The notes under the pieces were generated by a model that ran no database searches, was not told the DNA's origin, and saw nothing but the letters and a program-made list of their open reading frames with translations. 38,866 bases of DNA from Bacillota bacterium (GTDB lineage: Bacteria > Bacillota > Clostridia > Lachnospirales > CAG-274): assembly GCA_017444985.1 (NCBI GenBank), contig JAFSVK010000052.1, forward strand, positions 1 to 38,866, read 5' to 3'. Shown here one piece after another: positions 1 through 38,866 of this stretch. Position 1 is the first letter of the stretch, and every line of letters begins with the position of its first letter. The position numbers and the translations under genes are program-made.

Positions 1-137
1 ATTGAAGTAAAATTGAGATAGCTTGTTCGAGGACTAGGAAATGGCTCGAAGCCAATGTAGAGCATTGGTGAGAGACATTGACGACGTACTCGGGCAAGAT
101 AGCCAATTTTACGATTTATGAGTTTTTAGAGGTGCCC
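1..137 (+). repeat. MITE-like repeat copy A (left end cut by window start)
   Basis: This is one of four near-full copies of a ~156-bp repeat; the others are at 2304-2459, 25793-25948 and 38719-38866. The first ~19 bases, including the left terminal inverted repeat (TIR), lie outside the window. The right TIR TTTTTAGAGGTGCCC is complete and ends at 137. The core, including a CCAATG/CATTGG hairpin, matches the other copies exactly. It differs from them only in a short stretch around 94-103, where the other copies read TAACCTTTGC. The right TIR overlaps the 3' end of rnr and provides its stop codon. No transposase is encoded. Confidence 0.85.
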
Positions 138-2249
138 AATATCAAAATCTATAGTCCTTGCCTCTTTGTCTGCCTTGGATACTATAATATTTATTTTATC
201 GCCTACGGTATAGGCTCTGCCACTTCTGCTGCCTACGTAAGACATAGCATCCTCATCATATATGAACTCATCCCCTTCCAAGCTTGTGGGGCGTATCATA
301 CCTTCTATGGTGTTGGGAAGTTCTACGAATATACCAAAGTTTGTCACTGAGGATATTATACCTTCAAACTCCATACCCACCTTATCTTCCATATATTCCA
401 CCATCTTGTACTTATCCGCTTCCTTTTCCGCCTCGTCCGCCCTTCTTTCGTTCTCCGAACATGAAACGGCATTTTTAGGAAGTATAGCCTTGTAGTGGCT
501 AAGCCTTTTATCCGACAAAGTACCCGATAAAAACTCGCTTATAATCCTATGTATCTGAAGGTCGGGGTACCTTCTTATGGGGGAGGTGAAATGACAGTAG
601 TAATCTGCGGCAAGTCCGAAGTGTTTACCGTTTTGCTCACTGTAACAAGCTCTTTTAAGGCTTCTTAAAGTAAGCCTTTGTATAAGCATTTCCTCGGGGG
701 CACCTTTTATATTTTCAAGCAATATCCTAAAACTGTTGGGGTGAAGGGTGTTGCCCTTAAGGCTGTAGCCAAACTTCGAGAGGGTGAATTTAAGCTTCTC
801 CACCTTCTCCTCATCGGGAGCCTCGTGGGTCCTGTACATAAAGGGTATCTCAAGCCAATAAAATCTTTCCGCAACGGTTTCGTTTGCCGCAAGCATAAAC
901 TCTTCTATAATGCTTGTGGCAACATTTCTTTCACGTTTTGTAATGTTTACGGGCTTTCCCTTTTCGTCAAGTTCTATCTTTGCCTCATCGAATTCAAACT
1001 CTATAGCCCCTCTTTTTTCCCTTTTGGCAAGAAGTATATCCCTAAGCTCCTCCATAGTCTTAAAGCTTTCCAAATACTTTCCGTACTCCTTTAAATATTC
1101 CGACTCTTCATTTGTAAGAAGGTCGTTTACAACGGTGTAGGACATTCTTCTCTCCACATTTATAACTGCCTTTGTTATATCCGAATTTATAATATCCCCC
1201 TTTTTGTTTATATCCATGATACAGCAAAGTGCAAGCCTGTCCTCACCCTGATTTAAAGAGCAAATGCCGTTTGAAAGGCTGTGGGGTAGCATGGGTATCA
1301 CCCTATCTGTAAGGTAAACGCTGGTGCCTCTTTTTAGGGCTTCTTTATCAAGAGGGGAATTTTCTTTAACATAGTTTGAAACATCGGCTATGTATACCCC
1401 AAGCCTGTAGCCTCCATCTTCAAGCTTTTCCACAGACACCGCATCGTCAAGGTCCTTGGCATCCTCTCCGTCTATGGTAAAGCACAGCTTTCCCCTCAGA
1501 TCAAGTCTTCCCTCCATATCCTCGGGGGATAGGGACAGGGGTATGCTTTCAGCCTCATCCTTTACTTCTTTCGGAAAATCCACGGGTATATCGTACTGTT
1601 TCACGATAGAGAGTATATCCACTCCGGGATCGTCTATATGGCCTAATATTTCCGTTATCCTGCCCTCGGGAGATGAGTCCTTACCACCCTTTTTTTCTAT
1701 TTTTACAACTACCTTGCTACCCGATGTCGCTCCCCTGTTTGCAGATGAAGGTATGTATATAGCCTCACTGAACCTTTTGTCGTCGGGTTCCACAAAACCG
1801 TAATTTTTAAGTCCCATGTAGGTACCTACTATACCGCTGAACTTATGGGATATTATTTTTACTATCTCCCCTTCTCTCCTGCCTCCCGAAGAAGGGCGTA
1901 CTCTAACCTGTACCTTATCTCCGTGTATGGCACCGCCCTTTGCGGAAGGGGGTATAAAAATATCCTCTTTTTCATTTTCCGTTCTGACAAAGCCAAACCC
2001 TCTGGCATTTGCGGAAAAAACTCCCACATAGAGCTTAAGCTCCTCCGCAAGCATTATCTTTCCCTTGCGAGTGAAAACTATTTCACCCTCTGCCTCAAGG
2101 CTGTGTAAAACCTCCTCCAAAGCCTCCTCTTCCTCTCTCGGCACCGAAAGAAGCAGGGCTATGTCCTTTGCCCTCATGGGAACATACTCATCGCTCTTAA
2201 AAAAAGCTCTTAATTTTTCCTTTTGAACTTCCAAATATTCTTCACTCAT
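126..2249 (-). CDS. rnr: Ribonuclease R (3'-5' exoribonuclease)
   Basis: RNase R degrades structured RNA processively from the 3' end in the cytoplasm. The 707-aa product has an N-terminal winged-helix-like region, two cold-shock/OB domains (around residues 50-160), an RNB catalytic domain with the acidic cluster DGEDAKDLDD, and a C-terminal S1 domain. I chose the ATG at 2249 because GGAGG lies 8 bases upstream; the frame can be extended 5 codons to a TTG but that would put the start inside the ribosome binding site. The protein stops right after the S1 domain. Its last residues G-H-L and the TAA stop are read from the terminal inverted repeat of repeat copy A, so the basic tail common in this family appears to have been lost or replaced. 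A second, inverted repeat copy lies 55 bases upstream of the start. Confidence 0.95.
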   Translation of the reverse strand: MSEEYLEVQKEKLRAFFKSDEYVPMRAKDIALLLSVPREEEEALEEVLHSLEAEGEIVFTRKGKIMLAEELKLYVGVFSANARGFGFVRTENEKEDIFIPPSAKGGAIHGDKVQVRVRPSSGGRREGEIVKIISHKFSGIVGTYMGLKNYGFVEPDDKRFSEAIYIPSSANRGATSGSKVVVKIEKKGGKDSSPEGRITEILGHIDDPGVDILSIVKQYDIPVDFPKEVKDEAESIPLSLSPEDMEGRLDLRGKLCFTIDGEDAKDLDDAVSVEKLEDGGYRLGVYIADVSNYVKENSPLDKEALKRGTSVYLTDRVIPMLPHSLSNGICSLNQGEDRLALCCIMDINKKGDIINSDITKAVINVERRMSYTVVNDLLTNEESEYLKEYGKYLESFKTMEELRDILLAKREKRGAIEFEFDEAKIELDEKGKPVNITKRERNVATSIIEEFMLAANETVAERFYWLEIPFMYRTHEAPDEEKVEKLKFTLSKFGYSLKGNTLHPNSFRILLENIKGAPEEMLIQRLTLRSLKRACYSEQNGKHFGLAADYYCHFTSPIRRYPDLQIHRIISEFLSGTLSDKRLSHYKAILPKNAVSCSENERRADEAEKEADKYKMVEYMEDKVGMEFEGIISSVTNFGIFVELPNTIEGMIRPTSLEGDEFIYDEDAMSYVGSRSGRAYTVGDKINIIVSKADKEARTIDFDIGHL

Positions 2250-2303
2250 ACATATCGCCTCCAAAATACCCTTATTTCTCTAATACTAAAATTTCATAGT
2301 TAT

Positions 2304-2459
2304 GGGCACCTCTAAAATCTCATAAATCGTAAAATTGGCTATCTTGCAAAGGTTAGTCGTCAATGTCTCTCACCAATGCTCTACATTGGCTTCGAGCCAT
2401 TTCCCGGTCTTCGAACAAATATCTAAATTTTACTTCAATAGCACTTTTTAGAGGTACCC
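2304..2459 (-). repeat. MITE-like repeat copy B, full length
   Basis: Complete 156-bp copy in inverted orientation relative to copy A. The ends read GGGCACCTCTAAAA and TTTTTAGAGGTACCC, giving a ~15-bp TIR that mismatches only at positions 4-5. An 8-base subterminal motif, GTAAAATT, recurs about 26 bases in from each end. TTAT flanks both sides and could be a 4-bp target duplication, although copy C does not show one. With the palindromic repeat at 2490-2580 it fills the 349-bp gap between rnr and holA. Confidence 0.88.
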
Positions 2460-2470
2460 TTATATTTACA

Positions 2471-2500
2471 TTTTTAGTACAAAAATGATAGTTGTTCCAA
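2471..2500 (-). promoter_or_regulatory. Possible rnr promoter upstream of repeat B
   Basis: On the minus strand TTGGAA (2495-2500) and TAAAAA (2471-2476) are 18 bases apart, a weak sigma-A-like pair. If used, the rnr 5' leader would contain all of repeat copy B. I see no better promoter between repeat B and the rnr start. Confidence 0.25.
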
Positions 2501-2580
2501 CCGGAACGACACGCGGGTCGTTCCCTACATATTGTTAGTGGATCTTGAACATTGTCATTATTTTTATTGTTTTTTCTCTT
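2490..2580. repeat. GGAACGAC palindromic repeat, copy 1
   Basis: The core GGAACGAC (2503-2510), 6-base loop, GTCGTTCC (2517-2524) is a near-perfect hairpin. The following ~55 bases (CCCTACA, then an AT-rich tail containing GTTAG) align with the copy at 25709-25790. Both copies sit directly beside a MITE-like repeat. It is non-coding and may lie in the rnr leader. Confidence 0.75.
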
Positions 2581-2598
2581 CTTGTTTTATGTATAGTA

Positions 2599-3615
2599 TT
2601 ACATGGAATATTTTATAATAAAGAGCTCAAAGCACAGTTCGGGCTCCATTTTTCCCGTTTTGATATCCGTATCGCACTCCTTCAAAGCCTCCAAGGCTCG
2701 GCGAAGTTTATCTATACCGTAGCGTTTTGCCGTTTCAAGATCCCTTGAAAGAAAGTACTCTCTTTGTTTTACTCTTTCGGCTATTTCCGACAAACTCCTT
2801 CCCCTTGCCGCCAGATCTCTGCACCTTAAAAGGTAGCGTATTTTAGAGGCTGTAAGGGCAAGTATACCGAAAACAGTAGATTGTTTTGTAAAAAGGAGCC
2901 TGTTGTATATTTCAAGAGCCTTTCCCGTTTCTTTTTTGCATATAGCATCCACAAGTTCAAATACGGTAAAATCTGCGGACCTAGTACATACCGCATCTAT
3001 ATCCGCCTTTGTGATGGTCCTACCGTTGCAGTAGTTCAAAAGCTTATCCGTTTCCCCCTGCACTACCGCCAGTTCGTTACCCACCACCTGCACAAAATAG
3101 GCACAATCCGAATTTGAAATATTATTTTTTGTTTTTTTGAGAACTATATCCATAAGCTCTTTTTCTGAAAACCTATTTATCTCACTCACATAGCCCAAAG
3201 TATTCACAAGCTTGTAAAGTACCCTCTTTTTATCTACATTTGAGGAATATACTCCCTTTTTCTCCGTATCGGGTTCCACAAATATAACTATGTTTTCATC
3301 CGTCATATTTTTAAGAAGCTCCGTTAGGCGTATAACAGTCTCCTCTGTTTTGGCAAGCTTGAAAAAACCGCTGTTTTCTATGACCGTCACCCTTTTATCG
3401 CTCATAAAAGCAGGTGTTTGAAGAGCAAGAGCTATATCTTCCATGTTGCACTTATCTCCCTCGAACCTGTTTATGTTCATAAGCTCAAACTCAGGAGAAA
3501 CACAGGCGGATATTATTTTTTTTTCGTACTGCTTTATGGCATAGTCCTCCATACCGTAAAGCAAATATACCTTTTCAAATTTTTGTGTTTTGATGTCGTT
3601 TTTGATCTTTTTCAA
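2599..3615 (-). CDS. holA: DNA polymerase III, delta subunit
   Basis: The delta subunit opens the beta sliding clamp within the clamp-loader complex. The 338-aa product has the typical size and the N-terminal nucleotide-binding-fold segment (VYLLYGMEDYAIKQY, near residue 16) of bacterial delta. It has the helical C-terminal collar region, including FELVDAI around residue 215 and a run of basic helices. The start is a TTG immediately after the comEC stop codon, with GGTGAG a few bases upstream, so translation is probably coupled. The order comEC-holA is conserved in Firmicutes. It is the last gene of the comEA-to-holA operon; no clear terminator is visible before the repeats downstream. Confidence 0.9.
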   Translation of the reverse strand: MKKIKNDIKTQKFEKVYLLYGMEDYAIKQYEKKIISACVSPEFELMNINRFEGDKCNMEDIALALQTPAFMSDKRVTVIENSGFFKLAKTEETVIRLTELLKNMTDENIVIFVEPDTEKKGVYSSNVDKKRVLYKLVNTLGYVSEINRFSEKELMDIVLKKTKNNISNSDCAYFVQVVGNELAVVQGETDKLLNYCNGRTITKADIDAVCTRSADFTVFELVDAICKKETGKALEIYNRLLFTKQSTVFGILALTASKIRYLLRCRDLAARGRSLSEIAERVKQREYFLSRDLETAKRYGIDKLRRALEALKECDTDIKTGKMEPELCFELFIIKYSM

Positions 3616-5904
3616 TTATCTCACCGTATATATGGTATACATACCTACATCCACCGTTACCGCACCGTAGTCAGCCGTAGTATATAGGGGGATATCAAGG
3701 TCTTTATAAGTTTGTTTTGTTTTCTCATGGGGATGACCGTATATGTTTTTGTAACCGCAGGTAACAACGCCAAGACCCGGGGATACCTTCTCCAAAAACT
3801 CACGGCTTGAAGAATGTTCCGAACCGTGATGCGGCACCTTTATATAATCGGCACTTATTTTTTTATCCAAAAGGCTTTTTTCCGCCTCTTCCCCTATATC
3901 ACCCGTAAACAAAAATGAGGTATCGTCCATTTTAAGCTTCATTACAAGGCTGTTTTCGTTTGCGTCCTCTCCCCTCACCTCAGGCAGGTAGGCACGCCAA
4001 TAAAAGCCCTTGTATCTTTTTTCTTCCTCGTCTTTAAGGTAGTGAACGGGTATATCCCGCTCTTTTAAAAAGGCTGTAAGTGCCTTGTAATTTTGATTTT
4101 TGACTACATTTTCCCCAAAATACACATTTTTGATATCCACATAGTCGGCTATTTCATAAAGGGCATCTATATGGTCGGTATCCGTGTGGGATATAAAAAC
4201 ATCCTCCAGTTTTGTAATATTGTAGTATTTTATATAGGGAAGAAGAACACTTTCTCCCCTGCCCGAAGCCTTATCCTGCCCCGCATCGCAGAGTGCGGCA
4301 TAGTCCTTGTACTTTACAAGAGCACAGTCACTGTTTCCCATATAGGGAAAGAGTACCAATTTTTGGGGCATGCGAAGGGATATAAAGAGAAAAACAAAAA
4401 GTAAAATAAAACTTAAAAAACTACTTATCTTTTTTATTTTACAACTCTTATAAAAAGCCTTTATATCTATATTTTCGGCACCTATATTATATAAAAGAAG
4501 TATAAAAACATATATCACGATAAGTGAAAATATCCTTATACCCCCTGTTTGTACGGTTGAATAGGGTAGGTTTGCTATAGCCTTTGCAATAAAGGAAAGC
4601 GTATTTATAAGTACATATACCGTTCCCGCCATAAATTTTGAAAGCGCAAGGCTAAAAAGTCCTACGACGCCTGCAAGCAAAGAAAACACCAAGCTTATAG
4701 ATATAAGAGGTATAGCCAAGGTATTTGCCAAAATGTCGTAGGGCGTAAAGCTGTAGTTATAATATACACTTAGAGGCTTACACAAAAGCACCACCGTAAC
4801 GGGCATAAGAAAAAGTATATACCTCTCCCTTGCCCTTTTTTCTTTTACTCGCACTCTTACGATATCTGTTATAAAGCCTATGGAAAATATGCAGCAAAAG
4901 GAGTACAAAAAACCCGGGGAATATATATAGGCGGGTCTGTATAAAAGAAGCAGTATACAAGCGGTACAGGCGGAGGATATTATATCGTAATTTCTGTATA
5001 ACGCCCTGCCCCCTACAAGTACGGCAAACATTATACAAGCCCTTAATGTGGAAACTCCCGCTCCCGTAAGAAAGGTGTAGAGCACAAGTATTATAAGTAC
5101 CAAAACATCCGAAAATCTGCCTGTTATCCTCTTTAAAACAAAAAGAAGCATAGCGGAAAGCACCGATATATGTAGCCCCGATATAGCAAGGACATGTACA
5201 ATGCCTACCTTGGTATACAGGGAGTATTCGGGTAGATCCGACTTTTCCCCCAAAACGATAGCCTTTACCACATTAGCGGTATCTCTCGGCAAAATATTAT
5301 CGTAAACTTCCGAAAACCTTTTTCTTAGGACCCGGCAAAGGGTGTATATATTTTTTTCTTCACCCGTTTTTTTAATATCTTCTCCGTTGAAAACATACCT
5401 TACACCATTGTAGCGACAATAGGCCTCCATATCCCTTTCAACTATATTTCGCCTAAAGGGTGGCAGAGATATTTTACCCTCCGCCTCTATAATATCCCCT
5501 ATCTCCATACTTTTATCGGAGTAGAGAAAAAGAGCCTTATTGTCTTTATATGCTTTTCCGTCTATGTATATGCCGGAGGCCTTCACCTTATAAACATAGA
5601 TACCCTTTGATGTCTTGTTTTTATCGGTTATGCTTCCTTCAAGACTTGCCTTGCTGTTGTTGTAGGCAAAAGAATTTAATACATTGTTATAAGGCAGTTT
5701 ATCGGTAAGAGCGATACAAAAACCTAAAAGCGCCGCCGCTATAAGAAGCACGCCCCTTTTATACCCTGTTTTCTTAACTATATATATATCAAGAACGATA
5801 ACGATAAGTCCAAAAAGGGCAACGCCCAAAGGTAAATTCAGATGTTGCCCAAAAATGATACCTATAATTAAAAATAAAAACACAAATGCTATAGGTCGCT
5901 TCAT
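3616..5904 (-). CDS. comEC: ComEC/Rec2 DNA-uptake channel protein
   Basis: ComEC forms the membrane channel that brings single-stranded DNA into the cytoplasm during transformation. The ~762-aa protein starts with hydrophobic segments and a soluble domain (residues ~60-180). The Competence transmembrane domain follows (LAISGLHISVLSAMLL, around residue 240). The C-terminal metallo-beta-lactamase-like domain shows SHTDTDH and a later PHHGSEHS motif. Length matches the family. I chose the ATG at 5904, preceded by GAGGTG; the frame opens at a GTG three codons earlier inside that ribosome binding site. Together with comEA at the start of the same operon it suggests natural competence or a remnant of it; no pilus genes are in the window. 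Confidence 0.94.
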   Translation of the reverse strand: MKRPIAFVFLFLIIGIIFGQHLNLPLGVALFGLIVIVLDIYIVKKTGYKRGVLLIAAALLGFCIALTDKLPYNNVLNSFAYNNSKASLEGSITDKNKTSKGIYVYKVKASGIYIDGKAYKDNKALFLYSDKSMEIGDIIEAEGKISLPPFRRNIVERDMEAYCRYNGVRYVFNGEDIKKTGEEKNIYTLCRVLRKRFSEVYDNILPRDTANVVKAIVLGEKSDLPEYSLYTKVGIVHVLAISGLHISVLSAMLLFVLKRITGRFSDVLVLIILVLYTFLTGAGVSTLRACIMFAVLVGGRALYRNYDIISSACTACILLLLYRPAYIYSPGFLYSFCCIFSIGFITDIVRVRVKEKRARERYILFLMPVTVVLLCKPLSVYYNYSFTPYDILANTLAIPLISISLVFSLLAGVVGLFSLALSKFMAGTVYVLINTLSFIAKAIANLPYSTVQTGGIRIFSLIVIYVFILLLYNIGAENIDIKAFYKSCKIKKISSFLSFILLFVFLFISLRMPQKLVLFPYMGNSDCALVKYKDYAALCDAGQDKASGRGESVLLPYIKYYNITKLEDVFISHTDTDHIDALYEIADYVDIKNVYFGENVVKNQNYKALTAFLKERDIPVHYLKDEEEKRYKGFYWRAYLPEVRGEDANENSLVMKLKMDDTSFLFTGDIGEEAEKSLLDKKISADYIKVPHHGSEHSSSREFLEKVSPGLGVVTCGYKNIYGHPHEKTKQTYKDLDIPLYTTADYGAVTVDVGMYTIYTVR

Positions 5905-5918
5905 ACCGAGCACCTCTG

Positions 5919-6851
5919 TTACTTTATGATGGCATCGTTTCTTTCAAAGGTCTTGTTAAAGTCTACGTTGCCGAACTTATCCACCTTTTCCCCGTCTATA
6001 AGGAACTGTACCTTGTTTACATATTCAAGCTCTGTAAGGGAGTTGACTATGGAATATATGGTAGCATCCACACTCTTTACGTTATGACCTATAAAGGACT
6101 TTGAAAGGTTTACGTAGCAAATGCCCTCTTCCGTTTTGATATCCTTTACACGTGTGCTTGTGGGTATGGTCCTGCTGAGCATATTTTTACCGGGGCCTTC
6201 TATAAGCTGTTCCACTATCTGATACTCCAGTGTCAAAGACTGCTTTACCTCTACCCTTCTTTGCTCTGCCACAAGTCTTTCTCCCGTTCTGTCGGCAAAG
6301 TAAAGTGTTACGGTTTGCCAGTTGGTCTTTTCGGGAGTTATTTCGGGGTCGTTTCTCACATTTGTTCTTGTGAATATTATTTCTTTGCCCCTTTCGTCCT
6401 TCATATAGGGCTTACCTTCCACACTTATATCCACGCCGTCTATAAAACTTAGGTCGGTAAGGGTGTAGACCAAAGCCCCCACACTTAATATCCTACCCTC
6501 CGCCCCTAAGGAATAGAGGGAGTCCGCAAGGTTTATATGTGCTGTTTTATTCTCAAACCCGTAATCCTTTATCAAAAACTCCTTAGGCATATAAAGGTTG
6601 GTGTTCGGGGTTTTGGGACCGCTTTTAAAAGCATCCACAACGGTAGTAAACATTATTTTATCCGAGTCCACCAAATTTACCGTCTTTGCCTCTATGGAAA
6701 GCTTATGGGAGTTTTTGTTTATGTAGTACATATTGTAGGATATGGTACCCTCCGACATTTTTACGTTTTTGATATATACAAATATAAATACCAGCACGCA
6801 GGCTACCACAAACACGATACCCGTGTAAAGCAGGATCCTTTTTACGCTCAT
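5919..6851 (-). CDS. Membrane-anchored GerMN-domain protein
   Basis: The 310-aa protein has one N-terminal membrane segment (residues ~6-28) and an extracytoplasmic part with two GerMN-type domains (~residues 60-150 and ~175-295). The domains recur with the pattern VVDAFKSGPK and IVEQLIEGPGK, followed by IKTEEGICYVNLSKSF. GerMN domains occur in the spore germination protein GerM and in LpqB-like partners of sensor kinases. The gene directly follows the kinase; the kinase's last codons and stop supply the AGGAGGTG ribosome binding site of this gene. A role as an accessory sensor for that kinase is inference from the position. Confidence 0.85.
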   Translation of the reverse strand: MSVKRILLYTGIVFVVACVLVFIFVYIKNVKMSEGTISYNMYYINKNSHKLSIEAKTVNLVDSDKIMFTTVVDAFKSGPKTPNTNLYMPKEFLIKDYGFENKTAHINLADSLYSLGAEGRILSVGALVYTLTDLSFIDGVDISVEGKPYMKDERGKEIIFTRTNVRNDPEITPEKTNWQTVTLYFADRTGERLVAEQRRVEVKQSLTLEYQIVEQLIEGPGKNMLSRTIPTSTRVKDIKTEEGICYVNLSKSFIGHNVKSVDATIYSIVNSLTELEYVNKVQFLIDGEKVDKFGNVDFNKTFERNDAIIK

Positions 6852-6854
6852 ACC

Positions 6855-8228
6855 TTACACCTCCTCGTGTTTTAAGGGTATACATACAACGAAGGTGGCA
6901 CCCTTGCCCTCTCCGCTTATGACCTTAACACTGCCGTTATGCAGTACAACTGTGGAATGGGTAATGGCAAGGCCGAGACCCGTGCCTCCCGTTTCCCTGT
7001 CTCTTGTTTTGTCTACCCTGTAAAATCTGTCAAATACCTTTGACTGTTCTTCCTCGCTTATGCCCATACCCGTATCCTGTACGGTAATGTAGCAGTCCAA
7101 GTGGTCGCTGTCAAGGCTGACCTTTACCTTACCTTGCATGGGAGTATATTTTATACCGTTTTCGATAAGGTTTGAAATGGCAAGGCTAAGCTTCACCTCG
7201 TCCACTTCCGCATTTACTTCCTTTGTGGTCTCAAAGGAAAGCTCTATATCCTTGTTGTCCGCAAGGGGAGTAAGTCTCTTTATGAGATCTCTTAAAAGCT
7301 TATTCATATCCACAAGGGTAATATTAAGCTTTGCACCGTTAACATCCAACTTTACAAGGGAGAGCAGGTCGTTTACGATAGCTGTCATTCTGTCTATCTC
7401 CGAGTTTATATCCACAAGAAATTCCTTGTACATCTCAGTGGGAACATTTTCCTGCAAAAGTATGGACTCTGTAAGTACTTTTATGGAGCTTAAGGGTGTT
7501 TTAAGCTCATGGGACACATTTGAAACGAACTCCTGTCTTGAGGTATCTATCTGTTCAAGCTTTGTGGTCATGTTGTTTACCGTTTCTCCCAACTCCGTAA
7601 ACTCGTCGTGACCTTTTATGTCTATTCTTTGGTGGAACTGTCCCGATGCTATTTTACGCATGGTCTCAAGTATTTTCCTCAAAGGTCCCATTATGATATG
7701 GGCAATGGCAAAAACCGTTACCGCTATTACCAAAGCCAATATTACAGTGGTTATAAGAAGCCTTGAGTTTATATCATCAAGGGGTGTATATACCTTTCCG
7801 TAGGGGGATACCACCAAAACCGCCCCTATTTTTTCGGACTTGTTGTTTTCTATGTAGGCGGAGGCATATATATTACCTCCGTTTTTTTGCACCTCTTTAA
7901 GGTTTGCCTCATCCGTACCCTCAAGAGCCACCATGATCTCGGGCACCAAAAGTACTGAACCTACTGCGGAGCCGTTGGTGTCCGCCAGAACATAGGCATC
8001 CTTATCCACAACTATTATTCTTCTGTTTTCTTCTGCCGCCTTTTCATCAAGCTCTCTTAAAAACTGCTCGCTTTTTGAGGCATCGAGAAGGTAATTTGCC
8101 TTTTGTATGGAACCTGCTATTTTGTTGGCCTCATACAAAGCTTCCTTTTCGTTGGTGTTTTGAAAGTAGCGTAAAAGGGTGTTGCGCATATAGGCTGAAA
8201 ATATTATAAGAGGTATGAATCCCACCAC
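6855..8228 (-). CDS. Sensor histidine kinase (WalK/PhoR-like)
   Basis: This kinase has an N-terminal membrane segment, an extracytoplasmic sensor region (~residues 25-155) and a second membrane segment (~158-180). A HAMP linker follows, then the phosphoacceptor box SNVSHELKTPL (His at ~240) and an ATPase domain with DTGMGISEEE and GGTGLGLAI. It presumably phosphorylates the response regulator encoded just upstream. The start is uncertain: 8228 is a GTG inside the first membrane helix, while the frame stays open upstream with a basic, hydrophobic sequence (KLRWFRTVKFKILL) expected in the real protein. There is no ATG there. A non-standard ATT at 8288, overlapping the regulator's end, or a missed start, is possible. 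Confidence 0.9.
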   Translation of the reverse strand: MVGFIPLIIFSAYMRNTLLRYFQNTNEKEALYEANKIAGSIQKANYLLDASKSEQFLRELDEKAAEENRRIIVVDKDAYVLADTNGSAVGSVLLVPEIMVALEGTDEANLKEVQKNGGNIYASAYIENNKSEKIGAVLVVSPYGKVYTPLDDINSRLLITTVILALVIAVTVFAIAHIIMGPLRKILETMRKIASGQFHQRIDIKGHDEFTELGETVNNMTTKLEQIDTSRQEFVSNVSHELKTPLSSIKVLTESILLQENVPTEMYKEFLVDINSEIDRMTAIVNDLLSLVKLDVNGAKLNITLVDMNKLLRDLIKRLTPLADNKDIELSFETTKEVNAEVDEVKLSLAISNLIENGIKYTPMQGKVKVSLDSDHLDCYITVQDTGMGISEEEQSKVFDRFYRVDKTRDRETGGTGLGLAITHSTVVLHNGSVKVISGEGKGATFVVCIPLKHEEV

Positions 8229-8277
8229 AAAAAGGGCAAGAAGTATTTTAAACTTGACGGTCCTGAACCATCTTAGT

Positions 8278-8967
8278 TTACTGGAAATAGTAACCGACCC
8301 CCCACTTGGTATGTATGTACTTGGGATCAGAAGGTACCTCTTCTATTTTTTCCCTGAGCCTTCTCACATGAACATCCACCGCTCTGGCATCTCCCGGATA
8401 GTCCGCACCCCAAACGGTGTTGAGAAGGTTTTCTCTGCTGTATACTCTGCCGGGGTTCTTCATGAAAAGCTCTAAAAGATCGAACTCTTTTGCCGTAAGA
8501 TTTCTTTCCTTGCCGTTCAAGAAACATCTTCTGCTTTCAAGGTCTATTTCAAGCTCTCTCATTTTTATGGAGTTTACCTTAGGTGCCTCTTTTATAACGG
8601 GCTTTACGCTTCTTCTGAGTATTGCCTTTATTCTTGCCTTAAGTTCAAGTATGTTGAAGGGCTTTGTAATATAGTCGTCCGCACCGTATTCAAGCCCCAT
8701 TATCTTATCCATGTCCTCGCCCTTGGCTGTGACCATTATAATAGGCACATTGGAAAATTCCCTTATCATCTGGCATACTTCAAGGCCGTCGATCTTAGGC
8801 AACATAACATCCAAAAGTATAAGGGAGTATTCGTTTTTCTTTGCAAGTTCGAAGGCTTCTTCCCCGTCATAAGCCACATCCACAAGCATATCGTCCTGTT
8901 CGAGAGAGAACTTTATGCCCTTTACTATCAATTTTTCATCATCTACAACAAGTATTTTGTGTGCCAT
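8278..8967 (-). CDS. OmpR/PhoB-family response regulator
   Basis: The 229-aa product has a receiver domain with the acidic pair DDE, the phosphoacceptor Asp53 (LLDVMLP), the conserved Thr (MVTAKG) and Lys (ITKPFN). A C-terminal winged-helix DNA-binding domain follows (AKEFDLLELFMKNPGRVYSR and a final KWGVGYYFQ). It most resembles the WalR/YycF and PhoP group. The start is the ATG at 8967, preceded by GAGG; the frame opens at a TTG three codons earlier. It starts two bases before the comEA stop is completed, so the two are translationally coupled. Its regulon is unknown, but co-expression with comEA and comEC is notable. Confidence 0.92.
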   Translation of the reverse strand: MAHKILVVDDEKLIVKGIKFSLEQDDMLVDVAYDGEEAFELAKKNEYSLILLDVMLPKIDGLEVCQMIREFSNVPIIMVTAKGEDMDKIMGLEYGADDYITKPFNILELKARIKAILRRSVKPVIKEAPKVNSIKMRELEIDLESRRCFLNGKERNLTAKEFDLLELFMKNPGRVYSRENLLNTVWGADYPGDARAVDVHVRRLREKIEEVPSDPKYIHTKWGVGYYFQ

Positions 8968-8968
8968 A

Positions 8969-9307
8969 TCAATCAACCTCTATATACTTTTCTATCGACT
9001 TGTACTTTTCTTCGCCTATGCCCTCAACATTCATGAGAGCCTCTTTTTCCCCGAAGGTGCCGTGTTCTTGCCTGTATTTCGTGATATTTTCGGAAATGGC
9101 CCCACCTATACCGGGTATAAGGGAGAGTTCTTCTTCATCTGCGGTGTTTATATTCACCTTTATATCCTTATTTTCTTTAAGTTCAGGCTCACTGTCCTGC
9201 CTGTAGTCGGAGTTCATATACATTATATCTTTAAACCTATATGTATACCAACAACCGCAAGCAACGGAAAACAGCAAGACCGCAAGCAAAACCGCCCGTT
9301 TTTTCAT
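8969..9307 (-). CDS. comEA: ComEA-like helix-hairpin-helix DNA-binding protein
   Basis: The 112-aa protein has an N-terminal membrane anchor (residues ~4-18) and a C-terminal double helix-hairpin-helix domain starting at VNINTADEEELSLIPGIG. This is the DNA-binding domain of ComEA competence proteins, which hold incoming DNA outside the membrane. It lacks the SLBB domain that many Firmicute ComEA proteins carry between anchor and HhH, so it is a short form. GGGAG precedes the ATG by ~9 bases. It is the first gene of the operon that ends with comEC and holA; the two-component system is inserted between comEA and comEC. Confidence 0.87.
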   Translation of the reverse strand: MKKRAVLLAVLLFSVACGCWYTYRFKDIMYMNSDYRQDSEPELKENKDIKVNINTADEEELSLIPGIGGAISENITKYRQEHGTFGEKEALMNVEGIGEEKYKSIEKYIEVD

Positions 9308-9348
9308 TGTGCTTTTCTCCCTTTCGGATCATCGGCATCTTACTGCTT

Positions 9349-9377
9349 ATTGTAACACATTTTTTATAATTTTGAAA
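9349..9377 (-). promoter_or_regulatory. Probable promoter of the comEA-holA operon
   Basis: On the minus strand TTTCAA (-35, 9372-9377) is followed after 17 bases by TACAAT (-10, 9349-9354), about 42 bases upstream of the comEA start. The -35 is weak and the -10 good. Confidence 0.45.
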
Positions 9378-9420
9378 TATTTTTTTTAAATAATTTCAAA
9401 TATATTTTTGTTTACAACCG

Positions 9421-9450
9421 TTGACAGTATCTTGAATAGAGTGTTAAAAT
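9421..9450 (+). promoter_or_regulatory. Promoter of the ttcA-like/xer/ligA operon
   Basis: TTGACA (9421-9426), an 18-base spacer and TAAAAT (9445-9450) form a good sigma-A-type promoter. GGGGAG at 9467-9472 and the ATG at 9479 follow at normal distances. Confidence 0.75.
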
Positions 9451-9478
9451 AAACAAAAGACACAACGGGGAGAACATT

Positions 9479-10177
9479 ATGCAAAAGCACCGACTTTTAA
9501 GCCTTATGCGACAGGCTGTAAACGAATATTCCATGATAGATAAAAAAGATGTTATAGCTGTGGGGCTTTCGGGAGGCAAAGACTCTCTTGCTCTTCTTTC
9601 GGGCTTAAGTGCTTTCAGAAGGTTTGAAGACTACGACTTTTCTCTTTTTGCAATAACGGTGGATATGGGCTTTGGCACAGATCTTTCCGCCATAAAAAAA
9701 TATTGCGAAGAGGAAAATGTTCCCCTTCACATTGTAAATACTCAAATATCAAAAATAATATTCGACCTGCGGAATGAAACAAACCCCTGTTCTCTCTGCT
9801 CCAAAATGAGAAAAGGCGCCTTGAATGAAGCAGCCCTTTCTTTGGGATGCAACAAAGTGGCTCTCGGGCACAATAAAGACGATGCGGTGGAGACCTTTGT
9901 AATGTCTCTTTTTTATGAAGGCAGGCTCCGCTGTTTTGAGCCCGTAACAAAGCTTGACAAAACCGCCCTCACCTACATAAGACCCCTTATGTACATAGAG
10001 GAAAAAGACATACGAGGCTATGCCAATAAATACAACCTGCCCGTAACAAAAAGCGGCTGTCCCGCAGACGGCAACACCGCAAGACAAACCGTAAAAGATT
10101 TTTTAGCCCTGTCGGCAAACACCTTCCCAAACGTGGATAAGTGCATATTTTCCGCAATAAAGGAGCTTTACAAATGA
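9479..10177 (+). CDS. TtcA/TilS-family PP-loop ATPase (tRNA thiolation-like)
   Basis: The 232-aa protein carries the PP-loop ATP pyrophosphatase signature SGGKDS at residues 31-36, the NPCSLC motif (Cys104, Cys107) and a third cysteine at 194 (KSGCPADG). This is the pattern of TtcA-type enzymes, which use an iron-sulfur cluster to thiolate cytidine 32 of tRNA. The protein is shorter than E. coli TtcA (~311 aa) and belongs to the compact group common in Clostridia, so the exact target base is not certain. It is the first gene of the plus-strand operon, and its stop overlaps the recombinase start (ATGA). Confidence 0.85.
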   Translation: MQKHRLLSLMRQAVNEYSMIDKKDVIAVGLSGGKDSLALLSGLSAFRRFEDYDFSLFAITVDMGFGTDLSAIKKYCEEENVPLHIVNTQISKIIFDLRNETNPCSLCSKMRKGALNEAALSLGCNKVALGHNKDDAVETFVMSLFYEGRLRCFEPVTKLDKTALTYIRPLMYIEEKDIRGYANKYNLPVTKSGCPADGNTARQTVKDFLALSANTFPNVDKCIFSAIKELYK

Positions 10178-11226
10178 ACTATCAAACAGAAGACGACAAT
10201 AAAGCCATACTTAAAATACGAGAGCTTTTAAAACAGCTTCCCCCTATGTGCAGGGAGGTTTTTCTCTCTATGGCAAACACCACCACCCCCAAAACAAGGC
10301 TTGGCTACGCCTACGACCTGAAGCTTTTTTTCAACTACCTTGTAACCGAAAACCCCAAATTTGAGGGGAGAGACGTAGCAAGCCTAAACATATCGGATCT
10401 TGAAAATATAAAGGTTTTGGATATAAACGAATACTTAGACTATCTCTCCTACTACATAAAAGAAGATAAGGGTTCCGTCACCGAGGTGACTAACAAAGAA
10501 AACGGCAAATCACGAAAGCTTGCTTCTGTGCGTAAGCTTTTCAACTACTTTTACAAACAGGAAAAACTTTCGGGAAATCCTGCGGAAATGGTAGACTCTC
10601 CAAAGCTTAGGCAAAAGGATATTATAAGACTTGAACCCAATGAAGTGGCAGGCCTTCTTGACAACATAGAGGCCGGGGCAAAGCTTACAAAAGGGCAACA
10701 AAGGTTCCACGGAAAGACCGCCCTTAGGGACTTGGCTATAGTCACCCTCCTTTTGGGTACGGGTATAAGAGTATCGGAGCTTGTGGGGATAGATATACAG
10801 GATATAGATTTTGACAAAAACGGTCTGCTTGTAAGAAGAAAAGGTCACAAAGAAATGACGGTATATTTCGGCGAAGAGGTGGAAGAGGCACTTAAAAACT
10901 ATCTTGAAATAAGAAAGCTTGCCACCACCCTTCCGGGAAGCGAAAATGCCCTTTTCCTTTCCCTGCAAAACAAAAGGATAGGGGTCAGAAGTGTGGAAAA
11001 TCTGGTTAAAAAATACGCTCTTACCGTTACCTCCAACACCAAAATATCTCCCCACAAATTAAGAAGCACCTACGGTACACAGCTTTACAACGAAACGGGA
11101 GATATATACCTTGTGGCGGATGTTTTGGGACACAACGATGTAAACACCACAAGAAAACACTACGCACAGCAAGCCGACTCCAACAGAAGAATGGCGGCAA
11201 GAAAGGTAACGTTAAGAGAAAAATAG
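10174..11226 (+). CDS. Tyrosine recombinase, XerC/XerD-like
   Basis: The 350-aa protein has an N-terminal SAM-like core-binding domain (~residues 25-135) and a C-terminal catalytic domain. All six catalytic positions are present: Arg199 (GTGIRVSEL), Lys223 (RRKGHKE), His294 and Arg297 (PHKLRSTYG), His320 (LGHNDVN) and the nucleophile Tyr330 (KHYAQ). The start is the ATG at 10174, overlapping the previous stop by 4 bases, with AAGGAG upstream. It is a little longer than XerC/XerD (~300 aa), with an insertion near residues 95-115. No attachment site or phage gene is nearby. A housekeeping Xer-type chromosome-dimer resolvase is the likely role, although the dif site is not visible here. Confidence 0.88.
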   Translation: MNYQTEDDNKAILKIRELLKQLPPMCREVFLSMANTTTPKTRLGYAYDLKLFFNYLVTENPKFEGRDVASLNISDLENIKVLDINEYLDYLSYYIKEDKGSVTEVTNKENGKSRKLASVRKLFNYFYKQEKLSGNPAEMVDSPKLRQKDIIRLEPNEVAGLLDNIEAGAKLTKGQQRFHGKTALRDLAIVTLLLGTGIRVSELVGIDIQDIDFDKNGLLVRRKGHKEMTVYFGEEVEEALKNYLEIRKLATTLPGSENALFLSLQNKRIGVRSVENLVKKYALTVTSNTKISPHKLRSTYGTQLYNETGDIYLVADVLGHNDVNTTRKHYAQQADSNRRMAARKVTLREK

Positions 11227-11227
11227 T

Positions 11228-13171
11228 ATGAAAGAAAATATAAAACGCATAAACGAGCTTATACAAATACTCAACAAAGCCTCGGAGGTATACTACTCCG
11301 AAGGGGGAGAAATAATGAGCGACAAAGAGTTTGACACCCTTTACGATGAGCTTTCATCCTTAGAAAAGGAAACAGGCTATCAACGTTCCGACTCCCCTAC
11401 ACTGAATGTAGGCTATGAGGTAAAAAGTGGCCTTGAAAAGGTGACCCACCCTTCAAGAATGCTCTCTTTGAACAAAACCAAAAGCGTGGAGGCTCTTTCC
11501 GCCTTTGCGGGAGACACACCCTGTCTGCTGTCCTTTAAAATGGACGGTCTCACGGTGGTACTCACATACGAAAACGGCACTCTCCAAAGAGCCGTTACAA
11601 GGGGCAACGGAGAGGTAGGCGAGGATATTACCCACAACGCAAAGGTTTTTAAAAACCTGCCCCTTAAAATACCCTTTAAAGGTAGCCTTACACTGAGGGG
11701 AGAGGCTGTTATATCCTTTAAAGATTTTGAAATGACAAACAACAATATTGCCGAAGAAGAAAAATACAAAAACCCTCGAAACCTCTGCAGCGGTACCGTA
11801 AGACAACTGAACAGCGAAATTTGCAAAAAAAGAAATGTCTGTTTCATAGCCTTTGAACTTGTGGATGCCGAGGATAAAGTGTTTCAAAAAAAGAGTGAAA
11901 AATTACAATATCTGGACACTTTAGGCTTTACCACCGTAAAACGTATGTCTGTTACGGGTGGCACCATGGAAAAGGCTGTAAATAACTTTAAAGACATTAT
12001 ACCCGAAAACGAGTTTGCAACAGACGGCCTTGTGCTTACAATAGATGATATTGCCTACTCCGCTTCTTTAGGCGCTACGGCAAAATTCCCCCGAGACTCC
12101 ATAGCATTCAAGTGGCAGGACGAAACTGCCAAAACAAGGCTTTTATCGGTGGAATGGAACACCTCTCGCACGGGACTTATAAACCCCGTGGCAGTATTTG
12201 AGAGCGTAGAGCTTGAGGGCACCAGCGTATCCCGTGCCTCACTCCATAACATAAGTATATGCAGGGCTTTAAAGCTTGGCATAGGAGATGAGATAACGGT
12301 ATACAAGGCAAATATGATAATACCACAGGTGGATGAGAACCTGACCCAAAGCGACACCCTTGAGATCCCCGCCCTCTGTCCCGTGTGCGGCGAAGAAACG
12401 GAGATTGAAAACATAACCGGCAGTGAAGTTTTAAAGTGCGTAAACCCCAATTGCCAAGCTCAAAGAGTAAAAACCTTGGTGCACTTTGTTTCAAGGGATT
12501 GTATGAATATAGAGGGTCTGTCGGAGGCGGGCATAGAAAAATTTTGCCAATTGGGTATTATAGAATACTACCCCGATATATTCCTAATAAAAGACCATGC
12601 AGAGGAAATAACGAGCCTTGAAGGCTTCGGAGAAAAGTCCTTTACAAAACTTTGCGCCTCCATAGAAAAAAGCTCCCACACCTATTTGCATAACTTTTTA
12701 TATGCCTTGGGTATAAACAATGTAGGTCTTGCCACGGCAAAAATAATATGCCGACATTTTGACTACGATATAAACGCCGTAAAAAACGCCTCCCTTGAGG
12801 AACTTACGGACATTGACGGTGTAGGCCCCATAATAGCGGAGTCGGTGGTGAAATACTTTTCCCACCCCCACAATACGGAGCTTCTTGAAAAGGCTCTATA
12901 TCACCTGTCATTTGAAGCCTTTACCGCCTCGGAAAGTGCCATTACGGGCAAAAGCTTTGTGATCACGGGGGATGTGCATATATTTAAAAACAGGAAGGAA
13001 CTCAAAGAAAAAATAGAGTCCTTGGGAGGAAAGGTAACGGGTTCCGTATCCTCAAAAACGGATTACCTTATAAATAACGACCTAAACTCTACATCCTCCA
13101 AAAACAAAAAAGCCAAAGAACTTAACATTCCTATTATAACAGAAGAGGAATTTACGGAGAAAATACAATGA
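11228..13171 (+). CDS. ligA: NAD-dependent DNA ligase
   Basis: LigA seals nicks during replication and repair using NAD+. The 647-aa protein has the Ia and adenylation domains with the active-site lysine at K104 (FKMDG) and an OB domain. A four-cysteine zinc site follows (CPVC near residue 382, then CVNPNC near 403-408), with helix-hairpin-helix repeats (around residues 500-555) and a C-terminal BRCT domain (~575-647). Length is typical. It begins one base after the recombinase stop and overlaps the next gene by 4 bases (ATGA), so all are co-translated. Confidence 0.97.
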   Translation: MKENIKRINELIQILNKASEVYYSEGGEIMSDKEFDTLYDELSSLEKETGYQRSDSPTLNVGYEVKSGLEKVTHPSRMLSLNKTKSVEALSAFAGDTPCLLSFKMDGLTVVLTYENGTLQRAVTRGNGEVGEDITHNAKVFKNLPLKIPFKGSLTLRGEAVISFKDFEMTNNNIAEEEKYKNPRNLCSGTVRQLNSEICKKRNVCFIAFELVDAEDKVFQKKSEKLQYLDTLGFTTVKRMSVTGGTMEKAVNNFKDIIPENEFATDGLVLTIDDIAYSASLGATAKFPRDSIAFKWQDETAKTRLLSVEWNTSRTGLINPVAVFESVELEGTSVSRASLHNISICRALKLGIGDEITVYKANMIIPQVDENLTQSDTLEIPALCPVCGEETEIENITGSEVLKCVNPNCQAQRVKTLVHFVSRDCMNIEGLSEAGIEKFCQLGIIEYYPDIFLIKDHAEEITSLEGFGEKSFTKLCASIEKSSHTYLHNFLYALGINNVGLATAKIICRHFDYDINAVKNASLEELTDIDGVGPIIAESVVKYFSHPHNTELLEKALYHLSFEAFTASESAITGKSFVITGDVHIFKNRKELKEKIESLGGKVTGSVSSKTDYLINNDLNSTSSKNKKAKELNIPIITEEEFTEKIQ

Positions 13172-14454
13172 CAGACAATCAAAAATATATCGCCATAAAA
13201 ACAGACTTATATTTTTTGGAGGCGGCAAGAAGTATCGCCCTTTTGCAACAAAGGGAACTCCCTTCACCGTTGCAACCCCTTTTCAAAGAAACCCTTGACT
13301 TCTTTGCCCAAACGGAAAACATAGTATTTAACGACATCGAAGACAGGGATGAGTATGTTGATGAACACCTGTTTTTACTTGATGGAGCCAAGATCCTTTA
13401 TGAGGCGCTTCTTTCTACGGACTCATACTTAAGGCATATTTTAAGGAAAGTAGGCAACAAAATAAACGAAAAGGCTCTTTCGGCATCAAAAGATGATGTT
13501 ACCAAGGAACAATTCCTTGATATGCTGGAGTTTATGTTTGAAAACAACGGCAACGTAGAACCCATGCAGTACAACGAAACACTGAAAAACACTCCCCTTT
13601 TTAAAGAGGAATGTGAAGACAACAAAAAATTTAAACTTGCCTGCAGCAAGAAAACAGAGTATCTACTGAATCATCACTCCCATATACTCTCACTCAAGCT
13701 CAAGGAGATAGCGGCAGCCCTCTGCACCGAGGCACCTTCGGGCTTTAAAAAGCTTATGCCGAAACACGCCGAAAATATGGTAAAGCTTGAAAAGATACTG
13801 CAAAAAACATCTAACTTAGATACTTTGGAAGAGATAAAGAAAACCGTTACATCTTTAAAGCACTATGTAACGGGTGCTATAGACACCCTAAATGCCATAA
13901 TTCGCATACTTAACAGGCTTGATATAGTGCTCTCCCATGCCGAGTCCGAAAGCTTTATACTCCATAAAGACCTGCTTGCAAAGGACACCTTTTTCGCCCT
14001 TGTATCCGAAGACGGCAAAGAAAACAGCGAGGAGATACTTTCAAGACTGGATTCTTTCTTGGAAGATGCCAAAAACACCCCTCTTCCCACCCCCGATGAG
14101 GATGAGGATGACTACGATGATATTTCCCACATAGATAATATAACTGCCACAAGCTCCTACTTTTTTATGCTCGCCGATTTTATTAAGCCCAAAAAAGAGG
14201 ATGTATTGGCATTTATAGACAAGCAAATATCCGAAAAAGAAAACTATATGTCAGAAATCGATATCAAGCTTTGCAAAAACTATGTTTTAAGCGAGCTGAC
14301 CTACATAGAAAGAAAAGAAGACTACCTCACTCTCATGGAAAAAGCCTTCCAAAACTGCACCACCCCCGCAGAAAGACTGTCTCTCTACATACAAACCTCT
14401 ACTTTGGAGAACGATGTATCGGATCTTTATATACTTAAAAATGATTTTGAGTAA
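13168..14454 (+). CDS. Uncharacterised helical protein co-translated with ligA
   Basis: I do not recognise this 428-aa protein. It has no signal peptide or membrane segment, is predicted mostly helical, and is acidic. It has a strongly acidic stretch (TPDEDEDDYDD) near residues 308-318 between two helical regions. There is no visible catalytic motif or zinc-binding pattern. It starts inside the last codons of ligA (ATGA overlap) with GGAG 8 bases upstream, and a strong terminator follows directly. Coupled expression suggests a link to ligA or the recombinase, but no function can be assigned. Confidence 0.85.
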   Translation: MTDNQKYIAIKTDLYFLEAARSIALLQQRELPSPLQPLFKETLDFFAQTENIVFNDIEDRDEYVDEHLFLLDGAKILYEALLSTDSYLRHILRKVGNKINEKALSASKDDVTKEQFLDMLEFMFENNGNVEPMQYNETLKNTPLFKEECEDNKKFKLACSKKTEYLLNHHSHILSLKLKEIAAALCTEAPSGFKKLMPKHAENMVKLEKILQKTSNLDTLEEIKKTVTSLKHYVTGAIDTLNAIIRILNRLDIVLSHAESESFILHKDLLAKDTFFALVSEDGKENSEEILSRLDSFLEDAKNTPLPTPDEDEDDYDDISHIDNITATSSYFFMLADFIKPKKEDVLAFIDKQISEKENYMSEIDIKLCKNYVLSELTYIERKEDYLTLMEKAFQNCTTPAERLSLYIQTSTLENDVSDLYILKNDFE

Positions 14455-14457
14455 GGC

Positions 14458-14502
14458 AAAGGCTGTGAAAGCACGATTTTCGCTTTCACAGCCTTTATTT
14501 TT
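14458..14502 (+). terminator. Rho-independent terminator of the ligA operon
   Basis: A perfect 15-bp stem (AAAGGCTGTGAAAGC, 14458-14472, paired with 14482-14496) with a 9-base loop is followed by a T-rich run. It starts a few bases after the stop codon at 14454. On the minus strand it has a short T run and may weakly stop transcripts from the opposite side. Confidence 0.9.
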
Positions 14503-14611
14503 CGCCTATGAACACGGCGGACCCTCAATATCAAATCAAAGACTATGTACTCTCTCTTCTTAAACCTCAAGATTCATAAAAATTTTGCAACAAACAGCAA
14601 TGCGATGTTTT

Positions 14612-17600
14612 TTAGCTTTTGGGTTTACCGAAAAGTGCGTGTTTTATTTTTACAAGGCTTCTTAAAAGCTTTGGTTTTTTAGCAAGAACATCTATGATGT
14701 AGAGTTTTAAAAGTCCTTTATCAAGTAGAAAGAGGGTGAAAAACTTTCCCACTCTGCCTTTGTGGGCTATGACATTTTGTATCATTTCCCTCCTGCTCAA
14801 CGTTCTTGTACCTGCGGAGGATACGGGCTGTACCGTGTTTTTTACAAACTCGTATATGTTTATGCTCTTATTGGAACCGTATACCATATCCTCAAAGAAG
14901 GAGGCGGAAAATATTTTTCTGTCCGCATCTCTTGCGGCTCTTAAGTAGCCTTCAAACATAAGGGAGGCTTCATATTTTTTAAGACCCATATATTCTTTGT
15001 ATTCGGAATATATCTTAAAAAACTCTTCCACCGCCCAAAGGGCACCCTCCTGCAATTTGTTTACAACAAAGGTATCGCAGTAGTTTTTGTTTTCATCCTC
15101 AAAAAGCAAGGCTCCCTTTTCGTCAAAGCCTATACAGGAAGGCTCGGGGTCGGAGAATATGTGTTCTCTCAATAAGCCCGACACGGAGGGTTTAAAGTCA
15201 TAGTATGTTTCTATGTTATAGCCCCCTTCTTTTGCCTCGAAAACGCTTCTTTTGGTATCGGTGTGTATGAAAAGGACATCTACGGGCCTTTCCACTGCCT
15301 TTGAAAGGGCGGTCTGTATCCTTCCGCTGTAGCCCATATCAAAGGTGATGCCCTCTGTTTTAAGGTCTTTATAGTAGGCTCTTACCTTTTCCTTTGACTT
15401 TTCATGTATATCTCTATCGTATATATTATCGGTAAAGAAGCTTATAAAATCCCTAAACTCCTCTTTTGATGAAAAGGTATCACTAAGCTTGTAGCCCTTT
15501 TTTATACTTTCTTTTGCCTTATCCTCATCGCAGCAGTAAGACAAAAGGGATAGGAGGGTGGCTACGCTGTGGTTTCTGTACTCTACGGGGAGGTCGAAAA
15601 AGTCTGCCTTTTGCTCTGTCATAAATGGCAGGAGCATCCTTCTTGAAGCGTAGATATATTGGCTCTTATTTTGAGAGCCCACATACTTTTTGTATATATC
15701 AAAAGCTTTTTTAGGCAAAAAACCATCTCTTGCCATAAAGTAAATGTCTTTATTTTCTGCCTTCTTATCTATCCACTCACATAGGGAGGCTATGTGAGGG
15801 GCTATGGCATTCATACCTATAAAGTAGGGATCGCAATTAAAGTCGCTTTCACTTGAAAAACTTCTGTAAGGGTTATCGAAATACTCTCCGCAAACTATGG
15901 CGCAAAGAGTTCTGTAGCCTAAGTTTTCCAAAACAGCTTCTCTTTCAGCCACAGCTCCCATAATATTTAACCCCAAGTCGCTGCAGTTGTTGGTGGTAAG
16001 GTTTTGTATCTTGTTTTCGTATACCTCCGTAGCTTTAGGGAAAAAAGCAGTGTTTATGCCCATACTCTCAGGGTTTTCCACATCGTTTCTCCAAGTGTCA
16101 CCTATGTGGAGCATATCGGAGGGTGATATTTTAAGCTCTTTTAAAGCCGCCTTAAAAAGATTGGAGCTGTTTTTGGTAAGTCCAAGTTCGGAAGAGAGGA
16201 AAAGAGCCTCATAACCTTCATAGCCGCAATCCGAAAGTATTTCTTTAACGGTTTTTTCCCTTAAGTACATATCCGATATAAGTACAACTTTCTTACCCGT
16301 AGCCTTTGCACACTCAAAAAGTTCTCCCCCTGCCCTTCTTCTTGTTATAAGTCTTTTTTCAAGGGCTATCTCCTCTTCCATCATCTCACGGCAAACACTT
16401 TCATCTATACCGTAGAGCTTAGGCATAAAGGAGTATATCTCATCTATATATATATCCTCTCTCTTGGGGTCTGTTTTTCCGAAAGAGGCTCTTGCGTAGG
16501 CTTCCGTATCTATTCTTATAGCTTTGAAATCAGCATTTATATGAGTTTTTTCTTTAAACTTTTTGTTTAAGAGCAAAAACACATCCTCGGGTCTGTACAC
16601 CCTTCTTTTAATGAGGGTATCGAAAATATCAAAGCTTATTACCTTTTCGCTCCCCTTTATTATCATATCCTTTATGGATTCAAGACCGTAATTAAGGGGT
16701 GTTGTGATACTTTCAAAGAAGTGGTCGGATACTGTGGTATTTTCGCCGTAGGAGGGTGTAAACTCCTCTATAAGGGCAAGAGCCTTTGCCTTTTCACCTG
16801 CGGAAAAGGTGCTCTCAGCCAAGTCCTTCCACATTCTGGAGTAGTATTTTTTAGTTTCTCCGAAGTTGTCTTTTATATATTGGGGTGCCTGTCTGTCCTC
16901 CAAGAAATTTTCCACAAAGCTAAAAGCATAGCTTATATCCTGCATATTTTTGGTAAATCTCTTTAAAGTGGTCTTTGAGGCATCCGTAGAGGCATTTTCA
17001 TTTTCGCAGTAGTATATACCGTCATTTTCCACTGTGGAAAGGCTTCTTGCAAAGTAGAAAAGAGGAGAGGAAAAGGCGATATCCTCCGTCATTATAAGGT
17101 GTACATCCACCTTTTGGTAGTAGGGCATACACTTATCCCAAAGCTCTTTGGAGTATATCTTATTCCATACGGTATGCCAAGAAAAACAACTGCCCTTTTG
17201 TGCAAAATAGGTATCTCTTACCTTCTCGCCCTCCATATACTTAAAATTAAAGCACTCGTCATGGAGATTACGCACATAGTTTTCCCCGTTTACCCTTCTG
17301 AATATGGTCTTACCCACCACAATATCGCTTTTGTACTTTTCGGCACTTGCCATAAGTGTACGATAGTAGTCGGGAGTACAAAAATCATCGCTGTCGTGGA
17401 ATGTTATATACTCACCCGTCGCAATTTCGGCTCCCGCTACTCTGGCTCTGAAAAGTCCCCTGTTTTTATCGTAGGTAAGGTAGCGTATCCTCTCGTCTTT
17501 GTAGCCTTTTATGATCTCCTCCGCATTACCCGGACTGCAGTCATTTACAAATATAAACTCTATATCCTTATATGTCTGTGCCAGAAGGGATTCTATACAT

Positions 17601-17656
17601 CTGGGAAGATATTTTTCAACATTATATACGGGTATTACTACCGAAAGTTTACTCAT
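14612..17656 (-). CDS. GT2 glycosyltransferase fused to a HAD-like domain
   Basis: This 1014-aa cytoplasmic protein starts with a GT-A family 2 glycosyltransferase (residues ~1-240; SVVIPVYNVEKYLPRC, then the metal-binding DSDD at 88-91). A HAD-type domain follows (~340-560) with all motifs: FDIFDTL (343-348), LISDMYL (459-465), a Lys in GLTKN and GDTWRND (519-525). The C-terminal ~430 residues (around MARDGFLPKKAFDIY) form a region often seen with such HAD domains in polysaccharide loci. GT2 enzymes add sugars from nucleotide donors; the HAD substrate is unknown. It is the last gene of the mnmE-to-GT run, one base after the methyltransferase stop, with AGAGGA upstream. Confidence 0.85.
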   Translation of the reverse strand: MSKLSVVIPVYNVEKYLPRCIESLLAQTYKDIEFIFVNDCSPGNAEEIIKGYKDERIRYLTYDKNRGLFRARVAGAEIATGEYITFHDSDDFCTPDYYRTLMASAEKYKSDIVVGKTIFRRVNGENYVRNLHDECFNFKYMEGEKVRDTYFAQKGSCFSWHTVWNKIYSKELWDKCMPYYQKVDVHLIMTEDIAFSSPLFYFARSLSTVENDGIYYCENENASTDASKTTLKRFTKNMQDISYAFSFVENFLEDRQAPQYIKDNFGETKKYYSRMWKDLAESTFSAGEKAKALALIEEFTPSYGENTTVSDHFFESITTPLNYGLESIKDMIIKGSEKVISFDIFDTLIKRRVYRPEDVFLLLNKKFKEKTHINADFKAIRIDTEAYARASFGKTDPKREDIYIDEIYSFMPKLYGIDESVCREMMEEEIALEKRLITRRRAGGELFECAKATGKKVVLISDMYLREKTVKEILSDCGYEGYEALFLSSELGLTKNSSNLFKAALKELKISPSDMLHIGDTWRNDVENPESMGINTAFFPKATEVYENKIQNLTTNNCSDLGLNIMGAVAEREAVLENLGYRTLCAIVCGEYFDNPYRSFSSESDFNCDPYFIGMNAIAPHIASLCEWIDKKAENKDIYFMARDGFLPKKAFDIYKKYVGSQNKSQYIYASRRMLLPFMTEQKADFFDLPVEYRNHSVATLLSLLSYCCDEDKAKESIKKGYKLSDTFSSKEEFRDFISFFTDNIYDRDIHEKSKEKVRAYYKDLKTEGITFDMGYSGRIQTALSKAVERPVDVLFIHTDTKRSVFEAKEGGYNIETYYDFKPSVSGLLREHIFSDPEPSCIGFDEKGALLFEDENKNYCDTFVVNKLQEGALWAVEEFFKIYSEYKEYMGLKKYEASLMFEGYLRAARDADRKIFSASFFEDMVYGSNKSINIYEFVKNTVQPVSSAGTRTLSRREMIQNVIAHKGRVGKFFTLFLLDKGLLKLYIIDVLAKKPKLLRSLVKIKHALFGKPKS

Positions 17657-17657
17657 A

Positions 17658-18911
17658 TTATCCTCTGTTTCGTATTTTTTCTATTTTGCCCGAAAGTGTG
17701 GCAGCGTACTTTTTACTTATATCGGCATTTTCTTTTGTCAGAGCATTTACCCTTTCTTCCAAGGTCCTTATATACTCGTCTTTTCCCGATACAGTGCCTT
17801 CGTAAGCCTGTACTATAGCCTTTTTTTCTTCTTCAAAGGCTATCTCTTTTTCTTTTTTATCACTTTCGTATGCCCGAACCGTAACTTCCTTATCCTTTTC
17901 GTAGTCCTTTACAAGTTGAGCTTTTTCCTCTTCAAAAGCCGCCAAGTTTTGGGCTATACGACTCTCATAAGCATTTCGTATGTTTTCAGCCTCGTTTTCG
18001 TAGTCTTTTATGGTTTTATCCATATCTTCTTTGTACTTATCCCCGATAGAGGCTACATCTTCCTCAAGCTTTTTGATATATGCCTTCATATCCGTGCTTT
18101 CTTCGGCATATTTTGAGATATGCCCGTTTAAGCTTTCCTTCTGACTCAAAAGGTCTGCAATATACATATCCCTATCTTTAAGCTTGAAATAGTCCTGTCT
18201 CAAAACATCTTTAAAGTCTACATCAAGGGCATTGTTGTAGCGCTGATATTTTTGTAAATCTATACTATCTTTTATATCATTATAGGTCTCACGGCTTTTG
18301 AATATAAGCCCAAGACCCCAGCTGAAATCAAACTCAAGGGTATATTCGTATCTTTCTTTAAGCTCTTCCCAATAGGTATGAGAGCCCATAATATCACCAA
18401 GCACCACATCCTCACTTATATCGTGGAGCATTATGATACCCGTATCCTTTACTTTATCAATCCAGCCTTCAAAGTCCCTTTTAACGTCCTCATAGTGGTG
18501 AGAACCGTCTATATGGAGTATATCCACACTTTTATCCTCTACGGAGGAAAGTGCCTCATCAAAGGTCATTCTCAGCATATTTATATTTTGTGTGGGGTAT
18601 ATCTCATCTACCGTCTTTTTAAATACGGTGTAAACATCGTTGTTGTATTTTTGGGTAAAATCGTCCCCCTGCCAAGTATCCACAAAATTTAAGACCGTGG
18701 TCAAATCCTTATCCTTTACCGCCTGAGAAAAGGCAAAGGCACTGCAACCGTAGTGAGAGCCAAGCTCTGTAATATTCTCGGGCTTAAGGTAGGCTACCAA
18801 GTCATAGGCAAAGGCTCTGTGTCCCGACCAAGGAGCATATTTTAAAAGTTCGCTGTTTAATTTATCACATTCAAATTCGGGGTTGTGGTACTCCCATTTC
18901 TTTTCATTCAT
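17658..18911 (-). CDS. SAM-dependent methyltransferase with C-terminal hendecad coiled coil
   Basis: Residues ~20-205 form a class I methyltransferase resembling the Methyltransf_24 group, with the SAM-binding motif ELGSHYGCSAF (49-59) and HIDGSHHYEDV (133-143). Residues ~240-410 are charged and helical. Within them eight aromatic residues (Y/F at 293, 304, 315, 326, 337, 348, 359, 370) are spaced exactly 11 apart, mostly followed by Glu. This is a hendecad coiled-coil repeat, preceded by a ninth unit with Leu282. The gene lies between Wzt and the glycosyltransferase with 1-base gaps. By analogy with WbdD it may methylate and so cap the polysaccharide, with the coil as a spacer. That is inference, and there is no kinase domain as in WbdD. 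Confidence 0.82.
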   Translation of the reverse strand: MNEKKWEYHNPEFECDKLNSELLKYAPWSGHRAFAYDLVAYLKPENITELGSHYGCSAFAFSQAVKDKDLTTVLNFVDTWQGDDFTQKYNNDVYTVFKKTVDEIYPTQNINMLRMTFDEALSSVEDKSVDILHIDGSHHYEDVKRDFEGWIDKVKDTGIIMLHDISEDVVLGDIMGSHTYWEELKERYEYTLEFDFSWGLGLIFKSRETYNDIKDSIDLQKYQRYNNALDVDFKDVLRQDYFKLKDRDMYIADLLSQKESLNGHISKYAEESTDMKAYIKKLEEDVASIGDKYKEDMDKTIKDYENEAENIRNAYESRIAQNLAAFEEEKAQLVKDYEKDKEVTVRAYESDKKEKEIAFEEEKKAIVQAYEGTVSGKDEYIRTLEERVNALTKENADISKKYAATLSGKIEKIRNRG

Positions 18912-18912
18912 A

Positions 18913-20175
18913 TTATTTCTCCCCCTCTGTTACGGTAAAAGAGCGCATATCGTGGTTGAATATGCCGAATATGGTTTTACCTCCCGTAGAGGCGCAAAGG
19001 TGTATGGCGTTATTTATCCAACATTCCTCCACCTGATTTAAAACATCGGTACCGTTTCCCACGCCTAAGGTTATGAAGTAATCCCCTTCCCTTATTTCGG
19101 GCCATTCAAATTCAAACTCTATAATATTTAAGCCTTCTTTTAAGGGGTACTGCTCCACACCGCTTGTAAGTGAGGTTTGCCCGAATATCTCATCGGCATA
19201 TTTATTTCTTATTTGATAGCCTATAATAGGGTAGTCTATGGTCTTATTCACCCTTACCGCCATGGACACCTTTATAAGCTCGTCTTTTTTAACAGCCTCC
19301 GAAAAAGGTTCTCCCTCTACGCTATAGTGGTAGCCCTCTATAACGGCATTCATATTTCCGCTGTACTGACCTTCCTCGGGTTTTTTGTAATTTGAAAGGT
19401 CGGGAGCGTTTTCCGCCTCACCCGTCTGTCTTTTTACACTTCCCCCTTGTTTTATGCGAAAGTATCTTGCTATGGCCTCATTGGGGTCTCCGTCAAATAC
19501 CTTTTCTCCCTTATTCATAAGTATTATTCTTTTGGAAAATTTAGTAAGGGCATTAAGGTCGTGGGAAACTATTATGACCGTAGCGGAACCCGAAAGTTCC
19601 TTTATTTTTTTATAGCACTTCTGTTGAAAAAAAACATCGCCTACGGAAAGAGCCTCATCCACAATAAGTATCTCGGGCTTTATATTTATCGATACCGCAA
19701 AGGCAAGCCTTACAAACATACCGCTGGAGTAGGTCTTTACGGGTTGGTCTATAAAGTCTCCTATGTCGGCAAAGTCCAATATCTCGGGCAACATTTCCGT
19801 GGTTTGGGCTTTTGTGTAGCCGTTCATGGCGGCATTTAAGTATATATTTTCTCTTCCCGTATACTCGGGGTTAAAGCCTGCTCCAAGCTCAAGTAAGGCG
19901 GATATTTTACCCTCCACACTGACACTTCCCTCTGTGGGAGAAAGTATACCCGTTATGATTTTGAGTATGGTACTTTTACCCGCACCGTTAAGGCCTATGA
20001 TACCTACGGTCTCACCTTTTTCGATATCAAAGGATACACCCTTTAAGGCATAGTACTTTTTGTGGTAGCTTTTTTTGGTGATACTTAAAGCCTCTTTCAG
20101 CCTGTCGGTGGGTTTATTGTAGAGATTATATACTTTTGTGACATTTTCCACTCTTACGGAATAATTTTTTTCCAT
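18913..20175 (-). CDS. wzt: Polysaccharide ABC transporter ATPase with C-terminal sugar-binding-like domain (Wzt)
   Basis: The 420-aa protein has a TagH/Wzt-type ATPase (residues ~1-240): Walker A GLNGAGKST (61-69), signature YSSGM (149-153), Walker B ILIVDEALSVGD (169-180) and the switch His in VSHD. The ~160-residue C-terminal extension has the beta-rich pattern of the Wzt C-terminal domain (VRVNKTIDYPIIGYQIRN, then GLNIIEFEFEWPEIREGDY). In O9a-type systems this domain binds the modified chain end. I chose the ATG at 20175 with GAGGA 7 bases upstream; the frame opens at a TTG 9 codons earlier. It pairs with the permease directly upstream. Confidence 0.93.
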   Translation of the reverse strand: MEKNYSVRVENVTKVYNLYNKPTDRLKEALSITKKSYHKKYYALKGVSFDIEKGETVGIIGLNGAGKSTILKIITGILSPTEGSVSVEGKISALLELGAGFNPEYTGRENIYLNAAMNGYTKAQTTEMLPEILDFADIGDFIDQPVKTYSSGMFVRLAFAVSINIKPEILIVDEALSVGDVFFQQKCYKKIKELSGSATVIIVSHDLNALTKFSKRIILMNKGEKVFDGDPNEAIARYFRIKQGGSVKRQTGEAENAPDLSNYKKPEEGQYSGNMNAVIEGYHYSVEGEPFSEAVKKDELIKVSMAVRVNKTIDYPIIGYQIRNKYADEIFGQTSLTSGVEQYPLKEGLNIIEFEFEWPEIREGDYFITLGVGNGTDVLNQVEECWINNAIHLCASTGGKTIFGIFNHDMRSFTVTEGEK

Positions 20176-20185
20176 ATATGTATCC

Positions 20186-21535
20186 TCATAATACGTCGGC
20201 AAAATGGGGTTTTAATTTTTTGTACATCACGGAGCCTATTATCATACACACCAGAACAAAACCCCAAAAATAAGCGGTTTGGCGTATATTGTTGTAAAAG
20301 GCGCTGCCGTATATCATACTTTCCCTGTAGCCCTGTACGATGTAGTACATGGGATTAAGCTTAAAAATAGGTATAAGGTTTTTGGGTATCCTGTCTATCT
20401 GCCACATTATGGGAGTAAGCCACATACCGAATTGCAAAACTATATTCATTATCTGTCCCATATCTTTAAAGAAAACTTCCAATACACTTGTAATATAGCC
20501 TAAGGATATTACAAGCATCACCATGGAAAAGGAGTAGTATATCACCTGTATCCAAGATATTTTGGGAGCTACACCGTATATGAGAAAGAAGGCGAACATA
20601 AACGCCACAAAAAATATATGCACAAAAAAGGCGGATATTATTTTTACAAGAGGCAATATATGTACTTTAAATACCACCTTTTTAACAAGGTAGCTGTATT
20701 CTTGCAAAGACATGGTGGCACCGCTCCAACCCTCGGAGAAAAAGAACCAAGGTATAAGGCCTGCCATAAACCACAGTATAAAAGGCACATCGGAAACATC
20801 GGAGTTTCTGAAACCTATTTGAAAAACGAACCAAAATACAAGTATGGTACAAACAGGCTGTACAAATGCCCATACTATACCGAAGTAGGAGCCTGCAAAC
20901 CTGGTCTTGAAGTCGTTTACAGCCAATGAAAGTATTAAATTTCTGCTTTCGTAAAGGTCTTTTGCAAGATGGGCAAGAGCCTTTATTTTAACGAATCTGT
21001 TAAGTAAAAGCACCGTCACAAGAGCTGCGAAAAAGGCAAGACCGTAGGCTTTTACCTTATCGTAGGGTTTAAGAGGTATATCCTCTATCAAAATATAAGG
21101 GTCGGAGCCCGTTACCTTGAATTTACCGTTTTTAAGGGTAATATCATTTAATATCGCTTTTTCAAGCTCTATATTGCCACTGCCATTTTTGCAGCTGTAG
21201 TTTAAAGAAAGTGTAAACTCGCTTTCATTACCCGGAACGATAAGTATACCTTGGGCAGGTTCGTTTTCGGGAAGTATATATCTCTTATCCAAAACAAGCG
21301 TGGTATCTTCCCCGTTTTCCCAATAGGCTTTTTCAGGGGTAAAATCTTCTTCTTTTTGGTATCTGTAGTATATGGTCAGCATACTACCCTTATCGGCATT
21401 AAACTTTATATCCATCACCGTTCTTTCGGTGTAGGAGCCTATAAAGCCCAAGAAGGAAAAGACCACAGCCAAAAATACAGCCGCATATACCGTTATTTTC
21501 AATGTATAAAACAAGTAAGTGGGTTTATTTTTCAT
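20186..21535 (-). CDS. wzm: Polysaccharide ABC transporter permease with N-terminal ectodomain (Wzm)
   Basis: The C-terminal ~260 residues are an ABC-2 polysaccharide exporter permease (NDFKTRFAGSYFGIVWAFVQP near residue 205, and QFGMWLTPIMWQ further on). Unusually, the protein is 449 aa long. A membrane segment at ~12-33 is followed by a ~130-residue soluble, beta-rich segment and another membrane segment at ~165-183 before the permease core. Standard Wzm/TagG proteins (~260-280 aa) lack this part. AAAGG precedes the ATG, and the rsmG stop is 10 bases upstream. Confidence 0.9.
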   Translation of the reverse strand: MKNKPTYLFYTLKITVYAAVFLAVVFSFLGFIGSYTERTVMDIKFNADKGSMLTIYYRYQKEEDFTPEKAYWENGEDTTLVLDKRYILPENEPAQGILIVPGNESEFTLSLNYSCKNGSGNIELEKAILNDITLKNGKFKVTGSDPYILIEDIPLKPYDKVKAYGLAFFAALVTVLLLNRFVKIKALAHLAKDLYESRNLILSLAVNDFKTRFAGSYFGIVWAFVQPVCTILVFWFVFQIGFRNSDVSDVPFILWFMAGLIPWFFFSEGWSGATMSLQEYSYLVKKVVFKVHILPLVKIISAFFVHIFFVAFMFAFFLIYGVAPKISWIQVIYYSFSMVMLVISLGYITSVLEVFFKDMGQIMNIVLQFGMWLTPIMWQIDRIPKNLIPIFKLNPMYYIVQGYRESMIYGSAFYNNIRQTAYFWGFVLVCMIIGSVMYKKLKPHFADVL

Positions 21536-21545
21536 AAAAGGACCT

Positions 21546-22259
21546 TTACAAAGGAGATGTACTTATTTTCTTTGCCCTTCTGGGATATTTGGTATCTGTG
21601 GGGGAGGTTTTTTCTATTTCCGTTATATATCTTTCAAAATCCGTGTCGGGAAGCTTTATATCTATATTTTTAACTAATTTGCCACCCAAAAGGCTCACGG
21701 CATTTTCAGCCTCTTTTATTTCGGTCTCGGCATTTTTGCCCTTTAATGCCAAAAACTTACCTCCCACCTTTACAAAGGGCATATCGTATTCGCAAAGTAT
21801 GTTTAGAGGTGCTACGGCACGGGAGAGGGCAATGTCGTATTTTTCCCTCATACTTTCATCCTTTGCCACCTCTTCGGCTCTTGCGTGTATACAGGTCACA
21901 TTTTCAAGGGAAAGCTTACGGCACACCTCTTCCAAAAAGGCTACCCTTTTATTTAAGCCGTCAAGAAGGGTAAGCCTCATTTCGGGACAAAGTATTTTAA
22001 GGGGAAGCCCGGGGAAACCCGCACCCGTACCCACATCTATAACATCTTTGTGTTTAAGATCGAAGTACTTTAACACCACGGCTGAATCGGCAAAATGCTT
22101 TATACATATCTCCTTTTCATCCGTAATGGCTGTAAGGTTCATAACGGCATTGTATTCCAGCAAAAGCTCGCAGTAGGAAGAAAATTTTTCCGCCTGTTCA
22201 TTGCTTATATCAATGCCTATCTTACCCATATATTCCCTTAAAAACACCGACGTTTTCAT
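21546..22259 (-). CDS. rsmG: 16S rRNA (guanine-N7)-methyltransferase G
   Basis: RsmG (GidB) methylates G527 of 16S rRNA using SAM. The 237-aa product has the expected length and the SAM-binding motif DVGTGAGFPGLPLKI, followed by LLDGLNKRVAFL and SRAVAPL. GGGTGA lies just before the ATG and overlaps the mnmG stop region. In most Firmicutes noc/parA/parB follow rsmG; here the polysaccharide exporter permease follows after 10 bases. Confidence 0.96.
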   Translation of the reverse strand: MKTSVFLREYMGKIGIDISNEQAEKFSSYCELLLEYNAVMNLTAITDEKEICIKHFADSAVVLKYFDLKHKDVIDVGTGAGFPGLPLKILCPEMRLTLLDGLNKRVAFLEEVCRKLSLENVTCIHARAEEVAKDESMREKYDIALSRAVAPLNILCEYDMPFVKVGGKFLALKGKNAETEIKEAENAVSLLGGKLVKNIDIKLPDTDFERYITEIEKTSPTDTKYPRRAKKISTSPL

Positions 22260-22263
22260 ATTT

Positions 22264-24138
22264 TCACCCGTTTAAGAAGCATAAAAGCATATTTATATCC
22301 GCAGGAGATACACCGCTTATCCTACTTGCCTGTCCTATATTTACAGGCCTAAGTGCCTTAAGCTTTTGTCTTGCCTCAATTCTGAGACCCATAACATCAT
22401 CGTAATTTATATCCTCGGGTATAAGCCTTCCCTCTATGTTTTTAAAATGCTCTACCTGTTTTTGCTGTCTTTGAATGTAACCCTCGTACTTTATTTGTAT
22501 GTTCACCTGTTCCCTTACACTTTGGGAAAGGGAGGGTCTATCTTTGTCAAGAGGGGCAAGAAGTTCATAATCAAGCTCGGGTCTTTTAATAAGGTCCGTA
22601 AGCTTTATACCCGTTTCCAAGGGTGAGGATGAAGCTTTTTCAAGAAAGGCGTTTACCTCCTCCGTAGGGGCTATATTTATTTTCTTGACTCTCTTTATTT
22701 CTTTTTCTATATTCTCTCTTTTTTCTTGAAAAGCGGCATATCTCTCCTCGGATATAAGACCGTACTTGTAGCCTATATCCGTAAGACGAAGGTCTGCATT
22801 GTCCTGTCTTAAAAGAAGCCTGTACTCCGCTCTTGATGTCATCATTCTGTAGGGCTCTTTGCTCTCTTTTGTGACAACATCATCTATAAGCACACCTATA
22901 TAACCTTGGGATCTGTCAAGTATAAGAGGCTCTATACCCTTTACATAGCAAGCCGCATTTATACCCCCTATAAGGCCCTGTGCCGCAGCCTCTTCATAAC
23001 CGCTGGTACCGTTGAACTGCCCGGCACTGAAAAGACCTTTTATATCTTTAAACTCAAGAGTAAGTTTCAGGGAATTTGCCTCTATGCAATCGTACTCTAT
23101 AGCGTAGGCTGTACGCATAAATCTCACATTTTCAAGCCCCGGGAGGGTCCTGTACATGGCTACCTGCACATCCTCGGGCAGAGAAGAGCTCATACCCTGT
23201 ACATAAAGCTCGTTGGTATCCTCGCCCTCGGGCTCTATAAATATTTGGTGTCTGTCCTTGTCCGCAAACCTTACCACCTTATCCTCTATGGAAGGGCAGT
23301 ATCTGGGGCCCGTACCCTCTATAACTCCCGAATAAAGAGGAGATCTGTCCAAATTCTTTCTTATAATATCGTGGGTCTTTTCGTTGGTGTAGGTAAGGTA
23401 ACAGCTTACCTGTTCCCTTGCTATATCCTCGGCACTGTTTTCAAAGGAGAAGGGTACTATATTTTCATCTCCTCTTTGCTCCTTCATTTTGGAAAAGTCC
23501 ACCGTTCTTTTGTCTACTCTTGCGGGGGTGCCCGTTTTGTATCTCTTAAGCTTTACACCCAAGCTTTTAAGGCTCTCGCTTAGGGCTACGGAGCGTCTTA
23601 AGCCGTTGGGACCGCTTTCTGTTATGGTACTGCCGTAAAGACACCTTGCCTTAAGGTAGGTACCCGTACATATAACTACAGCCTTGCACTCATAGAATGC
23701 CCCCGATTCCGTTATAACGCCCTTTACAGCACCCTCTTCCGCCACTATATCCGTGACTTCCCCCTGTCTTAAAAGGAGGTTTTCCGTGTTTTCAACGGTC
23801 TTTTTCATCTCGGTGTGGTACTTTGCCTTATCCGCCTGTGCTCTCAGGGAATATACCGCAGGGCCCTTACCCGTATTTAACATTCTGGACTGTATATAGG
23901 TCTTGTCTATATTTTTGCCCATTTCTCCCCCCAAAGCATCTATCTCTCTTACAAGATGACCTTTGGAAGAACCGCCTACATTAGGGTTACAGGGCATCAT
24001 AGCCACAGAGTCTAAATTTATGGCAAAAAGTATGGTATTCAACCCCATTCTTGCCGATGCCAAAGCTGCCTCACAGCCTGCATGCCCCGCACCTATCACC
24101 ACAACATCCACAGTATCTGCGGTATATATCCTCTCCAT
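22264..24138 (-). CDS. mnmG: tRNA uridine-5-carboxymethylaminomethyl modification protein MnmG
   Basis: MnmG (GidA) works with MnmE to make cmnm5U at wobble uridine 34 of certain tRNAs, using FAD and NADH. The ~624-aa protein has the N-terminal FAD site GAGHAGCE (residues 16-23), the [10 protein letters not shown] motif, the conserved [17 protein letters not shown] segment and a C-terminal helical domain ending in [14 protein letters not shown] chose the ATG at 24138; a GTG two codons upstream also opens the frame. It sits 9 bases after mnmE. Confidence 0.97.
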
Positions 24139-24147
24139 TTTCACACC

Positions 24148-25524
24148 TCATTTTCCCAAACAAAATCTTGAAAATATGTTGTCCACCACATCATCCTCAA
24201 GGCTTTGCCCGGTGATCTGTCCCAAATACTCGTAAGCCTGAAGCAAGTCCATGGTGAGAAGGTCTTCGGGCATATTGTTTTCTATGGTGGAGAGAACATT
24301 TTCCAAAGAGTTTTTGGCACCTATAAGACTTGCCTTGTTTCTTTCGTTTGAGATATATACATCGTTTTCTTTTATATCTCCCTTAAGAAACATTTCTTTT
24401 ATGCGTTTTTCCATATTTTCCATACCCATATTTTCCTTGGCGGAGATAACTATGGGCTGTTGACCCGTAAGGTCTTCTATATATTTTAGGTCTATTTTTC
24501 TTTCCATATCCGCCTTGTTCACAATAACAAGGCTTGCACCTTTAAGGAGAGCGAAAAGCTCCCTATCCGACTCTTCCAAAGGTTTGGAGCCGTCTAAAAC
24601 AAGTATTTTAAGGTCTGCCTTTTCCGCTGCCTCTATACTCTTTTCAACACCTATTTTTTCTATTTTATCTTCCGTATCTCTTATACCTGCGGTGTCGGCA
24701 ATATTAAGGGGTATACCCCCTATATTTATATGTTCCGTGAGCATATCTCTGGTGGTCCCGGGTATATCCGTAACGATAGCCCTCTCGCTTTTTAAAAGAG
24801 CATTTAAAAGTGAGCTTTTACCTACATTTGGCTTTCCTATAATGGCAGTATCTATACCTGCGGTATAAATTTTTCCGATATCCGCACTTTCTATAAGAGA
24901 GAGGCAGCTTTTAAGTGTTTCCTCACAGCCCTTTTTTACATTTTCAAGCACAAGCTCCGTTTCATCATGCTCGGGATAGTCTACAGATACCTCCACATCG
25001 GCGGTAAGGGTAAGAAGCTTTTGCCTCATAGCCTCTATTTTATCGTAAAGACCGCCTTTAAGCTTTTTTATGGCAATATCCTTGCCCTCGGAGGTCTTGG
25101 CATTTATAACATCCATTACAGCCTCGGCTTTTGAAAGATCTATCCTACCGTTTAAGAAGGCTCTTTTGGTAAACTCTCCGGCCTCTGCAAGACGAGCGCC
25201 TTTTTTTATGACCGCCTCAAGCACATCCTTTACGGCGGTATAGCCTCCGTGGGTGTTTATCTCTACGATGTCCTGTCTTGTGTAGGTGTTAGGTGCTTTC
25301 ATAACGCTTACAAGCACCTCATCTATTACCCTTCCCTCGCTTACGATATTGCCGTAGGCAAGGGTGTGGCTTTTCATATCTTTTAAATTTTTGTTCTTGC
25401 CCTCAAATACAGAGGCACATATTTCCACCGCATCATCGCCGCTTACCCTGACTATACCTATACCTCCGTTGCCTACGGAAGTGGATATGGCGGCTATGGT
25501 GTCTTGAAGATCCACTTTAAGCAT
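24148..25524 (-). CDS. mnmE: tRNA modification GTPase MnmE
   Basis: MnmE (TrmE) is the GTPase partner of MnmG. The 458-aa protein has an N-terminal folate-binding domain (residues ~1-118), a helical domain and an inserted G domain with G1 GKPNVGKSS (230-238), G3 DTAGIRDTED and G4 NKAD. It ends in FCLGK, matching the conserved FC[IL]GK whose Cys is catalytic. The start is the ATG at 25524 with AGAGG upstream; the open frame continues 49 codons into a non-coding repeat, which I reject. It is the first gene of the run ending at the glycosyltransferase; I see no strong promoter in the repeat-rich gap upstream. Confidence 0.97.
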   Translation of the reverse strand: MLKVDLQDTIAAISTSVGNGGIGIVRVSGDDAVEICASVFEGKNKNLKDMKSHTLAYGNIVSEGRVIDEVLVSVMKAPNTYTRQDIVEINTHGGYTAVKDVLEAVIKKGARLAEAGEFTKRAFLNGRIDLSKAEAVMDVINAKTSEGKDIAIKKLKGGLYDKIEAMRQKLLTLTADVEVSVDYPEHDETELVLENVKKGCEETLKSCLSLIESADIGKIYTAGIDTAIIGKPNVGKSSLLNALLKSERAIVTDIPGTTRDMLTEHINIGGIPLNIADTAGIRDTEDKIEKIGVEKSIEAAEKADLKILVLDGSKPLEESDRELFALLKGASLVIVNKADMERKIDLKYIEDLTGQQPIVISAKENMGMENMEKRIKEMFLKGDIKENDVYISNERNKASLIGAKNSLENVLSTIENNMPEDLLTMDLLQAYEYLGQITGQSLEDDVVDNIFSRFCLGK

Positions 25525-25575
25525 GATATACCTCTTTTGCACTAAAGCTCTACAGTGACCTATATCAAAACCGAC

Positions 25576-25660
25576 GGAACGACACTTTTCAGCATTTTTG
25601 CTACGCAAAAGTCGGGCTGTCACCTGCCCGCATCTATCTTTGCGGTGCATAGGTCGTTCC
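25576..25660. repeat. GGAACGAC palindromic repeat, long variant
   Basis: GGAACGAC (25576-25583) and GTCGTTCC (25653-25660) enclose ~69 bases that themselves contain inverted segments (GCATTTTTGC, and CGACTTTTGCG on the other strand). The following CCCTACA is shared with the other two copies. It lies just upstream of mnmE in the 470-bp gap 25525-25994, which holds only repeats and the jag-side terminator. Confidence 0.7.
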
Positions 25661-25708
25661 CTACAAACCATTCCTATGTTTTCGGGATTTTATCTTTTTA
25701 TACTAAAT

Positions 25709-25790
25709 TCCCATTCCCACCGGAACGACACGCGGATCGTTCCCTACAGATCGTTAGAAGATTTTGAAATATTGGCATTGTTTTTTTCTT
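25709..25790. repeat. GGAACGAC palindromic repeat, copy 3
   Basis: GGAACGAC (25722-25729), 6-base loop, ATCGTTCC (25736-25743), then CCCTACA and an AT-rich tail. It aligns along ~80 bases with the copy at 2490-2580. It ends two bases before MITE-like repeat copy C, as copy 1 lies 30 bases from repeat copy B. Confidence 0.75.
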
Positions 25791-25792
25791 AT

Positions 25793-25948
25793 GGGGAGCT
25801 CTAAAAAGTGCTATTGAAGTAAAATTAAGCTTCTTGTTCGAGGACCGGGAAACGGCTCAAAGCCAATGTAGAGCATTGGTGAGAGACATTGACGACTAAC
25901 CTTTGCAAGATAGCCAATTTTACGATTTATGAATTTTTAGAGGTTCCC
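25793..25948 (+). repeat. MITE-like repeat copy C, full length
   Basis: Complete 156-bp copy. The left end reads GGGGAGCTCTAAAAA and the right end TTTTTAGAGGTTCCC, so it is more diverged than copies A, B and D. The subterminal part is also changed (AAGCTTC in place of GAGATAG). The central 35 bases, which include the CCAATG/CATTGG hairpin, are unchanged. The adjacent stem GGCT-CAA-AGCC keeps its pairing while its loop differs from the other copies. Confidence 0.88.
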
Positions 25949-25963
25949 ATAAGTATCAAAAAC

Positions 25964-25987
25964 AAAAAAGGGGAAGTACTCTTCCCC
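25964..25987 (-). terminator. Terminator of the rpmH-jag operon
   Basis: On the minus strand, 8 bases after the jag stop codon (25995), GGGGAAG pairs with CTTCCCC (25970-25976 with 25981-25987, 4-base loop) and is followed by TTTTTTGTTTTT. Confidence 0.85.
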
Positions 25988-25994
25988 CTTTAAA

Positions 25995-26909
25995 TCAATT
26001 TTCGTTCGTCTTTGTTGATTCGTTCTTATTGCGATTTGAAGAGTTGTAAGAGCTTCTGTAGGAAGAATATCTTCTTCCTGTGGTATAGCCGTTTTTAAGT
26101 GCTATCACCACGTATCTGTAGGGCTCTGCACCTTCGGAGAAGGTAGTTACATACTTATCGTTTTGAAGAGCGGCATGTATTATTCTTCTCTCATAGGGAT
26201 TCATAGGCTCTAAAGTAACGTTTCTTCTGTTGTGTTTTGCCTTTTTAGCCAAGTTCAATGCCAACTTTTCAAGGGTCTCTTTTCTTCTTTCTCTATAGCC
26301 TTCGGTGTCTAAGGTAACATTCATATAAGGATACTCACCCTTATTTACCACAAGGTTTGTAAGATACTGAAGGGAATCAAGAGTTTGACCTCTCTTGCCT
26401 ATAACGCTACCCATATCTGCACCCGTAAGCTCTGCTCTTATTTGCTTGTTGTCAACAAAGTTTACGCTTACGCCTACTTCAACGCCCATTTTGGAGAATA
26501 CTTCGTTTAAGAAGTTTTCGGCACTCTTTACGATACCCGCCTTATCCTCCTCGGTGAGAAGGGCTCTTTCGCTTTGAGGCTCTTCTTCTTTCTCTTCTTT
26601 GGTCTCCTGCTCCGGGTTAGCTTTTTTCTCCTGCTTTATTTCTTTCTTTTCTTCTTTTTTCTCTTCTTTTGCGGCAGCCTTTTCTTCTTTCTTTTCTTCC
26701 TTTGCTACCTCTGTCTCATCTTGTTCATCGGGATCCGTTCCCGTTTTGTACACAAGTACCTTGGCAAGTTTTGCTCCTATTCCGAGAAAACCCTTTGAGG
26801 CATCGTTTATAACTCTGTATTCTATCTCCGTAAGGTCTAAGCCAAGTTCTTTTGCTCCCGCTTCTACCGCCTCGTTAATGGTTTTTCCCGTAATTTCGAT
26901 TTTGTTCAT
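25995..26909 (-). CDS. jag: RNA-binding protein Jag/KhpB (EloR)
   Basis: Jag/KhpB is a cytoplasmic RNA-binding protein linked to cell elongation and membrane protein insertion. The 304-aa product has an N-terminal Jag_N domain (~1-55), a long Lys/Glu-rich linker (~65-115), a KH domain with GKRGQTLDSLQ, an R3H domain (NPYERRIIHAAL) and a Ser/Asn/Arg-rich tail. The neighbours yidC and rnpA are the usual ones. AAGGGGG precedes the ATG. Confidence 0.95.
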   Translation of the reverse strand: MNKIEITGKTINEAVEAGAKELGLDLTEIEYRVINDASKGFLGIGAKLAKVLVYKTGTDPDEQDETEVAKEEKKEEKAAAKEEKKEEKKEIKQEKKANPEQETKEEKEEEPQSERALLTEEDKAGIVKSAENFLNEVFSKMGVEVGVSVNFVDNKQIRAELTGADMGSVIGKRGQTLDSLQYLTNLVVNKGEYPYMNVTLDTEGYRERRKETLEKLALNLAKKAKHNRRNVTLEPMNPYERRIIHAALQNDKYVTTFSEGAEPYRYVVIALKNGYTTGRRYSSYRSSYNSSNRNKNESTKTNEN

Positions 26910-26921
26910 TGTGTTGCCCCC

Positions 26922-28019
26922 TTACTTTTTCTTCGATTTCTCTTTTTCTTTTTGTTTTTTATACAATTCTATATTTTTCTGTTTCGCCTTCTCTTGCGAG
27001 TTTGCCGTACCGAGTTTTTCGGGATGTTTGTCAAGGTAGGCACTTAAAAGTTCCTGTTGAACTATCATACAAACATTTGATGTTATCCAGTAAAGACCTA
27101 TACCTGCGGGAAGAGTGGTGGTGATCCACGCCATAAAAAGAGGCATCGTTATCATCATTACCCTCTGCTGGCTCTTCATCATGGAGTCTGTTTCCATAGC
27201 CTTTGTCCTTCTCTGCATAAGGAAGGATGAAAGGAAGGTGGTACCACCGGAGAGTATGGGTATAAGCAAGGTAAGATTGGGCTTTATGCCTACGGTCTCC
27301 GTAAGGTTAAGTCCCAAAAAGCTTTCTATTGTAGCCTTCTTTTCAAGTAATTCGTTAAAGTTTACGCTGTTTACCATTTCTTTAAGAGAGGCTATCTCAT
27401 TTGGCGAGAGGACATTTAAGATCCTGCTGAATATATCGGAAGTATACTGTGTACCCGCCTTTATACCGCAGTTTTGTCCAAAGTTCGTTATAAGCTCCAA
27501 TACATCGGGACTATTCTTTGTCATGCCCAAAGCAATGTCGGATATACCGTAGTAAACTTCCTGAATATAGTCCACATACCTAAAAGGGTTTCTCATAACA
27601 TAGTAAAGACCCATAAATATAGGAAGCTGTATGAGTATGGGAAGGCAGCCCGCAAACTGATTGTAGTTGTTGTCGGCATAGAGTTTTTGTATCTCTACGG
27701 TCATTTTCCTCTGTATTTCGGGATCTTTTGAGCTGTCTTTGTATTTTTCTTGTATTTTCTTTATCTCCGGTGCAAGTTCTTGCATTTTGGCAGTGGATTT
27801 CTGCTGTTTGTAGGAGAGAGGTATCATTATGATCCTCATAAGTATTGTAAGGAAAATAATGGTGATACCCAGGGAGTTAGGGTCTCCCGTTATCATATGC
27901 ACAAAGTTAAATAATATATTTATAAGAAAGCCTATTACCCTTGCAATAGGTCCTACTATTATTCCGTCTTTAAGTGAAACTGTCTGTTTTGCCAAAAAGG
28001 CAACTTGCTGACCGTACAA
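26922..28019 (-). CDS. yidC: Membrane protein insertase YidC/OxaA
   Basis: YidC inserts and folds membrane proteins, alone or with Sec. The 365-aa protein has a first membrane segment and a basic cytoplasmic loop (MIPLSYKQQKSTAKMQEL). The OxaA core follows, with QLPIFMGLYYVM and LPAGIGLYWITSN, and a Lys-rich tail. The extracytoplasmic loop between segments (~residues 150-235) is long for a Gram-positive YidC. The start is a TTG at 28019 with AGGAGG 7 bases upstream; the nearby ATG is out of frame. Confidence 0.95.
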   Translation of the reverse strand: MYGQQVAFLAKQTVSLKDGIIVGPIARVIGFLINILFNFVHMITGDPNSLGITIIFLTILMRIIMIPLSYKQQKSTAKMQELAPEIKKIQEKYKDSSKDPEIQRKMTVEIQKLYADNNYNQFAGCLPILIQLPIFMGLYYVMRNPFRYVDYIQEVYYGISDIALGMTKNSPDVLELITNFGQNCGIKAGTQYTSDIFSRILNVLSPNEIASLKEMVNSVNFNELLEKKATIESFLGLNLTETVGIKPNLTLLIPILSGGTTFLSSFLMQRRTKAMETDSMMKSQQRVMMITMPLFMAWITTTLPAGIGLYWITSNVCMIVQQELLSAYLDKHPEKLGTANSQEKAKQKNIELYKKQKEKEKSKKK

Positions 28020-28031
28020 AATTCATCCTCC

Positions 28032-28241
28032 TTATGGTACAGGATCGTAACCGCCTTTACAAAAGGGATTACATCTTAATATTCTCCAAACCGAAAGTCC
28101 CAGTCCTTTAAAAAAGCCGTATTTTGAAAATGCCTCATAGGCATACTGTGAACAACTGGGGGTAAATCTGCATGAGGGAGGAAGCAAAGGGGATATGTAT
28201 TTCTTGTAAAATCTTATTAAACCTAAAGCAAGTTTTGTCAT
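28032..28241 (-). CDS. yidD: Membrane protein insertion efficiency factor YidD
   Basis: The 69-aa protein matches YidD throughout: [26 protein letters not shown] and the ending [14 protein letters not shown], with all conserved cysteines. It aids YidC-dependent insertion at the membrane. Its ATG overlaps the rnpA stop by 4 bases (ATGA). Confidence 0.95.
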
Positions 28242-28600
28242 TCCCCGTTGTTCTCCATAAGAGGAGCTTTGATCTCCTCCATAAGTCTCTGTTTTTTCAA
28301 AAGATGGGTAAGAGCGCTTTCCACATCGTGAAAACTCGCATCCTTTGCCGATGCTCTGGCTATCACCACAATGTCATAGCCTGTACGAACACACTTTTCC
28401 TTTGCCCTGTAGGATTCTCTTATAAGCCTTGTAACTCGACTTCTGACTACGGAATTGCCCACCTTTTTGCTTACGGAAATACCCACTCTGTTTTCTTCAC
28501 ATCCGTTTTTTACCGAATATATCACAAGCAATCGGTTCGCTATGGATCTTCCTCTGTTGTAAACAAATCTAAACTGATAGTTTTTTTTAAGAGAGTTCAT
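28238..28600 (-). CDS. rnpA: Ribonuclease P protein component
   Basis: RnpA assists the RNase P RNA in maturing tRNA 5' ends. The 120-aa protein has [19 protein letters not shown] and the signature region [21 protein letters not shown] split over residues ~50-70. I chose the ATG at 28600, which has GGAGG 5 bases upstream, over an in-frame start 15 codons earlier. Confidence 0.96.
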
Positions 28601-28688
28601 CTTTTCCTCCCCTATAGCAATAAAGTCCACTCCGGAAAGGGACATATCCTCTTTCTGCTTAAAGTGGACTTTTAAGGCTGCAAATTAA

Positions 28689-28727
28689 TTTATCGATATC
28701 GGTAAAACTTTACTTATCTTCGATAAA
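28689..28727 (-). other. Inverted repeat between rpmH and rnpA
   Basis: In the 140-bp spacer between rpmH and rnpA, TTTATCGA (28689-28696) and TCGATAAA (28720-28727) could pair across a 23-base loop in the transcript. There is no T run, so it is not a standard terminator. It may tune the rpmH:rnpA ratio or be a processing site. Confidence 0.4.
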
Positions 28728-28740
28728 TCGGTAATTTCTC

Positions 28741-28875
28741 TTACGCACTGAGAACCTTTCTTCCCTTGCTGCGTCTTGCGGAAATTACTTTTCTGCCGTT
28801 TGCTGTACTCATTCTTTTTCTGAAGCCGTGAACCTTGCTTCTCTGTCTTTTCTTAGGTTGAAATGTCATTTTCAT
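28741..28875 (-). CDS. rpmH: 50S ribosomal protein L34
   Basis: A 44-aa basic protein that matches L34: [31 protein letters not shown] and the ending [15 protein letters not shown] lies 10 bases upstream of the ATG at 28875. It opens the rpmH-rnpA-yidD-yidC-jag operon. dnaA, usually divergent from rpmH near the replication origin, is absent. Confidence 0.96.
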
Positions 28876-28929
28876 CAAGCATGCACCTCCTTATCCTATA
28901 TATTTCAAATATAATCAAGCACTATTTCC

Positions 28930-28958
28930 ATTATACAGAAATTATGCCTCTTAGTCAA
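28930..28958 (-). promoter_or_regulatory. rpmH operon promoter
   Basis: Minus strand: TTGACT (28953-28958), 17-base spacer, perfect TATAAT (28930-28935). The predicted start is ~48 bases before the rpmH ATG. Confidence 0.85.
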
Positions 28959-28994
28959 GCAAAATATTCTCTATTTTAACTTTTTTGTAATATA

Positions 28995-29777
28995 TTACTT
29001 TTTTCTCTTGACATCCGTCAACTTTTTCTCATCTTTGCTTTCGTAGCCGTAGCTTTTGTAATAGCCGTATTTATTATATCTGCCGTACTTTTGCTTAAGA
29101 TCTCTCACATCGTTTAACACCACACCTATGATGTTGGCATCTATAAGGTTGGCAGAGCTTAAAGACTTTTTAATGTCCTCATAGGTGGTTATGCCCTGTC
29201 TTACCACAAGCACAAGCCCTGAGGTATATTTTGTAAGTTCGAGAGCATCCGTTACCACGTTTATGGGAGGGGTATCCACTATGATATAGTCGTACTTTTG
29301 GCTAAACTCCTCAAAAAGCTCCTGCATCCTCTTTGATACTATCATCTCCGAGGGGTTGGGGGGTATGGGGCCGCTTGTCAAAACATCAAGGTTTTCTATA
29401 ACACCTTTGTGTATGGTGTCCTCTGCCTTTGACATTCTTCCTATAAGGGTGGAGACACCCTTATCGTTTTTAAGACCGAATATCTTGTGCTGTACGGGTT
29501 TTCTTAAATCGCAGTCTATAAGGAGCACCTTGGCATTTGCCTGGGCTATGGTTATGGCGGTATTGGCAGAGGTTATACTCTTACCCTCTCCCGAAAAGGA
29601 AGAAGAAAACTCTATAATGTTGGAATCCTGTGCGCTTACCGCAAACAAAATATTTGTTCTCAGCTGGTTGTAAGCCTCGGTGACCGCAAAATTTCCCACT
29701 TTTAATATGGTCGTTCTGTCTTTAAGGTCTTTTTCCGCATTTCTTTTGGCTCTTTTATTGTTGAACAATCCTAACAT
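28995..29777 (-). CDS. cpsD: Bacterial tyrosine kinase CpsD/CapB-like
   Basis: The 260-aa BY-kinase phosphorylates its own C-terminal tyrosines and controls capsule/exopolysaccharide assembly together with its membrane partner. Visible motifs are Walker A SGEGKS (residues ~62-67), Walker A' VLLIDCD (84-90) and Walker B YIIVDTPP. The C-terminal tyrosine cluster holds about eight Tyr between ~233 and 247 (YGRYNKYGYYKSYGY). Its ATG overlaps the stop of cpsC by one base (TAATG). The partner phosphatase CpsB is not in the window. Confidence 0.93.
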   Translation of the reverse strand: MLGLFNNKRAKRNAEKDLKDRTTILKVGNFAVTEAYNQLRTNILFAVSAQDSNIIEFSSSFSGEGKSITSANTAITIAQANAKVLLIDCDLRKPVQHKIFGLKNDKGVSTLIGRMSKAEDTIHKGVIENLDVLTSGPIPPNPSEMIVSKRMQELFEEFSQKYDYIIVDTPPINVVTDALELTKYTSGLVLVVRQGITTYEDIKKSLSSANLIDANIIGVVLNDVRDLKQKYGRYNKYGYYKSYGYESKDEKKLTDVKRKK

Positions 29778-30556
29778 TACCTGCTTCCCCCTTTCTTCTC
29801 ATTCTCATATCCGGGTATCTCCGCAAGTATGGGAAGATCAAATCTTGAGGTGATGGACTCACCGTCTGTTACCACATTACTCATAAGGTGTTTAAGCACC
29901 ACGAAACCGCAGGATAAAAGCATACCCACAAGCACACCCAAAAGAGCATTCTTTTTGTTGTTGGGGTAGGATCTTGAGGTGGGTATCTTAGGGTCTGCCA
30001 ACTTGGAAACGTTTGCAACACCCATGATCTCCGTAAGTGAAGCCTGCGCCCTCTCTATTATAAGCTTGCATATATCTCTTGAAAGCACAGGGTTTCCCGT
30101 AGTAACGCTTACCTTTAAAACTTCCGTCTCATTTACAGCGGCAAAGGAAACGCAGTTTGCCACCTGTCCGCTTTTGATATGGAGCTTACCCTCATCATCG
30201 GGTTGCAAGGTAAAATATTTTCCCAGCTCTTCCGCATCCCAGCTTGCCACGAGGTCATCTCCCACCACGTCCATAACAATGTCGTTTTTAAGTATTACGG
30301 AGTAGGTCTCTACCAACTTTTGGGAGGCTGTGATATCACCTATCATTATATCGTCTGTGGATCTTTGGTTCTTGTTACTGTTTGTAACATACATGGAAGC
30401 ACTTGTAGTAAACTTTTCGGGTAGCACTTCTTTACTTACAAAAAAGAATATACCGCCGAATATCACCATACAAAGCACTATAAACACAATATTTTCCAAC
30501 AGTACCGCGGCTATTTTGGTAAGGTCTATCTCCATACCGTTATCTTTGTTTTCCAT
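29777..30556 (-). CDS. cpsC: Wzz-domain membrane adaptor CpsC/CapA-like
   Basis: The 259-aa protein has two membrane segments (~residues 22-42 and ~205-222) flanking an extracytoplasmic Wzz-type domain. The PxxP-like region (ADPKIPTSRSYPNNKK) precedes the second segment. It recruits and activates the BY-kinase encoded next and helps set polysaccharide chain length. It follows the SGNH-like lipoprotein gene by 14 bases. Confidence 0.92.
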   Translation of the reverse strand: MENKDNGMEIDLTKIAAVLLENIVFIVLCMVIFGGIFFFVSKEVLPEKFTTSASMYVTNSNKNQRSTDDIMIGDITASQKLVETYSVILKNDIVMDVVGDDLVASWDAEELGKYFTLQPDDEGKLHIKSGQVANCVSFAAVNETEVLKVSVTTGNPVLSRDICKLIIERAQASLTEIMGVANVSKLADPKIPTSRSYPNNKKNALLGVLVGMLLSCGFVVLKHLMSNVVTDGESITSRFDLPILAEIPGYENEKKGGSR

Positions 30557-30570
30557 ATTTTCCTCCTATC

Positions 30571-31542
30571 TTAATACTCAAAATATCCCAGTTCCTTCAT
30601 TCTCACGCTTATGTTTTCCGCCAAAAGTTCATTTGCGGAGCCCTTAAGGTCGCCGTGAGAGTCAAAGGAATCTCTGTTTATGATATTTTTTATATCCAAA
30701 TATTTATCCCCAAAGGTCTTTTCCATAAAGTCCTTATATACAGGGTATTCATCCTCGTGGGAGACTCTGCCTATAACTATATACTTTTTATCCTTTGCGT
30801 AGTCTTTAAAAGCAAGGTACTGTTTTTCAAGCTCTTCCAAGTTGTCATATCCGCCCTCGTCACCTATCCAAAGTACGGTGATATAGTCGGCTTTTTCTCT
30901 TGCGGCAACGGTCTCTATGGCACTGCCCGTTGCAACAACATCGCTTTTGCCGTTCTCGTCTCTGTTAAAATAGAAGTCCGAGGTCTTTTTACGGTCGTTT
31001 ACATCGGTCTTGCCGTAGAGAGTACCTTCAACTCCCTTTATGTTAACGGGGTTTATACCGGGGTTTTCCTTACCGCAAAGTATGTTTACACTTCTTTTTT
31101 TATCCCCCACCATGGTATAAACATCTATATGTGTCAACTTGTCTACACTCTCCGCTATTGTAAAGCTGTCGCACAAAAGAGGTAGCGCCCCCATTCTTGC
31201 CAGCACCGATGCGGAGTCTTCATATATTATACCGTAGTTATACATAGGGATATCAAAGTCGTTTTCCTTATCTACCTTCTTTTTAAGACAGGTAACATAG
31301 TCGGTGGTATTCGTGCCTAAGGTGTACAAGCCACCGTAGCACACTATCCCCTTTAGCTTTTCGTTTATTACGGATATTTTTTCTTCATTTGCCTTTCTCT
31401 GAGCCAATATCCCGTCAAAGTAGGCATCGCTCTTCTCTTTCTGTTGCGCCTGCAAAGCCGCATCATCCCGACTTTTTCCCCTGCAACCCGAAAGCAATAT
31501 AATAAAGGCAACAAAAAACTGCAAACCCCTTAACACTTTCAA
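30571..31542 (-). CDS. Lipoprotein with degenerate SGNH-hydrolase-like fold
   Basis: The 323-aa protein begins with a lipoprotein signal peptide (LSGC, Cys20). The rest resembles SGNH/GDSL hydrolases in layout: IVCYGGLYTLGT (67-78) where active enzymes have a GDS motif, LWIGDEGGYD (224-233) where a GxND block is expected, and IINRDSFDSHGDLKG (287-301) near the usual Asp-His pair. The expected catalytic Ser is missing (GGL), so it may be a non-catalytic sugar-binding relative. The resemblance is from motifs by eye and is uncertain. The start is a TTG with GAGGTG 7 bases upstream. It heads the cpsC-cpsD operon. Confidence 0.7.
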   Translation of the reverse strand: MKVLRGLQFFVAFIILLSGCRGKSRDDAALQAQQKEKSDAYFDGILAQRKANEEKISVINEKLKGIVCYGGLYTLGTNTTDYVTCLKKKVDKENDFDIPMYNYGIIYEDSASVLARMGALPLLCDSFTIAESVDKLTHIDVYTMVGDKKRSVNILCGKENPGINPVNIKGVEGTLYGKTDVNDRKKTSDFYFNRDENGKSDVVATGSAIETVAAREKADYITVLWIGDEGGYDNLEELEKQYLAFKDYAKDKKYIVIGRVSHEDEYPVYKDFMEKTFGDKYLDIKNIINRDSFDSHGDLKGSANELLAENISVRMKELGYFEY

Positions 31543-31574
31543 ACTTCATCACCTCATATTCACACATATCCTAT

Positions 31575-31603
31575 ATATTAGCATTTCACACTTTTTTATG
31601 CAA
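31575..31603 (-). promoter_or_regulatory. Probable promoter of the SGNH-like/cpsC/cpsD operon
   Basis: Minus strand: TTGCAT (31598-31603), 17-base spacer, TAATAT (31575-31580), ~33 bases before the TTG start. Both boxes are close to consensus. Confidence 0.55.
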
Positions 31604-31688
31604 GTTTTTTTTATTATCCTATTTATAAAATTTTAATATAATTTTTATCTTTTATATGTGAATATTGATACCCTTGACCCCTTCAGAC

Positions 31689-31710
31689 TTCTAAAAGCTC
31701 ATAAATCGTA
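31689..31710 (-). repeat. Remnant of the MITE-like repeat (right end only)
   Basis: The bases TCTAAAAGCTCATAAATCGTA match the right end of the repeat as it appears in copy B, with a few changes and no outer GGG. The rest of the element is missing. Confidence 0.5.
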
Positions 31711-31736
31711 TTACACTCCTATAATATTATCAGCGA

Positions 31737-31863
31737 CCGAAAAAGGGGGTGCGAAAAAAAAACGTTTTTTCACATCCCCTTTTTTACTGCAGACATATAT
31801 AAATGTTATATAATGTTTATCAAAAATTAAACTTTATGGCAGACCGCCACTCTTTTGTATTGT
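31737..31863 (-). ncRNA. Candidate ~127-nt small RNA or leader RNA
   Basis: A strong promoter (31870-31898) and a strong terminator (31740-31786) on the minus strand enclose ~125 bases with no plausible gene; the only short frame is 8 codons. The predicted RNA contains the hairpin TGGC-GGTCT-GCCA near its 5' end, followed by an AT-rich segment and the terminator. It could be a free-standing sRNA. It could also be a terminator-controlled leader for the operon beginning at 31542, although that operon has its own promoter further downstream. I do not recognise a known RNA family. Confidence 0.5.
31740..31786 (-). terminator. Strong bidirectional terminator hairpin
   Basis: GGGG-TG-GAAAAAA pairs with TTTTTTC-CA-CCCC in a ~15-bp stem with one mismatch and a 5-base loop. 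There are T runs on both strands (5 on minus, 6 on plus). No annotated gene reads into it from either side; the only visible promoter facing it is the one at 31870-31898. Confidence 0.8.
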
Positions 31864-31869
31864 GTTTAC

Positions 31870-31898
31870 ATTATAAAAAATATTGTTGTAAAAGTCAA
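31870..31898 (-). promoter_or_regulatory. Promoter of the candidate small RNA
   Basis: Minus strand: TTGACT (31893-31898), exactly 17 bases, perfect TATAAT (31870-31875). The -35 box lies inside the palindrome ATTGTTG-N7-CAACAAT (31882-31902), a possible operator. Confidence 0.7.
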
Positions 31899-31902
31899 CA
31901 AT

Positions 31903-32134
31903 TTTTAAAAATAAAGAGTTATTTATTTTTTTAATATATAAACGTTGTTTTGTCAAAACCTTTACCTTTTGGGGGTGCATTTTTGCATCAATATTAAAAG
32001 GGAATTTACGGAATACAAATAAATTTGTTACGGATAATCATACCGAAATATACGAAAACACTCGTTGATAAAAAGTATGATCCCGCAACAAAATATTCCC
32101 TGATTTCCTACAAAAGCAAGGAGGAATATTTGCA
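31903..32134 (+). other. AT-rich upstream region of the secreted-protein gene
   Basis: No gene is visible. A small hairpin GGTGCA-TTTT-TGCATC lies at 31974-31989, and AGGAGG lies 10 bases before the ATG at 32135. I see no convincing promoter on the plus strand. Together with the features at 31575-31902 this accounts for the 592-bp gap between the lipoprotein and the secreted protein. Confidence 0.4.
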
Positions 32135-33766
32135 ATGAAAAAAACCATTACAAAATTTGCAGCTGCTGTCATAACTGTTTCGGCAACATTGGCTTTGACT
32201 GCGGCACTACCCTTTTCAACCGTATTTGCCGCAGAGAACATAAGCTATATTGACGAAAACGGCAATGCCAAGAGTACGGATGCCACCGACATATCCGACG
32301 TTGAGTATGACAAAGACGATAACGAAGAGGCAGTAGAGGGCGAGATCACCCTTGAAAGCGGTGTGTATTATGTAAACGGAGAGGTGTCCCTTAAAAAAAT
32401 AACCGTTAAGGATAATGTGGATATCATACTTACAGATAATTCCACACTTAACGTTCCCTCTATATCATGTGATATGAGCAATATGTTTTCCGGCGGGGGC
32501 GAAGAGGGAAATCCCGGATTTGATCCCGACAGTTTTAAAGATATGGATCCCGAAGACATGATGAGTATGTTCGGCAACATGAAATTCCTTAGCGGTAATT
32601 TATCCATTTACGGACAGGAAGAACAAAGCGGACAACTTATTATGATGAAAGATGAAAATACCGAAACCGAAGGTTCTGGCTCAGGAATGAGCTTTGGCAG
32701 CGGTATCGGCATTACCTGTGACGAAGTCAATATCAACGGCGGTACTATAAATATAGACGACGGAAAAGAAGACAGCGAACAGGAACAGACTCAGACATTC
32801 AATATGGGCATGAGTGAACTGATGACAAGCCGTTTTATCGTAAACAGCGGCAAAGTAACATTAAAATGCAAGGTCGCACCTTTCTCTATGTCGGCTATGA
32901 TGGAAATGTTTGGCGGTTCCGAAGGCTCCGAGGGTTCCGGAAGTTCAACCGGCATGGAAGACATGCTTTCAATGTTTGGAGATTCTTCCGACAACTATGT
33001 AAGTTTAGGTTGCCGTACCTCCGATGATTTCATATTTGTAAAAGAATGTGCCGAAAACGTAAGAATTGCATCCGGTCAAATATTACAGGATCAAGCCGGC
33101 AATACATACACAGGTGTTCTTACCGAAGAAGAGATGGAAGGCATAAAAAATGCCACATTAACACTTCCGGAGACAACTAAGTACACTATTAATATATCAA
33201 ACGGCGAACACGGCAGTGTAGAAGCACCCGCAAAAGCAATAGAGGGCTCTGTCGTTATCCTTACGGTAACTCCCGATTACGGTTATATAGTCGATAATAT
33301 AACCGTAGCAGATTCCGATTTGGCGGAAAACGACGGTTTGTATACTTTTACAATGCCTGCAAATGATGTTACCGTAACATCGGCATTTAAAAAGAGTGTT
33401 TCAAGTACATATACAAAGCTACTAAAGAAAATTTCAAGCTGTGTTGATGTAGAAGAGCAAATAACATATGTTATATTTACATTTGCTCCCGAGAGCGATA
33501 AAAAGATATCCGATTACGATTATATTATGGTATACGATCCCGAAAGCTTGGATAAATTTGCCCCCACAGAGATTAACGGCGATTATGTGGACGAAAACGG
33601 TAAAATATATTATGTATACAAAAAAATAGTTTTTAACGACGACGAAAGTGATTTCATCGAAGCTCCCGAGGACAAATATTATGTCGCAATTGCATTGGAT
33701 GGTATAATCGAACTTGACCAGGATTTATTTGCGATGAAAGCCGTTCCCTTTAAAACCGAAAAATAA
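32135..33766 (+). CDS. Secreted acidic beta-rich protein with InlB-like repeat and Met-Phe-Gly motifs
   Basis: The 543-aa protein has a clear signal peptide (residues 1-32, cleavage near VFA|AEN). Residues ~70-345 are acidic and beta-rich, starting with ITLESGVYYVNGEVSLKK, and look like a beta-helix or carbohydrate-binding-type fold. They contain the near-identical motifs DMMSMFG (141-147), MMEMFG (255-260) and MLSMFG (277-282), plus DMSNMF (113-118). Residues ~350-418 match the divergent InlB B-repeat (bacterial repeat) pattern: INISNGEHGSVEA, then TPDYGYIVDNITV and YTFTMPANDVTVT. There is no LPXTG or lipobox, so it is probably released or held non-covalently. The function is unknown. Confidence 0.8.
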   Translation: MKKTITKFAAAVITVSATLALTAALPFSTVFAAENISYIDENGNAKSTDATDISDVEYDKDDNEEAVEGEITLESGVYYVNGEVSLKKITVKDNVDIILTDNSTLNVPSISCDMSNMFSGGGEEGNPGFDPDSFKDMDPEDMMSMFGNMKFLSGNLSIYGQEEQSGQLIMMKDENTETEGSGSGMSFGSGIGITCDEVNINGGTINIDDGKEDSEQEQTQTFNMGMSELMTSRFIVNSGKVTLKCKVAPFSMSAMMEMFGGSEGSEGSGSSTGMEDMLSMFGDSSDNYVSLGCRTSDDFIFVKECAENVRIASGQILQDQAGNTYTGVLTEEEMEGIKNATLTLPETTKYTINISNGEHGSVEAPAKAIEGSVVILTVTPDYGYIVDNITVADSDLAENDGLYTFTMPANDVTVTSAFKKSVSSTYTKLLKKISSCVDVEEQITYVIFTFAPESDKKISDYDYIMVYDPESLDKFAPTEINGDYVDENGKIYYVYKKIVFNDDESDFIEAPEDKYYVAIALDGIIELDQDLFAMKAVPFKTEK

Positions 33767-33782
33767 AACCAGGAGGTATAAT

Positions 33783-33923
33783 ATGAAACAAAAATATACG
33801 GCACCGATAATAAAGACTATCACTATAGAAAGCGAAAATGTACTTACCGTATCGAGCCTTCAGACACAAAGCGTATTCAGCAAATTCGATCCCTCAAAAT
33901 TCGGAAAATTAAAGGAGTTTTAA
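33783..33923 (+). CDS. 46-aa small protein downstream of the secreted protein
   Basis: A short frame with a perfect AGGAGG (33771-33776) 6 bases before its ATG, 16 bases after the secreted-protein stop. The product starts MKQKYTAPIIKTITIESEN, then VLTVSSLQTQS, and ends FGKLKEF. It has no signal peptide or membrane segment. Small proteins with an N-terminal K-x-Y-x-x-P-x-I pattern followed by an acidic stretch and VLT-S are, as far as I recall, frequent in gut Clostridia and uncharacterised. The cysteine-free C-terminal part gives no sign of a lanthipeptide core. The function is unknown. Confidence 0.75.
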   Translation: MKQKYTAPIIKTITIESENVLTVSSLQTQSVFSKFDPSKFGKLKEF

Positions 33924-34031
33924 ATATTATTTCTTTAAGCTAAGGTCGAAAAATCGAATTTTCTTTTTTAAGGCACCTTTCAGTCAATTAATCATAATTT
34001 TAGTCAGTCATAAAAATATGCAAATAAAACA

Positions 34032-34075
34032 GGGGCATATCGCGTTTTTTTACGCGACAGCCCCTTTGTTTTTAT
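34032..34075. terminator. Bidirectional terminator between the small-protein gene and the L,D-transpeptidase operon
   Basis: GGGGCATATCGCG (34032-34044) pairs with CGCGACAGCCCC (34053-34064) with minor mismatches and an 8-base T loop. TTTGTTTTT follows on the plus strand and TGTTTTATTT on the minus strand. It serves the genes ending at 33923 (plus) and 34172 (minus). Most of the 248 bases between them holds this and a partial repeat. Confidence 0.8.
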
Positions 34076-34090
34076 CTTTGCGGTTGATAA

Positions 34091-34143
34091 CCCTCGAACA
34101 AGCTATCTGAATTTTACTTCAGTAGAAGTTTTTAGAGGTTCCC
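34091..34143 (-). repeat. Partial MITE-like repeat (left end only)
   Basis: The terminal 53 bases of the repeat in minus orientation, from the TIR TTTTTAGAGGTTCCC to TCGAGG. The core and right end are absent. Confidence 0.8.
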
Positions 34144-34171
34144 TGCAAAACACACTTTTCGCAGTCTCTTT

Positions 34172-34984
34172 TTATTCCACTACCAGTGTGGCAGTAGTTT
34201 CAATGTGGTTACCGCAACCGTCGGTGGCATAGTATTTTATGGGATATTCTCCCGCTTTATTTTTATTTACGTTGCAGCTTATATCATAGTGTATCTCATT
34301 GCCGGCAATATCGTAGGCTTTCACCGAGTCTTTAAGGACCTCGGAAAGGTCGAAATTGCCTGCCTTTACCTTTTTGACGGAGTTACCCACTATAATGCAA
34401 ACGCTCTCGTTTTTCCAAGGGTTGGCGGGGTCGGGGTCCGTAGGGTCCCAGCCCGGGTATTTTGCCGTATCTCCCAGCTTTATGGGAACGGGCTTAGGCA
34501 GGGGATCGTCGTAGGTATCTACAATGTCTACCTGTGTACCCGCACCGCAGTTATCGTATATCCACTTTGTATCCTCTACCGCCAGCCTTACGCAACCTGC
34601 GGAGGCAGCCTCTCCCAGCCTGTTAAACTCCTGAGTCTGTAGGGTGGATGGGCTTTGGCTTGAATAGTATACGGAGTGGAAAAGTATATTGCCGTTTATT
34701 CTTGTAACATACTGTCCGTAAACATTTCCAAAAAGGGGGTGCCACCTGTATTTATCCGAGGTCTTGAAGCTTCCCGCAGGTGTAGCTCCTTTCGCTCCCA
34801 CAGAGCAGACCATAGCCTTGAAAGGTTCAAACTCTCCCGAACCCGACTTTTTGTATACGGTCACACAGTTGGTGTCCTTGTTTACAACTATTTTGTAACT
34901 TACATTTTCCGCTCCCACCGTTACGAAACAAAGCAGAAACACAAGCAAAGGAAATATAAACTTTATTTTTTTGATATTATTCAC
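34172..34984 (-). CDS. L,D-transpeptidase (YkuD) with C-terminal Ig-like domain
   Basis: The 270-aa exported protein has an N-terminal hydrophobic signal or anchor (~residues 8-24). Its YkuD domain (~28-158) has the catalytic His103 (LFHSVYYS) and Cys131 (SAGCVRL), which form 3-3 cross-links or attach proteins to peptidoglycan. A Pro/Asp-rich linker (~165-195) leads to a C-terminal Ig-like domain ending YYATDGCGNHIETTATLVV, as in DUF5011-type domains. I chose the GTG at 34984, which overlaps the stop of the preceding gene (GTGA) with GAGAAGG upstream. An ATG-like start further upstream would lie inside the other gene. Confidence 0.88.
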   Translation of the reverse strand: MNNIKKIKFIFPLLVFLLCFVTVGAENVSYKIVVNKDTNCVTVYKKSGSGEFEPFKAMVCSVGAKGATPAGSFKTSDKYRWHPLFGNVYGQYVTRINGNILFHSVYYSSQSPSTLQTQEFNRLGEAASAGCVRLAVEDTKWIYDNCGAGTQVDIVDTYDDPLPKPVPIKLGDTAKYPGWDPTDPDPANPWKNESVCIIVGNSVKKVKAGNFDLSEVLKDSVKAYDIAGNEIHYDISCNVNKNKAGEYPIKYYATDGCGNHIETTATLVVE

Positions 34985-36024
34985 TCGCCTTCTCGGTTTG
35001 TCTTCGTTGTTCTTGTTTTTATAAAAAGTGTAACTATAACTATGAAGAAGAATATCAGACACACCACTGTAGCTCTTATATCCTGAAGAGCTATAAGTAT
35101 GGCTATAAGGGAACTTCCCAAGGAAAGGGCATAGAGTATTATAACAGCCTGCTTACTGCTGTAGCCCGCATCCACAAGCCTGTGGTGCATGTGTCCTCTG
35201 TCGGGGCTCATTATGGGTCTGTGGTTTACAGCCCTTCTTATCATGGCAAAGGAAGTATCGAGTATAGGCAGTGCCATAGCCAGTACAGAAAGTATCACAG
35301 AAAGTATGGCATAGCTTTTAAAAACACCTATACAGGAGCATACCGCCAACATATAGCCAAGAAACATAGAACCCGTATCACCCATATATATTTCCGCAGG
35401 AGCGAAGTTCCTCGGCAAAAATCCAAGAGCCGCTCCCGAAAGAGTTATGGTGAGTATGGCTGCAAGGGTGGAACCGCTTATGGTACAAAGTACGGCAAGG
35501 GTGGTGGAGGCTATAGCCGTTACACCTGCCGCCAAGCCGTCAAGACCGTCTATAAGGTTTACCGCATTTATAAGCCCCACTATCCAAAATACTGTTATAA
35601 AAGGGGAAAAGGGCTTTAAATACCGCCATATAGGCCACATTATAAAATCAAGCTGTGTTCCCGTAACAACAACTATCACAGCTACAAGTATCTGTATCAA
35701 AAGCTTTAATTTTGCGGAAAGCTGATACACATCATCCAACATACCCGTTATGACTATGATAACAGCTCCCACAGTAAAGCCTGCAAACTGCTTTGTCCTA
35801 AGCTCTGGCTCAAAAAACACAAGTACAAACAATGCCGCCAAATAGCCCATAACTATGGCTACGCCTCCCAAACGAGGCACAGGCTCTTTGTTCATACCTC
35901 TTGCTCTGGGGTAATCTACGGCATGAAATTTATACGCAAGTTTTTTGGCAAGGGGAGTAGCAAGTACGGACACCGCAAATGCCATGGAAAATCCGGCTAT
36001 ATACAAAAGCCATTTTTCATACAT
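34981..36024 (-). CDS. Undecaprenyl-phosphate GlcNAc-1-phosphate transferase (WecA/TagO family)
   Basis: The 347-aa polytopic membrane protein transfers a sugar-1-phosphate from a UDP-sugar to undecaprenyl phosphate, starting wall polymer or polysaccharide synthesis. It shows PRLGG, the DD motif in GMLDDVYQLS, NAVNLIDGLDGLAAG, the EIYMGDTGSMFLGY segment and the HMHHRL motif that marks the WecA/TagO branch. About ten membrane segments are visible. It is a candidate initiator for the glycan exported by the Wzm/Wzt pair, although the loci are 14 kb apart. AAGGAGA precedes the ATG. Confidence 0.93.
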   Translation of the reverse strand: MYEKWLLYIAGFSMAFAVSVLATPLAKKLAYKFHAVDYPRARGMNKEPVPRLGGVAIVMGYLAALFVLVFFEPELRTKQFAGFTVGAVIIVITGMLDDVYQLSAKLKLLIQILVAVIVVVTGTQLDFIMWPIWRYLKPFSPFITVFWIVGLINAVNLIDGLDGLAAGVTAIASTTLAVLCTISGSTLAAILTITLSGAALGFLPRNFAPAEIYMGDTGSMFLGYMLAVCSCIGVFKSYAILSVILSVLAMALPILDTSFAMIRRAVNHRPIMSPDRGHMHHRLVDAGYSSKQAVIILYALSLGSSLIAILIALQDIRATVVCLIFFFIVIVTLFIKTRTTKTNREGE

Positions 36025-36041
36025 AGGCTGTTCTCCTTAAA

Positions 36042-36668
36042 TTATTTTGTACCGAACATTCTCTCTCCCGCATCGCCCAGACCCGGGATGATATATCCGT
36101 CTTCGCTTACCTGCCTGTCAAGGGCTGCGGTAAACACATCCACATCGGGATGATCTTCCTGAAGCTTCTTCACACCCTCGGGGGTGGATATCAAAGAAAG
36201 ATATTTTATACTCTTAAAACCTCTTTCCTTAAGGAAGGTAACAGCCGCCGAGGCTGTACCCCCCGTAGCTGTCATAGGCTCAAGAAGAAGCATTTCAATA
36301 TCATCTGCGGCTTCGGGAAGCTTACAGTAATATTCTATGGGGGTGAAGGTGCCCGGGTCTCTGTAAAGACCTATATGGCCTATCCTTGCATTTGGTACCA
36401 TACGCACAACACCGTCTACCATGCCGAGGCCGCCTCTGAGTACCGCCGCAACACCTATTTGCTTTGAAAGCTCCTTTGCCTGTACCTTGGCATAGGGAGT
36501 CTCTATCTCCACATCTTTTACGGGAGTGTTTTTCATAGCCTCATAGCACAGAAGGGATGTTATCTCCGCCACAAGTTCTCTGAATTCCTTTTTGTTGGTG
36601 TTTTTATCTCTTAAAAGAGCAAGCTTGCTTTGTACAAGGGGATGCTCGGCTATTATAAGTTCACTCAT
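36042..36668 (-). CDS. upp: Uracil phosphoribosyltransferase
   Basis: Upp converts uracil and PRPP to UMP in pyrimidine salvage. The 208-aa protein has the typical length. It has VLRGGLGMVDG, the PRPP-binding loop EPMTATGGTA (more often DPMLATGGS in the family) and the C-terminal uracil-binding region GYIIPGLGDAGERMFGT. The order with rpiB and tsaC is common in Clostridia. Confidence 0.97.
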   Translation of the reverse strand: MSELIIAEHPLVQSKLALLRDKNTNKKEFRELVAEITSLLCYEAMKNTPVKDVEIETPYAKVQAKELSKQIGVAAVLRGGLGMVDGVVRMVPNARIGHIGLYRDPGTFTPIEYYCKLPEAADDIEMLLLEPMTATGGTASAAVTFLKERGFKSIKYLSLISTPEGVKKLQEDHPDVDVFTAALDRQVSEDGYIIPGLGDAGERMFGTK

Positions 36669-36682
36669 GTATATCCCTCCTT

Positions 36683-37111
36683 TTACTCCTCTATCATAGC
36701 TATTCTTCTTACGTGTCTTTCATCTCCCGAAAAATCCGTGGAAAGAAAGGCTTTTACCACCTCTATGGCAGGACCGGGACCAATAACTCTTGCACCCATG
36801 GCAAGCATATTGGCATCGTTGTGTTCCCTTGTGGCTTTTGCGGAAAAAACATCATGGCAGAGGGCACATCTTATGCCCTTTACCTTGTTTGCGGTTATGG
36901 ATATACCTATACCCGTGCCGCAAATAACAATGCCCTTTTCACACTCCCCCGAAGCTACGGCATTGGCTACCTTCTTGCCGTATACGGGATAATCACAGGA
37001 CTCTGTTGTGTAGGTACCGAAGTCCTTATATTCTATATTGTTTTTTTCAAAATAATCTATAACGGTGTTTTTAAGTTCTATACCACCGTGATCGCATCCT
37101 ATACCAATCAT
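36683..37111 (-). CDS. rpiB: Ribose-5-phosphate isomerase B
   Basis: RpiB interconverts ribose-5-phosphate and ribulose-5-phosphate. The 142-aa protein shows GCDHGGIELK, the phosphate-binding GTGIGISITANKVKGIR and HNDANMLAMGARVIG. A cysteine lies in the usual catalytic position (ICGTGIG). It sits one base after tsaC. Confidence 0.96.
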   Translation of the reverse strand: MIGIGCDHGGIELKNTVIDYFEKNNIEYKDFGTYTTESCDYPVYGKKVANAVASGECEKGIVICGTGIGISITANKVKGIRCALCHDVFSAKATREHNDANMLAMGARVIGPGPAIEVVKAFLSTDFSGDERHVRRIAMIEE

Positions 37112-37112
37112 A

Positions 37113-38171
37113 TCATACCTCTGTAATATGGTAGCCCGCAGCCTTTTTCAGCCTGTTCATGACCGCAAGGCCTACACCTTTTTCTTCAAAACCTTCGGCA
37201 AATACCCTATCAAAACCAAGGTAGTCGCACTTTCTCAGCATTTTAAAAACATTTGCGCCTATGGTCTCGGGATTATTGCTGTCTCCCCAAACCAAAACAT
37301 CAATATCTTTATATCTGTCCTTTGTCTGTTCACAAGCAAGTATAACGCACTTATGTCCCTTATCCCTGCACTCTCTTGCCTTTTTCAATATCTCAAGGCA
37401 CATTTTTTCTCTGTCGCCTTTTACTATCTCCACACTTGCAAGGGGGGAGTAGTGGGTGTATTTCATACCCGGAGCCTTCGGCTTTTGACCCTCGGACATA
37501 CCGTAGAGCACCGCCTTATCTATATCGCACTCTCCCACTACCTCTTTTATCATATCGGGAGTTACGGAGCCGGGGCGAAGTATACAGGGTACATCCCCCG
37601 TTACATCCACAATGGTGGACTCCAAGCCGAATTTACACTTTCCGCCGTCTACGATGGCATCTATTTTCCACTTCAAGTCATACTCCACATGGGAGGCTCT
37701 TGTAGGGCTGGGTTTGCCCGAGGTGTTGGCACTGGGTGCCGCTATAGGCGTTCCGCTTTTTTTAATGAGAAGCCTTGCCACTTTATTTTCGGGATATCGT
37801 ATAGCTACGGTATCAAGACCCCCCGACACCCTCAAAGGTACTTTATCGCTTTTTTTAAATATAAGTGTCATAGGTCCCGGCCAAAAGGCTTCCATAAGCA
37901 GCTTGGCTTTTTCGGGTATCTCCTTTACAAGAGGGGGTATCTCCTCGGGAGATGATATATGCAGTATGAGAGGGTTATCGGAAGGTCTGCCCTTTGCCTC
38001 ATATATTTTTTTTACCGCCTCTTCGTTTAAGCCGTCTGCTCCCAAGCCGTACACCGTTTCCGTGGGAAATGCCACAAGGCCGCCCGAATTTATGATCAAG
38101 GCGGCCTGCTCTATAGCTGCAGTATTTTCAGCGACATTTTCGGGATCGACCTTCAATATTAAAGTATTCAC
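37113..38171 (-). CDS. tsaC: Threonylcarbamoyl-AMP synthase (Sua5/YwlC type)
   Basis: This enzyme makes threonylcarbamoyl-AMP from Thr, bicarbonate and ATP for t6A37 of tRNA. The 352-aa protein has the YrdC domain (~residues 10-215: GGLVAFPTETVYGLGAD, KGRPSDNPL, APSANTSGKPSPT). A linker with HYSP and a C-terminal Sua5 domain (~235-345) make it the longer Sua5 form rather than the short TsaC. Confidence 0.96.
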   Translation of the reverse strand: MNTLILKVDPENVAENTAAIEQAALIINSGGLVAFPTETVYGLGADGLNEEAVKKIYEAKGRPSDNPLILHISSPEEIPPLVKEIPEKAKLLMEAFWPGPMTLIFKKSDKVPLRVSGGLDTVAIRYPENKVARLLIKKSGTPIAAPSANTSGKPSPTRASHVEYDLKWKIDAIVDGGKCKFGLESTIVDVTGDVPCILRPGSVTPDMIKEVVGECDIDKAVLYGMSEGQKPKAPGMKYTHYSPLASVEIVKGDREKMCLEILKKARECRDKGHKCVILACEQTKDRYKDIDVLVWGDSNNPETIGANVFKMLRKCDYLGFDRVFAEGFEEKGVGLAVMNRLKKAAGYHITEV

Positions 38172-38192
38172 AAAATCACATCCGAATAAATG

Positions 38193-38690
38193 TTATGCTC
38201 CACAGCACATTTTATATTTTTTACCGCTACCGCAAGGACAAGGGTCGTTTCTTCCTACCTTAGGGCTCTTATTTACAACGGTGGTGGATTTTTTCTGAGC
38301 CTTGTAAAGCTCGTCAAGTTTTTCCTGGGAGAATATCATCTTCCACTGGGAAAGATTGTAAAGGTGGTCTGCCTTATATTCTACCATTTTCTTGTAAAGA
38401 ACTTCAAAATCTATGGTGAGATCTATCTGTGTATCTTCCGTAAGCTCGTCTATCTTGTAGAGCTCGGGCTGTGTTTCGTTTATGCCGTCGATGAAGCCTA
38501 AGATATAGTATGTGGGCATATCATACTTTTCGGCAAGTTCCTTTATGGTGCCCGAAACCTTTGTAAGCTTGTTTGTAAGTATATCTTCGTATATTTTCTG
38601 CTCTCTGGGAATATAGTCATCCCACAATCTGTTGTTTACTTTTCCGTTTCTGTAATAAGCAGCCGAAAGCCACTGCTCGTATAAAGTCAT
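38193..38690 (-). CDS. SEC-C motif protein
   Basis: A 165-aa cytoplasmic protein with a helical N-terminal region and a C-terminal SEC-C zinc-binding motif ([18 protein letters not shown]), the type found at the end of SecA. Zinc and possibly protein or ribosome contact is the general expectation; the specific role is unknown. GGAGG lies 7 bases before the ATG. It appears to head the SEC-C-tsaC-rpiB-upp-wecA-ldt operon, and a MITE-like repeat begins 29 bases upstream, so the promoter lies in or beyond that repeat. Confidence 0.88.
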
Positions 38691-38718
38691 CTTGTTTCCT
38701 CCGTTAAAATAATCTTTA

Positions 38719-38866
38719 GGGTGCCTCTAAAAAGTGCTATTGAAGTAAAATTGAGATAGCTTGTTCGAGGACTGGGAAATGGCTCGAAGCCAATGTAGAG
38801 CATTGGTGAGAGACATTGACGACTAACCTTTGCAAGATAGCCAATTTTACGATTTATGAGTTTTTA
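38719..38866 (+). repeat. MITE-like repeat copy D (right end cut by window end)
   Basis: The left TIR GGGTGCCTCTAAAAA is complete. The window ends in TTTTTA, ~9 bases before the expected right end. It is closest to copy A but differs at several positions, including the stretch CTAACCTTTGC, so it is a separate locus and not a circular overlap. Confidence 0.85.

Follow-up and report, generated by a model that had tools for sequence, protein, structure and literature searches.

A register-keeping helical tail on a putative chain-terminating methyltransferase in a Clostridia glycan-export operon

Introduction

What is an exact eleven-residue repeat of aromatic residues doing on the tail of a methyltransferase whose gene stands between those of an ABC transporter and a large glycosyltransferase? 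This question is raised by a locus in the window, that is, the whole stretch of 38,866 nucleotides of Clostridia DNA analysed here, where a 417-aa protein carries the repeat. A possible answer comes from the WbdD protein of Escherichia coli O9a, in which a coil holds the capping domains about 200 Å from the polymerase and changes to the coil alter chain length (PMC5082667). Only capped chains are recognised by the CBM of Wzt and exported (PMC11231755), and comparable assembly systems have been mentioned in Gram-positive bacteria (PMC3482155). As a class, coiled-coil chain terminators are already known. In the literature covered, which did not extend to the survey of Mann et al. 2019 (cited in PMC11231755), neither hendecads nor tandem repeats were found linked to this pathway.

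The operon and the protein

The genes of interest lie on the minus strand in the order wzm - wzt - methyltransferase/coil - GT2/HAD (Table 1), and their ends overlap or are 1 base apart, which suggests a single operon. Specifically, wzm and wzt are found directly upstream of the methyltransferase gene, and the Wzt ends in a carbohydrate-binding domain that is the sole Wzt_C match in its genome. Genes for chain terminators of ABC-transporter-dependent glycan pathways (WbdD, Klebsiella O7, WsaE) stand in this order.

Table 1. Features of the locus, with positions counted in the window
Feature	Position	Strand	Evidence
GT2 + HAD glycosyltransferase, 1014 aa, candidate polymerase	14612..17656	-	Glycos_transf_2 E 3e-39, Hydrolase E 7.6e-11
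Methyltransferase with coiled-coil tail, 417 aa, proposed chain terminator	17658..18911	-	Pfam Methyltransf_24 E 1.6e-22; AF2 class I methyltransferase core + helix 273-416
Basic C-terminus, residues 402-417 (YAATLSGKIEKIRNRG)	17661..17708	-	similar Y-x2-T-x3-K endings in several orthologues
Helical tail, residues 262-417 (156 aa)	17661..18128	-	Fourier period 3.64; AF2 helix 228-268, continuous helix 273-416
Module B, residues 370-384 (YEGTVSGKDEYIRTL)	17760..17804	-	motif at least once in 12/16 tails
Eight consecutive 11-residue units, residues 293-380 ([YF]E-x9)	17772..18035	-	residue spacing
Module A, residues 268-282 (Y-x9-YI-x2-L), tail start	18066..18110	-	tail-start Tyr in 14/16 orthologues
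Methyltransf_24 domain, residues 49-165	18417..18767	-	Pfam; SAM-motif region ELGSHYGCS; D135, D164 conserved in alignment
Wzt: ABC transporter ATPase + C-terminal carbohydrate-binding domain (Wzt_C 18958-19362)	18913..20202	-	ABC_tran E 6e-24, Wzt_C E 8.1e-17
Wzm: ABC-2 permease, N-terminal extension about 185 aa	20186..21535	-	ABC2_membrane E 1.4e-17, residues 201-407

Some other features of the region were recorded alongside. The N-terminal extension of Wzm (a predicted helix, a beta-rich stretch and a second helix) is shared by the window and its family, the Wzm proteins of other lineages being 259-272 aa long and free of it; it has no Pfam match, and Foldseek gave no match at E 0.001 from a model that is too poor (mean pLDDT 48.6). 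The glycan operon directly follows a housekeeping run on the same strand (21546-28019), whose genes we take, from their translations, to be YidC, Jag, MnmE, MnmG and RsmG. At 28995-30556 a Wzz-type protein stands beside a ParA/BY-kinase-like ATPase, a pair which suggests that the region also encodes another pathway for a polysaccharide, and on the plus strand (13168-14454) there is a 428-aa protein without any Pfam or NCBIfam match.

The Methyltransf_24 domain of the 417-aa protein is N-terminal and has an O-methyltransferase fold, its cap-adding role being putative. In the AF2 model (six sequences) the O-methyltransferase-like core has block pLDDT values mostly of 65-96, lower near residues 11-30 and 81-90. 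The best PDB match to this core in Foldseek is MeT1, a mannoside 1-O-methyltransferase (6g80), and VIA Z scores of 15-17.5 were obtained to O-methyltransferases, several of them cation-dependent. No kinase domain was found by Pfam in the protein, nor is there room for one, since the methyltransferase core runs to about residue 208 and the tail begins at 262. Behind the core, residues 273-416 are predicted as one continuous helix (pLDDT about 52-76), in agreement with the periodicity of the tail, and at 1.5 Å per residue this predicted helix of about 144 residues would be ~216 Å long. The preliminary description of the sequence had already read the methyltransferase as bearing a coiled coil, and a long helix is indeed predicted here, on a glycan-cluster enzyme beside Wzm and a CBM-bearing Wzt.

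The eleven-residue aromatic repeat

The same description had reported aromatic residues spaced exactly 11 apart from 293 to 370, mostly as [YF]E, with a leucine at 282 in register, and the residue positions bear this out. Y293, Y304, Y315, F326, Y337, Y348, F359 and Y370 are exactly 11 apart, L282 falls in the same register, and a glutamate directly follows seven of the eight aromatics, the exception being Y293 (YK). The repeat had been placed at 17784-18071, which corresponds to residues 281-376; the eight units proper occupy 17772-18035. In 20,000 shuffles of the tail (composition kept, spacings of 3-24 allowed) the longest run at equal spacing was 5, seen 33 times, and 8 was never reached. 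Of the window's 87 open frames with 100 aa or more, the one for this protein has the longest equally spaced Y/F run; the next longest is of 6.

The hendecads are embedded in a definite order of parts: module A (Y268-x9-Y278-I-x2-L282), a 25-residue step from Y268 to Y293, the eight hendecads, module B (Y370-x9-Y380-I-x2-L384), which overlaps the last hendecad unit, and the basic end. The hydrophobic residues of the tail give a Fourier peak at 3.64-3.65 residues per turn with a power of 20-22 (95th percentile of the null, 6.3), and the tail shows the 11-residue period and the a, d, e and h core positions of a hendecad pattern, with a weak core. When units were pooled over all tails, position 1 was always aromatic (it was selected so), and positions 5, 8 and 9 were hydrophobic in 50, 52 and 40% of units; judged by residue pattern, positions 1, 5, 8 and 9 fit a hendecad a-d-e-h core with Tyr/Phe at h. 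Core position a in the seven pooled units of the window reads M, A, I, K, K, K and K, and with so weak a core the stable oligomerisation of this tail is not certain.

At the DNA level, TRF finds no 33-bp tandem repeat in the window, and the 33-bp units of the array are only 33-64% identical. The array is therefore probably old, and the TRF result gives no sign of a recent 33-bp change in this genome.

The reading that we favour, with a probability of about 0.6, is that the protein terminates chains, by methylation, in an ABC-transporter-dependent glycan pathway, its coil spacing the cap site from the polymerase. The N-terminal domain would probably O-methylate the non-reducing end of a lipid-linked chain; the carbohydrate-binding domain of Wzt would recognise the capped end, and Wzm/Wzt would export the chain. 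The C-terminal tail, a long helix that probably oligomerises as a coiled coil, would keep the capping domain away from a polymerase on the membrane side, for which the adjacent GT2/HAD protein is the candidate, and the basic C-terminus is a possible segment for docking to the membrane or to the glycosyltransferase. Only chains longer than the spacer would then be capped, which makes the tail a plausible length ruler. Its length has evolved by tandem duplication of units that preserve the phase of the helix, of 11 residues here and of 14, 25, 28 or 39 in relatives.

Tail length and repeat units across orthologues

Orthologues are present in several Clostridia families. One genome per species was compared, with the more distant Methyltransf_24 proteins (tail-less or in other fusions) left aside. 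In two other genomes of the window's genus, both only 71-78% complete, no copy of the gene was found, and viral contigs yielded no relative of the protein.

Tail length varies about ninefold across orthologues, from 39 to 361 aa. The preliminary description had supposed that the repeat number could vary between strains and had suggested comparing the number of 11-residue units in orthologues and looking for 33-bp insertions or deletions. Between orthologues the number of units does differ. The longest exact 11-spaced Y/F runs are of 8 in the window, 7 in L003, 5 in L002, 4 in L004 and L011, and 3 in L009 and L014 (family f6); such runs occur throughout the orthologues found in family f1. Compared with shuffles, 11-spaced pairs are significantly over-represented in L001, L002, L003, L011 and L014, but not in L004 or L009. 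While the window itself lacks them, 33-bp DNA tandem repeats remain in two orthologues (L003 and L014).

Other orthologues are built from other units, namely of 14 aa (L004), 25 aa (L013, L015), 28 aa (L024, L055, L057, L058) and 39 aa (L005), and these are seen by TRF as DNA tandem repeats of 42, 75, 84 and 117 bp; TRF rows of 19 and 21 bp (L006, L003), short and low in score, were treated as noise. The strongest DNA repeat is that of L055 (8859-10544), where an 84-bp unit occurs in the coil in 9.4 copies with a 91% match, which makes L055 a good candidate for repeat-number variation between strains. The module B motif is itself repeated within the 25-, 39- and some of the 28-aa-unit tails. 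Weak Pfam matches of the tails to bZIP, Med9, APG6 and similar families lie below the cut-offs and were treated as coil matches; DUF4214 in L055 lies above the cut-off, yet it matches the repeat region with no single stretch being significant. A side observation concerns Bacterium 1XD42-76 (apparently G1183), which has three methyltransferase/coil paralogues (L005, L006 and L058) with differing tails.

All five unit sizes (11, 14, 25, 28 and 39) can be written as 7a+11b, so each duplication of a unit keeps the helix in register. Since this form fits 14 of the 33 possible sizes between 8 and 40 inclusive, the chance that five distinct sizes all do is about 0.014, a modest, hand-calculated figure that takes the sizes as independent. 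Anchor-to-anchor distances were also considered as 7a+11b evidence and dropped, since every number from 60 up is of this form.

The best hydrophobic periods of the orthologues range from 3.51 to 3.65, those with other units in the same operon reaching down to 3.51-3.59, and the sense of the supercoil is therefore probably not conserved. In relatives from Gram-negative bacteria the best periods are heptad-like, at 3.51-3.54 (the Comamonas peak does not exceed its null), and 11-spaced pairs are absent. In a methyltransferase-domain tree the members of the 25-aa pair group together, as do those of the 28-aa pair of family f64 and of the 28-aa pair of family f6; several forks elsewhere are weak. 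Because both units and periods vary among orthologues, the conserved feature is a register-keeping helical spacer rather than the hendecad. The hendecad itself is not essential: the window's family has it in common, but orthologues in the same operon use other units. The preliminary description had presented the near-straight or right-handed coil of hendecads as well suited to a fixed-length spacer, an emphasis that the 14-, 25-, 28- and 39-residue units in the same operon do not support. It had also named orthologues that keep the methyltransferase with no 11-residue periodicity, or with a random tail, as the observation that would speak against it; the former were encountered among the relatives, but their tails are not random.

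The same data can be read in another way: the tail would be a coil of a generic kind, serving for oligomerisation or as a scaffold, by which the methyltransferase is tethered to the glycosyltransferase complex. Nothing would then measure its length, which would drift freely through tandem duplication. The ninefold range of tail length and the lack of a conserved unit type would suit such a tether, which would need the visible sequence constraint, the helix register, just as a ruler would, and module B and the basic C-terminus recur as would be expected of a docking end. However, the architecture and gene order match those of systems in which length was shown to matter, and in most loci a Wzt_C stands beside the gene, which points to an export step that reads a cap. 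We consider the tether unlikely, though it is the strongest of the alternatives.

More doubtful still is the possibility that the 11-residue repeat forms a monomeric helix lying on the membrane (11/3) or a single charged alpha-helix instead of a stand-off coiled coil. Helices of the 11/3 type lie on membranes in apolipoproteins and alpha-synuclein, and their period is the 3.64-3.67 seen here. The tail is also 43% charged with a weak core, and apolipoproteins turn up, along with many coiled coils, in the PDB profile matches at chance level. Yet the enrichment of i to i+4 salt bridges, the test for single alpha-helices, is weak in the tail of the window (z 1.4), if stronger in some relatives; units of 14 and 28 residues, which are compatible with heptads, occur in orthologues from the same operon, and the aromatic and aliphatic residues form a narrow stripe (positions 1, 5, 8 and 9), as in coiled coils.

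Gene order in relatives

Where the locus is long enough to show it, families f1, f6 (G270) and f64 have the same arrangement, Wzm - Wzt - methyltransferase/coil - GT(HAD); beyond the f1 genomes it was seen in G270, G553 and G888. In G1010 and one locus of G1183, Wzm - Wzt - methyltransferase/coil is followed by another glycosyltransferase or an unassigned gene, the glycosyltransferase of G1010 being WsaF-like. In most orthologous loci the GT2/HAD gene adjoins the methyltransferase gene. Wzt_C was found in eight of the ten genomes tested, and also in G888 and G1010. In two genomes, G104 and G147, genes for the methyltransferase/coil and the GT-HAD protein are present (L032, L033) and no Wzt_C match was found genome-wide, the nearby Wzt of G147 having no such domain; this argues against a fully general terminator role.

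More distant relatives are located on Gram-negative plasmids. In Comamonas, Klebsiella michiganensis and Azospirillum the relative follows Wzm and a Wzt with Wzt_C. The K. michiganensis protein is a single chain of 1289 aa in which a methyltransferase of 40% identity is combined with a coil-like stretch, RgpF and a HAD region, the last being 27% identical to the glycosyltransferase of the window over 579 aa (E 1e-45), and the Azospirillum relative likewise joins methyltransferase and glycosyltransferase in one chain. This fusion in K. michiganensis suggests that the separate methyltransferase and GT2/HAD proteins of the window work together. On the E. coli plasmid pPSS-13_1, a relative (L060:7875-10517) whose coil-like stretch covers roughly 530 aa and ends in SWKLTAPVR lies among polysaccharide export genes, beside an ABC exporter whose ATPase, at only about 216 aa, has no room for a CBM, a further point against the terminator reading.

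A third explanation, that the enzyme methylates sugars inside the chain or supplies a methylated sugar as a building block, with no terminator system at all, would accommodate the two genomes without a Wzt_C match and the fact that the Methyltransf_24 label does not fix the substrate, but it is very improbable given that the gene directly follows a CBM-bearing Wzt in other Clostridia lineages with a long enough locus, and comes after one in Comamonas, K. michiganensis and Azospirillum.

Returning to the chain terminator with a spacer, some orthologue tails are just 39-48 aa long, which makes for a very short ruler and counts against the ruler reading. In view of these short tails and of the exceptions in family f5, the members of the family may not all be terminators that bear a ruler. 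A wider proposal, that of a Clostridia family of length rulers whose spacer evolves by register-keeping tandem DNA duplications (33, 42, 75, 84 and 117 bp, that is, 11, 14, 25, 28 and 39 residues) into a natural ladder of rulers, possibly with repeat-number variation of glycan length within species, is put forward only tentatively.

Implications

If the tail is a ruler, the orthologues would form a natural series of spacers of about 60 to 540 Å on homologous enzymes, mostly in the same operon, and would permit a comparative test of the ruler model outside the O antigens of Gram-negative bacteria. The clear DNA tandem repeats of the relatives suggest, in addition, a simple way for gut bacteria to alter the length of a surface glycan quickly.

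Comparison with known systems

Among known proteins, MeT1 of Mycobacterium hassiacum (6g7d, 6g80) is the nearest PDB sequence match (E 0.0015) as well as the top Foldseek structure. MeT1 methylates mannosides, at the 1-OH of methylmannose oligosaccharides, and its cluster is without an exporter (PMC9883506); unlike the window protein, the solved MeT1 chain of 231 aa has no long tail.

WbdD occurs in a methyltransferase-only form in E. coli O8 and Klebsiella pneumoniae O5 and in a kinase-methyltransferase form in O9a and O3 (PMC5082667, PMC11231755, PMC3482155). The window protein differs from the latter in having no kinase domain, and from WbdD in its Clostridia host and its exact 11-residue aromatic repeats, its terminal methyl and ruler being putative. 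WbdD is absent among the PDB sequence matches of the window profile up to E 10, which leaves sequence kinship with WbdD itself unproven and means that the window protein may be a similar solution rather than a member of the same family. It is also absent among the 50 PDB chains of the VIA-align list, where absence is not exclusion.

In the case of ORF6 of K. pneumoniae O7, as in the window, an N-terminal methyltransferase, a coil and glycosyltransferase modules belong to one pathway (PMC11231755). ORF6 is a methyltransferase-kinase with a coiled coil and two GT2 modules, whereas the window has a separate glycosyltransferase gene and no kinase segment; the K. michiganensis and Azospirillum relatives, with methyltransferase and glycosyltransferase in one chain, resemble ORF6.

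In Geobacillus stearothermophilus NRS 2004/3a, the WsaE methyltransferase has been proposed to add a 2-O-methyl cap to the S-layer glycan, and, as in the window, wzm-wzt are followed by the methyltransferase gene in a Gram-positive bacterium (PMC2943079). The G1010 relative, followed by a WsaF-like glycosyltransferase, resembles this system. Unlike WsaE, the window protein carries a long repeat tail. In the kinds of its parts, namely methyltransferase, long coil, Wzt with a CBM and glycosyltransferase, the operon corresponds to known terminator systems, which supports the reading of the protein as a chain terminator.
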